This document shows, in pieces, positions 1-51,145 of a stretch of DNA of 51,145 bases. A program made the position numbers and the translations under genes. The DNA lies in the NCBI GenBank assembly GCA_018433945.1, contig JAHDQF010000075.1:1-51145 (forward strand), read 5' to 3'. A model generated the notes under the pieces. That model was not told the origin of the DNA. It did not search any database and saw only the letters and a list, made by a program, of their open reading frames with translations. The DNA is from Proteiniphilum sp. Its GTDB lineage: Bacteria > Bacteroidota > Bacteroidia > Bacteroidales > Dysgonomonadaceae. Each line of letters begins with the position of its first letter. The stretch's first letter is position 1.

Positions 1-2
1 AG

Positions 3-3000
3 AAACGGGGCATCTTTGTGAAGGAACAGAAGAAAAACGGCATCCCGCCACTGCACTCGCTGTGGGCGCCGCAAGGTAAGAAGATGATTGCACCCGATGA
101 GGAACGGGCATATGAGCGGGTGGACTTCTCACAACTGCACCCCATTGCGGAGCCTCTGGTACAACTGCTGCCCGATGCACCGCCTTTTTACCCCGATGGG
201 AATTTCAGGGAGATCTATGCCCTTCAGTTCCTCCGCCTGGCAAAAGAGGCGGGACGGTTGCTGAACAAGCGGCTCGACTTTGAAGCGCTCTTTCCCTCCC
301 CCAACAACGGAGAGATAATCTCTCACCACACCCGCCTGGCATTTGCCATTGACCGGAACAACGAGGTTTCCGTGTCGATGGGCAACAGCACAATGAACAG
401 TGTGATTCCCTTGCCTGCCCTCTTCCCGCAACTGTTCGGGCTGAATCCCGACTACCTGCCCGATTACCAGCCGTCGGTGGCGGCAGCACACAAGCTGCTA
501 TTTGCGGCCATCCACCTGGTTGCCAACGGAAACATCGTCCCACAGATCATCCAACTGGAAAACGGTCATGCCGCGGTGCGATGGATCCCGGCAATGATCG
601 ACGAACAGGTGCGCACACTCGTCCAAAAGCTGACGGAGATATTGCCCGCCGGACTGTTACAGACATTGCACAAGAGCCGGCAATCGGTAAAGATGAGGCC
701 GGTCGGGAACCAAACGGTGGAGCTGCTCTCCCTCTTTATCTCGACCTTGGTGAGGAGGGCTTCGAAGCCCTCTACAGGTGATCTCATTGCCGATCTCTTC
801 TTCAAGGGCAAGAGCCATGATTTCACCGGCGTGGGTGAGAAAGGGATCACCGGAGGAATCAAGGTGTGGCTGGACCGCTATCACCTCACGGAGGAGGCCT
901 TCAAGCCGGTGATCACCGTGAGCGAGACTGACGCCGATGCCTTTGAGGTGGCGGTGCACATCGAAAACAGGGAACAGCCCGACGCCGCGCCCATACCCCT
1001 CTCCACCGTGCTGAAGGAGGATGAATTTGCGCAACAACGCTTTAAGATATTGCAAAACGTGTCGTTGCTCACGCCCTTTATCCGGGGACTGGACACGCAC
1101 ATCAACCTGGGAGGAAGCCATCCCATATTGTTCAGCAGGGAGGAGTTCTCTCCCTTCCTGATGGAGATTCTCCCGGCCATCCGCCTGCTCAACATCAAGA
1201 TCCTGCTCCCAAAATCACTGCAGCAGCTGCTGCGACCCAAAGTGTCCGTCTTGCTGAAACGAAAATCGGATCAAACCGGGTTCGTGAACCTCGACGACCT
1301 GCTTGCCTTCGACTGGCGCGTGGCGGTGGGCGACACACTCCTCTCGCCCGAAGAGTTCCAACAATTGATGAAGAATGCCTCGGGATTGATCCGCTTCAAG
1401 GAGCGGTATATCTACGTGAATGAAGCTGAGATAGAGAAACTGAACAGGGCCCTTGCCTCCAACAAGCCGCTCAACGCCTACCAGCTGTTTCAAACGGCAC
1501 TCAGCGAGGAGTACGAAGGGGCGCCGGTCGCGCTGACCGACGAGGTGCGCCAGATGATGGCCGAGCTCACCTCCGTGGAGGAGATCCCCCTGCCGCAGGA
1601 ACTCAATGCGCAGCTGCGCCCCTATCAGCACCGGGGATACTCCTGGATGTACCGCAACAGCCGGATCGGCTTTGGCAGCATCATCGCCGATGACATGGGA
1701 CTGGGAAAAACCGTGCAGGTGATCTCCATCCTCTTGAAACTGAAAGAAGAAAAGGCGATCAACCAGAAGCAGAAGGCGCTGGTGGTGGTGCCCACGGGTC
1801 TGCTGACCAACTGGCAGGCCGAGATAGCCCGCTTTGCACCTTCACTGAGCACCCATATCTATCACGGCACGGCGCGTGAACTGAAGCGGTTTGATGCCGA
1901 TGTGATGCTCACCACCTACGGCGTGGCGCGCGGCGACAGTGACCTGCTGAAAAAACAAAAATGGCAGGTGATGGTGATCGACGAGGCGCAAAACATCAAA
2001 AACCAGGATGCGGCCCAGTCGAAGGCGATCAAAAGCATCCCGGCCAACATCCGCATCGCCATGAGCGGCACGCCGGTGGAGAACAGGCTGAGCGAGTTCT
2101 GGTCGATCATGGATTTTACCAACAAGGGATACCTGGGCACGGCCAAATCGTTCCGGGAGGAGTATGCCACGCCCATCCAGCTCTTTAACGACGAGCAGAG
2201 GGTGCGGAAATTCCGGAAAATCACATCGCCTTTCATGATGCGACGCATGAAAACGGATAAAACCATCATCTCCGACCTGCCGGACAAGGTGGAACAAAAC
2301 CAATATGCCCTCCTTACCAAACAACAGGCTGCCCTCTATGAGAGGGCAATGCAGGCAGCAATGGAAGAGATTGAGGGGTACAGCGACGATGGCGACAACC
2401 AGACGCTCTTCAAACGACAGGGACTGGTGTTGCAGATGATCCTCGCACTCAAACAGATATGCAACCACCCCGCGCACTTCCTGAAGAACGGCAACGATGA
2501 CCCTGCCCTCTCGGGGAAGGTACAGCTGCTGTTCGAGCTGCTCGACAGCATGACCGCCGCGGGGGAGAAGGTGCTTATATTCACGCAGTTCAGGGAGATG
2601 GGTGCGATGCTGGAGAAGATGATTGCCGAGCACCTGGGCGACCGGCCGATGTTTTACCACGGCGGCTGCTCCATCACCCAACGACAGGAGATGGTGAAGC
2701 GGTTTCAAACCAACCGCGCCGACAAGGTGTTCATCCTCTCGCTCAAGGCGGCCGGCACGGGACTGAACCTCACTGCCGCCAGCCAGGTGGTGCACTTCGA
2801 TCTGTGGTGGAACCCCGCCGTGGAGAACCAGGCTACAGACCGTGCCTATCGCATCGGACAGAAGAAGAACGTGATGGTGCACCGCATGATCACCAAAAAC
2901 ACTTTCGAGGAAAAAATCGACGCGATGATTCAACGCAAGAAACAGCTCGCCGACATGACCGTGGCGACCGGCGAGAACTGGATCGGCAAGCTGAGCAACA

Positions 3001-3026
3001 AGGAACTGAGGGAGATTTTCGGTTAG
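3..3026 (+). CDS. SNF2-family DEAD/DEAH helicase, 5' end cut by window
   Basis: Superfamily 2 ATPase of the SNF2/Rad54 type, which moves along double-stranded DNA and remodels DNA-protein complexes. The frame is open to the window edge, so the true start is probably upstream; the first possible start inside is GTG at 18. Numbering from that GTG, the N-terminal half (to about 510) is the bacterial SNF2-associated region. The Walker A motif DDMGLGKT lies near residue 557 and the DEAQ box (VIDEAQNIKN) near 655. The C-terminal helicase lobe carries ILSLKAAGTGLNLTAAS and a motif VI stretch ATDRAYRIGQ. It ends 62 bp before the convergent end of the UpxY-like gene. The cellular role of bacterial SNF2 proteins is poorly known. 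The family call is secure. Confidence 0.93.
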   Translation, partial: KRGIFVKEQKKNGIPPLHSLWAPQGKKMIAPDEERAYERVDFSQLHPIAEPLVQLLPDAPPFYPDGNFREIYALQFLRLAKEAGRLLNKRLDFEALFPSPNNGEIISHHTRLAFAIDRNNEVSVSMGNSTMNSVIPLPALFPQLFGLNPDYLPDYQPSVAAAHKLLFAAIHLVANGNIVPQIIQLENGHAAVRWIPAMIDEQVRTLVQKLTEILPAGLLQTLHKSRQSVKMRPVGNQTVELLSLFISTLVRRASKPSTGDLIADLFFKGKSHDFTGVGEKGITGGIKVWLDRYHLTEEAFKPVITVSETDADAFEVAVHIENREQPDAAPIPLSTVLKEDEFAQQRFKILQNVSLLTPFIRGLDTHINLGGSHPILFSREEFSPFLMEILPAIRLLNIKILLPKSLQQLLRPKVSVLLKRKSDQTGFVNLDDLLAFDWRVAVGDTLLSPEEFQQLMKNASGLIRFKERYIYVNEAEIEKLNRALASNKPLNAYQLFQTALSEEYEGAPVALTDEVRQMMAELTSVEEIPLPQELNAQLRPYQHRGYSWMYRNSRIGFGSIIADDMGLGKTVQVISILLKLKEEKAINQKQKALVVVPTGLLTNWQAEIARFAPSLSTHIYHGTARELKRFDADVMLTTYGVARGDSDLLKKQKWQVMVIDEAQNIKNQDAAQSKAIKSIPANIRIAMSGTPVENRLSEFWSIMDFTNKGYLGTAKSFREEYATPIQLFNDEQRVRKFRKITSPFMMRRMKTDKTIISDLPDKVEQNQYALLTKQQAALYERAMQAAMEEIEGYSDDGDNQTLFKRQGLVLQMILALKQICNHPAHFLKNGNDDPALSGKVQLLFELLDSMTAAGEKVLIFTQFREMGAMLEKMIAEHLGDRPMFYHGGCSITQRQEMVKRFQTNRADKVFILSLKAAGTGLNLTAASQVVHFDLWWNPAVENQATDRAYRIGQKKNVMVHRMITKNTFEEKIDAMIQRKKQLADMTVATGENWIGKLSNKELREIFG

Positions 3027-3054
3027 AATAGCGGTAGAAATCTCACCCTTCAAA

Positions 3055-3070
3055 GCTCCATATCCGGAGC
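3055..3070. terminator. Small hairpin between convergent genes
   Basis: A 5-bp inverted repeat, GCTCC/GGAGC, sits in the 62-bp gap between the convergent SNF2 and UpxY-like genes. There is no T-run after it, so it is only a weak candidate for a shared terminator. Confidence 0.25.
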
Positions 3071-3088
3071 AGGAAAGAAACAGGTGGA

Positions 3089-3616
3089 TTACCCGATTCG
3101 CTCGACCATGGTGGCGCTCATCTCAACGGCAGCGCAGCCGAGGCGGTCGATGCGTATGACAATGGAGGATTTGCCGTCGATGGTGATCAGCTCGCCGGTG
3201 AGCCCCTTGAGCGGTCCACGTACCACCTGCACCTGCTCGCCGGGCTGCAGGTCACAGCAGTCGAAGTGGACAGGCGTCTCGGAGAGGTCGACCATAAAGC
3301 GGAACGCCTCCATCTGCGCATCGGGGATGATAGCCGGGACATGCTCGCCACGGAGCACCATATAGCGGATCACCGGCGGCAGCTGCAACACCTGCAGCTG
3401 CTCCGCACGATTCACATACACGAAAATCATCATCGGAATCAGCAACCGGTCGACCTTCTTCTTCCGGTCGCTCCACTGCCGCACCACCGTCTGCACCGGC
3501 AAAAAGGTGGTGATCCCCATCTCCCCCAGCCGGTCGCGCACCTTCTTCTCGTGATGCATCCGCACATAGGCCGCCAACCAGCGGCGTTCTGTTTTCTTAT
3601 CAGAGTCGTTTGACAT
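3089..3616 (-). CDS. UpxY/NusG-family transcription antiterminator, orphan
   Basis: NusG-like protein of the Bacteroides UpxY type, which binds elongating RNA polymerase and lets it read through early terminators, classically in capsule operons. The ATG at 3616 gives 175 residues, close to UpxY length; the frame upstream begins only with a TTG at 3646. The NGN domain starts at RRWLAAYVRMHHEKKV and runs on to FVYVNRAEQLQVL. A KOW-like segment, RGPLKGLTGEL, lies near the C-terminus. UpxY genes normally lead polysaccharide operons, but here the next gene downstream is the oppositely oriented SNF2 helicase. tRNA-Val lies about 215 bp upstream. It may act in trans, or be left over from a lost locus. 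The family call is good; the target is unknown. Confidence 0.82.
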   Translation of the reverse strand: MSNDSDKKTERRWLAAYVRMHHEKKVRDRLGEMGITTFLPVQTVVRQWSDRKKKVDRLLIPMMIFVYVNRAEQLQVLQLPPVIRYMVLRGEHVPAIIPDAQMEAFRFMVDLSETPVHFDCCDLQPGEQVQVVRGPLKGLTGELITIDGKSSIVIRIDRLGCAAVEMSATMVERIG

Positions 3617-3832
3617 GATTTTTGAAGTCAAGCTTCGCCACGACAAAGATAATAAAAAAACAGCTTACAGCTTCCTCACACCTTTCAACTGCAATTCTTG
3701 GTTATCATCAACCACAACGAACGTAGGGCGACTATTAACCCCTATATGGATGCTCACCACCCAGTTAATTGCCATGCACGGCGCAAAAAAGGGGAAGCTC
3801 ACCGGACAGTGGACCTCCTCTCTTTTTGTGCG

Positions 3833-3907
3833 TGAATCGTGCCGGATTCGAACCGGCGACCTCTGCCCTGTCAAGGCAGCGCTCTAAACCAGCTGAGCTA
3901 ACGATTC
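3833..3907 (-). tRNA. tRNA-Val(GAC)
   Basis: Read on the minus strand, the sequence folds into a full cloverleaf. The 7-bp acceptor stem is GAATCGT/ACGATTC with discriminator A. The anticodon stem CTGCC/GGCAG encloses the loop TTGACAG, giving anticodon GAC (valine). The T arm is GCCGG-TTCGAAT-CCGGC. The 3' CCA is not encoded. A TATTTTTG promoter element lies just upstream. Confidence 0.93.
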
Positions 3908-3914
3908 GAGTATG

Positions 3915-3922
3915 CAAAAATA
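3915..3922 (-). promoter_or_regulatory. Promoter -7 element of tRNA-Val
   Basis: Minus-strand TATTTTTG fits the Bacteroidota -7 consensus TAnnTTTG and ends 7 bp before the tRNA 5' end. No clear TTTG -33 element was found. The AT-rich insert begins immediately upstream of this motif. Confidence 0.5.
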
Positions 3923-3962
3923 GCCATTCTTCCGATATATCCCGCTTGAAACAGAAGAAAAT

Positions 3963-4592
3963 ATGAAACAGCCGGTAAGTTATCAATTTACTTTCCAGCA
4001 ATTGGCGCAAAATACCAAAGCGGTTTTGGATGAGTTGAATATTGATAAGATCTATCTTTTAGGCCATTCCATGGGAGGAATGCTGGCTACAAGGTTCACG
4101 CTGATGTATCCCGAAAGAGTTGAAAAACTGATTTTGGAAAACCCCATCGGACTGGAGGACTGGAAGCTTGTGGTACCTTACCTCTCCATCGACGAAAATT
4201 ATCAAAGAGAATTGATGGTTACGTATGATACGGCAAAAAAATACCAGTTGAGTTTCTACTATGACAACCAATGGAAGCCCGAAATGGAAGAATACCGAAA
4301 AATCTACGCACAAGTGGATGAGATGGAACTTCCCTTGGCGGGGACGAAAGAAGAAAAGGATTGTTTTCGATTATTTTCGAATGGGAAACAGTGCCGACGA
4401 CGTCAAAAAATCATCGCCGACTGTCTCGAAAAAATATATACTCAAACCCTTATGATGCTTAACTCTTGCGAAATTGACTACAACAACCCTCCCGCTCGTT
4501 CCAAAACGGTTGTTTCGGTAAATGAAGTTCCGCTCGGAACATACGACAACCTTTTCTGCATAACAGGATTTCCATTTTTATTGTATTTCTAA
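3963..4592 (+). pseudogene. Remnant of an alpha/beta hydrolase
   Basis: The first 115 or so residues match the middle of an alpha/beta-hydrolase. The nucleophile elbow is GHSMGG, followed by [20 protein letters not shown] and the family-typical NPIGLEDWK. The family normally has about 90 more residues before this point, including the oxyanion-hole region, and these are missing: a TAG stands in frame at 3921. After about residue 115 the sequence loses resemblance to the family, and I could not place the expected catalytic Asp/His. I read this as an internal gene fragment left by rearrangement, sitting between the tRNA-Val promoter and the AbiE operon. A short expressed hydrolase is unlikely. 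Confidence 0.65.
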
Positions 4593-4621
4593 TTTCCAGT
4601 AACATTTATGCTAAAAATATA

Positions 4622-4652
4622 GCAAAGGTAATCAAATTATGATTACCTTTGC
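4622..4652. promoter_or_regulatory. Palindromic operator/promoter of the AbiE operon
   Basis: A perfect 12-bp inverted repeat (GCAAAGGTAATC and GATTACCTTTGC) is separated by 7 bp. The right arm contains TACCTTTG (4644-4651), a match to the Bacteroidota -7 element, 18 bp before the abiEi start. AbiEi antitoxins are known to repress their own promoter by binding inverted repeats, so this is the expected place for autoregulation. Confidence 0.72.
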
Positions 4653-4669
4653 ATGAAAATTAGCATGGA

Positions 4670-5482
4670 ATGAAAGCAGACAATTTAACCGAATGGATTA
4701 AAAGTTTAGAAACAAAAGGAACAAATACTTTTTCTGTTGAAATGATAAGGGATAAATTTCCTGATATTCCGGAACAAAATATAAAAAATTCACTTTATCG
4801 TTTTACATCAAAAAATAGAATTGTTTCAGTGTATAAGGGGTTTTATGTAATAATACCACCGCATTACGCGGCTAGAGGAATTGTTCCGCCAACTTATTAC
4901 ATTGACCAATTAATGCAGTATATTGGCAAACCCTATTATATCAGTTTACTTAGTGCTGCAGAGTTTTTTGGGGCAGCACATCAGCGTTCTCAACGTTTCT
5001 TTGTAACAACTATTTTACCGTCAACAAACGTATCCAAAGCCAAAAATAGACTGTTGAATTGGTTATTTAGAAAAGATATTCCCGAAGAGTTTTTGCTGCA
5101 AAAAAACTCAGAAACCGGGACAATACGATTCTCTAACGCGGAATTAACGGCGATAGATTTGGTGCAATATGAAAATGCCGTTGGAGGACTTTCGCGTGTG
5201 GCAACCGTGTTGAATGAGCTTTGTGAACAATGCGATTTTTCCAAAGTGAACAATGAATTACTTAAATTCACATCTGTATCTTCCGTTCAACGACTTGGGT
5301 ATATTTTGGAGAATGTATTAGAGCAAAAAGAGCAAGCTGACGTTTTGTATGAAAAATTGGTTGCTTATGGAAAAAGGCTGAACTACATAGTATTAAGCAC
5401 TCGCTCAAATAAAGAGACCACGCTGCGAGACAGCCGCTGGAAATTAAATATTAACACAGAGATTGAGACAGACGATATATGA
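4670..5482 (+). CDS. abiEi: AbiEi-family antitoxin, type IV toxin-antitoxin
   Basis: Antitoxin of an AbiE system. It has an N-terminal winged-helix region (about residues 1-60, with IKNSLYRFTSKNRIVSVYKG) and a larger C-terminal antitoxin domain containing YYISLLSAAEFFGAAHQRSQ. Known AbiEi proteins both counter the toxin and repress their own operon through the winged helix. The 270-residue length is normal for the family. Its stop overlaps the toxin start by 4 bp (ATGA), indicating translational coupling. A perfect palindrome overlaps the promoter. The base composition is much more AT-rich than the housekeeping genes on both sides, consistent with horizontal gain. Confidence 0.88.
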   Translation: MKADNLTEWIKSLETKGTNTFSVEMIRDKFPDIPEQNIKNSLYRFTSKNRIVSVYKGFYVIIPPHYAARGIVPPTYYIDQLMQYIGKPYYISLLSAAEFFGAAHQRSQRFFVTTILPSTNVSKAKNRLLNWLFRKDIPEEFLLQKNSETGTIRFSNAELTAIDLVQYENAVGGLSRVATVLNELCEQCDFSKVNNELLKFTSVSSVQRLGYILENVLEQKEQADVLYEKLVAYGKRLNYIVLSTRSNKETTLRDSRWKLNINTEIETDDI

Positions 5483-6273
5483 TAAACAGAGCATCTATTG
5501 CCCAATGGCGAGCAACAGCCCCATGGAACAGCAATGAACAGGTGGAGCAAGATTTGATAATTTGTCGCGCATTGGTAGCCATTTTTAGCGATGATTTTCT
5601 ATCAACCCAATTAGCATTTCGTGGTGGAACAGCACTGCACAAACTGTACCTAACTCCTCAAAGCCGCTACTCGGAAGACATTGATTTAGTGCAGATAAAC
5701 TCCGGACCTATTAAACCAATTCTAATGCGTCTGGGAGAAGTGTTGGATTTTCTGCCTGGAAAAGTTATTAAACAAAAACGTTATAACAACACAATGTTAT
5801 TTCGTATGGAGAGTGAAATTCCGCCCGTCGTTCCCATTCGATTAAAAATAGAAATAAATTGTTTTGAACACTTTAATGAACTTGATTTGATTAAAGTGCC
5901 TTTTTCTGTTGAAAATAGTTGGTTTTCGGGAAGTTGTGAATTAACTACTTATCAATTAGAAGAGTTGCTTGGAACTAAACTCAGAGCCTTGTATCAACGC
6001 AAAAAAGGGCGAGATTTATTCGATTTATACAAAGCAATAACCGATAAAATCGTTGATACGGAGCTTCTGCTTCGATGCTATAATCGCTATATGGATTTTT
6101 CAGTAGCAAAAGCACCTACTTACAAACAGTTTATTCAAAATATGGAAGACAAAATGAGAGATCCGGAATTTTTAGGAGATATGGATAATCTACTTCATCC
6201 GGACGGAACGTTTGATATACAAAAGGCGTATCAAGTTGTGAAAGAGAAAATAATTAACAGTTTTAACAAATAA
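5479..6273 (+). CDS. abiEii: AbiEii/AbiGii-family nucleotidyltransferase toxin
   Basis: Toxin partner of the preceding gene, from the DNA polymerase beta-like nucleotidyltransferase superfamily. The GGT motif lies at residues 49-51 (FRGGTALHKLYL) and the catalytic aspartates at 67 and 69 (SEDIDLVQ). A conserved later motif reads LLGTKLRALYQRKKGRDLFD. Related toxins transfer nucleotides, for example to tRNA acceptor ends; that activity is known for relatives, not shown here. At 264 residues it appears intact. It is translationally coupled to the antitoxin. AbiE systems act in phage abortive infection or in stabilising mobile DNA. Confidence 0.88.
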   Translation: MINRASIAQWRATAPWNSNEQVEQDLIICRALVAIFSDDFLSTQLAFRGGTALHKLYLTPQSRYSEDIDLVQINSGPIKPILMRLGEVLDFLPGKVIKQKRYNNTMLFRMESEIPPVVPIRLKIEINCFEHFNELDLIKVPFSVENSWFSGSCELTTYQLEELLGTKLRALYQRKKGRDLFDLYKAITDKIVDTELLLRCYNRYMDFSVAKAPTYKQFIQNMEDKMRDPEFLGDMDNLLHPDGTFDIQKAYQVVKEKIINSFNK

Positions 6274-6608
6274 GCCAAAAGCGAGAAAAAATTCAATTCA
6301 AATTGATGCTTTATCGTTTTTTGCGTCTTCATCCCCTCAGATTTCATCGAGGCTCTTCGAACAGATTTGAACTTGAACAAGAATGAACTGCCTTGTCAAC
6401 GTAGTGATTGAATGGCTTCAAATAAATCGGACGATGTGCCGCAGACGAACCCAACAATAAGGAATTTAGCAGTATTCAAACATATGCTACTCTAGGCAAT
6501 GAGTGTTATAAAAAGAAAAAGTGTCGTAACTCTTTAGAATTACAACACTTAACTGTTTGCTTTTGTCTTTTTCTACGCTCTTTTCAGAGCACTTCAAAAA
6601 CATTTCAG
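6274..6608. other. Gene-free AT-rich stretch between abiEii and tRNA-Asp
   Basis: No credible gene was found in these 335 bases. The only structure noted is the imperfect hairpin at 6521-6548. This stretch lies on the 3' side of tRNA-Asp, a usual place for island ends, but no copy of the tRNA 3' end was found on the far side of the AbiE genes. Confidence 0.4.
6521..6548. terminator. Hairpin downstream of abiEii
   Basis: GTGTcGTAA and TTACaACAC form an 8-bp stem with one mismatch around a 10-base loop, 250 bp after abiEii. A T-rich stretch follows a little later on the plus strand. It is a weak terminator candidate. Confidence 0.28.
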
Positions 6609-6682
6609 CGGTATGGACGGGACTCGAACCCGCGACCCCCTGCGTGACAGGCAGGTATTCTAACCAGCTGAACTACCACACC
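6609..6682 (-). tRNA. tRNA-Asp(GTC)
   Basis: Minus-strand cloverleaf with acceptor stem GGTGTGG/CCATACC (one G-T pair) and discriminator G. Anticodon stem CCTGC/GCAGG encloses loop CTGTCAC, giving anticodon GTC (aspartate). T arm GCGGG-TTCGAGT-CCCGT. CCA is not encoded. A good promoter lies 29 bp upstream. Confidence 0.94.
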
Positions 6683-6710
6683 GTTTACCCATCGTTTCCG
6701 ATAGCGAGTG

Positions 6711-6740
6711 CAAAGGTAAGCATATTTTTCAAATCGCAAA
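6711..6740 (-). promoter_or_regulatory. Promoter of tRNA-Asp
   Basis: Minus-strand TTTG (-33, at 6740-6737) and TACCTTTG (-7, at 6718-6711) are separated by 18 bp, a close match to the Bacteroidota sigma-ABfr promoter. The -7 element ends 28 bp before the tRNA. Confidence 0.6.
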
Positions 6741-6808
6741 ACATTTTTGCTCAGATTTTTGAAAATATTTCAGCTGCTTTTTCCCTGCACCAGCTGCCGG
6801 AAGATCTC

Positions 6809-8947
6809 CTACTCATGAGGCTCTGCCTCAGCCCCGGCAGGCTCCTTGAGCCACCGGTCAAACCAACGGAAAAACTCGCGCTGGAAGAGCACGCCGTTCT
6901 GCGGGCGGGCGATCCAGTGGTTCTCGTCGGGGAAGATGAGCATCCGCGACGGGATGCCGCGCAGCTGCGCGGCATTGAACGCCATCATTCCCTGCGATGC
7001 CAGGATGCGGTAGTCCCGCTCGCCGTGGGTGACCATGATAGGGGTGTCCCACTTATCCACGAAGCGGTGGGGTGAGTTCTCGTAAGTGCGCTGTGCCGTG
7101 GCGTTACGCTGATCCCAGTAGGGGCCGCCCATATCCCAGTTGGCAAACCACATCTCCTCCGTCTCGAGGTACTGTGCCTCCAGGTTGAAGATGCCGGCAT
7201 GCGCGAGGAAAGCCTTGAAGCGACCCTCGTGGTGACCCGCGAGCCAATAGACCGAGAAGCCGCCATAGCTGGCGCCGGTGCAGCCCAACCTGTTTGCATC
7301 CACATAGGGCTCTTTCGCCAGCGCATCGATGGCCGAGAGGTAGTCTTTCATGTTCTGGCCGCCATAGTCGCCGCTGATCTGCTCCAGCCACTCCTGGCCG
7401 AAGCCGGGCAGGCCGCGCCGGTTGGGCGCCACCACGATGTAGCCGTTGGCGGCCATCAGCTGCAGGTTCCAGCGGTAAGACCAGAACTGGCTCACCATGT
7501 CCTGCGGTCCCCCCTGGCAGTAGAGCAGTGCGGGATATTGCTTCGTCGCGTCGAAATCGGGCGGGTAAACCACCCAAGTGAGCATCTGCTTTCCATCGGT
7601 GGTCTCGATCCAGCGCTCTTCCACCGCTCCCATGGTGAGGTTGGCCAGCAACTCACTGTTCTCCTGCGACAGGTTGGTGGCTTCACCCGTGGCAAGATCG
7701 ACCGCATAGATCTCGGTGGGCTGCGACAGCGACTGGCGGCCGGCGATCAGCATGCCGTCGCCCGGCGCCACCGAGGTGTAGTCATGCATCCCGCTGGTAA
7801 GAGGGGTGATCGCCTTTGTGGTGATGTCGGCAGCGTAGAGCTGCGTGGTACCCTTTGCCTGCGATACCATGTATATGGTCTTATTGTCGCTCTCCCAGGC
7901 GAAAGCATCGGTGTTGTAGTCGAACAACTCGGTCACGTAAGTTTTCTCTCCGGTGGAAAGCTCCATCACGAAAAGGCGGTTCTTATCTGACTCGTAACCA
8001 TCGCGCTCCATGCTCTGCCAGGCCAGGTAACGACCGTCGGGGGAGAACTGCGGATTGATGTCGTAGCCCATCATCCCCTCGGTCATGTTGCGTGTCTCAC
8101 CGCTTTCCAGGTCGTAGAAATAGATATCGGAGTTCGTTGACCCGGCATACGCCCTTCCCGTCTTCTTGCGGGAGGTGTAAGCGATGGTCTTCCCGTCGGG
8201 GCTCCAGGCGAGTTGCTCGATGCCGCCGAAAGGTGCCATGGGTGATTCATAGGGCTCACCCTCCATCAGATCAACGATATGGGTAAGACGATGACCCTCC
8301 AGGTCGGCCACGAAAGGATGCGGCACGCTCTCCACCCATTGATCCCAGTGTTTGTACATCAGGTCATCTATCACGCGACCGGTTGCTGCCGGCAGGTCGT
8401 CATATTGTTCTCCCGGCTTCTTACCAAGAGGCACCTTGCGGATAAAGAGCACCTTCTTGCCGTCGGGCGAGATGATGAAGCCATCGATGTCACCCTCCAC
8501 GTTGGAGATCTGTGTCATTCCTTCTCCACCGGGGTTGATGGTCCAGATCTGAGAGGTGCCAGTCTCGTTGCTCAGGAAAGCGATCTTGCGCCCGGCATCG
8601 ATCCACTGTCCGTTGGTCTCTTGTGTATTGCTGATGGTGAGCTGTTTCTTGCCGCTGCCGTCGCTGTTCATGATGAAGAGCTCCGAATTGGTCTTGTTCT
8701 CCGGGATGCTGATGTAGGTGACCTGATAGAGAATCTGCCTGCGGTCGGGTGACACCGACAGGCTGCCGATGCGTCCGAAGCTGTGCAGCACCTCTGCCGT
8801 CATCCTTCCCTGCGCCATGGTGGGGTCGGCCTTGCCGATGACCTCGCTCTGTTCCTGATCGGAGCTGCTTCCCGGTCTTTTTGCCTCGTTACAGGAGAGC
8901 ATGCTCCCAATAATCGCGATTGCCATAAGTACTGTTTTGAATTTCAT
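6809..8947 (-). CDS. dpp5: S9 family serine peptidase, DPP5-like lipoprotein
   Basis: Secreted or surface prolyl-oligopeptidase-family enzyme of 712 residues. The N-terminus carries a lipoprotein signal (IIGSMLSCNEA). Residues about 60-450 are a beta-propeller of TolB/WD40-like repeats with recurrent SPDGK motifs. The C-terminal alpha/beta-hydrolase domain has Ser560 (GASYGGF), Asp645 (HGERDYRI) and His677 (ENHWI). The stretch around the nucleophile resembles Porphyromonas dipeptidyl peptidase 5, which releases dipeptides with hydrophobic residues at P1. Such enzymes feed peptide-fermenting Bacteroidales. It starts 11 bp after the lolD-like gene, so the two are probably one transcript. The exact DPP type is inferred from local similarity. 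Confidence 0.88.
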   Translation of the reverse strand: MKFKTVLMAIAIIGSMLSCNEAKRPGSSSDQEQSEVIGKADPTMAQGRMTAEVLHSFGRIGSLSVSPDRRQILYQVTYISIPENKTNSELFIMNSDGSGKKQLTISNTQETNGQWIDAGRKIAFLSNETGTSQIWTINPGGEGMTQISNVEGDIDGFIISPDGKKVLFIRKVPLGKKPGEQYDDLPAATGRVIDDLMYKHWDQWVESVPHPFVADLEGHRLTHIVDLMEGEPYESPMAPFGGIEQLAWSPDGKTIAYTSRKKTGRAYAGSTNSDIYFYDLESGETRNMTEGMMGYDINPQFSPDGRYLAWQSMERDGYESDKNRLFVMELSTGEKTYVTELFDYNTDAFAWESDNKTIYMVSQAKGTTQLYAADITTKAITPLTSGMHDYTSVAPGDGMLIAGRQSLSQPTEIYAVDLATGEATNLSQENSELLANLTMGAVEERWIETTDGKQMLTWVVYPPDFDATKQYPALLYCQGGPQDMVSQFWSYRWNLQLMAANGYIVVAPNRRGLPGFGQEWLEQISGDYGGQNMKDYLSAIDALAKEPYVDANRLGCTGASYGGFSVYWLAGHHEGRFKAFLAHAGIFNLEAQYLETEEMWFANWDMGGPYWDQRNATAQRTYENSPHRFVDKWDTPIMVTHGERDYRILASQGMMAFNAAQLRGIPSRMLIFPDENHWIARPQNGVLFQREFFRWFDRWLKEPAGAEAEPHE

Positions 8948-8958
8948 ACGAAAATATA

Positions 8959-9612
8959 TTAATTTTCAATGACCCCATCCTTCATATGAATGGTCCGGTC
9001 GGTGATGGAAGCCAGCTGCTCATCGTGGGTCACGATCACGAATGTCTGGTTCAGCTTGTCGCGCAGCTCGAAGAAGAGCTGGTGCAGCTCCGCCTTGTTG
9101 TCGCTGTCGAGGCTGCCGGAGGGTTCATCGGCGAACACCACCAGGGGGTTGTTGATCAGTGCACGGGCTACTGCCACGCGTTGCTTCTCTCCACCCGACA
9201 GCTCCGCCGGCTTGTGCTCCATACGCTCTGCGAGACCCATCATCGCGAGCAGCTCCCGGGCCTTAGTCTCCGCCTTCGAGTGCTTCACGTTGCCGATCAG
9301 CGCAGGGATCATCACATTCTCCAGCGCTGTGAACTCGGGCAGCAGCTGGTGAAACTGAAAGACGAAGCCGATATTTTTGTTGCGGAAGTCGGCAAGTCGC
9401 TGCTCACCAAGCTGACTCAGGTCCTGTCCGTCAATCAGTATGCGACCGCTATCGGCTTTCTCCAGGGTACCCATGATCATGAGCAGGGTGGTCTTCCCCG
9501 CGCCACTGGGCCCGACAATCGATACGATCTCTCCCCGCTGTACCTCCAGGTCGATCCCTTTCAACACTTTTAGCGACCCGAAACTTTTTGTGATCTTTTC
9601 CGCTTTTACCAT
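8959..9612 (-). CDS. lolD: LolD/MacB-type ABC transporter ATP-binding protein
   Basis: Cytoplasmic ATPase subunit of an ABC transporter of the lipoprotein-release/MacB class, 217 residues. Walker A is GPSGAGKTT, the signature LSGGEKQR, Walker [10 protein letters not shown], and the H-loop VTHDE. LolD-type ATPases work with LolC/E-like permeases to pull lipoproteins from the inner membrane, but no permease gene adjoins it here. It leads a two-gene unit with the downstream peptidase lipoprotein. The ATG at 9612 is taken as start. A near-consensus TATCTTCG lies at 9648-9655. MacB-like export is the alternative reading. Confidence 0.85.
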
Positions 9613-9696
9613 CTCCTTCTTAATTTGTGCCCCGCAGGAACAATGTGCGAAGATAAGAAAAAAGCTTCACATTTTACGCAATATTAACCACATCCC

Positions 9697-9729
9697 GTTG
9701 GCAGATAGAGGTGCCACCCGTTATATTTG
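9697..9729 (+). promoter_or_regulatory. Promoter of pdxH
   Basis: GTTG (9697-9700) and TATATTTG (9722-9729) are separated by 21 bp. Transcription would begin near 9736, so a start codon at 9727 would lie in the promoter. This favours the ATG at 9823 as the pdxH start. Confidence 0.6.
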
Positions 9730-9822
9730 CGAAAAGCAGGGGATGCACCATGTGGCCCGGTACTCATTCGTGAACAGAGTGGGCAAACAGCAGAGGGTCA
9801 TCCTCCATCAAACCAAAAAAAC

Positions 9823-10461
9823 ATGAAGAAATTACATACGATGCGCCGGGAATACAATGCCGAAGCGCTGAAAGAGCAAGAGATGACGGCGGACCCGATG
9901 GCGATATTCGACCGGTGGCTGGAGGAGGCGATCGCCGCAGGGATCGACGAACCCAACGCGATGACGCTTGCCACCGCCACTCCCGGGGGGAGACCCTCGG
10001 CACGGGTGGTGCTGCTCAAGGAGATGCGAGGCGATGGGTTCGTCTTTTTCACCAACTACCACAGCCGGAAAGGCGGGGAGCTGCGGATGAACCCGCGGGC
10101 GGCACTGGTGTTCGACTGGCACACGATAGCACGTCAGGTGCGCATAGAGGGATCGGTGGAATACCTTCCACCCGAAGAGTCGGATGCTTACTACCTGTCA
10201 CGGCCCGAGAACGCCCGCATCGGCGCCTGGTCATCGCCCCAGAGCAGGGTCGTGAAAGACCGTGCCGAGCTGGATGCCCTGCAGTGGGAGATGGAGCAGC
10301 GGTTCGCACAGAAGCCACTCCCCCGCCCCGCTCACTGGGGTGGTTACCTGGTGCGTCCCGAACGGATTGAGTTCTGGCAGGGACGTCCCGACAGGATGCA
10401 CGACCGGCTGGTGTACGAAAAAGAAGTTGATGGGTGGCACCTGCACCGGCTGGCGCCCTGA
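9823..10461 (+). CDS. pdxH: Pyridoxamine 5'-phosphate oxidase
   Basis: FMN-dependent enzyme that oxidises pyridoxamine or pyridoxine 5'-phosphate to pyridoxal 5'-phosphate, the last step of vitamin B6 synthesis and salvage. From ATG 9823 it has 212 residues, normal for PdxH. Family motifs in order are ARVVLLKEMRGDGFVFFTNY (FMN and substrate contacts), SRKGGELRMNPRAALVFDWH, ARIGAWSSPQS, and near the C-terminus IEFWQGRPDRMHDR followed by WHLHRLAP. The frame continues 32 codons upstream, but that part overlaps the promoter and lacks similarity. It ends 49 bp before the convergent end of tsaB. Confidence 0.95.
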   Translation: MKKLHTMRREYNAEALKEQEMTADPMAIFDRWLEEAIAAGIDEPNAMTLATATPGGRPSARVVLLKEMRGDGFVFFTNYHSRKGGELRMNPRAALVFDWHTIARQVRIEGSVEYLPPEESDAYYLSRPENARIGAWSSPQSRVVKDRAELDALQWEMEQRFAQKPLPRPAHWGGYLVRPERIEFWQGRPDRMHDRLVYEKEVDGWHLHRLAP

Positions 10462-10510
10462 ATGTACATCCGCCATCGAAGCCCTCCTTGCGGTTTGCAC
10501 CGTCGCAGCC

Positions 10511-11215
10511 TCAAATTGTTTTAGGTTGCGGCATGATCTTGTTTTTGGGGACAGTGGCCACAAATTCTTTCAGGTAATGGGGTTCGAAATAGGCGGTGTC
10601 GACGAACCGCTTCTCAGCGAAAGCCTGCTCTGCCAGCGGCACCATGCCCGATGCCAGGGGATGCACATCCTCCAGGAAATGAGCATGGGGATGCGTGATC
10701 ACCTCACGGCACTTACCGGCACCGTTGCCAAAGAAGTAAACCTTGTGCTGCGACAGCAGATTGAGATAGCTCTCCCCATCGACAATATCGGCAGATGTGG
10801 GACGTACCGTTTCCAGCGAGCGATTGAAGAAAGTGGCATAGACCTCCATGCGACGGGCATCGATCATGGGACAGAGCAGATCATCCTCCCCTGCACGAGC
10901 GGCGACCATCGAGGCCATGATCAGCGGTGTGGGGAGGGCAATCAGCGGGATGCCCAGCCCGTAACTGAGCCCTTTCGCCCCGGAGACACCAATGCGCAGA
11001 CCGGTGTAGGAGCCGGGACCACTGCTCACGGCAATCGCATCGAGGGTGAGTCGCTCTTTCCGAACATAAGTCATGATCTCCTCTACAAACAAGCCCAGCA
11101 GTGTGGCGTGCGACTGACCCCGGAAATCCTCGCGGGTGAGGAGCCGCTCACCATTGCGCGAGAGGGTGCAGGAGCAGACGGTCGTAGCTGTTTCAATGGA
11201 AAGGATGGTGGCCAT
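10511..11215 (-). CDS. tsaB: tRNA threonylcarbamoyladenosine biosynthesis protein TsaB
   Basis: ASKHA-fold protein that joins TsaD and TsaE in placing the threonylcarbamoyl group on A37 of ANN-decoding tRNAs, a cytoplasmic and usually essential function. The start is typical (MATILSIETATTVCSCTL). The family signature follows as SSGPGSYTGLRIGVSGAKGL. The length of 234 residues is normal. TsaB lacks the metal-binding histidines of TsaD, and none are seen in this position here. It is a single minus-strand gene, convergent with pdxH. Confidence 0.95.
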   Translation of the reverse strand: MATILSIETATTVCSCTLSRNGERLLTREDFRGQSHATLLGLFVEEIMTYVRKERLTLDAIAVSSGPGSYTGLRIGVSGAKGLSYGLGIPLIALPTPLIMASMVAARAGEDDLLCPMIDARRMEVYATFFNRSLETVRPTSADIVDGESYLNLLSQHKVYFFGNGAGKCREVITHPHAHFLEDVHPLASGMVPLAEQAFAEKRFVDTAYFEPHYLKEFVATVPKNKIMPQPKTI

Positions 11216-11299
11216 GCTTCAATATCAGTCTAAAATCGTTACTTGATGACGGCTGTCAATGACGGCCGGGGTTTCAGTTAAGCCGGCGTAAAGATACAA

Positions 11300-11333
11300 A
11301 AAAAAACTGCATCGCAGTGGATGCAGTTTTTTT
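11300..11333. terminator. Bidirectional-looking terminator after the RRM gene
   Basis: Arms ACTGCATC and GATGCAGT are flanked by an A-run on one side and a T-run on the other, so the hairpin ends in U on either strand. It lies 19 bp after the stop of the minus-strand RRM gene and upstream of tsaB. This is the clearest intrinsic terminator in the window. Confidence 0.82.
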
Positions 11334-11351
11334 CAAATCTATGGGGTCTTC

Positions 11352-11666
11352 TTAGTACCTGTTGCTTCTTTCGCGATTTCCGTAACCACCGCCGCGGTTG
11401 TTGTTGCGGGGATGGTCACCTTCGGTACGGGGACGCGCTACGGATACAGAAAGCGTACGTCCGTCGTATTCTGCATCGTTCAGTTCTTCAATGGCATGCT
11501 GTCCTTCTTCGTCGTTGGACATCTCTACGAAACCGTAGCCTTTTGAGCGACGGGATTCACGATCGGCAATAATCTTCGCTGAGGATACTTCTCCATACTC
11601 CTCAAACAGTTCTTTTAAATCGGCGTCAGTAATCTGATAACTTAAGCCAGCTACAAAAATGTTCAT
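11352..11666 (-). CDS. Small RRM RNA-binding protein
   Basis: Single RNA-recognition-motif protein of 104 residues. RNP2 is MNIFVAGL at the N-terminus and RNP1 is KGYGFVEM near residue 55. The tail is rich in Gly, Asn and Arg (NNNRGGGYGNRERSNRY). Such small RRM proteins are common and abundant in Bacteroidota and cyanobacteria and probably act as RNA chaperones. It is transcribed alone: a strong promoter at 11795-11824 gives a leader of about 125 nt, and a clear terminator follows. The long leader might allow temperature or autoregulatory control, which is inference. Confidence 0.92.
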   Translation of the reverse strand: MNIFVAGLSYQITDADLKELFEEYGEVSSAKIIADRESRRSKGYGFVEMSNDEEGQHAIEELNDAEYDGRTLSVSVARPRTEGDHPRNNNRGGGYGNRERSNRY

Positions 11667-11794
11667 GTAAAATAATTAAAATAAAATAAAAAAAATAATT
11701 TGTGCAGAAGTCTTTAAATGAGAGAAGTTAGAAATGACTTTACATTTGGTGTGAAGTAAATATTTAACGGCCCGCAAAAAAACCTTTTGCACGA

Positions 11795-11824
11795 CAAAGA
11801 TAGGCATAAAAATGATCTGTCAAA
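11795..11824 (-). promoter_or_regulatory. Promoter of the RRM gene
   Basis: Minus-strand TTTG (11824-11821) and TATCTTTG (11802-11795) are separated by 18 bp, an exact match to both Bacteroidota promoter boxes. It predicts a leader of about 125 nt. Confidence 0.7.
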
Positions 11825-11955
11825 GTTTTTTCGGGTTTTTTTTAGGGAAAAATCGACCAAAAAAAGAAAAAAAAGAGGAATTGACCCCAATTCCCCTAAT
11901 TTTCACGGTTTTGGAACCTGTTATCTCACCCCGCACCGTTTGAGCTGCGTCCATC

Positions 11956-11990
11956 GTTCAAAAATCAGGAACCAGGAATAACTGATAGCT
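11956..11990 (+). repeat. Composite period-7 repeat (GTTC / AACCAGG / AGCT type)
   Basis: Five consecutive 7-mers: GTTCAAA, AATCAGG, AACCAGG, AATAACT, GATAGCT. The same order of motif classes recurs in the array at 25646-25715 when that array is read on the minus strand. Confidence 0.6.
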
Positions 11991-12026
11991 TACATTTCCC
12001 TGAGTTCGATTTTGGTAAGTTGCAAT

Positions 12027-12057
12027 TTTGTTCGTCCACAAAATTAAGCTATTTTTG
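12027..12057 (+). promoter_or_regulatory. Promoter upstream of phoH
   Basis: TTTG (12027-12030), a 19-bp gap, then TATTTTTG (12050-12057). A transcript from here would start near 12063, cross the ATPase remnant and a repeat array, and reach phoH after about 200 nt. Confidence 0.55.
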
Positions 12058-12087
12058 TTGCAAGACTGAGATCGGTACCGTTCACAT

Positions 12088-12219
12088 ATGGTCGCGCAAC
12101 AGACACTGCAACAATACCGGCTTGGCACATCGGCTAACGTGGTGCGGGTAAAAAGGGGCCTGATAGAATCGGAGGTGCTGGACGATAGCAGCGGGAAGCT
12201 GACAGCTCACAGCTTATAG
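12088..12219 (+). pseudogene. Remnant of an AAA/archaeal-type ATPase C-terminus
   Basis: A 43-codon frame whose core (QYRLGTSANVVRVKRGLI) resembles the C-terminal winged helix of AAA-type ATPases common in Bacteroidota, which read roughly 'Y-LGTSANV--NK--L'. No ATPase core lies upstream; a TGA stands in frame at 12067. Its last codons lie inside the following repeat array. The identification is from memory of the family pattern and is tentative. Confidence 0.4.
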
Positions 12220-12238
12220 CTTATAGCTTATAGCTTAT
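12204..12238 (+). repeat. Period-7 array (TAGCTTA) before phoH
   Basis: Five 7-mers: CAGCTCA, CAGCTTA, then three copies of TAGCTTA. The motif is the reverse complement of the TAAGCTA units that follow phoH, so phoH is flanked by opposed arrays of one family. Confidence 0.75.
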
Positions 12239-12266
12239 AATAAACAACCGTTAATCGACATAACAG

Positions 12267-13688
12267 ATGGCTACAACAAAGAAAAGTGAAGAGAAGGTAA
12301 CGAAAGGAACTGCTGCAAGGGCAGAGGGTACCGGAACCACACGCGTGCGCAGGAGCGTGAAAACGACAGCGAAGAAGAATTTCATCCTCGACACCAACGT
12401 GATCCTGCACGACTACAAATGCCTGGACAACTTTGAGGAGAACGACATCTATATCCCTTTCATCGTGTTGGAAGAACTGGACAAGTTCAAGAAAGGGAGC
12501 GACCAGATCAACTTCAACGCCCGTGCTTTTGTGCGGGAACTGGATCTGATCACCGACGACGACCTCTTCACAAGTGGAGCCGACCTGGGCGTGGGAAAGG
12601 GTAAGCTCTATATCGTGAATGCATCGCAAGAGAACAAACGAATCAACGATGCTTTCCCGGAGAAGATACCCGACAACCGCATCCTCGCCGTAGTGGATGA
12701 TGTGGCGATGAAACATCCGAATATGAAAACCATCCTGGTATCGAAAGATATCAATCTCCGCATGAAGGCCCGCTCACTGGGGATGATGGCCGAAGACTAC
12801 ATCAACGACAAGGTGACCGACATCGATATTTTCAATCAGAGTGAAGTGGTGGTGGAGGGGGTCAACCCGGATCTGATTGATCAGATCTACGCCCAGAACG
12901 GCGGCGTGGACCTGGATGCTTTCACCTTCGAGAAACAGCCGGACCCAAACCAGTGCTTCATCCTCAAGAGCGACCGCAACAGCGTGCTCGCACGATATAA
13001 CCCTTTCACACAGAAGATTACCAAAGTTGACAAGGAGAACAATTTCGGCATTCAGCCGCGCAACGCAGAACAGGCTTTCGCCTTTGAGATACTGAACGAT
13101 CCGGAGGTGAAGCTGGTGGGGCTCACCGGCAAGGCGGGAACAGGTAAAACACTGCTGGCACTGGCATCGGCACTGAAACAGCACAAGATCTACAGACAGA
13201 TCCTGCTGGCACGCCCCATCGTCTCCCTCTCGAACAAGGAGCTGGGCTACCTGCCGGGTGATGAGAAACAGAAGGTGGCACCCTACATGCAACCGCTGTT
13301 CGACAACCTGAACGTGATCAAGACGCAGTTGGGACAGAACAGTCCCGACCTGCATGTGATTGAGGAGCTACAGAAATCGGGACAACTGGAGATCGAGGCA
13401 CTCGCATTCATCCGCGGGCGGAGTCTGACCGAGACCTTCTGCATCATCGATGAAGCACAGAATCTGACCCCTCACGAGGTGAAAACCATCATCACCCGCG
13501 CCGGGGAGAACACGAAAATGGTGTTTACGGGGGACCTGCAGCAGATCGACTCACCCTACCTCGACATGCAGTCGAACGGACTGGCTTACATGATCGATAA
13601 GATGAAGGGACAGCAGATCTTTGGACATGTGAACCTGGTGAAGGGGGAACGCAGCGAACTTTCGGAACTGGCGAGCAATTTGTTGTAA
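12267..13688 (+). CDS. PIN-domain PhoH-family ATPase
   Basis: 473-residue protein joining a PIN ribonuclease-like domain to a PhoH ATPase (PhoH2/YlaK type). A basic Lys/Arg-rich tail (about 1-36) precedes the PIN domain, with its first acidic residue in FILDTNVILHDY and later ones in EELDKF and VSKDINLRMKA. The PhoH domain has Walker A GKAGTGKT near residue 288 and Walker B CIIDEAQN near 391, followed by TGDLQQID. PhoH2 proteins couple ATP-driven RNA unwinding to cleavage; that is known for relatives. The stop codon is the first unit of a period-7 array. hisS follows after 108 bp with its own promoter. Confidence 0.92.
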   Translation: MATTKKSEEKVTKGTAARAEGTGTTRVRRSVKTTAKKNFILDTNVILHDYKCLDNFEENDIYIPFIVLEELDKFKKGSDQINFNARAFVRELDLITDDDLFTSGADLGVGKGKLYIVNASQENKRINDAFPEKIPDNRILAVVDDVAMKHPNMKTILVSKDINLRMKARSLGMMAEDYINDKVTDIDIFNQSEVVVEGVNPDLIDQIYAQNGGVDLDAFTFEKQPDPNQCFILKSDRNSVLARYNPFTQKITKVDKENNFGIQPRNAEQAFAFEILNDPEVKLVGLTGKAGTGKTLLALASALKQHKIYRQILLARPIVSLSNKELGYLPGDEKQKVAPYMQPLFDNLNVIKTQLGQNSPDLHVIEELQKSGQLEIEALAFIRGRSLTETFCIIDEAQNLTPHEVKTIITRAGENTKMVFTGDLQQIDSPYLDMQSNGLAYMIDKMKGQQIFGHVNLVKGERSELSELASNLL

Positions 13689-13762
13689 GCGGTAAGCGGT
13701 AAGCTGTAAGCGGTAAGTTGTAAGCTATAAGCGGTAAGCTATAAGCGGTAAGCTGTAAGCTT
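13686..13762 (+). repeat. Period-7 array (TAAGCNG) from the phoH stop to the hisS promoter
   Basis: Eleven uninterrupted 7-mers all begin TAAG: TAAGCGG, TAAGCTG, TAAGTTG, TAAGCTA or TAAGCTT. The first unit supplies the TAA stop of phoH. The last ends 7 bp before the hisS -7 element, so the array occupies the place of its -33 element. Because 7 is not a multiple of 3, successive TAA triplets fall in all three frames. Confidence 0.9.
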
Positions 13763-13769
13763 TTTTCAT

Positions 13770-13777
13770 TATCTTTG
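13770..13777 (+). promoter_or_regulatory. Promoter -7 element of hisS
   Basis: TATCTTTG matches TAnnTTTG exactly and lies 19 bp before the hisS ATG. No TTTG is found at the usual -33 position, which is occupied by the TAAGCNG array. Confidence 0.6.
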
Positions 13778-13796
13778 CATCTCAATAAAAATAACG

Positions 13797-15155
13797 ATGC
13801 AGAAACCGACCATACCCAAGGGGACCCGTGATTTTTCGCCCGAAGAGACGGCGAAGCGCAACCATATCTTCGACACCATCCGTGAGGTGTACCGCCTCTA
13901 CGGCTTCCGCCAGATCGAGACACCGGCAATGGAGAACCTCTCCACGCTGATGGGCAAGTATGGCGAGGAGGGGGACAAGTTGCTTTTCAAGATCCTCAAC
14001 TCGGGCGATTTCCTCTCATCGATGAGCGAGGAGGACCTCAAAGAGGGCAACGCGGCCAGGACCGCCACCCGCATCTCGGAAAAGGGGCTGCGCTACGACC
14101 TCACCGTGCCCTTTGCACGCTACGTGGTGATGCACCGCAACGAGATCACCTTCCCCTTCCGGCGCTACCAGATTCAGCCGGTGTGGCGAGCCGACCGTCC
14201 GCAGAAGGGTCGCTACCGCGAGTTCTTCCAGTGCGACGCCGACATCGTGGGATCGGACTCGCTACTCAACGAGGTGGAGCTGGTGCAGATCATTGACGAG
14301 GTGTTCAGCCGCCTGGGCATCCGCGTGTTGGTGAAGCTGAACAACCGCAAGATCCTCTCCGGTATCGCCGGGATCATCGGCGAGGCGGACAAGATCACCG
14401 ACATCACCGTGGCAATCGACAAGCTGGATAAGATGGGACTGGAAAAGGTGAACGAGGAGCTGGCTTCCAAGGGGATCGCCCGCGAGGCGATCGACCGGCT
14501 GCAGCCGGTCATCCTGCTGAAAGGGAGCACCGGCGAGAAGCTGGAGAAGCTGCGGGAGCTGCTGGCAAGCTCAGAGACCGGCACCAAAGGTGTGGAGGAG
14601 ATGGCGTTCATCATTGGCAAGACGGAGGCACTGCAGCTCCGCAACGAGGTGGAGCTCGATCTGACGCTGGCGCGCGGCCTCAACTACTACACCGGCACGA
14701 TCATTGAGGTGAAGGCACTTGATGCGCAAATCGGCAGCATCACCGGCGGGGGTCGTTACGACAACCTGACCGGTATCTTCGGACTGCCGGGCGTCTCCGG
14801 CGTAGGCATCTCCTTCGGAGCGGACCGCATCTACGATGTGCTGACACAGTTGGAGCTCTTCCCCGAGAGCTTCTCCCACTCCACCGAGCTGCTCTTCGTG
14901 AATTTCGGCGAACGGGAGGTGGATTGGCTGCTACCGCTCGTGGCGCAACTCCGGCGTGACGGCATTTGCTGCGAGCTCTACCCCGAAGCAGCGAAGATGA
15001 AGAAGCAGCTCTCCTACGCCGACAGCAACCGCATTCCCTTCGTGGCGATGGTAGGTGAAAACGAGATGAAGGAGGGAACGATCACGCTGAAGAACATGCA
15101 AACGGGAGAGCAGAAGAGCGTCACTCCGGATGCATTGATGAAGGCGATCAGATGA
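13797..15155 (+). CDS. hisS: Histidine--tRNA ligase
   Basis: Class II aminoacyl-tRNA synthetase charging tRNA-His, cytoplasmic, 452 residues. It opens with the HisRS-typical [15 protein letters not shown]. Motif 2 falls within [20 protein letters not shown] with [12 protein letters not shown] after it. The histidine-binding motif is [15 protein letters not shown], then GGGRYDNL and the motif 3 region GVSFGADRI-like ([13 protein letters not shown]). The C-terminal anticodon-binding domain follows from about residue 360. Its stop overlaps the end of the convergent cold-shock-domain gene by 8 bp. A -7 element lies just upstream. Confidence 0.96.
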
Positions 15156-15591
15156 TCTTCACATCCACGGCATTCATTCCCTTGGGGCCGCGCTCCAGCC
15201 GATAGGTGACCCGGTCGCCCTCGGCGATCCCATGCTCGGCATTGCTCTTGTGGAAGAAGTACTTGATCACGCTGTTGCCCTCGCGGATGAATCCGAAGCC
15301 GCGCGTCTCATCGTAGAAATCGACACGCCCCTCCGGGACACCCACATCGTCGGTAACCTCCTTGCGGGGTACGGAGATCTCAATATCTTCCAGTTCAATC
15401 GCTTCCTCTTCCTGAATGGGTTCAGGCGGTGTATCGATGATCACACCGTTGGCATCGACATAGGCAATCATATCCTCGAAGGAGCTGGTGCCCTGCTGTT
15501 TGCGTTCTTCTTTTTTCTTCAGTTTCTCTTTCTTCTTCTGCTGTTTTTGCTTCTCTATCTCTCTTTTGTTGAATGAATTTGATCTTGCCAT
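15148..15591 (-). CDS. Cold-shock-domain protein with basic coiled N-terminus
   Basis: 147-residue protein. The first 35 residues are Lys/Glu/Gln-rich and probably form a charged helix ([20 protein letters not shown]). An acidic linker follows, then a C-terminal cold-shock domain beginning [15 protein letters not shown] with the aromatic RNA-binding face, then YFFHKSN. Cold-shock-domain proteins melt RNA structure. It lies 75 bp downstream of the DEAD-box helicase gene on the same strand, so an RNA-remodelling pair is likely. The gap holds period-7 and period-8 arrays. Its 3' end overlaps the hisS stop by 8 bp. Confidence 0.88.
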
Positions 15592-15611
15592 TGATACGTT
15601 TAAAAAGTTTT

Positions 15612-15669
15612 TATGTTAGTACGTTAATACGTTCTTAGTTCGAAGCTAAAAGCTATTAGCTAACAGCTA
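15612..15669. repeat. Adjacent period-8 and period-7 arrays between two cold-shock-type genes
   Basis: Plus-strand 8-mers TATGTTAG, TACGTTAA, TACGTTCT (15612-15635) are followed by 7-mers GAAGCTA, AAAGCTA, TTAGCTA, ACAGCTA (15642-15669). On the minus strand the 7-mer array begins with the TAG stop of the DEAD-box gene and the 8-mers lead toward the cold-shock gene start. Confidence 0.75.
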
Positions 15670-16782
15670 ATTCGCAATCTGCAGCTTCCTACCCGTCAGC
15701 CTCTGGATGTCCCGCAGCATGGGCTGCTCCTCCTGCGTACAGAAAGTGAGGGCCCGTCCGCTGTTGCCGGCACGGCCGGTGCGACCGATGCGGTGCACAT
15801 AGGTCTCCGCCACGTCGGGCAGGTCGTAGTTGATCACCAGGTCGAGCTGGTCGATATCGATGCCGCGGGCGGCGATATCGGTGGCGATCAGCACCTTCGT
15901 GGTGCGTGCCTTGAAATCGCTCAGCGCCCGCTGGCGCGCGTTCTGTGACTTGTTGCCGTGAATGGCCGCACTGCCGATGCCCGCCTTGCTCAGGATCCGT
16001 GCGATCTTGTCGGCACCATGCTTGGTGCGCGAGAAGACCAGCACCGACTTGTCATGTTCCTGCTGCAGCAGGTCGATCAACAGATCCTTCTTATCCGGCT
16101 TCTCTACCAGATAGATGCGCTGATCGATGATCTCCACCACAGAGGAGACCGGCGTCACCTCCAGGCGTACCGGCTTGTGCAGGATGGTGCGTGAGAGCGT
16201 TGCGATGGAGTCGGGCATCGTGGCCGAAAAGAAGAGTGTCTGCTTGTGCTTGGGCAGCAGCGGCAGCAACCGCCTGATGTCGTGAATGAACCCCATGTCG
16301 AGCATCCGGTCTGCCTCGTCGAGCACGAAGTGGCGGATATGCTGCAGGGTGATCAAGCCCTGACCAATCAGGTCGAGCAATCGCCCAGGTGTGGCGACGA
16401 GGATGTCGACACCCCCCCTGAGGGTGTTCACCTGCGCATGCTGCTTCACTCCGCCAAAGATAACGGTGTGGCGCAGGCGGGTATACTTGTTGTACGCGCG
16501 GATGCTCTCGTCAATCTGAATCGCCAGCTCGCGCGTGGGGGTCAGGATCAGCGCCCTGATCTCTCTCTTCTTGCCCTGCGGCATGTCTGAGCAGAGCTGC
16601 TGGATAATGGGGATGGCGAAGGCGGCTGTCTTGCCGGTGCCGGTCTGGGCCAGTCCCAGGATGTCTTTGTTGTGCAGTGCAGGGATGATGGCCTGCTCCT
16701 GAATGGGTGTGGGGATGGTGTATCCTTTTTCACTAAGAGCCCTTAAGATCGGCTCCATGATTTCTAATTCGTTAAATGTCAT
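15667..16782 (-). CDS. DEAD-box RNA helicase, RhlE-like
   Basis: ATP-dependent RNA helicase of 371 residues, nearly just the two-lobe core. Motifs in order: Q motif (TPIQEQA), I AQTGTGKT, Ia PTRELA, TPGRLLD, II DEADRMLDMGF, III SAT, IV VFSRTKHGAD, V ATDIAARGIDI, VI HRIGRTGRAG. RhlE/CsdA relatives help ribosome assembly and RNA decay, often in the cold. It is followed by a cold-shock-domain gene. A TATCTTTG at 17054-17047 on this strand would give a leader of about 260 nt that includes the possible branched RNA at 16844-16926. Confidence 0.93.
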   Translation of the reverse strand: MTFNELEIMEPILRALSEKGYTIPTPIQEQAIIPALHNKDILGLAQTGTGKTAAFAIPIIQQLCSDMPQGKKREIRALILTPTRELAIQIDESIRAYNKYTRLRHTVIFGGVKQHAQVNTLRGGVDILVATPGRLLDLIGQGLITLQHIRHFVLDEADRMLDMGFIHDIRRLLPLLPKHKQTLFFSATMPDSIATLSRTILHKPVRLEVTPVSSVVEIIDQRIYLVEKPDKKDLLIDLLQQEHDKSVLVFSRTKHGADKIARILSKAGIGSAAIHGNKSQNARQRALSDFKARTTKVLIATDIAARGIDIDQLDLVINYDLPDVAETYVHRIGRTGRAGNSGRALTFCTQEEQPMLRDIQRLTGRKLQIAN

Positions 16783-16812
16783 TCGTTTTGTCTATGACTG
16801 CCGTTTTTTTTG

Positions 16813-16842
16813 GTTGATGTGGCAGCTTGGTTGCTATATTTG
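16813..16842 (+). promoter_or_regulatory. Promoter toward the ABC-F gene
   Basis: GTTG (16813-16816) and TATATTTG (16835-16842) are separated by 18 bp. It predicts a leader of about 260 nt for the ABC-F gene, covering the structured element and the MNKWWGRTE frame. Confidence 0.5.
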
Positions 16843-16843
16843 A

Positions 16844-16926
16844 CCGTACGTAGGCGGGGATCCTGATTCCCATGCCCGCTTCTACTGGGCGGTTGATCTA
16901 TCTCTCTCTGGCCGTTCCTACCGTAC
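16844..16926. ncRNA. Candidate multibranch structured leader RNA
   Basis: GTACGTAGG (16846-16854) can pair with CCTACCGTAC (16917-16926) with one bulged base. Inside are two hairpins, GGGA/TCCC (16857-16871) and GCCC/GGGC (16874-16890). The complement folds equally well, so strand is undecided. It does not match any riboswitch I can recall. Confidence 0.35.
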
Positions 16927-17046
16927 GACGGCAGGATTCGGGTTTGCGCTCTCCTCTGTCCGAAGACCCGGGAGAATCGTGTTTTATGAACAAATGGTGG
17001 GGAAGAACTGAATGAGTAGGACCTGCACGCGATATGTTACGGAGGA

Positions 17047-17054
17047 CAAAGATA
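17047..17054 (-). promoter_or_regulatory. Candidate -7 element for the DEAD-box gene
   Basis: Minus-strand TATCTTTG is an exact TAnnTTTG match, about 265 bp upstream of the helicase start. The nearest TTTG box is 22 bp further upstream, slightly long. Confidence 0.4.
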
Positions 17055-17111
17055 GACAAAAATTTTCAAACTACCCCAAAAAGCGTTTCCTTTGCACAAA
17101 ATTTCAGCGTA

Positions 17112-19046
17112 ATGGTTTCAATCGAAAACCTCACCGTGGCATTTGGCGGATTCACCCTGCTCAACGGGATATCGTTCGTGCTGAACAGGAACGAGCGGGT
17201 GGCCCTCACCGGCAAGAACGGCGCCGGCAAATCGACCCTGCTCAAGATCATGGCGGGACTCCAAAAGCCTACCTCCGGCAACATCTCTTTCCCGAAAGAG
17301 GTGTCGATCGGATACCTGCCGCAGCAGATGAAGCTGAGCGACGGACGCACCGTGCGCGAGGAGGCTTCGCTTGCTTTCGAACATCTCCGGAAGATGGAAC
17401 AGGAGTTGGAGCGGCTGCATCTGGAGATGGCGGAACGGAGCGACTACGAGTCGGACGCTTACCGGCAGGTGATCGAACGGGCGACCGACCTGCAGGAACT
17501 GCTCCAGATGTCGGGCATCCACAACTTCGAGGCGGAGGTAGAGAAGACGCTCCTGGGACTTGGTTTCGCACGGGGCGACCTGGAACGTCCCACCCGCGAG
17601 TTCAGCGGCGGTTGGCGCATGCGCATTGAGCTGGCCAAGATCCTGCTGCAGGCACCCGACGTGCTGCTGCTCGACGAGCCAACGAACCACCTCGACATCG
17701 AGTCGATACAGTGGCTGGAGAGCTTCCTCGCCACCCACACCAACGCGGTGATGCTGGTGTCGCACGACCGTGCTTTCCTCGACGCGGTGACCACCCGTAC
17801 CGTGGAGATCATGCTGGGTGAGATCCACGATTACAAGGTGAACTACAGCAAGTATGTGGAGCTGCGACGCGAGCGGCGTGAGCAGCAACAGCGGGCCTAC
17901 GAGAACCAGCAGAAGCAAATCAAGGATACGGAGGATTTCATTGAGCGCTTTCGGTATAAGGCGACCAAGTCGAACCAGGTACAGTCGCGCCTCAAGCAGC
18001 TGGAGAAGCTGGAACGCATCGAGGTGGATGAGGTGGATACCTCGCGCCTCAACCTCAAGTTCCCGCCAGCACCCCGCTCCGGCAGCTACCCGGTGATCAT
18101 GGAGGATGTCTCGAAAAGATACGGCGACCACCTCGTGTTCGGGGATGTGACCCTCACCATCGAGCGGGGCGAAAAGATCGCCTTCGTGGGCAAGAACGGT
18201 GAGGGGAAGTCAACGCTGGTAAAATGCATCATGCAGGAGATCGACCACGGCGGCAGGCTGGAGCTGGGTCACAACGTGAAGATCGGTTACTTCGCACAGA
18301 ACCAGGCAGAGCTGCTGGACGAGGAGAAGACGGTGTTCGAGACCATCGACTATGTGGCGGTGGGCGACATCCGCACGAAGATTCGCGATATCCTGGGTGC
18401 CTTCATGTTCGGCGGCGAGGCTTCAGAGAAGAAAGTGAAGGTGCTCTCGGGTGGTGAGCGAAGCCGCCTGGCGATGATACGCCTCCTGTTGGAGCCGGTG
18501 AACCTGCTGATCCTCGACGAGCCGACCAACCACCTGGACCTGGCATCGAAGGATGTGCTCAAGAAGGCGATCCGCGAGTTCGACGGCACCGCCATCATCG
18601 TGTCGCACGACCGTGATTTCCTCGACGGACTGGTGGACAAGGTGTATGAGTTCGGCGATGGCAGGGTGCGGGAGCACATTGGGGGCATCTACGACTTCCT
18701 CGCGAAGAAGAAGATGGAGACGCTACAGCAGTTGGAGCTCTCCGCATCACCCACGGCGAAACGGGAAGAGAAACGGGAGGAGCCGTCGGAGAACAAGCTC
18801 TCCTATCAGGAGCAGAAGGAGTTGAACAGGCAGCAGCGCCGCCTGGAAAAGAAGGTGGAGGAGGCAGAAAAGAAGGTGGCATCGCTCGAGGAGAAGCTGA
18901 AAGCGATGGAGGAACAGCTGGCCACACCCAAAGGGGCATCCGACATGGATCTGCTGCAGAAATACCTGGAGGTCAAGGCCCGCCTCGACCAGGCGATGAA
19001 CAACTGGGAACGAACTACGACGGAGTTGGAAAAGTTAGTGGGTTAG
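17112..19046 (+). CDS. ABC-F family ATPase (Uup/EttA-like)
   Basis: Soluble tandem ABC protein of 644 residues without membrane segments. Each ABC domain is complete: Walker A GKNGAGKST and GKNGEGKST, signatures FSGGWRMR and LSGGERSR, and Walker B LLLDEPTNHLD and LILDEPTNHLD. A linker of about 80 residues between them (after LVSHDRAFLD) is the P-site tRNA interaction motif region. The C-terminal 100 residues form a charged coiled coil as in Uup. ABC-F proteins bind the ribosomal E site and act in translation, ribosome rescue or antibiotic protection. ATG 17112 starts the conserved MVSIENLTVAFGG. The stop lies inside a period-8 array. Confidence 0.92.
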   Translation: MVSIENLTVAFGGFTLLNGISFVLNRNERVALTGKNGAGKSTLLKIMAGLQKPTSGNISFPKEVSIGYLPQQMKLSDGRTVREEASLAFEHLRKMEQELERLHLEMAERSDYESDAYRQVIERATDLQELLQMSGIHNFEAEVEKTLLGLGFARGDLERPTREFSGGWRMRIELAKILLQAPDVLLLDEPTNHLDIESIQWLESFLATHTNAVMLVSHDRAFLDAVTTRTVEIMLGEIHDYKVNYSKYVELRRERREQQQRAYENQQKQIKDTEDFIERFRYKATKSNQVQSRLKQLEKLERIEVDEVDTSRLNLKFPPAPRSGSYPVIMEDVSKRYGDHLVFGDVTLTIERGEKIAFVGKNGEGKSTLVKCIMQEIDHGGRLELGHNVKIGYFAQNQAELLDEEKTVFETIDYVAVGDIRTKIRDILGAFMFGGEASEKKVKVLSGGERSRLAMIRLLLEPVNLLILDEPTNHLDLASKDVLKKAIREFDGTAIIVSHDRDFLDGLVDKVYEFGDGRVREHIGGIYDFLAKKKMETLQQLELSASPTAKREEKREEPSENKLSYQEQKELNRQQRRLEKKVEEAEKKVASLEEKLKAMEEQLATPKGASDMDLLQKYLEVKARLDQAMNNWERTTTELEKLVG

Positions 19047-19066
19047 TAGGTTGGTAGGTTGCATTC
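19035..19066 (+). repeat. Period-8 array at the ABC-F stop codon
   Basis: Four 8-mers: TTAGTGGG, TTAGTAGG, TTGGTAGG, TTGCATTC. The second unit supplies the TAG stop at 19044-19046. The reverse complement resembles the CATACTAA units upstream of the next gene. Confidence 0.65.
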
Positions 19067-19194
19067 ATGAGGTATCTGAGAGAAACAGATATCAAAGGTT
19101 CAAAGTATCGCAAATAATGAACAACAATTATTAAGTAACGTTTTATCATTGGAAATATCGCAATACTTCCCTGATTTCCTGAAAAACGAAGGAT

Positions 19195-19234
19195 CATACT
19201 AACACACTAACATACTAACGTAATAACGTAATAA
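19195..19234 (+). repeat. Period-8 array ending in the acyltransferase start codon
   Basis: Five perfect 8-mers: CATACTAA, CACACTAA, CATACTAA, CGTAATAA, CGTAATAA. The final A is the first base of the ATG at 19234. The same 8-mers, reverse-complemented, appear upstream of the cold-shock-domain gene. Confidence 0.85.
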
Positions 19235-19776
19235 TGGCTAACATAAGCAAATTCATACTCAACAAGATCATGGGATGGAAAGTGGTGAACACTTTCCCCG
19301 AGGTACCGAAGTGCGTGCTGGCAGTAGCACCCCACACCAGCAACTGGGATTTCGTGGTGGGCAAGCTGGCTTACAACTCACTGGGACGGCAGGCCAACTT
19401 TCTGATCAAAGCGGAATGGTTCTTCTTCCCCTTCAACATTTTTTTCAGCCGCATCGGCGGGATACCGGTGAAGCGGGGAAAAAGCAAATCACTTACCGAC
19501 GTCCTGGCGAAGGAGTTCCGGACACGCGATTGGATGCACCTGGGCATCACCCCCGAGGGTACGCGCAAGCCGGTGAAAGAGTGGAAAAAAGGTTTCTACT
19601 TCATCGCCGTGAAGGCGAAGGTGCCAATCCTGCTCATCGGACTCGACTACGGCAAAAAGGAGGCGCGTGTGCTCGATCTCTTTTACCCCACCAACGACTA
19701 CCGCAAGGATATCGTGACCATCAAATCCTACTACAAGGGTATCCAGGCCAAGAAGCCGGAGAATTTTATCCTTTGA
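19234..19776 (+). CDS. PlsC-like 1-acylglycerol-3-phosphate acyltransferase family protein
   Basis: 180-residue acyltransferase of the PlsC/LPLAT superfamily, expected at the inner membrane face. The H-x4-D catalytic motif is HTSNWD (His34, Asp39). The acceptor-phosphate motif appears as ITPEGTRK, preceded by GIPVKRGKSKS. It is shorter than classical PlsC and lacks an obvious N-terminal membrane anchor, as in the small acyltransferases common in Bacteroidota. The substrate is not evident. The start codon is fused to a period-8 array. It converges with dinB, with 11 bp between the stops. Confidence 0.85.
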   Translation: MANISKFILNKIMGWKVVNTFPEVPKCVLAVAPHTSNWDFVVGKLAYNSLGRQANFLIKAEWFFFPFNIFFSRIGGIPVKRGKSKSLTDVLAKEFRTRDWMHLGITPEGTRKPVKEWKKGFYFIAVKAKVPILLIGLDYGKKEARVLDLFYPTNDYRKDIVTIKSYYKGIQAKKPENFIL

Positions 19777-19787
19777 CCAAACCTTTC

Positions 19788-20879
19788 CTATTCATCCTCT
19801 TCAAAGTTGAGGGAGAGCTGGATCCCCTCAGCAGGCAGCAGATCCTGACCGGCATCGGCGTTCCTGAGGGTGAGCCCCATCAGGCGGATCCTGCGATCGA
19901 GCAGGTCATCGGCCTGCAGCAACAGCTCCTTGCCCAGGTCGAACAGCTCGCTGTAGGTGCGGATGTAGTGTCCCACGGTGCGGCTGCGGGTGATCACCGT
20001 GAAATCGGCGTATTTGATCTTGAGCGTCAGCGTGCGCGCCAGAAACTTCCTCTTCTCAGCCCGTCGGTACACCTCCAAAGCCAGCTGGTCGAGTGCCGCC
20101 AGGATATCGACCATCTCCTCCAGGTCATCGGCATAGGTCTCCTCAGCGCCGAGCGACTTGCGCACCCGTTCCGACTCCACCTCGCGGTCATCGATGCCGC
20201 GCGCAAAGCGGTAATAGGTGCTACCCATCTTTCCAAACTCACGCACCAGGTCGATCTCCTCCCACTGCTTCAAATCCTTCCCCGTCTGAATGCCGAGTGC
20301 TTCCATGCGCGCGGCCGTCACTTTTCCCACTCCGAAGAACTTGCTCACCGGCAACTGCTCCACGAACGCCTCGGCCTGCTCCGGCTCAATGACGAACAAC
20401 CCGTCCGGCTTCTGGTAGTCGGAGGCGATCTTGGCGAGGAACTTGTTGTAGGAGACGCCTGCGGAGGCGGTGAGGCGGGTGCGGTTAAAGATCTTCTGCT
20501 TGATCTCGCTGGCGATGAGGGTCGCCGAGCGGTTGCCTTTGTGGTTGACGGTGACATCGAGAAACGCCTCGTCGAGCGAGAGCGGCTCCACCTTGTCGGT
20601 AAACTCGTGGAAGATCTGCATGATCTGGTTGGACAAATTGCGGTAATGATCGAACCGTGGCATGACAAAGATCAGCTGGGGGCACCTGCGCAGTGCCGTG
20701 ACGGAGGGCATGGCGGAGTGGATGCCATACTTCCGTGCCTCATAGCTGGCGGCGGCCACCACGCCCCGTTTGCCTTCATAGCCCACAGCGACGGGCTTGC
20801 CGCGATAATGGGGATGGTCGCGCTGCTCGATGGAGGCGTAGAACGCATCCATATCCACATGGATGATCTTCCGGTTCAT
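19788..20879 (-). CDS. dinB: DNA polymerase IV
   Basis: Y-family translesion polymerase of 363 residues. Catalytic carboxylates are at Asp9 (HVDMDAFYASIE) and Asp103/Glu104 (SLDEAFLDV). The thumb and helix-hairpin-helix region reads GVGKVTAARMEALGI. The little-finger domain follows from about residue 240. The C-terminus (LSLNFEEDE) lacks the full QLxLF-type beta-clamp peptide of enterobacteria, though LSLNF could serve. A complete promoter lies so close that the message may have almost no leader. Pol IV bypasses minor-groove lesions at the cost of fidelity. Confidence 0.95.
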   Translation of the reverse strand: MNRKIIHVDMDAFYASIEQRDHPHYRGKPVAVGYEGKRGVVAAASYEARKYGIHSAMPSVTALRRCPQLIFVMPRFDHYRNLSNQIMQIFHEFTDKVEPLSLDEAFLDVTVNHKGNRSATLIASEIKQKIFNRTRLTASAGVSYNKFLAKIASDYQKPDGLFVIEPEQAEAFVEQLPVSKFFGVGKVTAARMEALGIQTGKDLKQWEEIDLVREFGKMGSTYYRFARGIDDREVESERVRKSLGAEETYADDLEEMVDILAALDQLALEVYRRAEKRKFLARTLTLKIKYADFTVITRSRTVGHYIRTYSELFDLGKELLLQADDLLDRRIRLMGLTLRNADAGQDLLPAEGIQLSLNFEEDE

Positions 20880-20884
20880 AAGGA

Positions 20885-20915
20885 CAAATATAAGGGCAAT
20901 TTGTTACATATCAAA
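20885..20915 (-). promoter_or_regulatory. Promoter of dinB
   Basis: Minus-strand TTTG (20915-20912), 19 bp, then TATATTTG (20892-20885), an ideal Bacteroidota promoter. Only 5 bp separate the -7 box from the ATG at 20879, so transcription would begin at or next to the start codon. Confidence 0.72.
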
Positions 20916-21002
20916 GGGAAAGGAAAATTATCTGCACATCCCGTTCAGGATGATCACGGGGTCCCGTCACCTTTTCATTTATCGAAACCGCCCGCGATCT
21001 CT

Positions 21003-22469
21003 TTACGCTCCCAAGATACGTTTGCAAACCATCTCGGCGCTGATCACCGCCATGGGGAGTCCTGCCCCCGGCGTGGTGGAGGCACCCACGTAGAAGAGGT
21101 TGCCATACTCCTCGTCGAAGTTTTTCGGCCGGAGGGCGCCGATCTGGCTCAGCCGGTGTGAGAGTCCCAGGCCGCTCCCCATGTAGAGGTTGAACTGCTT
21201 CTCCCACTCCTGCGGGGTGTAGATGGTGCGGGTGACAATGTGGGGCATGATATCGATGCCGATGCGTTTGGAGAAATCGTTCAGGATGCTGTCGACAATC
21301 TCGTCGCGGTCGCTCCAGTCGGGCTTGTACTGCAGGCTGGGCACAGGGCAGACGATGAAGAGGCTCTCGCAACCCTCAGGTGCACATTCGGGATTGTGCT
21401 TCGAGACGGCATTCACATAATAGTAGGGCTTCTGCAGGGAGTCGGGGTTCTTCAGCACGTTGTGGGCGTATGACTCGAAGTTGGTACCGAGGAAGTAGTT
21501 GTGCAGCTCCAGGTCGGGCAACTTACGATCGATGCCGATGTAGATGGTGAGGTAACCCATCGTCCACTCCATCTTGAGGAGCTTCGCCTCGGAGTACTTC
21601 TTCCGCTGCAGCACCCGCCCCCGGAAGAGGGCCGCATCGGCGTTGATCAGGAAGAGATCGCCCCCGTAGTGGTTGCCCTCGCTGTCGGTGAGCTGTGTGA
21701 TGCGGTCGCCCTCCGCCTCTACTGCCGTAACCTCGGTGTTGTAGCGGAAGGTGGCGCCCCGCTTTTGCAGCGCATCGACCATCCCTTCCACGATGCGGTA
21801 CATGCCACCCTCCACGTTGTGGTAGCCATCGTGCCGGAACTCGGTGTAGGAGAGGAGGCTGTAGATGGCCATCGTGTCGAAGGGGGTGCGCCCCAAGAAG
21901 AAAGCCACCAGCGAGATGATCTGCCGTGCCTCCTGCGAGTCGAAGTATTGTTTTACGTGCTGCCAGAACGTCTTCATCAGCACGGGGATGTGCTGTGGGT
22001 TGACCCTCATCAGTGCGGCAAAATATTCGAGGTAATTATCGAAATTGCTGCGGATCACAATGTCGAACGTGTCGTGGAAGAGGGCAGCCGACTTCTTCAG
22101 GTAGCGCTCCATCTTGGCCTCGAAGCCGGGTTCGATGTCGCGAAACTGCTCCGCCAGCTTTTTGATATCCTTGTGCAGGTGGAAGCTGCGTCCTTCGGGG
22201 AAGTGCACCGAGTAGAGCGGGTCCAGCTCCACAAAGCGAAAGGGCATCTCTACGCCACACAGCTTCATGAAGTCGGTGAAGACGTAAGACATGCTGAAGA
22301 AGCTGGGGCCGGTGTCGAAGGTGAACCCCTCCTTCTCGATGCGGTTGAGCCTTCCCCCGGGGCGGTTATTTTTCTCGATGAAATGTACCTCATATCCTTT
22401 GCTTTGCAACAACAGTCCGCTGGAGAGGCCTCCCAGTCCGGTGCCGGTGATGATCACTTTTTTCTTCAT
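21003..22469 (-). CDS. crtI: Phytoene desaturase (CrtI type)
   Basis: FAD-dependent carotenoid desaturase of 488 residues, the last gene of the carotenoid operon. The dinucleotide-binding N-terminus reads VIITGTGLGGLSSGLLLQSK, followed by EKNNRPGGR. The C-terminal FAD motif lies in NLFYVGASTTPGAGLPMA, typical of CrtI. CrtI enzymes convert colourless phytoene to lycopene or neurosporene at the membrane. The usual GAGxGG glycine motif is GTGLGG here, a tolerated change. Its start overlaps the TPR gene stop by 4 bp. It is the only desaturase in the cluster, so all desaturation probably falls to it, unless it is a 3,4-desaturase paralogue. Confidence 0.93.
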   Translation of the reverse strand: MKKKVIITGTGLGGLSSGLLLQSKGYEVHFIEKNNRPGGRLNRIEKEGFTFDTGPSFFSMSYVFTDFMKLCGVEMPFRFVELDPLYSVHFPEGRSFHLHKDIKKLAEQFRDIEPGFEAKMERYLKKSAALFHDTFDIVIRSNFDNYLEYFAALMRVNPQHIPVLMKTFWQHVKQYFDSQEARQIISLVAFFLGRTPFDTMAIYSLLSYTEFRHDGYHNVEGGMYRIVEGMVDALQKRGATFRYNTEVTAVEAEGDRITQLTDSEGNHYGGDLFLINADAALFRGRVLQRKKYSEAKLLKMEWTMGYLTIYIGIDRKLPDLELHNYFLGTNFESYAHNVLKNPDSLQKPYYYVNAVSKHNPECAPEGCESLFIVCPVPSLQYKPDWSDRDEIVDSILNDFSKRIGIDIMPHIVTRTIYTPQEWEKQFNLYMGSGLGLSHRLSQIGALRPKNFDEEYGNLFYVGASTTPGAGLPMAVISAEMVCKRILGA

Positions 22470-23191
22470 TTGATATCATGTTTTTTGGTGAATGCGGGGT
22501 AGAGCTCATCCCTCACCCAGGTGAAGCCGGGAGCGAGGGAGAGCACCTTACGGTAAAAGCTGTCGGCCATGTCGATGTTGCCGGTTTCCTCGTATGCTGA
22601 AGCTATCTGCACCAGCAGCGCCAGGTAGTTCCAGTCGCCTCTGCCATTGGCTGCCATCAGCCGCTCGGCACGGAGGTAGTGTTCGATGGCCCGCTCTTTC
22701 GAACCACCGAAGAGAGGGGGCATGAAATAATCGATGTTGCCCAGCTGGATGTAACCCAGCGCATTTCTGTCGTCACCGGCTACCGATTCTTTCGCGGCAT
22801 CCAGGCTTTTAGGCCCCAGCCTCGGTGCCTTGAGGTTGGCCAGGCCGATCTGGAACCCGAGGTAGGCCGATTCATAGGCCTGCAGCAGGGGAAGGCGATG
22901 GTTCGCTTGTTTCAGTCGTTCGATCCGCTCCAGGCTGCGTTCCAGGTAACGCTTTGCCTCGCTCTTTCGTTTGTTGCCGATGCACCAGCCAATGTAGCCA
23001 TACTCATAGTTGAGCAGCTCCAGCTCGCGCTCGTTGTCCTTGCCTGCCTCGGCATGCATGGCGTCGATGGTTGTCTTCCAGGACGCCATGTCGTTGGTCA
23101 GGTAGGCCTGGTAGATGGTCTCTTTCTCACCGGCCGTTACGAGGGTGATGCAGAGGGTGATGAAAATCAATAAAAACAGTTGTCTGATCAT
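22466..23191 (-). CDS. Exported TPR-like protein in the carotenoid operon
   Basis: 241 residues from the ATG at 23191, which overlaps the upstream GT2 stop by 4 bp. A signal peptide (RQLFLLIFITLCITLVTAG) predicts export to the periplasm. The rest is helical, with tetratricopeptide-like segments: EAKRYLERSLERIERL, DDRNALGYIQLGNIDYFMPP and a C-terminal repeat EETGNIDMADSFYRKVLSLA. FGGSKERAIEHYLRAERLM is another repeat. I do not recognise a named family. Its place between a glycosyltransferase and crtI, coupled at both ends, suggests a role in carotenoid assembly or transport. That is inference only. Confidence 0.8.
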   Translation of the reverse strand: MIRQLFLLIFITLCITLVTAGEKETIYQAYLTNDMASWKTTIDAMHAEAGKDNERELELLNYEYGYIGWCIGNKRKSEAKRYLERSLERIERLKQANHRLPLLQAYESAYLGFQIGLANLKAPRLGPKSLDAAKESVAGDDRNALGYIQLGNIDYFMPPLFGGSKERAIEHYLRAERLMAANGRGDWNYLALLVQIASAYEETGNIDMADSFYRKVLSLAPGFTWVRDELYPAFTKKHDIK

Positions 23192-24312
23192 ATGTTTCTT
23201 CCTTTCCAGCGGAACGTTTTTTTTCTTTTGTTGATGAGCGAGCGAAAGATAAAGACTCCCAGCATCAGCTGTTGTGGCAGGAACAGCAGGAGGTTGTCGC
23301 CCACCTTCATACCGGCGGTGAGTGAGGCGGCGATGCGGGTGAGCAGCGTGGCAGCGAGCCATAACCAGAGCCAGTCCCATCTTCCCGTCAGGAGGAAGGC
23401 AACGAAGCCGAGGGTGGTGACCAGCCAGTAGAGGATTGCTGCCGACGATGAGTTGCCAAAGAAGTAGGTGACATTCTTTGAGAACCCTTCCACCGCCTCC
23501 GGCAGGGAGTGATACATACGGCAGCGTACGTCACGTTCACCCGTAAGGCAGCTCACCCGACGGCGTAGCCGCTTCAGGTGGCGGGCAATCTCGATATCCT
23601 CGGCACGGCTCTTCCGAAACTGACGGTGGGGCTCCAGCTCTTTGTAGGTCTCACGCCGGAACAGCATAAACTGTCCGTTGGCGGCGGAGAGCGAGGGGAA
23701 CTTCGAAAGGCGCACCAGCGGCAGCGGCAGCAACGTGAGCAGGATGAGCTGCATATTGGGTACGGTGATCTTCTCGCCCAGGGTGTGCATCTCCTGGGTG
23801 GGGAAGATGCTCATCAGGTCGCACCGGTGTCGTAGCATGTATTGCAGGGAACGGTCGATCACCCCCTCTCTCACCCGCACGTCGGCATCGAGAAAAAGGA
23901 GGTAGTCACCCGTAGCTTCCTGTGCCAGGCGGTGGCAGGCATGGTTCTTGCCGGACCAGCCATCGGTCAGTACGCCGCTGCGGATCAGCCGGATGCGCGG
24001 ATCACGGGCGGCAAAGGCTTCTACGATCGCAGCGGTACGGTCGGTGGACTGGTCGTCGCAGACGATGATCTCCAGTATCCTGTCGGTGATGGTGGTGAGG
24101 TCGACCAGCAGATTACCGATATTCGCCTCCTCGTCGCGTGCCGGGATCAGTAAGGAGAGGGTTGGATCTTTCTTTGACGCGGTAGTCGTTATGTTGTCTT
24201 CACCGTTTGTATTGCGCTCCGGAAGTCGTTCCCGGAAGAGAAGGTTGACCAGCGCAACCAGCAGTTGCAACAGCGCAAAGGCAAGGATGATGCAGGCAAT
24301 ATATTCCATCAT
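23188..24312 (-). CDS. Membrane glycosyltransferase family 2, carotenoid cluster
   Basis: 374 residues from ATG 24312, chosen because it overlaps the previous stop as ATGA. An N-terminal membrane helix (EYIACIILAFALLQLLVALV) precedes a GT2 domain with LLIPARDEEANIG, the acidic motif in VCDDQSTDRT, and the metal-binding DADVRV after YLLFL. A later motif reads SRAEDIEIARHLKRL. Two or three C-terminal membrane helices follow. The architecture resembles CrtQ and CruG-type glycosyltransferases that sugar-coat carotenoids at the inner membrane. With an adjacent acyltransferase, a carotenoid glycoside ester is likely. The sugar is unknown. Confidence 0.85.
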   Translation of the reverse strand: MMEYIACIILAFALLQLLVALVNLLFRERLPERNTNGEDNITTTASKKDPTLSLLIPARDEEANIGNLLVDLTTITDRILEIIVCDDQSTDRTAAIVEAFAARDPRIRLIRSGVLTDGWSGKNHACHRLAQEATGDYLLFLDADVRVREGVIDRSLQYMLRHRCDLMSIFPTQEMHTLGEKITVPNMQLILLTLLPLPLVRLSKFPSLSAANGQFMLFRRETYKELEPHRQFRKSRAEDIEIARHLKRLRRRVSCLTGERDVRCRMYHSLPEAVEGFSKNVTYFFGNSSSAAILYWLVTTLGFVAFLLTGRWDWLWLWLAATLLTRIAASLTAGMKVGDNLLLFLPQQLMLGVFIFRSLINKRKKTFRWKGRNI

Positions 24313-24926
24313 TCGGTTCGGGCAGTTTGGGTGGTGAGACAATCGGCATAAAACCGGTTATAGGCTTCTTCAAGAGCTTCGATGCGGAACGGTCCGTCAT
24401 AGTCGCGCAGGTAGATGTATAATGAGGGCTTGGGATGCGCCAGGTAGTCGATCATGTTGACCGACATCAGCAGCTGCACCGCTCCTTCCCTGCCCTGCAG
24501 GATGCGCTCGATCCCTTTTTCAAAGCGGAAGCTGCTGCAGTAGAGCGACTGCAACCTGCCCTGCGGGTAGATCAGCACCATATTGGCCGGGTCGTGCAGC
24601 AGCGATGCGGCATACTGCAGCGATTCCAGCACTTCGCGACTTTTCCTGTTGACCGAGAAGGCGCCGGTATAGTTGAAGAAGCGGAAGCGGAGCAACTGAT
24701 CCTCCTGCATCATGAAATGAAACTTGCGTTTCAGCACCTCCAGCTTGAGGTACATTGCCCAGAAGCCATCCCACCAGCCGGTATGATTGCCAATCAGCAG
24801 CAGCGGCTTTCCCATATCGGTGAAAGTGCCCTCTATCGTCACCCGGTGGAAATGGTGCTTCAGCAACCAGCGGGTATAGTGCTGGAAGAAAGGGTAGATG
24901 AAAAAGTGGTGCTTTGAGCGGAGCAT
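24309..24926 (-). CDS. PlsC-like acyltransferase in the carotenoid operon
   Basis: 205-residue LPLAT-superfamily acyltransferase. The H-x4-D motif is HTGWWD (His48, Asp53) within LLLIGNHTGWWDGFW. The second conserved block is LIYPQGRLQS, in place of the FPEG of phospholipid enzymes. Position between the cruF-like and GT2 genes, coupled to the latter by a 4-bp overlap, suggests it acylates the sugar of a glycosylated carotenoid, as CrtO does in staphyloxanthin synthesis, although CrtO is a different protein family. A lipid substrate cannot be excluded. Confidence 0.82.
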   Translation of the reverse strand: MLRSKHHFFIYPFFQHYTRWLLKHHFHRVTIEGTFTDMGKPLLLIGNHTGWWDGFWAMYLKLEVLKRKFHFMMQEDQLLRFRFFNYTGAFSVNRKSREVLESLQYAASLLHDPANMVLIYPQGRLQSLYCSSFRFEKGIERILQGREGAVQLLMSVNMIDYLAHPKPSLYIYLRDYDGPFRIEALEEAYNRFYADCLTTQTARTE

Positions 24927-24989
24927 CGCGGTGTTGTATGGTTTTCTGATGATTTAATTCGATATGAAAATATGCTGTTCCGTATTGGT

Positions 24990-25640
24990 TCAGTTGAGCA
25001 GCAGGATCGATAGAAAGAAGAGCGTTTGCACCACAAAGAGAGGCAGTGCCATCCTGTTGTGGTCGCGTACTTTCATTACATAGCGTACTGTATGGAAGAT
25101 GACGGCCAGCAGGCCCCACATCAGGTAGTTCTGCAAGGGGATGATATCGTTTTGCCATGACCACATGTCCATCTTGGGGGCTACCTGCTCGAGGATCAGA
25201 TCGTACCCCACCATCAGCAGCGAGGGCAGGATGATTCCATTGAGCAGGTTACGCTTTAAAGGTGTGAAGATGGCGGAGGTGAGGTAGATCATCAGCACCC
25301 AATTGAGTCCGATGAGCGGCGGTGTGCCCCATATCTTCGGCCCCAGACCGCTGCCATAGAGGTAGCTGCCGAAGAGCAGACCGGTATTGACACCCCACAT
25401 CTCCACCAGGAAGCCGGCGATGAAAACGAAGAGGTAAAAGAGCATCCTGCTGAGCTGTCCTCCTTTGCTTCGATCGCGGTCGCAACAGAGGAGCAGTGCC
25501 AGCGAGAGCAGCAGCACCAGCGGCGTCAGAAACATGAAGGTGCCATGCGTGAGGGGGATGCTGAATCCGGCAACTCCCACGGCATAGATCACCGCGATGC
25601 GGCGGATCATCTCTTTCTCTTTGATGGTATATCGGGGCAT
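24990..25640 (-). CDS. CruF-like carotenoid biosynthesis membrane protein (DUF422)
   Basis: 216-residue integral membrane protein with about six hydrophobic helices. The family signature is clear: FLVEMWGVNTGLLFGSYLYG then LGPKIWGTPPLIGLNWVLMI, and later YDLILEQVAPKMDMWSW. Known members are CruF of cyanobacteria and Deinococcus and the bacterioruberin-pathway hydratase of haloarchaea, which add water to the end double bond (C-1',2') of acyclic carotenoid ends. No lycopene cyclase is present in the cluster, which fits an acyclic, tertiary-hydroxylated product. ATG 25640 is used; ATG 25610 is possible. The start follows directly on a period-7 array. Confidence 0.85.
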   Translation of the reverse strand: MPRYTIKEKEMIRRIAVIYAVGVAGFSIPLTHGTFMFLTPLVLLLSLALLLCCDRDRSKGGQLSRMLFYLFVFIAGFLVEMWGVNTGLLFGSYLYGSGLGPKIWGTPPLIGLNWVLMIYLTSAIFTPLKRNLLNGIILPSLLMVGYDLILEQVAPKMDMWSWQNDIIPLQNYLMWGLLAVIFHTVRYVMKVRDHNRMALPLFVVQTLFFLSILLLN

Positions 25641-25645
25641 TTTTT

Positions 25646-25715
25646 AGCTTTCAGCGATCAGCGGTAAGCTTTTCCTGGTTCCTGGTTTACAAACATCGAA
25701 CCATGAACTGTGAAC
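25646..25715 (-). repeat. Composite period-7 repeat across the idi 3' end
   Basis: Ten consecutive 7-mers. On the minus strand they read GTTCACA, GTTCATG, GTTCGAT, GTTTGTA, AACCAGG twice, AAAAGCT, TACCGCT, GATCGCT, GAAAGCT. The array encodes the last 18 residues of Idi and its stop, and runs to within 5 bp of the next start codon. The class order GTTC, AACCAGG, AGCT repeats that at 11956-11990. Confidence 0.82.
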
Positions 25716-26221
25716 CGATCGAATATCATCTTGAACCACTCAGTAAAACATTCGGGATGCTGTTTCATCTCCTCCTGCAGGACATCGGGAGAGAGATAGC
25801 GCCATTCATCCACCTCATCGGGGTGCGGCTGTGGCAGTTCGTCGCTGGTGAGGGAAAAAACCCGGTCATACTCATACTCGGTCAGATCCTCACCCACCTT
25901 TGCCTGGTAAACAAAATCGAAAAGATGCACCAGTGCCTCGCCGGCATCGATACCCATCTCCTCCTTCAGGCGGCGGTGTGCAGCTATGGCATGCTCCTCT
26001 CCCGGGTAGGGATGGGTGCAGCAGGCGTTGGTCCAGAGGCAGGCGGAGTGGTACTTGCCGGCAGCACGGCGGTGCAGCAGCCAGTCGCCGGCAGAGTTGA
26101 AGACCAGCACCGAGACGGCACGGTGGAGTGTGGGGTGGCGGTGCGCTTCCAACTTATCCATGGTGCCGACAGGGTTGTCATGCTCGTCGACCAGCTGCAC
26201 CAACAGTTCGTTATCTCTCAT
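25658..26221 (-). CDS. idi: Isopentenyl-diphosphate delta-isomerase, type I
   Basis: Nudix-fold enzyme interconverting IPP and DMAPP, supplying the isoprenoid starter for carotenoids; 187 residues. The catalytic cysteine lies in WTNACCTHPYPGE and the second active-site region in EYEYDRVFSL. Metal-binding His residues are in HRAVSVLVFN and ACCTHPYPGE. The Nudix-like helix reads AIAAHRRLKEEMGI. Its start overlaps the crtB stop by 4 bp. The C-terminal 18 or so residues (VHGSMFVNQEPGKAYR) are encoded by a period-7 repeat and are not expected in relatives. All conserved catalytic parts precede that tail, so function should be intact. Confidence 0.94.
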   Translation of the reverse strand: MRDNELLVQLVDEHDNPVGTMDKLEAHRHPTLHRAVSVLVFNSAGDWLLHRRAAGKYHSACLWTNACCTHPYPGEEHAIAAHRRLKEEMGIDAGEALVHLFDFVYQAKVGEDLTEYEYDRVFSLTSDELPQPHPDEVDEWRYLSPDVLQEEMKQHPECFTEWFKMIFDRFTVHGSMFVNQEPGKAYR

Positions 26222-27081
26222 ACGATTTCCATATGTAATTTATGTTTGACCACAGTACCGGAGAGCAGCCAGAACTTTTCGGAATTGGGCACACGGATGC
26301 GGCGGGTGAGCAGCTCACCTGCGGGGGTATTGCGTATCTTGTCAAGCAGCCGCAGGTAGTACCGGTAGGCGGTATGCACCGCCAGTCGCGAACTTTCGGG
26401 CAACCGGCGGATCCCCTTGAGCGCCTCAGCGAAGTCGGCTTCGATATCGCGAACCAGCTCCTGCTTGGTCGGTTCATCGAACTGTTCCATCGAGAAACCG
26501 GGGAAATAGACACGGCCCAGCTCAAGCACATCCTGCCGCAAGTCACGCAGAAAATTAACCTTCTGGAAGGCAGAGCCCAGCCGCATGGCAGGTGCCACCA
26601 ACTCACTGAAGAGACGGTCGTCACCGTCGCAAAAGACACGGAGGCACATCAGTCCCACCACATCTGCTGATCCGTAGATATACTGTTCCGCTTCCAATCG
26701 TGTGGTATATACCTTCTTATCCAGGTCGGCCCGCATGCTTGCAAGAAAGGCACGGATGTAAGCATCGTCTATATGGTAGCGATTGACCGTGAGCAAGAAG
26801 GCGTGGATCACCGGATTGGAGCTGACCCCCTGCTCCAGGGCGAAGTCGTAGTCCGCCTCGAACCGGTCGAGCAGTGCCCGCTGATCCTTTCCGTGGAATG
26901 AGTCAACAATCTCATCGGCCAGCCTTACAAAGCCGTAGATGCCGTGGATCGCCTCCCTGACGGTGGGCGGGAAGAGTTGTGTGGCAGAGTAGAAGGAGGT
27001 ACTGTAGTGCCGGGTCACCTCGCGGCTCATCCCAAAAGAGAGCGCCCGGTACTTGAGGAATCCGCTGTTTTCCTCGATCAT
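26218..27081 (-). CDS. crtB: Phytoene/squalene synthase family protein
   Basis: First gene of the carotenoid operon, 287 residues. It condenses two prenyl diphosphates head-to-head, giving phytoene (C40) or dehydrosqualene (C30). The two aspartate-rich motifs are RLADEIVDSFH and QKVNFLRDLRQDVLELGRVY. It begins with HYSTSFYSATQLFPP, as CrtB proteins do. No GGPP or FPP synthase gene adjoins, so the prenyl donor must come from elsewhere, and chain length cannot be read from the sequence. A TACATTTG element lies 55 bp upstream. Confidence 0.93.
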   Translation of the reverse strand: MIEENSGFLKYRALSFGMSREVTRHYSTSFYSATQLFPPTVREAIHGIYGFVRLADEIVDSFHGKDQRALLDRFEADYDFALEQGVSSNPVIHAFLLTVNRYHIDDAYIRAFLASMRADLDKKVYTTRLEAEQYIYGSADVVGLMCLRVFCDGDDRLFSELVAPAMRLGSAFQKVNFLRDLRQDVLELGRVYFPGFSMEQFDEPTKQELVRDIEADFAEALKGIRRLPESSRLAVHTAYRYYLRLLDKIRNTPAGELLTRRIRVPNSEKFWLLSGTVVKHKLHMEIV

Positions 27082-27135
27082 TGTTCAAAGGTTGGTTAAG
27101 GTTGGTATGGTTCCATTTGCTTTTGATGACCCCGG

Positions 27136-27143
27136 CAAATGTA
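27136..27143 (-). promoter_or_regulatory. Promoter -7 element of the carotenoid operon
   Basis: Minus-strand TACATTTG fits TAnnTTTG and lies 54 bp before the crtB ATG. No convincing -33 TTTG at the right distance, which may mean a regulated promoter. Confidence 0.45.
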
Positions 27144-27249
27144 ACAACATTTTTCGAATTTCCACACGAAGAGCGGTGATTTTGTGGATAACAGTGGAAT
27201 TTAACTGATGGCTGGTTTGATGTTCCTGAGATGCATATAATTTAACTTC

Positions 27250-28263
27250 TTAGTAAAAAAATGGTTTTGGTGCGGTTATCGAGGGAGTATCCCCATCCAC
27301 AAATGGCCAGTCGTTCTCCCACCGTACCCGGTCGAGCATCAGCACTCTTCCTTTGGGGTTGGCCACCGAGACGGCATGATAGAAGATCCAGTCGTTCCCT
27401 TCCGCATCCTGCACGATCTCAGAGTTGTGCCCCGTTCCCACAAACCGGTCGTTCTTCCCGATCAGCACCTCGTGATGGTTCTCCATCATGGGTCTTCCCT
27501 CTTTGTCGTGATAAGGGCCAAAGAGATTATCTGCACGTCCCACTACGGTGGTGTAGGTGCTGTTAAGTCCCTCACAACAGGAGCCAATGGAAGCAAACAG
27601 ATAGTAATAGCCATTCCGCTTGTGAATGTAAACCCCTTCGTAGGCAGTTCCGGCCACCTGCCGTTTTTCGGCCCCCTCCTTCACCGTGAGGCCGTCGTCA
27701 GACAGTTCAATGGCGTAAATGCCACGAAAACTGCCCCAGAAGAGGTATTTCTTCCCCTCTTCTTCCATATAAAAAGGATCAATGGAGTTCTGCACCCCGA
27801 TTTCGTTGCTTCGAAAGAGCTTCCCATGATCCGTGAAAGGCCCTTCGGGACGGTCGGCCGTAGCAACTCCGATGCCGCACGTCCATTCTCCGCCCCAGAC
27901 CGACATGGAGTAATATAGCAGGTACTCCCCGTTGACAAAATTGATGTCAGGAGCCCACAGTCCACCGCGGGGTTCAAACGTGGGACGTGTAGCATCGGTG
28001 AAGGCGGTCCCCAGCAGCTCCCAGTTCACCAGGTCTTTGGAGCGGTGGATGGGTGTGTTGCGGATATCTTCGGTGGCGTAGAGATAGAAGTACCCATCAT
28101 CCGCCTTGATGACTGCAGGATCGGGCAGGCTGTAGTTCACCACGGGGTTGCTGTAATGGTTATCCGGCTCAGGTGTTGTCTCAGCTGGTATCTCCTTTGA
28201 TTTACAGGAGGCCAACACAAGCAGCAGCGCCGGCAGCAAGATTAATCGCTTAGAATATTGCAT
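27250..28263 (-). CDS. Glycoside hydrolase family 43 lipoprotein, endo-arabinanase-like
   Basis: 337-residue lipoprotein (LLLVLASCKSKE, lipid Cys20). Five-bladed GH43 propeller: catalytic base Asp48 in LPDPAVIKADDGYFYLY, the pKa-modulating Asp in QNSIDPFYMEE, and a Glu in AYEGVYIHKRNGYYYLF. The C-terminal GTGHNSEIVQDAEGNDWIFY and RVLMLDRVRWENDWPF resemble endo-1,5-alpha-L-arabinanases. It would cut arabinan or arabinosyl side chains outside the cytoplasm. Its start overlaps the GH2 gene by 22 bp. It is the last gene of the locus. Exo-acting arabinofuranosidase or xylosidase activity is possible. Confidence 0.87.
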   Translation of the reverse strand: MQYSKRLILLPALLLVLASCKSKEIPAETTPEPDNHYSNPVVNYSLPDPAVIKADDGYFYLYATEDIRNTPIHRSKDLVNWELLGTAFTDATRPTFEPRGGLWAPDINFVNGEYLLYYSMSVWGGEWTCGIGVATADRPEGPFTDHGKLFRSNEIGVQNSIDPFYMEEEGKKYLFWGSFRGIYAIELSDDGLTVKEGAEKRQVAGTAYEGVYIHKRNGYYYLFASIGSCCEGLNSTYTTVVGRADNLFGPYHDKEGRPMMENHHEVLIGKNDRFVGTGHNSEIVQDAEGNDWIFYHAVSVANPKGRVLMLDRVRWENDWPFVDGDTPSITAPKPFFY

Positions 28264-30053
28264 ATCTCCTGATTCACCTTCTTCACCCGCGCCTCGTCCA
28301 CTTTCACCAGTTCACGGTCGTAGGTCATCAGGCCGTTCACCTCAATCTCCACATCGGTCGTCTGGGTATAAACCGCTGCGGAAAAGCCATGGAGGATCAG
28401 TTGTTTCAGTTGTTCGGCATATTTCACATATTCATCGGTCACCTCTTTCGAGCTGTTGAACTGCACGTATCCCCAGTTGCGGTTTGGTTCCCAGAGATGT
28501 TCCTTATTTGCCCAGCCGATACCGCCATACTCACCCAGCACGGTGGCACGCTGTGCGTCATAAAGATAGAGTTCAGGATGTGGGTAGTTGTGCAGGTCGA
28601 GCATATCGCCTACAGGATAATGGTTCCCTCCACTGGCAGGATTCACCAGGCGTGACGGGTCATACTGTTTGGTCCATTCAACAATCTCTTTGGTCTTAAA
28701 TTGTCCCCACGCCTCGTTAAAGGGTACCCACACCCCGACTGAGGGATAGGAGTATAGATAATCGATGATCTCTTTCCACTCTTTCCGGTAGTTTGCTTCT
28801 GATTCGGCCGTACGCATGCTTTCGGGACCTTTGAAATAATCACGGCTGTTCCATCCCGGGCCTCTGTCGCCGCTGGGCATATCCTGCCAGACGATGATGC
28901 CATGACGATCGCAATGGGTGTACCAGCGTGCCGGCTCCACCTTCACATGCTTGCGAATCATGTTAAAGCCAAAATCTTTGGTCTTCATGATGTCATACTC
29001 CAGCGCTTCATCGGTAGGAGCGGTATAGAGCCCGTCGGGCCACCAGCCCTGATCGAGGGGGCCGAACTGAAACAGGTCTTTGTTGTTAAGCTGCAGTCGT
29101 ACAATGCCCTTGTCGTCACGTTTCGTGGAATACTTGCGCATGGCCGCATAGCTGTTTACCTTATCAAGTTGCCGGGTTCCCTCCCACAAGGAGATCTCCA
29201 GATCATACAGGGTGGGACTGTCCGGCGACCAGAGTTTCATGTTTTCGGGCATGGCTATCTCCACAGGCAGGTTGTTGATGGATTGCGCGGTTGCGATAAC
29301 CTTGGCACCCTCTTTTACGGTCACCTCTATCCTGCCCGCGGAGGACGCGCCACCCACCAATGCCTCTACGGAAAGCGTCTTTTTATCGATATCGGGCGTA
29401 ATCCTGATATTTTCGATGTATTTCTCCGGCACCGGTTCCAACCAGACCGTCTGCCAGATCCCGGTTACCGGTGTATACCAGATACCTTCCGGCTTATTCA
29501 CCTGCTTACCGCGCGGCTGATACCCCTGATCTGTGGGATCCCATACTTTCACCACGAGGCTGTTTTTGCCGCTTTTCAGCGCAGGTGTGATATCAAATGA
29601 AAACGGGGTATAACCGCCGGTGTGTTGCCCCACCTTCACATCGTTGACCCATATATCGGCTTTCCAATCCACGGCACCGAAATGGAGTAATACGTTTTGA
29701 TTTTTCCATTTGGAAGGCACCGTGAATTCCCGATGATACCACAGCTCATGATCCCTGCCTACCCTCTTTTGTACGCCCGATAGGCTCGATTCAACCGCAA
29801 AGGGAACGAGGATCTCTCCGTCGAAGCCGGCCGGTTTTTGTTTACCTGCAGGCAGGATGGCATAGTTCCACAGGCCGTTGAGGTTTTGCCACTCGGATCG
29901 CTCCATAATCGGCCGGGGATATTCAGGCAGCACGTTGTTCACATCGATCTGTGAGGCCCACCTTGTTTTGATCTTGTCTCCCGCAGGCTGCCACTGTGCA
30001 GAGAGATTGAAAATTAAAAGAAGAGTAAATAAGGATGTCACAATTGTTCTCAT
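28242..30053 (-). CDS. Glycoside hydrolase family 2 enzyme, exported
   Basis: 603 residues with a signal peptide (VTSLFTLLLIFNLSAQW). An N-terminal sugar-binding jelly roll (to about 220, with LHFGAVDWKADIWVNDVKVG) and an Ig-like domain precede a TIM barrel. Acid/base Glu447 lies in VPFNEAWGQF and nucleophile Glu508 in LGEYGGIGW. The protein stops soon after the barrel, so it is compact. Family 2 includes beta-galactosidases, glucuronidases and also arabinosidases; the substrate is not readable. It follows the regulator gene after a 156-bp AT-rich gap that may carry its own promoter. Confidence 0.9.
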   Translation of the reverse strand: MRTIVTSLFTLLLIFNLSAQWQPAGDKIKTRWASQIDVNNVLPEYPRPIMERSEWQNLNGLWNYAILPAGKQKPAGFDGEILVPFAVESSLSGVQKRVGRDHELWYHREFTVPSKWKNQNVLLHFGAVDWKADIWVNDVKVGQHTGGYTPFSFDITPALKSGKNSLVVKVWDPTDQGYQPRGKQVNKPEGIWYTPVTGIWQTVWLEPVPEKYIENIRITPDIDKKTLSVEALVGGASSAGRIEVTVKEGAKVIATAQSINNLPVEIAMPENMKLWSPDSPTLYDLEISLWEGTRQLDKVNSYAAMRKYSTKRDDKGIVRLQLNNKDLFQFGPLDQGWWPDGLYTAPTDEALEYDIMKTKDFGFNMIRKHVKVEPARWYTHCDRHGIIVWQDMPSGDRGPGWNSRDYFKGPESMRTAESEANYRKEWKEIIDYLYSYPSVGVWVPFNEAWGQFKTKEIVEWTKQYDPSRLVNPASGGNHYPVGDMLDLHNYPHPELYLYDAQRATVLGEYGGIGWANKEHLWEPNRNWGYVQFNSSKEVTDEYVKYAEQLKQLILHGFSAAVYTQTTDVEIEVNGLMTYDRELVKVDEARVKKVNQEICNILSD

Positions 30054-30209
30054 AAAAATTATTTTAGGGTTTATATTTTGAACGATTATTTTTTCGTCAG
30101 TTTGTGTGTATGGATTTTTTTAAATGCTCGTTTTATTTTACGAAAATAGCCTTTAATCTATCTTGTTTTGATTACAAACGCGTCAAAAAATAGCAATTTC
30201 TTCTCAAAG

Positions 30210-33200
30210 TCACCCTTGTTCCTGAAAATCCTTCGGAAGAATGCCAAATTGCTGCTGAAAACATTTGGCAAAGTAGGAAGGAGAGTTGAATCCCACCATG
30301 TAGCAGACTTCGTTTATTTTGTAATCATCCTGTTTCAAAAGCTGAGCCGCTTTTTTGAGCCGTTCCACCCGGATATATTCATTGGGTGTCAAATCCAATA
30401 TCCCTTTTACTTTCCGGTAAAAACTTGCACGGCTCATGTTAAAACGTTCTGCCATCTCCTCTACATTGAAATCAGCGTCGGAAATATGCTCATGAACTAC
30501 TTCATTCAACTTTTTAATGAATGTTTCGTCCGATTTGGTAAGTGCCACGGTCGCTGCACCTATGAAAGGGTGTTTCAGAAATGTTTCGCGCAGCTTCTCT
30601 CTGCTACGCAGCAAGTTGCTTATGCGTGCAAGCAATACTTCCACAGAAAAAGGCTTTTCCAGATAGGCATCTGCCCCGAGTTCATATCCCTGCACTTTGG
30701 ATTGTGCCATCACCTTTGCGGTGAGCAGGATCACGGGAATATGACTGTATTCGATATCCGATTTCACACGTTCAGTAAAGGCAAACCCATCCATTTCGGG
30801 CATCATCACATCCGCTACAATCAGGTTCACACTCGATTTTTTCAGTTGATCCAAAGCCTGGATGCCATTTTCTGCGGTAAGAATATGATAATGGGCAGAA
30901 AGAAATTTCGCTTCAAATTGAAGTAACTCCACATCATCGTCAACCAATAAGACGGTAGCCTTTTTTCTTTGATGATCCGCACCCTTCTCAATCCTGATCT
31001 CTTTCCGCTCCTGCTGATGGATTGAAGTCTCCTCCCCCTGCTGTACATTTCCTACCGGCAGTTTCAGATGGAACCGGTTATAGTTGCCCGTGTTCTCAAG
31101 GGTCAGGCTTCCGCCATGAAGTTCGGCCAGTGAACTGGCCAATGCAAGCCCTATTCCCGTTCCGGAAATGTTCTTTTCCTCCCCGTCATCGATCTGCACA
31201 AAAGGTTTAAAGATTTCTTTTTCATAGGCTGCAGGAATCCGTTCTCCGTCATTGATCATCATCAGATGAAATTCCCTGATTTCATTTTCACTGATATTTG
31301 CTTCCAGGCGGACATAGCGATCACAAAACTTCAGGGCATTGTTCAAAAGATTGCTGACGATCTTCAAGAAAGCCTCTTTGTCCAATTGAACAAACAGATC
31401 CTGTTCTGCCAGGTCTGTCTCCAGGGTGATATTTTTCTGTTTTGCCAGCGGTGTAAAGCGAATGATGGTTTCCCGGATCAGTTGAGTCACGTTCTGTGTC
31501 TGAAGAGTTAACAGATAGGCCTCCGATTCCGTTTTCCGGAAGTCGAGCAGCTGATTGGTAAGGTTGAGCAGCCGGTCTGTGTTCTTGCTCATGATCAACA
31601 GATTATCCTTCACGTTCTCAGAGACCTCCTCCGTCATCAATACATGATCCAGGGGCGCCTTTATCAGGGTCAGGGGGGTACGGATCTCATGCGCCACGTT
31701 GGTAAAGAAATTGATTTTGGACTGGTACAACTCCCGCTCTTTCAGTTGCTCAAAATCTTGCATCTGAGCCTGTTGCCTGAGCCTGTTGCGTACATTCAGA
31801 TAGCGTATCAGGAGATAGGTACCCATCAAAAGAAGCAAAAAATAAATCGAAAAAGCCAGCCGGGTACGCCAAAAAGGAGGTTTAATCCGGATGAAGAGCG
31901 TTTTCACATCTTTGATGGATCCTTTGCCGTTTTCTTCGGCAATCCCCAAAACAAGTTTATAATTACCGGGGTTTAAGTTTGAATAGACAATGGCCCGGTT
32001 ACCGGCTGCGGGGATCCAGGTATTATCAAACCCCTCCAGGATATAAAAAATCTGATCGGTGTCGGCACCGGCATAATCCAAACGGGCAAAATTGATGCTG
32101 AAAGAGTTCTGATCATAGGGCAAGGTGAGCGCATCCGTATAGATCATGCTCTTTTTCAGGGGTGATTGATTGCCAGCCGGACTTATTCGCTGATTGTTGA
32201 CAAAAAGGTCGGTAAAATAGATGGGAGCATTGGGCGGAGTCTCTTTAAAGCCGTTGGGGTTGAAACGTACAAATCCATCCAACGAACCAAAATAGATGAT
32301 CCCATCCCTGGTTTTATAACTCGATTGGTAGTTAAACTGATTTGTTTTCAGCCCGTTGTTGAGCGTATAGTTTTTAAACGTTCTTCTCTCCGGATCGAAC
32401 CGTACCAATCCGGAATTGGTGGATAACCAGAGTAAACCGTTGTTGTCGTCCACAATCTGATAGACCACATCGTTCGGCAGCCCATGAGAGCTGTCAATGG
32501 TTGAAAAAGTCTCACTTTCCCTGTCGAAGAGCCCAAATCCTCCGCCTTGTGTTGCGACCCATAATCTTCTTTTACTGTCTTCATATACAGCGGTGGTTTT
32601 ATTATATGGCAAGCTTCCGGGATCGGAGGTGTTATGCACAAATACCTTCCATTCATTGGTTGCCGGATTGAACCGGTAAAGTCCGTCCAAAAAGGTAGAG
32701 ATCCAGATAAAGCCATGGCTGTCCTCAAAAATATCCTGAATCGACATTCCTTTCAACTTTTCAACCCGATTGAAGTGATCATTTTTCTCATCATAGATAT
32801 CCACCCCGGATAAAGTACCTACCCACAAAACCCCCTGTCTGTCTTTACACAGGGCAAAAGGACTGTTCTGACTGATGGAATGCGGATCGTCAGAATGCGT
32901 ATAGGTAACCAGTTTACCTGTTTGAAGGTTATACCTGTTCAATCCCTTGGAAAAAGCGCCTATCCACAGATCATCGCCATCGTTGTACAGGGCGTGAATA
33001 TTGGTGTATAATGTTCTTAATGGCGGAGGCAGAGGAAGGAAAGATCCGGTTTCGGGATCGAAGAGGTTAATTCCTCCATCTTCCGTACCAATCCAGATAT
33101 TCCCGTTTGGAGCAGCACAAAATTCCCTGACCCGTTTACCGTTTAATCCATTGTTACCGGCTAACGGGTAAAACAGCTCGAAGCCATTCTGCTGATTGGA

Positions 33201-34220
33201 ATAGTAATCCACCCCGCCAAAATAGGAGCCGACCCATATACCTCCGTCCCGGTCCTTGTAGATGGAATATATGGCGTTATCTGACAATGAGTCATAAACA
33301 GTCCCGTCGTGACGCAGGTTAATCACCTCTTCCGTATCGGAATGATAAATATAAATCCCCGACTCAGTCCCTATCCAAAGGGTATTGGGATCGATCCTTT
33401 CGATACACCGGACGAATATAGGTTCACCCCGGGCGTCCTTTTCCAGTAAGATGCGATGTGTTTTATTGATGGTGTTGATCGCGATTAAGCCTTTTTGGGA
33501 GGTAGCAACAAGCAGCACGTTCTGCTGATCCATCATCACATCCGAAACTTCGCCCACGTGAGACATCAGTGTCTCGTCATCTTCCAGATTATAGCGGGTA
33601 ATTTCCTTTGTTTCCTTGTTGATATGAAGGAAGGGGGATGAGTAGGGAAATACCCAGACCCCTTTGTCGTTATCCGCACATAAACTGACCATTTTCATTC
33701 CGTCCTTCACCAAGGGAATTGCATAAAAATGAAGCGCTTCATCCGCAAGACTGTAATGATAGATTCCTTTGCTTTCAACTGAGATCCAGATGTCACCATC
33801 CTGGTCTGCCACCATTTCAGTGACAACTCCGATCACGGAGTCATTTTCGGCCGTCACGGCATTAAAACGTTGAAATTCCTCCTGGTGCACCTCATAGATA
33901 TACACCCCATCCTCAGTCGCCACCCAGATGTTATCATGCTTATCCTGCAATATGCGGTGAAAAACATTGTCTGTCAGCTTTCCATTGGGTGAAAATTTAA
34001 AGACTTTAAATGTGGTGCCGTCAAACCTGTTCAACCCATCTTTGGTACCAAACCACATGAATCCCTGGTTATCCTGAAAAATAGATCGTACCGTGTTCTG
34101 TGACAGGCCATTGTTGATGTTGTAATGTTTAAAGGAATAATTTGTGTTGCCATATAATCCCCCGCCGCTCAGGAGAAGCAGAGCCGATAGCAACACAAAA
34201 AATAGATTCGTTTTTTTCAT
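30210..34220 (-). CDS. Hybrid two-component system sensor/regulator (HTCS)
   Basis: One-protein signalling chain of 1336 residues from ATG 34220 (the frame opens with a TTG at 34232). After a signal peptide come about a dozen regulator-propeller repeats (SIFQDNQGFMWFGTKDGLNR type), a Y_Y_Y domain, and a membrane helix (AFSIYFLLLLMGTYLLIRYL). The cytoplasmic part has the H-box FTNVAHEIRTPL (His844), ATPase boxes NNALKF and GTGIGLALASSLAELHGG, a receiver (LLVDDD, phospho-Asp1137 in VADVMMPEMDGF) and a C-terminal AraC helix-turn-helix. HTCS proteins bind an oligosaccharide outside and switch on their utilisation locus. It lies 31 bp after GH92 on the same strand. Confidence 0.95.
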   Translation of the reverse strand: MKKTNLFFVLLSALLLLSGGGLYGNTNYSFKHYNINNGLSQNTVRSIFQDNQGFMWFGTKDGLNRFDGTTFKVFKFSPNGKLTDNVFHRILQDKHDNIWVATEDGVYIYEVHQEEFQRFNAVTAENDSVIGVVTEMVADQDGDIWISVESKGIYHYSLADEALHFYAIPLVKDGMKMVSLCADNDKGVWVFPYSSPFLHINKETKEITRYNLEDDETLMSHVGEVSDVMMDQQNVLLVATSQKGLIAINTINKTHRILLEKDARGEPIFVRCIERIDPNTLWIGTESGIYIYHSDTEEVINLRHDGTVYDSLSDNAIYSIYKDRDGGIWVGSYFGGVDYYSNQQNGFELFYPLAGNNGLNGKRVREFCAAPNGNIWIGTEDGGINLFDPETGSFLPLPPPLRTLYTNIHALYNDGDDLWIGAFSKGLNRYNLQTGKLVTYTHSDDPHSISQNSPFALCKDRQGVLWVGTLSGVDIYDEKNDHFNRVEKLKGMSIQDIFEDSHGFIWISTFLDGLYRFNPATNEWKVFVHNTSDPGSLPYNKTTAVYEDSKRRLWVATQGGGFGLFDRESETFSTIDSSHGLPNDVVYQIVDDNNGLLWLSTNSGLVRFDPERRTFKNYTLNNGLKTNQFNYQSSYKTRDGIIYFGSLDGFVRFNPNGFKETPPNAPIYFTDLFVNNQRISPAGNQSPLKKSMIYTDALTLPYDQNSFSINFARLDYAGADTDQIFYILEGFDNTWIPAAGNRAIVYSNLNPGNYKLVLGIAEENGKGSIKDVKTLFIRIKPPFWRTRLAFSIYFLLLLMGTYLLIRYLNVRNRLRQQAQMQDFEQLKERELYQSKINFFTNVAHEIRTPLTLIKAPLDHVLMTEEVSENVKDNLLIMSKNTDRLLNLTNQLLDFRKTESEAYLLTLQTQNVTQLIRETIIRFTPLAKQKNITLETDLAEQDLFVQLDKEAFLKIVSNLLNNALKFCDRYVRLEANISENEIREFHLMMINDGERIPAAYEKEIFKPFVQIDDGEEKNISGTGIGLALASSLAELHGGSLTLENTGNYNRFHLKLPVGNVQQGEETSIHQQERKEIRIEKGADHQRKKATVLLVDDDVELLQFEAKFLSAHYHILTAENGIQALDQLKKSSVNLIVADVMMPEMDGFAFTERVKSDIEYSHIPVILLTAKVMAQSKVQGYELGADAYLEKPFSVEVLLARISNLLRSREKLRETFLKHPFIGAATVALTKSDETFIKKLNEVVHEHISDADFNVEEMAERFNMSRASFYRKVKGILDLTPNEYIRVERLKKAAQLLKQDDYKINEVCYMVGFNSPSYFAKCFQQQFGILPKDFQEQG

Positions 34221-34251
34221 TGAAGCGCTCAAAATCTGAATGTCGTGACAA

Positions 34252-36531
34252 TTATCGATTGAATGATACGGAATAGGGTCTATCTTCCGGCCTTATGCCA
34301 CGCTTTTTATTGGGTTGATCATCCATTTTCATGGTCAAAGTCCCTCCTTTCGCTATATCCTCATAGCGGATATAGTTTTTTGTATGGATTTTACCGTTCA
34401 ATTCGGCCGACTGAATATAAACATTTTGTGCATTGTTCCCTTTTGCCTCAATCACAAACTGTTTCCCATCTTCCATCGTAATGGTTGTTTTTTCGAACAG
34501 CGGACTGCCCAGCACATACTGGTCGGTTCCCGGACAAACACTGTAAAAACCCATGGCACTTAACACATACCAGGAGGATGTCTGACCCTGATCTTCGTCA
34601 CCGGGATAGCCATTTTCGGTGGCATTATACAATTTATGCATCACCTCCCGTAATTTTTGCTGGGCTTTCCAGGGAGCACCGGCATAATTATAGAGATAGA
34701 TCATATGCTGTATGGGCTGATTTCCATGCGCATACTGTCCCATCTCTGCCATCTGCATTTCTGTCATTTCATGAATTTTATAACCGTATGTCCCCACATT
34801 CACCCTGTTGGGTACAGAAAAAACCGAATCAAGTTTTTTTACAAATTGTTCCTCACTCCCCAAAAGATGAATCAACCCTTCTATATCGTGAAATACAGAC
34901 CACAGATAATGCCATGCATTGCCTTCGGTATAAGGGCCGCCCCACTCAAACGGATCGAAATTGGGAGTCCACTTTCCGTTTTTATCCCGTCCGCGCATAA
35001 ATCCGACCTGCTTATCGAACACATTCCGGTAGTTGTACATTTGACGCGAAAATATCTCTTCATAAAACGATGAGCCGGTCATTCTTGCCAGGTTATACCC
35101 ACAAAAATCATCGTATGCATATTCCAGTGTCTTGGCAGTAGCCTCTCCATATTCGGGATAAGGAACGTATCCCAGCGTGAAATATTCTTTCCATCCGTGG
35201 CGACCGTTTGATGGTCCCCACGGGCCTTTGTTTGTTGCTTCATGAAAATATGCCTGCAGTGCTTTTTCGGGGTCGAATGTGTGGATACCCTTTGCCCAGG
35301 CATCGGCCAACAACGAGATGGCATGATTGCCGATCATGCTTCCCCCCTCACCCGGAAACGACCAGGATGGCAACCATCCACACTGTTCGTATGCATCGAG
35401 CAGAGCAGCCACATAACGACCGTGCATGGTGGGATGCAACAGCGCATTGAGTGGAAATTGCGCCCTGAAGGTGTCCCAGAAACCGGTATCAGTGAACATA
35501 TATCCTTCATGAATTTTTCCGTCGTAGGGACTGTAATAATAAGGGTTCCCGTTTTGATCCATTTCATAGAATTTGCGGGAAAAGAGGCTTGCACGGAAAA
35601 AACAGGAATAAAAAGTCGCTTTGTCATCTTCATTATCTCCTTCCACAAAAATGCGGTGTAAATGATCGTTCCATATTTTCCAGGCGGCATGCTTTGTCTG
35701 CTCAACTGTTTTGAACTGCCCCAACTCGTTTTTCAGATTGAATGCTGCCTGCTCCGCACTGATATAAGATGATGCGGTCTTAACCTGTACCTTTACCCCC
35801 GGATCAAACTCTACCCAGGCGCCAACGCCCTTTCCTTCACCTGCTGTTTCATTAGTCCGATTTTCATTGTTATGGTTCTCCCAGATTCCGTATCGGCGAA
35901 TGGGTTGATCAAACTCTATCACAAAATGGCTCTTGAAATTTTTATGGGAAAAGCGACCATTACTCACATACCCTACAATCTTATTTTCTTTCGGAATAAT
36001 CTCTACCCCGCTCATACCTGTATATCCATCCAACACGACAAATGAAGCTTTTCCTTTGGGAAAAGAAAAACGGATATGAGCCCCCCGCTCCACCGGTGAA
36101 ATTTCTGTCGTGATGCCATTATCAAGCAACACCTTGTAATAGTTGGGTTTCCCTGTCTCATTCGCATGACTGAATTTAGCCGCCCTGCGGTATTGATCAA
36201 GTGCCAACGTGCCCGTTACGGGCATCAGCGAAAACACCATATAATCATTGGTCCATGAACTGCATTGATGCGCCTGTTGAAATCCTCTGATTGAGTCTTT
36301 CTCATACTGATATTTCCATCCGTCACCATTGACTCCTGTTTGTGGAGTCCAGGTATGCATGGCAAATGGCAGCGCCGTGGTGGGATAGGTGTTTCCTCTG
36401 GTAAGCTCGAAGCGCGAGTTTGTTCCCTGCAACGTATTTACATATTGCACCAGATCGGTTTTCTGTGCCGGCAGCAAAAAACAAGTCATCAGGGCAATGA
36501 AGAGACTGATGGTTTTATGAATCCTGTTCAT
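34252..36531 (-). CDS. GH92 alpha-mannosidase
   Basis: 759-residue exported enzyme (signal SLFIALMTCFLLPAQ). The N-terminal beta-sandwich carries GNTYPTTALPFAMHTW, and the (alpha/alpha)6 barrel has the GH92 signatures GNQPIQHMIYLYNYAGAPWK and GDEDQGQTSSWYVLSAMGFY, followed by YVLGSPLFEK. Family 92 enzymes are calcium-dependent exo-alpha-mannosidases, mainly alpha-1,2, acting on N-glycans or yeast mannan. The one here sits among arabinan-type enzymes, which suggests glycoprotein as substrate. The gap to the upstream GH127 gene is 120 bp with no clear promoter. Confidence 0.93.
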   Translation of the reverse strand: MNRIHKTISLFIALMTCFLLPAQKTDLVQYVNTLQGTNSRFELTRGNTYPTTALPFAMHTWTPQTGVNGDGWKYQYEKDSIRGFQQAHQCSSWTNDYMVFSLMPVTGTLALDQYRRAAKFSHANETGKPNYYKVLLDNGITTEISPVERGAHIRFSFPKGKASFVVLDGYTGMSGVEIIPKENKIVGYVSNGRFSHKNFKSHFVIEFDQPIRRYGIWENHNNENRTNETAGEGKGVGAWVEFDPGVKVQVKTASSYISAEQAAFNLKNELGQFKTVEQTKHAAWKIWNDHLHRIFVEGDNEDDKATFYSCFFRASLFSRKFYEMDQNGNPYYYSPYDGKIHEGYMFTDTGFWDTFRAQFPLNALLHPTMHGRYVAALLDAYEQCGWLPSWSFPGEGGSMIGNHAISLLADAWAKGIHTFDPEKALQAYFHEATNKGPWGPSNGRHGWKEYFTLGYVPYPEYGEATAKTLEYAYDDFCGYNLARMTGSSFYEEIFSRQMYNYRNVFDKQVGFMRGRDKNGKWTPNFDPFEWGGPYTEGNAWHYLWSVFHDIEGLIHLLGSEEQFVKKLDSVFSVPNRVNVGTYGYKIHEMTEMQMAEMGQYAHGNQPIQHMIYLYNYAGAPWKAQQKLREVMHKLYNATENGYPGDEDQGQTSSWYVLSAMGFYSVCPGTDQYVLGSPLFEKTTITMEDGKQFVIEAKGNNAQNVYIQSAELNGKIHTKNYIRYEDIAKGGTLTMKMDDQPNKKRGIRPEDRPYSVSFNR

Positions 36532-36651
36532 TTAATTGATTTTTGGGGTTTAAAAATACTACGTTTGTTCCGGATAAACCGGGAAAAAGCCGCAAAGCGG
36601 GAATTGGGTAAGACATAAACAGCATGTTGGTAAAGTTGGCGACCTAAGCGC

Positions 36652-38712
36652 CTATTTATGGAAGACCGGAAATGCAGAAATCCTTAAACGGGCAGCCCCC
36701 ATCGGGATGAGTGTGATGTCATCTGTTGCTGTTTCAAATCGCTGATTCTCTTTTATGGGGAGCTCACCCGTAAGGCCATGATCATCCATACTCCATCCGA
36801 TCAGTTTTTTTCCTTTGGCCCTGATTTCGATGGGTACGGTTTCAACGGTAAACGGGTGATTATCGGATGGCCATGTTGTTTTAATCACCTCAAAATTTTG
36901 TTCCAGCGGCAGTGAATCATCTACCACCAATGCGTAGTTCCAATCGCTGGCGGGATAAATTTCATAACTGGGCCACTTTGCAGGATCGGCATTTTTCTGC
37001 CACTTGGAATCGCCAATCGCCGTTTCGATACTGTTCACTTTTTCATAATTTTCTTTGATTTTCAGGGAGAAGGTCAGCGGCCCATAGTTGATGCTCCGGC
37101 TATCCTGATTTACATGCCACACCGATTGCGACAGCTGCATGGGTACATGCAACACAATTTTATCACCCTTTTTCCACTCCCTTTCCAAACGGACATATTT
37201 TCCTGCCACCAGATTTGCGGAGATGGATTTTCCGTTGATCGTGAGCGATGGATTGCTTGTCCAGGAAGGTACTCTCAGATAGAGCGGAAATTCCACCTTA
37301 CCCGTTGTATTGATTGTGAATCGAATGGACTCTTCAAACGGGTAGTTGGTTTCTTCTGTGATCTCTATGGTTTCACCATTGCCCACTTTCACGCTTGCTT
37401 TACAGGCACCATAGATCACTGCGGCGATACCATTATCCGGTGTAGCCATCATGAGATGTTCAATGAAATAGGGCCATCCCTGACCGTGGTTATGCTGGCA
37501 ACAGCGACTGCTGAACGGGTTCATTGCCAGAAAGGGACCCTTGTTGTCGATTCCGGGGTGATGGTTTTTTGAATCACTGATGGTTTGGTTGGGAGCAGTG
37601 ATGTAACGCAGCGATTTCATATCAGGCATCATAGCGGCCGGGAAGGAGTTAAAAGCCACATTCTCACAATGCTCTGCCCAGAAGGGATCGCCTGTCATTC
37701 TCAGCAGGATCTCGTCCGATGCCATCTGCTCCACAAAACCGCATGTTTCCGTACCCTGACGGGGATCAACATATAACATCCGCGCATTTTCATCGGCCCC
37801 AAACATTCCCCCCGGCACTTGTCCGAATGTATTGCGTATGAGGTGATGTACATTGTAGGTTGCAATCAGATCGGCAGAATCTTTGGAGAGCATATACCAG
37901 GAGGCCGGCTCCCGGAAGCTCTGGGCAATATTCACATTGTGCCAGTTGGGCAGTGTGGATCGCTGTCGCCAGTTGGCCGTGTTTTTGTGTGTTTTCTCTG
38001 CCAGTTCCAACAGAAAAGAATCTCCTGTAATGTTGTACAACCAATAAACACTCAGTAGATTATCACCACCTCGACTGTTCTCCCAGTAATCCTCCAGGAA
38101 CAGATCATCCGGCAGGTTCAATTGCCATTTGAAATAGTTCGTCATTAAATCGATCACCCGCTCATCACCCGAATAATCATAGTAGGATTGCAGACACCAG
38201 ATCATGATCATATTACCCCACAAATCGGGTTTTCCGTTTTTCTCAATATAAGGGCCGAAATAACCATCGGCGCGCTGACTATTCAAAACGGCTTCAAGCC
38301 ATGATTTTGTCTCGTTGATCATCTCCTCATCGCCCAGGATATAAGCCATATCTCCGTACCCTTTCAGCCAATAGGGGACCTCTTCCCAACCGTAATCAGT
38401 CCCCGTACCCAGCCAGGCATTGTTCTCTTTATCGAGCCAGGCACTTATCTCTCCCAGTTGTCCGTTCAACCCGTTTTTTTGTAAGGACAATGTTTTCTGC
38501 AACCATCCCAATGGCTTAATATCGCCAACAGGGAGTTTGATAAAATGCTGAGGCAACAACGGAGCACGGTTCTGCCTGTAGTTTGCATTGACAGACGCCG
38601 TACCAGGCCTCTCCACGATGGTTACATCCGTTTTGCCGGCAGCAAACAGGGTCGCTGCGAGAAGAAAGAAAGTGAGGAAAGAGACTATAAATCCTGTTTT
38701 TGTACTGTTCAT
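36652..38712 (-). CDS. GH127/DUF1680 beta-L-arabinofuranosidase
   Basis: 686 residues with an N-terminal signal segment (LTFFLLAATLFAAGKT). An (alpha/alpha)6 barrel begins QHFIKLPVGDIKPLGWLQKT and is followed by beta-sandwich domains. The zinc-cysteine site of GH127 is visible: E-T-C in GTETCGFVEQM and the vicinal Cys pair in SRCCQHNHGQGWP. GH127 enzymes remove beta-L-arabinofuranose, classically from hydroxyproline-linked arabino-oligosaccharides of plant cell-wall proteins. It follows the DUF1793 gene with a 2-bp gap, so it is in the same operon. Related families share DUF1680, so the subfamily is not certain. Confidence 0.87.
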   Translation of the reverse strand: MNSTKTGFIVSFLTFFLLAATLFAAGKTDVTIVERPGTASVNANYRQNRAPLLPQHFIKLPVGDIKPLGWLQKTLSLQKNGLNGQLGEISAWLDKENNAWLGTGTDYGWEEVPYWLKGYGDMAYILGDEEMINETKSWLEAVLNSQRADGYFGPYIEKNGKPDLWGNMIMIWCLQSYYDYSGDERVIDLMTNYFKWQLNLPDDLFLEDYWENSRGGDNLLSVYWLYNITGDSFLLELAEKTHKNTANWRQRSTLPNWHNVNIAQSFREPASWYMLSKDSADLIATYNVHHLIRNTFGQVPGGMFGADENARMLYVDPRQGTETCGFVEQMASDEILLRMTGDPFWAEHCENVAFNSFPAAMMPDMKSLRYITAPNQTISDSKNHHPGIDNKGPFLAMNPFSSRCCQHNHGQGWPYFIEHLMMATPDNGIAAVIYGACKASVKVGNGETIEITEETNYPFEESIRFTINTTGKVEFPLYLRVPSWTSNPSLTINGKSISANLVAGKYVRLEREWKKGDKIVLHVPMQLSQSVWHVNQDSRSINYGPLTFSLKIKENYEKVNSIETAIGDSKWQKNADPAKWPSYEIYPASDWNYALVVDDSLPLEQNFEVIKTTWPSDNHPFTVETVPIEIRAKGKKLIGWSMDDHGLTGELPIKENQRFETATDDITLIPMGAARLRISAFPVFHK

Positions 38713-38714
38713 TT

Positions 38715-41261
38715 CTATTTATGATCTTTATTCAACTTATTTTCCAGCATTTTCATAAAATATCCACCCACAACAGAACGTGCCTTGAAACCTATTCTTT
38801 CCGCAGTAACCGTATTGTGCCAATCACTTAAAGGTACACGTGATGGAGTCTCATCAGCGTATTTGTAAACAGGATCGACCAGCGCGTCAAAGTCACTCCT
38901 TTTTCCAGTAAGCGTTGCAGTCCACATGATCCAGTCAGATTTGGTATAGGTAGCTCTATTATCCAGCGGCAATCCATATTCATTCTGCTGCATTCTGTAG
39001 TATGCCATCTCTTTTTCTACTATTTGCGGATCAAAGATATTAAATCCTAACAACTTATCCCAAACAATGTTGTACTTTTGGCTCCATGTCCCTGATCTGT
39101 CGAATGTAAGTTTGTAATGATCGCCATCATTGGCCATTTGTTCCCATTTCACGGCCATCTCTTTGGCAATGCTCATATATTTTTCTGCTACCTCCGCTTT
39201 TCCCAGCATCGATGCGAGTTTGCTATAGGAAGCGATGCCCATAATTGCCTTAATGGATAGATTGGCATTGTGTGCAAGATGCCCGGCAAAGTCATCGGTA
39301 CAAAGCTGATTTTCAGGGTCTAATCCATGCTCAACCAGATAGTCTGTCCAGGTAGTCAACACTTGCCAATGGCTGGCGGCATAGTCGGCCTTACCTTCCA
39401 TTGTGGCAATCGCTGCCGTCGTAATAAGCATATTTCCCGACTCCTCCACCGGCATATCCCCGCCATAGGTCTGTCCATTGGCAAGAGGATAGGTGCCCAC
39501 GTCATGGGCTGCAAAAGGCTTGGTCCATCTCCCGCTTTCGCTGTAATAGAAAATCGGGTTCATCATCCCTTTTACCAAATCGGGATTATAAATCAGAAAT
39601 AAGGGGGAGGAGGGATAAGTTATATCCACCGTACCAATAGAACCATTGCTGTTGTTCTCTTTCGAGAAAAACAGGAGCGTTCCGTTTTCATCCTTTACCA
39701 ACTTGTGGGCAGCTATCGCCTGGCGATAAGCCAGGGCACACAGTTCGGCATATTTTTCGCCACCTGCTTCCACCGCATCGGCCATCATGGTTCTGTTAAA
39801 CAGATCACATTGCTGCATGATAGCGGCATAATCTTCCGCAGCAGTGTGAAATGCCTGATAAATATCTGTTTTTCCGTCATTGGTCCAGTAGCCTTTCAGG
39901 TTTTGCCCGAAATACTGAATCGAATATATGTCGTCGTAACCCAGCATGATGTAGCCGGCAGTATGATCGTCCGACACACGCCCCAGATCTTTGCTGTATG
40001 CCAGAACCGTCATCTGTTGATTAATTTTTCCAGGTAACTTTTCCGGTTGCTGATCCTGAATCCGGCCTGTCGTCTGGAATGATTTTTTGGTGTCCCAATA
40101 ATCGCCGAAATTGATCACGGCCGTTTTCTCCTTATTTCCGGCGAGGTAGAAATATCCCCAGTCGATGCGCACATCATCGCCTTTCTTTTGCAGGACAGGC
40201 TGCTCGATGGTTCCTGTTTTAAGAAATGTGAGATTTTCTTTTTCTATTTTTTCATAATCAACAGGCTGACTAACATTGTTAACCGCCCATTGGGGTGTCG
40301 CTTCGAAGTAGATTTGCACATCATGCGAGGCCTCATCTTTTGAACGTACCTGATAAGAGACGTAACTCACAGGACGTGACATCAGCGCCAAATTATCCAT
40401 CAGTAAGGGTGTAGTGAAAATCAGATCCAGATCAACGGGACCGCAATCAAAAGTATAAATGGTTTGTGTGGGCAACACGCTGGCAGACTTCTGCACCGCT
40501 GTCCGGATAAACGATTCTTTATCGGTCACTTTCTCATACAGCCCAAAATCTACGTACCCCCCTCCGGTTCTGTTATGACAATGCGCAGTAATGATATTTT
40601 CGCCTTTTTTGAGGGTAGCTTTCACCTTGTCCGGCAGCTCTTGCTGTATATCATATTTCCAGGAGTAATCGGTTCCTACGACCTGCACGCCGTTGATATA
40701 CAACTCAAAAATATCATCGTGCGAATAATGCAGATAGACATCCTTTCCTGCAAGGTCATCTTCTAAATAAAAAACTCTTCTGATCCAGATATCTTTGGTA
40801 TCCCAGAGAGTGGATAGGTTCGGTTCATTTTGTGTGCCGAAAGCAGCAGTACCTGTTTTCCAGGAAGCATCATTGAAATCGATGGATTTCCATCCCTCAC
40901 CATTGGGCTTTTCGAAGGTATATTTTCCTTCCCACTTTTCCTCATGTACCGAGGGGAGGAGTGGTTTGAGCGGTAGCTTCTCCACCCCCATAAACCGATA
41001 AACCTCTCCATCTACCCGCAAGGCACCCAACAACGGAAACTCTTTTTCTGTCCAGTGTCGCACCTGATCATCATACAGCTTGTCGGCATTGGACCATGCA
41101 TTGAAATAAGGATCAACAGTGACCAAGGGATAGGCAGGTGGCCTGAGTTGCGTAGTAAGGTCAGTAGCAATGACAGGAACTTCATCTTTTACTTTCGTAC
41201 AGAAAGACATGTTTGCGATCATCAAGAACGCAAAAATAAATGGAAAATTAACTTTGATCAT
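38715..41261 (-). CDS. DUF4965/DUF5127/DUF1793 'glutaminase'-like exported protein
   Basis: 848 residues with a lipoprotein-like N-terminus (FAFLMIANMSFCTK). The family start is clear: LRPPAYPLVTVDPYFNAWSN then HWTEKEFPLLGALRVDG. An inserted beta-sandwich (SIDFNDASWKTG, YLHYSHDDIFELYING) looks like a galactose-binding-like fold. The C-terminal half is a glycosidase-like helical barrel containing HDVGTYPLANGQTYGG and KAIMGIASYSKL. Fungal relatives are called glutaminases, but in Bacteroidota these proteins recur in glycan loci and are probably carbohydrate-active. The gap to GH43 upstream is 22 bp. Function is unproven. Confidence 0.8.
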   Translation of the reverse strand: MIKVNFPFIFAFLMIANMSFCTKVKDEVPVIATDLTTQLRPPAYPLVTVDPYFNAWSNADKLYDDQVRHWTEKEFPLLGALRVDGEVYRFMGVEKLPLKPLLPSVHEEKWEGKYTFEKPNGEGWKSIDFNDASWKTGTAAFGTQNEPNLSTLWDTKDIWIRRVFYLEDDLAGKDVYLHYSHDDIFELYINGVQVVGTDYSWKYDIQQELPDKVKATLKKGENIITAHCHNRTGGGYVDFGLYEKVTDKESFIRTAVQKSASVLPTQTIYTFDCGPVDLDLIFTTPLLMDNLALMSRPVSYVSYQVRSKDEASHDVQIYFEATPQWAVNNVSQPVDYEKIEKENLTFLKTGTIEQPVLQKKGDDVRIDWGYFYLAGNKEKTAVINFGDYWDTKKSFQTTGRIQDQQPEKLPGKINQQMTVLAYSKDLGRVSDDHTAGYIMLGYDDIYSIQYFGQNLKGYWTNDGKTDIYQAFHTAAEDYAAIMQQCDLFNRTMMADAVEAGGEKYAELCALAYRQAIAAHKLVKDENGTLLFFSKENNSNGSIGTVDITYPSSPLFLIYNPDLVKGMMNPIFYYSESGRWTKPFAAHDVGTYPLANGQTYGGDMPVEESGNMLITTAAIATMEGKADYAASHWQVLTTWTDYLVEHGLDPENQLCTDDFAGHLAHNANLSIKAIMGIASYSKLASMLGKAEVAEKYMSIAKEMAVKWEQMANDGDHYKLTFDRSGTWSQKYNIVWDKLLGFNIFDPQIVEKEMAYYRMQQNEYGLPLDNRATYTKSDWIMWTATLTGKRSDFDALVDPVYKYADETPSRVPLSDWHNTVTAERIGFKARSVVGGYFMKMLENKLNKDHK

Positions 41262-41283
41262 TTTTTATTTTTTTATAATCAAT

Positions 41284-42261
41284 TTATTCAATATGAGCAT
41301 CTCTCACCCAAAAAGGAGTATTGAAATTCGGGTCGATATATAATTCATCTGCATCGCCGGCTTTTCTAAATTCCACTGAGCTGATATACATCTTTCTGGG
41401 ATGAATTTGGTTGAGGCTGTTGTGTGCATGAAACACAATTTTCCAATCTCCCTTTTTATCTTTGAACATGGAGCTGTGCCCTACCCTTACCAGATTTCCT
41501 GGTTTCTGCAACAAGGGATTATACGGATATTTAATCCAATCCCCCATGATACTTGTGGCAGTAGCGCAACCGATACCATAAAAAGGGCTTTCGTAACTGT
41601 TTGCAGAATATGTCATATAGTACAACCCATTATGTTTGATGACAAAAGCTCCTTCATTAACCCGCGGCCATACCTCCTCCCATTCCTGTGAGACATGAAT
41701 GCAGGGGTGCATGGTTTCTTTTTTGATAGTCTTCAGATCCTCTTCCAGTTCTGCCACCCAGATATTGAGTCCATCATTAAAGCGGTCAAAAAAGAGATAG
41801 GGCTTATCATCGTCGTCAACAAACAAGGTGTTATCAATTGTCTTTTCTCCCTCAATCATGGGTTTATGTTCCTCCTGCCTAAATGGTCCCAAAGGCGAAT
41901 CGGAGACGGCGACACAGATGTGCTCTTCTGCGGTGTAATACATATAAAACCGATTGTTTATATGATAAACTTCCGGAGCCCAAAACCATTTTTCACCATA
42001 AGAATCACTCTTATGTAGTGCAAGATCCGGGACTTTCTTCCATAATTCAAGGTCGTCAGATATCATCACTTCAATCCCATCAGCAGCGCCAGTTCCATAT
42101 GCATAATAAACATCATCATACAACAAAATAAACGGGTCAGCCAGAGGTACAAGGTCGTCTGAATTTAATTTCTCTCCGTATCGGTGAGAAATTTTACACG
42201 ATAACAAAGTTATCATTGTCAGGGGAATAAGATAGAGAAATAAAGAAGCTTTTTTTACCAT
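41284..42261 (-). CDS. Glycoside hydrolase family 43 lipoprotein
   Basis: 325 residues; lipoprotein signal LTMITLLSCKIS with Cys22. GH43 catalytic residues: Asp42 in VPLADPFILLYDDVYYAYG, Asp in EKTIDNTLFVDDDDKPYLFF, and the acid Glu in VWPRVNEGAFVIKHNGLYYM. FWAPEVYHINNRFYMYYTA is the usual second-blade motif. Likely an exo-acting alpha-L-arabinofuranosidase or beta-xylosidase; the subfamily is not readable. It is the first gene after the truncated group II intron, with the DUF1793 gene 22 bp downstream. The intron therefore sits between it and the SusCD genes. Confidence 0.87.
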   Translation of the reverse strand: MVKKASLFLYLIPLTMITLLSCKISHRYGEKLNSDDLVPLADPFILLYDDVYYAYGTGAADGIEVMISDDLELWKKVPDLALHKSDSYGEKWFWAPEVYHINNRFYMYYTAEEHICVAVSDSPLGPFRQEEHKPMIEGEKTIDNTLFVDDDDKPYLFFDRFNDGLNIWVAELEEDLKTIKKETMHPCIHVSQEWEEVWPRVNEGAFVIKHNGLYYMTYSANSYESPFYGIGCATATSIMGDWIKYPYNPLLQKPGNLVRVGHSSMFKDKKGDWKIVFHAHNSLNQIHPRKMYISSVEFRKAGDADELYIDPNFNTPFWVRDAHIE

Positions 42262-42338
42262 TAAGATTTTAAAATTATCATTGTAATCGAGTAGGAAGAA
42301 AATGAAAGTTTTCTTCCTACTCTCGTTTTCCGACCTCT

Positions 42339-42372
42339 AACACCACCGTATGTACTTACGTGTACGGCGGTT
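42339..42372 (-). ncRNA. Group II intron domain V
   Basis: Exactly 34 nt on the minus strand, starting AACCGCCGTA and ending ACGGTGGTGTT, with the GTAC-rich lower stem, a GTAA-like tetraloop and the expected helix. It is the catalytic core of the intron RNA and is intact. Confidence 0.75.
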
Positions 42373-42375
42373 TTC

Positions 42376-42906
42376 TTAAAATGATGTACGAAACAACCGT
42401 TTGTAATTATCGCTTAGGCTGTATAAACCTTGAACGACAAACCAATGGTTGTTCATTCCTATGTTCAATGCAGGGCTGTTGGATAATCGCCACCATCCCT
42501 TTCCGCTCAATGCGGTACGCCAACTCAACGTTTTCTCCACGCCTAATGAAACCAGAAAGCGGACAATCCCGATTACTCGTTTGCATTGTTTCAGACGGTA
42601 GCACTTCAAACGGCGACGGAGCCACCCCTCGATTTTATCCAATCGGGTTTTCATTCGGGCTAGACGAAAATACTGCAACCAGCCTTGCAATATCGAATTC
42701 AACTCTTTTAGGATTTGCTCGAAAGATACGCCCCTGTTTCGACGGGTTATATTTCTGAGTTTGTCTTTCAAGCGTTGTTCGCTTTTATCGCTCAGTCGCA
42801 ACGTGCCGTTGGCTAGAAAACTGTACCCTAAATACGTTACTTCGGTGCATTTCTTTATCCCGCTTTTCTCCCGATTGACTTTCAGGAGCATTCTGTCCTT
42901 TAACAT
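42376..42906 (-). pseudogene. ltrA: C-terminal remnant of group II intron reverse transcriptase/maturase
   Basis: 176 residues matching only the end of an LtrA-type protein: the palm-to-thumb junction (LLKVNREKSGI, EVTYLGYSFLANG), the thumb/maturase X domain (NSILQGWLQYFRLA) and the tail. The reverse-transcriptase fingers and the YADD catalytic motif are absent. The ATG is joined directly to LKDRMLLKVNREKSGI, an internal position in full-length proteins, so an internal deletion is likely. It cannot have polymerase activity; residual maturase function is doubtful. Confidence 0.85.
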
Positions 42907-42990
42907 TGGTTTTTACCTTTCTAAAAAACTTATCGGTTTTAAGAATTCTGCCCTTAGCTCCATCTTCATTACAAAGACTTCTACGCTACT

Positions 42991-43046
42991 ATGGCTTCTG
43001 CTGATTTCTGTGTAATGGCTTCTGCTGACTTCTGTGTAATGGCTTT
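42991..43046 (-). repeat. 24-bp tandem duplication inside the intron
   Basis: Two 24-bp units at 42991-43014 and 43015-43038 differ at one base, and a third begins at 43039 (ATGGCTTT). It lies between the intron's 5' RNA domains and the protein remnant. Confidence 0.8.
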
Positions 43047-43363
43047 GCAGTACCTGTTCGCTCGGAATAGCCTCCACCTATTTTACACAGACCTCCTACG
43101 GTAAACTCATACCTCTTTCGCCGTAACTAACACAATTTACTACCCTTGCTTTACGTCCAATTATAGGGCTTTGCTGTCCAATGCCAGCTAACCCGCAAGG
43201 TAAGCGTTATATTGTGTTCCTGTTCGTTTGGTCACGGTTTTGTCTCCAACTTCCTTCAGATTCGCCCTCACGAGCGACACCCTTGTCTTTGACTAACGCT
43301 TCCTATTGGCAGGCACGTTCGGGACTTGCACGCTAAAAAAGTATGGTATGCGTAGCGCACAAT

Positions 43364-43401
43364 ACATAGGAAATCCCTTAAAAAAAAGGAATCTCCTATG
43401 T
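43364..43401 (-). terminator. Hairpin after the susCD operon, flanking the intron
   Basis: ACATAGGA and TCCTATGT form the lower stem, with partly paired AGATTCC and GGGATTT above. It lies 15 bp after the stop of the DUF1735-type gene and 3 bp before the intron's GTGCG. Class C group II introns insert just behind terminator hairpins, which fits. Confidence 0.5.
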
Positions 43402-43415
43402 AAAAATCCTTTTAT

Positions 43416-44447
43416 TTACCACTCAATCGCCTGATCCTCGTCCGGAATTTGCGTATTGATAACACGTACGAGTGTCAAAGATCCTCTTACTATGTAATCA
43501 ATACCTGATCCCGGTACAGAAGTATAATCCGTGTATTCGTAATCAATATTATTGATAATCACATAACGACGCATCAAATAAGGGCGAATGGCATCCATCT
43601 CCTCAATAATACGATAGGAAGCTTCTTTTTTGTTTACAAAATTTAACTTCGGGTTCTCAGTGTAAAAGTCGATAACACCTCCGGTGTCGCCACCTGAAAA
43701 TTTAGCAAATATCTTGTAATTCGCTCGGTCGGTGCGGTCTTCATCGATGGTCCCGGCATAAAAGAATATCGTATTATTATCTACTACATATCCGGTAACA
43801 TTATTGGCCACAATAGAGCCGCTTCCTTCGTCGCCCTTCACAAAATTCAACAATGCTGTTCCTGAATAATTACCTGAAAAATCATTAAAAGGCAATATTC
43901 TCAGAATCGCTTTGGCATAATTCTTACGTGGATGGGGCTTATAACCAGAAGAAGGATCATCAACCACAGTAAGGGGCAATACCCATTTCTGGGACATATC
44001 AATACCACGGAAGTCGAAACTGATATCCAACAGGCTAACATCCTCTCCAGCCTTAAAATCTACGGTTTCGGGGAAACTCACATAACCCAACTCTTCTGTT
44101 CCCATATCCTGATAAAACAGGTCGGTGCGATGCTGGAAGCGCGCTATATTTAAGGTTTCCAATGTATCAGGATCATGCGCAACTTGCACTTTGATGTTCT
44201 GTTGGTTAATCTTTGATCCACTGATAATTACCGGAAGGTGATAATTTGACTGACCTTCACCTATAACATATGTACCATCAGCATTTTTTCGGCTGTAAGG
44301 AACGTATACCTCGGTTACTCCCTTGTTATTCAAAGGAGAACGAAAACCTATATAATGGTCATACTGTTCTTCTTTCCACTCATCGTTACATGAAGTCCCT
44401 AGCAATACTACTGCCATAAGGACTATTAAAGTATATATCTTTTGCAT
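43416..44447 (-). CDS. DUF1735/DUF4973-type SusCD-associated lipoprotein
   Basis: 343 residues from ATG 44447, preceded by a GAGGA at the right spacing; an earlier ATG at 44477 would overlap susD. The lipoprotein signal is LMAVVLLGTSCNDEWKEEQY. The N-terminal half has the beta-sandwich pattern of DUF1735 proteins (YVPYSRKNADGTYVIGEG, QKWVLPLTVVDDPSSGY), and the C-terminal half a second beta domain (FSGNYSGTALLNF). Such proteins sit after SusD and are thought to bind glycan at the cell surface. The ligand is unknown. A hairpin and then the intron follow. Confidence 0.82.
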   Translation of the reverse strand: MQKIYTLIVLMAVVLLGTSCNDEWKEEQYDHYIGFRSPLNNKGVTEVYVPYSRKNADGTYVIGEGQSNYHLPVIISGSKINQQNIKVQVAHDPDTLETLNIARFQHRTDLFYQDMGTEELGYVSFPETVDFKAGEDVSLLDISFDFRGIDMSQKWVLPLTVVDDPSSGYKPHPRKNYAKAILRILPFNDFSGNYSGTALLNFVKGDEGSGSIVANNVTGYVVDNNTIFFYAGTIDEDRTDRANYKIFAKFSGGDTGGVIDFYTENPKLNFVNKKEASYRIIEEMDAIRPYLMRRYVIINNIDYEYTDYTSVPGSGIDYIVRGSLTLVRVINTQIPDEDQAIEW

Positions 44448-44469
44448 ATATTCCTCTATATTATTAAAA

Positions 44470-46512
44470 TTAATCATAAGAAGTCCATCCCGGCGTTTGG
44501 GTCATGCGTTTGTTATGTCTCAATTCGTCATGCCGGATCGGCCAGAAATACAATTTGGGAGAGAATGTAGAAGAGAGATTATAAATGGGTATCACTTGAT
44601 GAAATTCATCCCTATGCATTTCGTCCATCATCACATTACAACCGTAAATCTGAATGGCTTCTTCCTCTTCCGCATCTTTCCAGCGACGGAGATCGAAATA
44701 ACGTTTACCTTCACCCAATAATTCTATCATCCGTTCCCGTTTTATAGCTTTACGCAATTCGTCTTTATTAGCATATGTTGAGGCTGTATAGTCAGGCAAA
44801 CCGGCACGAATGCGCACTGGGTGTACACCTTTCTTTATCTCGTCTATGTCGCGGCTAATAGTATAGGTTGTTGTACCATCCCACGACTCAATGTTGTAAG
44901 AACCTTCGAGCTCATTCAATGCTTCGGCGTAGAGTAACAGAATATCAGCATAGCGTATGGCCGGTTCCGCTTTCGTCCTGAAATTACCGGGAGCATCTTC
45001 CGGGTTAACATATTTCATTACTCCTATACCGGTACGCAGATGAAATGGAGAGTTCATGAAGCCATTTCCACCACCACGGTAATAGAATGTCTGACGGTGG
45101 TGATCACCGGGTTCTGTACGGCTCAGATAATGCCATACGGCACCATTATATGATACGGAAGCATAAAAGCGGGGCTCCCGGTTCGCATATTGCAAAGAGA
45201 CATCGGGACCTAACGGTGCATAACGCCCCGCGTCCACATCTTCCTGTGTGGTAAAGCCTGTCAAACGTGCAGAACCGTCGCCACGGCCTATCTCCCTGTC
45301 TTTTCCCGGAGCATCAGCACCATCATTCATATAGTAGGCATCTACCATCTTCTGCGTCAAGCCGTGCGTATTCCACCCGCCGTAGTCTCGTGGCATCTGG
45401 TGTTCAACCAACCGTGCAACCTCTGCCGTATTGTTTACCCTTGAGAAGATCAATTCAGGATTGTCAACAGGGGATGCGGCACCAGAAAATAAATTGCGAT
45501 AAGATTTGAAAGGATCTATATTTCTCCATCCGTTCGGCCAGTCCTGATTTGAGAAAACAGGATCCGCCGGAGGAACAATTGTCGGGCGGTCATGAGGCCC
45601 ATTATCGGTAGATGAGAAAGCTGCATAATAGAGGTCATAGACACCTAACTCCATCACGTCTTTTGCAGCGGCAGCTGCTTTCGCCCACTTTTCTTCACTG
45701 TAGTCTTGAGAAAGAAGACGTCGTCCTTTGTCATCCACCAATGCCTGTGCAAACTCATCATTGTTACCGTTTGCCAAGGGGCTGGCAGCGAATATCAAGG
45801 CATAAGCGCGAGTAGCCAATGCAGCACCTTTTGTGGGACGGGCAATATTCTCATTATCGGTACGTCTAAGATATTGTAACTCGTTGGCTGCTTGCACCAT
45901 CTCACTGCTGATAAACTCAGCTACCTCTTCGTAAGAACTACGGGGAGTAGCAATATCATCATAACTCTGCGTGTAATCTACTCCTTCATCAGGCATTATT
46001 GGCACAGGCCCATATTTACGAAGCAAAAGCCAATAGAAGTATGCACGAACGAAACGGGCCTGACCTTTATAGTCCTGTATTTCTTCCGGCCTCATCGTGC
46101 TGTTCATATCGATATTGTGGATAAAAACCGAAGCTTGATAAATACCTTTGTAGCACTGAGGCCAAACCTCATTGTATTCATTTTCATTGTATTCACCCAG
46201 CCTGAATTTGTTATAGGAGAGATCCCCTGCATCTTTCGGGTCATATTTCACATCCCTGTCACCAAAATACATGCAATCGTCGAAGACATGAGGGCTACCA
46301 TCACCTGCTTTGGCGATAATATCCGCACAGGGTCCATTGAGAAACGAATAAGCGTAAGCCAACCACTCTTCAGTGCGATTTCTGTCTGTAAAAACTCTCT
46401 CCAAAGTAGTACGGTCTTGAAAATACCTGTCAGAGTCGAGATAGTCAGAACAAGAAGATATTAATCCCATACCAAATAGCGTCAGTAATAATATAGAAAA
46501 TTTCTTTATCAT
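44470..46512 (-). CDS. susD: SusD/RagB-family outer-membrane lipoprotein
   Basis: 680 residues from ATG 46512, 13 bp after the susC stop; an ATG at 46539 would overlap susC. Lipoprotein signal: LLTLFGMGLISSCSDYLDS. TPR-like helices of the SusD fold include QARFVRAYFYWLLLRKYGPV. The C-terminal motif AIKRERMIELLGEGKRYFDL RRW region is typical of the family, and the protein ends with FWPIRHDELRHNK. SusD forms the lid over the SusC channel and binds the polysaccharide before import. At 680 residues it is longer than starch SusD, as in many plant-glycan systems. Confidence 0.94.
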   Translation of the reverse strand: MIKKFSILLLTLFGMGLISSCSDYLDSDRYFQDRTTLERVFTDRNRTEEWLAYAYSFLNGPCADIIAKAGDGSPHVFDDCMYFGDRDVKYDPKDAGDLSYNKFRLGEYNENEYNEVWPQCYKGIYQASVFIHNIDMNSTMRPEEIQDYKGQARFVRAYFYWLLLRKYGPVPIMPDEGVDYTQSYDDIATPRSSYEEVAEFISSEMVQAANELQYLRRTDNENIARPTKGAALATRAYALIFAASPLANGNNDEFAQALVDDKGRRLLSQDYSEEKWAKAAAAAKDVMELGVYDLYYAAFSSTDNGPHDRPTIVPPADPVFSNQDWPNGWRNIDPFKSYRNLFSGAASPVDNPELIFSRVNNTAEVARLVEHQMPRDYGGWNTHGLTQKMVDAYYMNDGADAPGKDREIGRGDGSARLTGFTTQEDVDAGRYAPLGPDVSLQYANREPRFYASVSYNGAVWHYLSRTEPGDHHRQTFYYRGGGNGFMNSPFHLRTGIGVMKYVNPEDAPGNFRTKAEPAIRYADILLLYAEALNELEGSYNIESWDGTTTYTISRDIDEIKKGVHPVRIRAGLPDYTASTYANKDELRKAIKRERMIELLGEGKRYFDLRRWKDAEEEEAIQIYGCNVMMDEMHRDEFHQVIPIYNLSSTFSPKLYFWPIRHDELRHNKRMTQTPGWTSYD

Positions 46513-46525
46513 AATTTTTAGTATT

Positions 46526-49500
46526 TTATAAGTTGACATTTATCCCAATCGTAAATGACTTTGTAAGAGGGTAATCCTCACCGCGAGGATTCGTCGATTC
46601 AGGATCCCACAATTTGAATTTTGACCAGGTAAGAAGGTTGGAGCCGACAATAAAGATACGGATATCATTGAAATGATACCTATTGGCAATCGATTTCGGC
46701 AGGGTATATCCAATATCCATATTTTTAAGTCGAAGATAACGACCATCGCGTAACCAGAAAGTAGAACTTTGCTGATTATTGTTATTCCCACCGTAACTCA
46801 GACGGGGATAAGAAGCGTTGGGATCTTCATTGGCAGGAATACCAAGTTGTGCCGCAGTTTGCGCATCTACCCAACGGTCCTCAAGTAAACCTTTCATCAC
46901 ATTCCCCCAATCATTCTCACTAAAAGCAAATACGGTTTTACCGTAGATTGGGAAAGTAGATTTACCCGCTCCTTGAAAATGAAAATTGAAATCAAACCCC
47001 TTCCATACAAGTGAAGCCCCAAGACCATATATCAGATTGGGACGTGTTGTAGCTCCTATAGCTACCCAGTCCCCACCATTGACAACACCGTCGCCATTGA
47101 CATCTTTATACTTGATATCGCCGGGTTGTACGGGACCAAAATCTTGTCTGGGACTGTTTCGGATATCATCATAATCTTTGAATAGTCCCAAGGCGATCAA
47201 ACCTCTTTGCTGATCCACCCGGTATCCCCGCTCATATTGATAGGGATACGCTTTGTTCTCTTCGTCTCTCTCGAGTATTTCATTCTTGCTATAGGTCATA
47301 TTGCCCCGTAGAGTAATACCTACATCTCCCACTTTTTCCCTTAGTTCAAAGTTTCCATCAAACCCCCTGGATTTGACAGCCCCCACATTGGCTCTTGGAT
47401 TGCTTTCCAAACCGGTAATTAACGGTAGATAATTACGTGTCATATAAATACCGGTTCGTTTATCGGTAAAATAGTCCACAGTAAGCGAAAAAATGTTATG
47501 GAACAACGACAGGTCGACTCCCAGGTCATTTTTCGTGGCTTCCTCCCAGGTGACATTGGGAGATGCAACCTGGGTGTAATGCGTTCCTGCATAGGAGTGC
47601 GGATATGAAGCAGTTCCCCAGTTATAACCGGGCACATCTACTTGTTCACCATCATCATTAATGTAGTAATTCTGAATCGTATATAAATAGGGGAACCGTT
47701 CATTACCCAAATTATCATTACCTACTTTACCATGCGAGAAACGTATCTTGAACATTTCCAGCCAGTCCTGATTATCTTTGATAAACGGTTCTTCGGCAAT
47801 ATTCCATGCTCCGGAAAAGGCAGGGAAAAAACCGAACTGATGCCCTACCGCAAAATTTTCAGAACCGGTATAACCAAAATTAAAATCAAAGAAATATCGG
47901 TATTTCCAGTTATAAGTAAAACGTCCTGCAAGACCTTGATTACGGCGGGCAACGCCGTTTTTTATATCATTGCCAATATTTACTGTTTGCGTAAATGTAT
48001 CCTGCGTATATCTCAAGGTAACACCCGTATTGTGTGCTTCCCTGAAACTACGTTCCCAACTTAACAACAAGTCTACAAATTCGCGGCGACTTCCGTTGGA
48101 TCCACTTTCCTGAAACATATCACTTGCACTTGCGACATGATCCCATACCAACTGCCCATCGGGGTTACGGCTTAACGCCTTCCATTGGTCGGGCCAGCGG
48201 CGGCGGTTGATCCAGTTACTGTTATTCGTATCGTAACCGAAACGTCCAACAAACCTTAACCCTGGCGTAATGAAATTAAAATCCTGCTCCAAAGTTACAT
48301 TGGTTTGGAGGTTATTGTCCCAGTTCTCATTATAACCTGTTTGCGTGGCACTTACCCAGGGGTTAGTCCTATTCCCTGTTCCCACTGCCGGGATACGCCC
48401 ATTGGAATAAAGCAGCGGCGTACTGATGGCATTGTATCCAAAAAGCTCACCCCATACGTCATTATCTCCCAATCCCGGGCTATTACGCTTTGCCAGTGAA
48501 CCGGATACGCCTACCCTCAGAAGCGTGGTACTGGTAATATCCATATCCACATTCATACGGTAATTCGTGCGCCGGTAATTGGCATTGGTATCATAAACAT
48601 TCCTTAATGTCTCGTCCGTTTTATACATACCTTCGTCTTCCACATAGCTGGCCGAAACAAAATAGCGCGTAGTTGAACCTCCCCCACTCAGACTTAGGTT
48701 GGCGCGATAACTCCAGGCGCCGTCTTTCAAGAGCTCATCCATCCAGTCTACGTTTGGATAGAGATCGGGGTCTAATCCCAAACGGAGTATCTCCAATTCT
48801 TCCGGTTGATAGAGGACACCCAAATTACGCGTAACACGTGCTTCGTTGGCCAGCGCAGCATAGGTATTGCCATCCACAAATTCCGGAGTAATGGTGCGGT
48901 TATTGTAAGAAGTCTCTACTTTGGCATTGATCTTTACCTTACCAGCCTGACCATGTTTGGTGGTAATCAAAATCACCCCGTTAGCACCTTTAGATCCATA
49001 GATGGCGGTAGCCGACGCATCCTTTAATACTGTAAATGATTCGATATCTTCAACATTGACCTCGTTGAGGTTGTTCCGTTCGAATCCGTCCACTAAAATC
49101 AAGGCACTATTACTGGCACCGAATGTAGATATACCACGCACCCAGAATTCGGAGGTATTCTTACCCGGCTGTCCGGAACTCTGCATCGCCATGATACCCG
49201 GTACATTGCCCGCAAGTACATTAGACAGATTAGAAGAAGGAACTCGTGCCAATTCCTCTACTTCCACATTGGTTACAGCACCGGTGACAGTAATTTTTTT
49301 CTGCGTACCCAGCCCAGTCACTACCACTTCGTCCAATAAGCTTGCTTCAGCCTCTTCCATCGTTACATTGATAACATATTTATCCTTAACCTGGATCTCT
49401 ACACTCTTATAACCGAGATATGAGAATACAAGTCTTTGATAAGGTTCAACCTTTAGTTGATAATTACCGTTAAGATCGGTAACAGTACCCAATCCCGGCA

Positions 49501-49642
49501 CATCCATTACAGAGATATTCACACCGATCATCGGTTCACCATGTATATCTGTAACCTTTCCACTTACAGTTACCTTTTCCTGCGCCAGCATATTGAATGA
49601 AATACACAACAGCGTGACAAACAGGATCAAATATTTCTTCAT
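46526..49642 (-). CDS. susC: SusC/RagA-family TonB-linked outer-membrane transporter
   Basis: 1038 residues with signal peptide (LILFVTLLCISFNMLAQ). A carboxypeptidase-regulatory-like domain (VSGKVTDIHGEPMIGVNISV) precedes the plug, which has LLDEVVVTGLGTQKK, SNVLAGNVPGIMAMQSSGQP and the conserved DASATAIYGSKGANGVILIT. A 22-strand barrel follows to FTIGINVNL. No N-terminal STN domain is present, so it is not of the anti-sigma-coupled type; control by the HTCS fits. It imports oligosaccharides into the periplasm with SusD, powered by TonB. The TIG/NHL gene ends 13 bp upstream. Confidence 0.95.
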   Translation of the reverse strand: MKKYLILFVTLLCISFNMLAQEKVTVSGKVTDIHGEPMIGVNISVMDVPGLGTVTDLNGNYQLKVEPYQRLVFSYLGYKSVEIQVKDKYVINVTMEEAEASLLDEVVVTGLGTQKKITVTGAVTNVEVEELARVPSSNLSNVLAGNVPGIMAMQSSGQPGKNTSEFWVRGISTFGASNSALILVDGFERNNLNEVNVEDIESFTVLKDASATAIYGSKGANGVILITTKHGQAGKVKINAKVETSYNNRTITPEFVDGNTYAALANEARVTRNLGVLYQPEELEILRLGLDPDLYPNVDWMDELLKDGAWSYRANLSLSGGGSTTRYFVSASYVEDEGMYKTDETLRNVYDTNANYRRTNYRMNVDMDITSTTLLRVGVSGSLAKRNSPGLGDNDVWGELFGYNAISTPLLYSNGRIPAVGTGNRTNPWVSATQTGYNENWDNNLQTNVTLEQDFNFITPGLRFVGRFGYDTNNSNWINRRRWPDQWKALSRNPDGQLVWDHVASASDMFQESGSNGSRREFVDLLLSWERSFREAHNTGVTLRYTQDTFTQTVNIGNDIKNGVARRNQGLAGRFTYNWKYRYFFDFNFGYTGSENFAVGHQFGFFPAFSGAWNIAEEPFIKDNQDWLEMFKIRFSHGKVGNDNLGNERFPYLYTIQNYYINDDGEQVDVPGYNWGTASYPHSYAGTHYTQVASPNVTWEEATKNDLGVDLSLFHNIFSLTVDYFTDKRTGIYMTRNYLPLITGLESNPRANVGAVKSRGFDGNFELREKVGDVGITLRGNMTYSKNEILERDEENKAYPYQYERGYRVDQQRGLIALGLFKDYDDIRNSPRQDFGPVQPGDIKYKDVNGDGVVNGGDWVAIGATTRPNLIYGLGASLVWKGFDFNFHFQGAGKSTFPIYGKTVFAFSENDWGNVMKGLLEDRWVDAQTAAQLGIPANEDPNASYPRLSYGGNNNNQQSSTFWLRDGRYLRLKNMDIGYTLPKSIANRYHFNDIRIFIVGSNLLTWSKFKLWDPESTNPRGEDYPLTKSFTIGINVNL

Positions 49643-49655
49643 ATTTTAAATGTGT

Positions 49656-51065
49656 TTATTCGTTAGATTTTCCTTCTATTATCCCAATCTCATCTTCCGG
49701 CTCTTCTACATCACCGTCTTCCTCCTCCATAGAAATGGTACGTATTTTACGTCCTACTGTATCGAGGATATAAAATGTGTTGCTTTCTTCATCATATGCG
49801 ATTCCCGTTGGATCACGGAAACGAGCCACTTCTCGTAAATCACCGTCTTCGGTGCCCCAAAAATTGTTATCGGCCGCCTGTCCCGAACGTCCACGACCGG
49901 CAAAAGTACTCACGATACCTTCTGGCGTCATTTTACGGATAGCATGATTTTGATTGTCGGTAAAATAAAAATCATATATATCGCTCCTTCCCTCAGCTAC
50001 ATATTCGGGATTTTTCACAAATACTCCCTGATAAGGTCTATTCAAGCGGGCACTCGTACCGGCACCGTCCACCCAGGCGGGACTGCGGACCTGTCCTGCT
50101 ACAACATAAGGGGGAGCAAAACGCTTCTCTTCCCAGTTATAGTCAGACCGTAATATATAGTGCTGGTTAATTACAACGATATAAGCGTAATTTCCAGTAG
50201 GATGCATGTGAATCTTAAATTCCCATCCAGTATCCTGGATAGTGAATAACTCCGTATAGTTACCCCCATCCCTGTACGGATTCCAGTTCCCACCGCTGTT
50301 GATAGTCTCGAAGTATTTAGATATATCCATACGGAAAACCTGTCCGCGCTCATAGGCATTGAAATACAATTCATTGTTGTTTACCGGATGGAGCGCAGCT
50401 CCATTACACTGCATATAACCTGCCAACACTTGAGGTCCTCCCTGATCGGTAAATGTACCATCAGGATTCCGTCTCAAGATAAATACACTGGGACTCGTTC
50501 CGGTTCCCCAGCCGGCAAAATCGACAGCTACCAACATATATTCACCATCGTTGGTAAAATCAATACTGCGTAAACGCCAATCACCGAATGAAGAACGATG
50601 AAGAGGAGTAGATACTTCCCTTTTCTTCAGGTCCAATAATTGAATGTCAGCACCATCATATACCACATAAAGATGATCGGGATTCAATGGATCGAAAGCC
50701 ATAACTCCATCATTACGGAATCCGCAGGCAGTCTCGAACGGACCGTCTTTCCAACCTTGATTATCATATTCGTTACGATAACCAACCAACGTACCCACCA
50801 CCATTTTTCGCTGATAATTAAAAACTTCCTCAGCGATAGCAGTTTTCGCATTGTCTTCTGTGCCCACGGTAACTTCTATTTCTCCTGAAAAAGCACCGGA
50901 AGGAACAAAGCAATAAATGTTATTACTCTTCACAGTGATAATAACGGCCTCCTTTTTCCCGATAGTTACTTTCACGAGAGAAGAATCATTACCAAAATTA
51001 TCACCGTAAATACAGACTTCGCCAGAAATTTTAATATAATTTTTAAAAATATGCCATTTTGTCAT
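49656..51065 (-). CDS. IPT/TIG and NHL-repeat protein, N-terminus apparently lost
   Basis: 469 residues. An IPT/TIG domain occupies about 12-85 (GDNFGNDSSLVKVTIGKKEA, IYCFVPSGAFSGEIEVTV). NHL-like propeller repeats follow (DGVMAFDPLNPDHLYVVYDG, FTDNQNHAIRKMTPEGIVST, FRDPTGIAYDEESNTFYILD). The C-terminus is acidic. Close relatives are surface lipoproteins beside SusCD. This one lacks the expected lipoprotein signal and the opening P-x-x-G stretch: its first residues, MTKWHIFKNYIK, enter the TIG domain directly, and TAA stands immediately upstream in frame. It may be a truncated copy, unable to reach the surface. It is the first locus gene in the window. Confidence 0.8.
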   Translation of the reverse strand: MTKWHIFKNYIKISGEVCIYGDNFGNDSSLVKVTIGKKEAVIITVKSNNIYCFVPSGAFSGEIEVTVGTEDNAKTAIAEEVFNYQRKMVVGTLVGYRNEYDNQGWKDGPFETACGFRNDGVMAFDPLNPDHLYVVYDGADIQLLDLKKREVSTPLHRSSFGDWRLRSIDFTNDGEYMLVAVDFAGWGTGTSPSVFILRRNPDGTFTDQGGPQVLAGYMQCNGAALHPVNNNELYFNAYERGQVFRMDISKYFETINSGGNWNPYRDGGNYTELFTIQDTGWEFKIHMHPTGNYAYIVVINQHYILRSDYNWEEKRFAPPYVVAGQVRSPAWVDGAGTSARLNRPYQGVFVKNPEYVAEGRSDIYDFYFTDNQNHAIRKMTPEGIVSTFAGRGRSGQAADNNFWGTEDGDLREVARFRDPTGIAYDEESNTFYILDTVGRKIRTISMEEEDGDVEEPEDEIGIIEGKSNE

Positions 51066-51145
51066 TTATAAATTATTGATAATCAAATATTTAATTTTTT
51101 TGGAATTTTTCGATTTTAATGTCCAATTATTTTTTTGCGATTAAT
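51066..51145. other. AT-rich sequence at the window end
   Basis: Eighty very AT-rich bases upstream of the TIG/NHL gene. No signal-peptide coding sequence is visible on the minus strand in any frame, and nothing else is recognisable. Confidence 0.35.

Follow-up and report, generated by a model that had tools for sequence, protein, structure and literature searches.

The two sites studied here, which lie in a 51,145-nt stretch of DNA (the window), are members of a large family of degenerate 7-bp, less often 8-bp, arrays in gene spacers. We favour, with a probability of roughly 0.62, the view that these arrays are dispersed composite satellites, copied between spacers and then locally rewritten. 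Read from sequence on one strand, the usual chain in this genus appears as an octad block (GTTNNTAN), followed by GTTCNNN, by its inverse AACCNGG and by AGCTNNN.

Arrays in the window and in the genome

Site 1 is made up of the words GTTCAAA, AATCAGG, AACCAGG, AATAACT and GATAGCT, and site 2 of GTTCACA, GTTCATG, GTTCGAT, GTTTGTA, AACCAGG, AACCAGG, AAAAGCT, TACCGCT, GATCGCT and GAAAGCT (Table 1), exactly the 7-mers listed in the initial annotation. Site 2 is clearly periodic, its remaining lags between 4 and 11 giving 10–18 identities, but site 1 taken singly is near chance and insecure (17–18 of 28 across measurements, with 2–10 at the remaining lags), and its backing is the vocabulary held in common. 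The three motif classes originally described are really two and an inversion, AACCAGG being the reverse complement of the GTTC motif in its GTTCCTG register. Nor is site 2 wholly intergenic, as had been stated: a NUDIX-type ORF (25658–26221, minus strand) enters it and terminates within it. In the orthologous spacer of G023 the block order is identical to that of site 2.

Table 1 Repeat features of the window.
Feature	Position	Strand	Remarks
Site 1, short composite GTTC – AATCAGG/AACCAGG – AGCT, 5 heptads	11956–11990	+	17/28 identities at lag 7, marginal alone
Site 2, composite GTTCNNN x3 – GTTTGTA – AACCAGG x2 – NNNNGCT x4	25646–25715	-	36/63 identities at lag 7
AGCTNNN heptad array	12188–12247		Ends 19 bp upstream of PhoH-type gene start (12267); lag-7 score 26/28
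TAAGCNN heptad array	13675–13772	+	Contains stop codon of PhoH-type gene (12267–13688); precedes HisS (13797)
Octad block (GTTNNTAN) of CSD-DEAD spacer composite	15605–15640	+	
GTTCNNN block of CSD-DEAD spacer composite	15631–15641	+	
AGCTNNN block of CSD-DEAD spacer composite	15644–15678	+	Overlaps DEAD-box helicase stop codon (ORF 15667–16782, minus)
Octad array (GGTTNGTA)	19027–19069	+	Overlaps 3' end of ORF 17034–19046
Octad array (AACNTANN)	19185–19241	+	Precedes gene 19275

Five further arrays of the same kind, unlisted in the initial annotation, lie in the window, including the composite spanning 15605–15678. Groups with at least 17 of 28 lag-7 identities number 8, against 1.01 expected from 100 dinucleotide shuffles of the window; at thresholds of at least 18 and at least 20 the counts are 5 against 0.23 and 3 against 0.01. 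Because the observed groups far outnumber those of the shuffles, the 7-bp periodicity is far beyond chance. At the spacer of the TAAGCNN array, relatives carry different motifs. Phase-variation simple repeats would be expected to sit where they switch surface or contingency genes; the neighbours identified by Pfam are PhoH, HisRS, cold-shock, DEAD helicase, NUDIX, and carotenoid and squalene/phytoene synthases, in an annotation that covers just nine window ORFs, one of them without a Pfam match.

Across 2.31 Mb of the genome, three successive AGCT(N3) units are matched at 69 places and the reversed control at none; a scan returning just two copies, which had been named as a test of the initial reading, is thus not what is found. 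In 401 kb, arrays with at least 20 of 28 identities number 30 at lag 7 and 10 at lag 8, with 1, 2, 0 and 0 at the control lags 5, 6, 9 and 10; period 7 and its multiples 14 and 21 stand above the remaining lags, and period 8 is second. Under a crude ORF call, by which spacers make up 10.8% of the DNA, 31 of 32 lag-7 arrays and 8 of 12 lag-8 arrays are intergenic. Among genus relatives, period-7 arrays are present in 12 of the 16 sampled, and three successive TAAGCNN units in 9 of the 37 genomes looked at. Stretch L033, which consists entirely of N, was excluded. The units of 7–8 bp adjoin without spacers, which separates them from CRISPR arrays with their longer direct repeats and unique spacers.

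Block order and motif distribution

GTTC precedes AGCT at 24 of 28 loci in 39 genus genomes, the other 4 being opposite (at most 18 versus 4 once recognised ortholog groups are merged), and at all four loci in this genome. Octad, GTTC and AGCT blocks occur together in seven stretches, representing four non-orthologous spacers, in a single order throughout; three spacers of G000 that have no AGCT block (L114 2922, L119 and L120) show the reverse, GTTC preceding an octad-like match. Since AGCT is palindromic, 'AGCT then GTTC' on one strand reads as 'GAAC then AGCT' on its complement. Among the four opposite loci, G028 C20 and G009 C34 have an inverse-type block before AGCT and may be ordinary chains whose first block is missing or inverted.

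One genome of another family has the opposite order exclusively, at 6 loci. A scan of 295 genomes of the order gave GTTC-then-AGCT in 16 rows from 11 genomes (5 rows in G000) and the opposite order in 16 rows from 7 genomes (8 rows in G162); the matches at L086, L089, L092, L098, L103 and L104, which look coding by eye, are probably chance. With 16 rows each way a universal block order is rejected, and block order is thus a property of a lineage. The initial claim that motif order is kept stands for most loci of the genus and for the four of this genome and does not extend to the other family; randomness of order elsewhere, the second test named at the outset, is not seen in the genus.

GTTC itself is not privileged: four successive units occur in 55 of 395 Bacteroidota genomes and the reversed control, counted by eye from the table, in 66 of 395. 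Four successive TAAGCNR units are present in at least 117 stretches of named genomes, and the 80 loci among the matches listed come from many phyla, often as a single unit repeated outside Bacteroidota. At 57 loci of other phyla (chosen for TAAGC, used in part, and assigned to phyla from record titles), the sequence outside the TAAGC match holds 40 AGCT-type pairs against 14 for the reversed control and 12 TAAGC-type pairs against 1, and GTTC pairs are not above the reversed control (13 against 16). Viral contigs contributed 17 stretches to the collection scan.

Copying between loci and turnover within them

Shared by loci C4 and C15 of the relative G033 is a 64-bp composite, identical at 61 of 64 positions over octads, GTTC and GCTAACA blocks. 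BLAST gives no match between the flanks of the two loci, and the identity stops at the repeats. Locus C208 of G033 and locus C84 of G000 have TTCGATGTTCAAAACAT in common at a junction, and no flank homology was found between them. Judged from these alignments, composites can be copied with their junctions intact, and the copied composite element proposed in the initial annotation is supported by the 64-bp case, the only pair to yield a long copied composite. In the 21 TAAG-type arrays, no two loci have in common a run of at least four consecutive units of at least three kinds (null expectations, a mean of 0.53 pairs after shuffling and 3.3 under a pooled Markov model), and 93% of unit copies are words present in at least two arrays; as no pair shares such runs, recent block copying is not seen in the TAAG class.

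Blocks copied between loci would also fit arrays carried along by a mobile element (REP, MITE or insertion sequence), and REP-like palindromes are found between heptad blocks in G162 (L112). However, the match between the G033 copies ends at the repeats, and the 60 flanks of 30 G000 arrays show no homology except two matches, both between adjacent arrays of one spacer. In G000, the genome tested, the arrays have no conserved body or termini beyond the repeat of the kind that define REP, BIME and MITE elements, and we give this explanation hardly any credence.

Within loci, turnover is rapid. Comparison with the relative G020 gives a length difference at every one of its 10 readable spacers whose two flanks could be placed, the flanks being mostly 90–100% identical (the count omits the spacer at L018, unreadable owing to N, and L020 9575, which is without a left flank). 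Mean distance between units one, two and three apart in G000 is 1.54, 1.60 and 1.71, versus 1.90, 1.89 and 1.89 after shuffling, and from four units on it equals the shuffled value, so that neighbour resemblance reaches three units; adjacent identity was used to find the arrays, which favours the result at distance 1. Slippage had initially been dismissed as a source of the pattern, but these unit similarities and the G020 lengths indicate that slippage-like unit copying works inside blocks. In relatives, the array at a given spacer may be missing, exchanged or built on a different motif, and two of the three spacers compared (CSD-DEAD and g17034–g19275) are closer to some orthologs than to other arrays of this genome. 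The 6-mer cosine is 0.169 within and 0.051 between genomes, with 0 of 1,000 permutations as large, in a sample whose G000 and G162 stretches were mostly picked for AGCT or GTTC content, which favours a shared vocabulary within genomes.

A purely local origin would start from a chance 7- or 8-bp duplication in place, lengthened by a polymerase that tends to slip by 7 bp; loci would then resemble each other through convergence. The dominance of periods 7 and 8, the likeness of neighbouring units, the TAAG arrays without block sharing, the GTTC repeats no commoner in Bacteroidota than their control and the many TAAGC arrays of other phyla that are runs of one unit all accord with it. It is nevertheless unlikely, being strained already by the 64-bp composite at two unrelated loci and opposed by a block order mostly constant in a lineage and, subject to the sampling bias, by the vocabulary common to a genome.

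Under the preferred reading of copying followed by local rewriting, a composite with its junctions is copied into another spacer, as one clear case and one weaker case show; ectopic gene conversion or template switching would be the simplest route. Units are then gained, lost and replaced inside each copy, as would be expected if one to three units at a time slip or are exchanged unequally, a step shown by the comparison of relatives and the unit statistics; close relatives for this reason differ in array length and unit order. Drift in a common pool would finally produce lineage-specific vocabulary and block order.

The TAAGC arrays have a unit grammar of their own. At positions T-A-A-G-C-N-N, non-modal units number 31, 20, 5, 5, 26, 64 and 88 of 214, and most arrays vary at the same positions, a pattern not expected of plain neutral slippage. 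Selected binding sites, with a 4–5-bp core as the protein contact, variable bases free and 7-bp phasing (3 x 7 = 21 bp) setting the helix face, would account for a core AAGC that varies little beside two variable positions, in a register constant across arrays. Also consistent with such sites are a vocabulary shared without a common order and the absence of a clear strand preference relative to transcription (of 23 arrays, 10 run sense and 7 antisense, 5 lie in spacers of other types and 1 is tied). Yet the same spacer in relatives may be without the array or hold a replacement or another motif, the annotated window neighbours are ordinary housekeeping genes and block order has no obvious reason, making selection for binding improbable.

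A dedicated or biased DNA-writing activity, be it a polymerase that slips readily or a reverse transcriptase working from a short template, would yield a fixed core with wobble positions, in keeping with a similar grammar (roughly T-A-A-G-Y-N-R) in arrays without common unit order and with a tight period of 7 or 8 despite many motifs. We lend it little credence, as motifs differ strongly among related genomes and octads and heptads run into each other within a single array, which is not expected of one fixed template. More speculatively, and as a long shot, this lineage might have a DNA-synthesis activity with a unit grammar of its own, writing units of 7–8 nt, with a core of 4–5 nt kept and two or three positions free, to give spacer arrays with common words and no common order, existing arrays serving as donors for new ones; if true, such donors would also account for the lineage-kept block order.

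Folding at four window sites did not point clearly to a function at the RNA level, with z-scores of -1.67, -0.13, 0.49 and -0.51, the best of them, site 2, being matched by 9 of 200 shuffles and hence weak at most. The likeliest role would be that of nearly neutral spacer DNA, kept out of genes by selection.

Relation to known heptamer repeats

Degenerate heptads are familiar from cyanobacterial STRR repeats and the Nostoc tRNA-Leu intron, where they lie within the intron or keep to one motif per array. The present arrays agree with intergenic heptanucleotide repeats of the STRR, LSSR and TAACTGA kind in their tandem 7-nt units, mostly intergenic location and locus lengths that differ among relatives; they depart from the pattern of one nearly exact word per array in having degenerate units and chained block types. 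Intergenic TAACTGA direct repeats are described from Beggiatoaceae, Cyanobacteria and five Bacteroidetes (MacGregor 2015, PMC4679880). These too are tandem, mostly intergenic 7-mers; most differences between related strains are indels that add or remove 7 nt at a time, neighbours may be without an array at the same locus, and other heptamers occur among them in some Bacteroidetes and in Microcystis, all of which we count as likeness. They are mainly one exact word, however, with single-base variants rarely repeated in the BOGUAY genome, whereas the arrays here have degenerate units, mostly lineage-constant block chains, octads and a composite copied between loci.

GGGNATC-type heptamers of Xanthomonas and Nostoc (Rehm et al. 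2015, PMC4692102) are likewise spacer heptads in many copies, tied to no functional gene class and varying extensively in length and sequence at the same locus among close relatives; in contrast to those here they are of one motif type, form G-quadruplexes and prefer four units, and the text available describes no composite order for them. Among the longer simple repeats of many bacteria, heptamers are reported to be the commonest (Mrazek 2007, as cited in PMC4679880), and this excess of period 7 is shared by our arrays, many of which would probably be too degenerate for the long-simple-repeat thresholds of Mrazek et al. 2007. Polymerase slippage was proposed there (as cited in PMC4679880 and PMC4692102), and the length of 7 has been explained by no more than a suggestion. 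The initial remark that no named family like this was known must accordingly be narrowed, since intergenic heptanucleotide repeats are already described (PMC4679880, PMC4692102); ordered composites were not encountered in the open-access papers that the searches returned.

In such genomes, rapid repeat-driven turnover affects spacer alignments, promoter searches and short-read assemblies, which calls for caution. Units turn over between near-identical flanks, blocks keep an order that varies with the lineage, and at one new locus a composite has turned up. Owing to the traceability of unit, block and locus over 39 related genomes, the origin of period-7 repeats is directly testable.

Heptad arrays in the window and its genome

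At the two sites singled out in the initial annotation, the heptad words read exactly as listed there, and the 7-bp periodicity of the whole window is far above that of shuffled sequence; site 2 is strongly periodic and site 1, taken alone, is marginal. Read on the opposite strand, AACCAGG gives the GTTCCTG register, so the second of the motif blocks described there is the first block inverted. About the last 19 codons, including the stop, of a NUDIX-type ORF come from the array of site 2, the frame reading through the GTTC and AACC blocks in the genome holding the window (G000); the ortholog in the relative G023 stops inside the first array block.

Coordinates of the repeat sites and of other features observed
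Feature	Location	Strand	Description
Site 1	window 11956-11990	+	heptad composite
Site 2	window 25715-25646	-	heptad composite
NUDIX-type ORF, whole	window 25658-26221	-	
NUDIX-type ORF, repeat-derived end	window 25658-25715	-	
24-bp tandem repeat	window 42991-43045		2.3 copies, 96% matches
Tetranucleotide tract	L021 10330-10381 (G000 C31)		CTTT/CTGT, within predicted ORF; possibly phase-variable
Heptad-octad passage	L023 15357-15456 (G000 C39)		heptad array runs straight into octads, TAAGCAA to AATCAACG
Heptad-octad passage	L085 8424-8622 (G010 C14)		within array, TTTCTCCA to TTCACTC
Palindromic repeat of another kind	L024 5141-5189 and 8038-8094 (G000 C47)		common tandem ATGCTTTTTTGCATA-type repeat, 15-bp period
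REP-like palindromic units	L112 2991-3186 (G162 C71)		GGTCCCCGAG...TCGAGGGG, alternating with AGCT and GTTC heptad blocks

The 2.31-Mb genome has 69 matches to the AGCTNNNAGCTNNNAGCT pattern and none to the reversed control of that pattern. Three consecutive TAAGCNN units give 70 forward and 61 reverse matches (control 0), and the same search found them in 9 of 37 genus genomes and 2 of 24 other genomes of the order. Within 401 kb of G000 (the window plus 19 stretches, mostly picked for AGCT matches), 30 arrays reach at least 20/28 identities between bases 7 apart (lag 7), compared with 10 at lag 8 and 0 to 4 at the remaining lags between 4 and 13; the less selected 131 kb of this sample (window and four arbitrary 20-kb stretches) hold four and two, respectively. 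Once arrays are masked, the lag-7 signal of the spacers falls back to what lags 6 and 8 show, indicating that the arrays are discrete elements. Among 16 relatives sampled at 9 to 40 kb each, 12 carry a lag-7 array, with highly varied words, G020 and G016 carry lag-8 arrays only, and G008 and G026 neither. Arrays of four TAAGCNR units were also observed in 17 viral-contig stretches (L285-L301), so this type occurs in virus-classed sequence as well. Among 80 listed loci of named genomes with such arrays, one alone matches the genus stretches examined, that of Proteiniphilum sp. NTP5 (Dysgonomonadaceae, Bacteroidales); its 79% identity over 3.7 kb to a G000 stretch hints at the affiliation of G000 without establishing it.

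A crude ORF call puts 31 of the 32 lag-7 arrays in intergenic DNA. Flanking genes are co-directional for 27, such spacers making up 119 of the 173 longer than 50 bp; raw counts, taken without a null, place a stop codon within 15 bp of 18 arrays and a start within 15 bp of 13.

Block order and composites shared between loci

Across 39 genus genomes, two GTTC units lie no more than 30 bp before two AGCT units in 27 rows (12 genomes, 24 loci), and the opposite order is found in 6 rows (3 genomes, 4 loci); G000 alone has four loci and none, respectively. Of the 24, G003 C101 resembles coding sequence on visual inspection, and merging recognised orthologs leaves at most 18, the flank comparison having covered 20 loci only. 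G162, a genome of another family, has the opposite order in 8 rows at 6 loci and GTTC before AGCT at none, with AGCT, GTTCTTT and GTTCTGG blocks in succession at several of its loci. Where octads (8-bp units) accompany GTTC without AGCT, order is mixed. The direct heptad-octad passages at L023 and L085 mean that the period can change inside one array.

Loci C4 and C15 of the relative G033 share a gapless 64-bp alignment, 61 positions identical, spanning octads, GTTTATA, GTTCGAT, GTTCAAA and GCTAACA. Its flanks mark C15 as orthologous to G000 C84; the flanks of C4 match those of neither. Common to G033 C208 and G000 C84, the compared flanks of which do not match, is TTCGATGTTCAAAACAT shortly upstream of GCTAAAAGCT.

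Turnover in orthologous spacers

Compared in 15 genomes, the PhoH-HisS spacer holds TAAGCNN in G000, TAGCTGA in G033, octads followed by GTTC and AGCT in G009, GTTC followed by its inverse and AGCTG in G028, a long CATCCCA array in G062, AGTGAAA words in G010 and a drift from TAAGCTG to ACTGCGG in G017; in G034 and G024 it is about 50 bp without an array. The CSD-DEAD spacer keeps an octad-GTTC-AGCT chain in G000, G033, G009 and G028, with lengths differing by units; the chain is absent from that of G020.

The 85-bp flanks of 22 G000 arrays were searched in four relatives, and the sequence was then read at 12 G020 loci and 8 G033 loci. Spacer lengths (G000/G020) are 136/189, 87/8, 179/110, 204/121, 99/87, 165/95, 87/66, 135/42, 155/70 and 158/120; one further G020 array, with one flank missing, is longer than in G000, and one spacer is unreadable (N). 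The G020 array is absent or a scrap at 87/8, 87/66, 135/42 and 155/70, two of these having one flank at only 77-81% identity. At 135/42, loss in G020 is simplest because G033 has an array there, of different motif.

Unit composition and proposed origin

In 26 G000 arrays (310 units), similarity between units exceeds that in shuffled arrays at distances of one, two and three units, and no farther. The reach is identical in 23 arrays from relatives and two units at most in G162; for octads it is one unit in G000 and two in relatives. The TAAG-type arrays of G000 comprise 25 unit kinds, of which 14 recur in at least two arrays and cover 93% of 199 copies, and no pair of these loci has four consecutive units of three kinds in common. 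Because the TAAG search pattern pre-set positions 1 (T) and 3 (A), per-position variability was taken from arrays detected by lag alone: variation is low in the AAG core and highest at the last two positions, in a test that exaggerates since one mutation spread by duplication is counted several times. The variable positions coincide across different arrays. An account by composite copying, slippage and drift is weakest on this uneven variability and on words being common to arrays that do not share their order; both allow for selection on the unit core or a biased synthesis process.

Intergenic heptanucleotide repeats have been described (PMC4679880, PMC4692102), and the admixture of other heptamers mentioned for those of PMC4679880 resembles the present arrays; a lineage-kept block chain with octads and an inverted block does not appear in the literature consulted.

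On the account by composite copying, slippage and drift, block order and junctions would stem from copying of composites, by a route that we infer, unit scrambling and length changes from local slippage or exchange, and the dialects of the lineages from drift.
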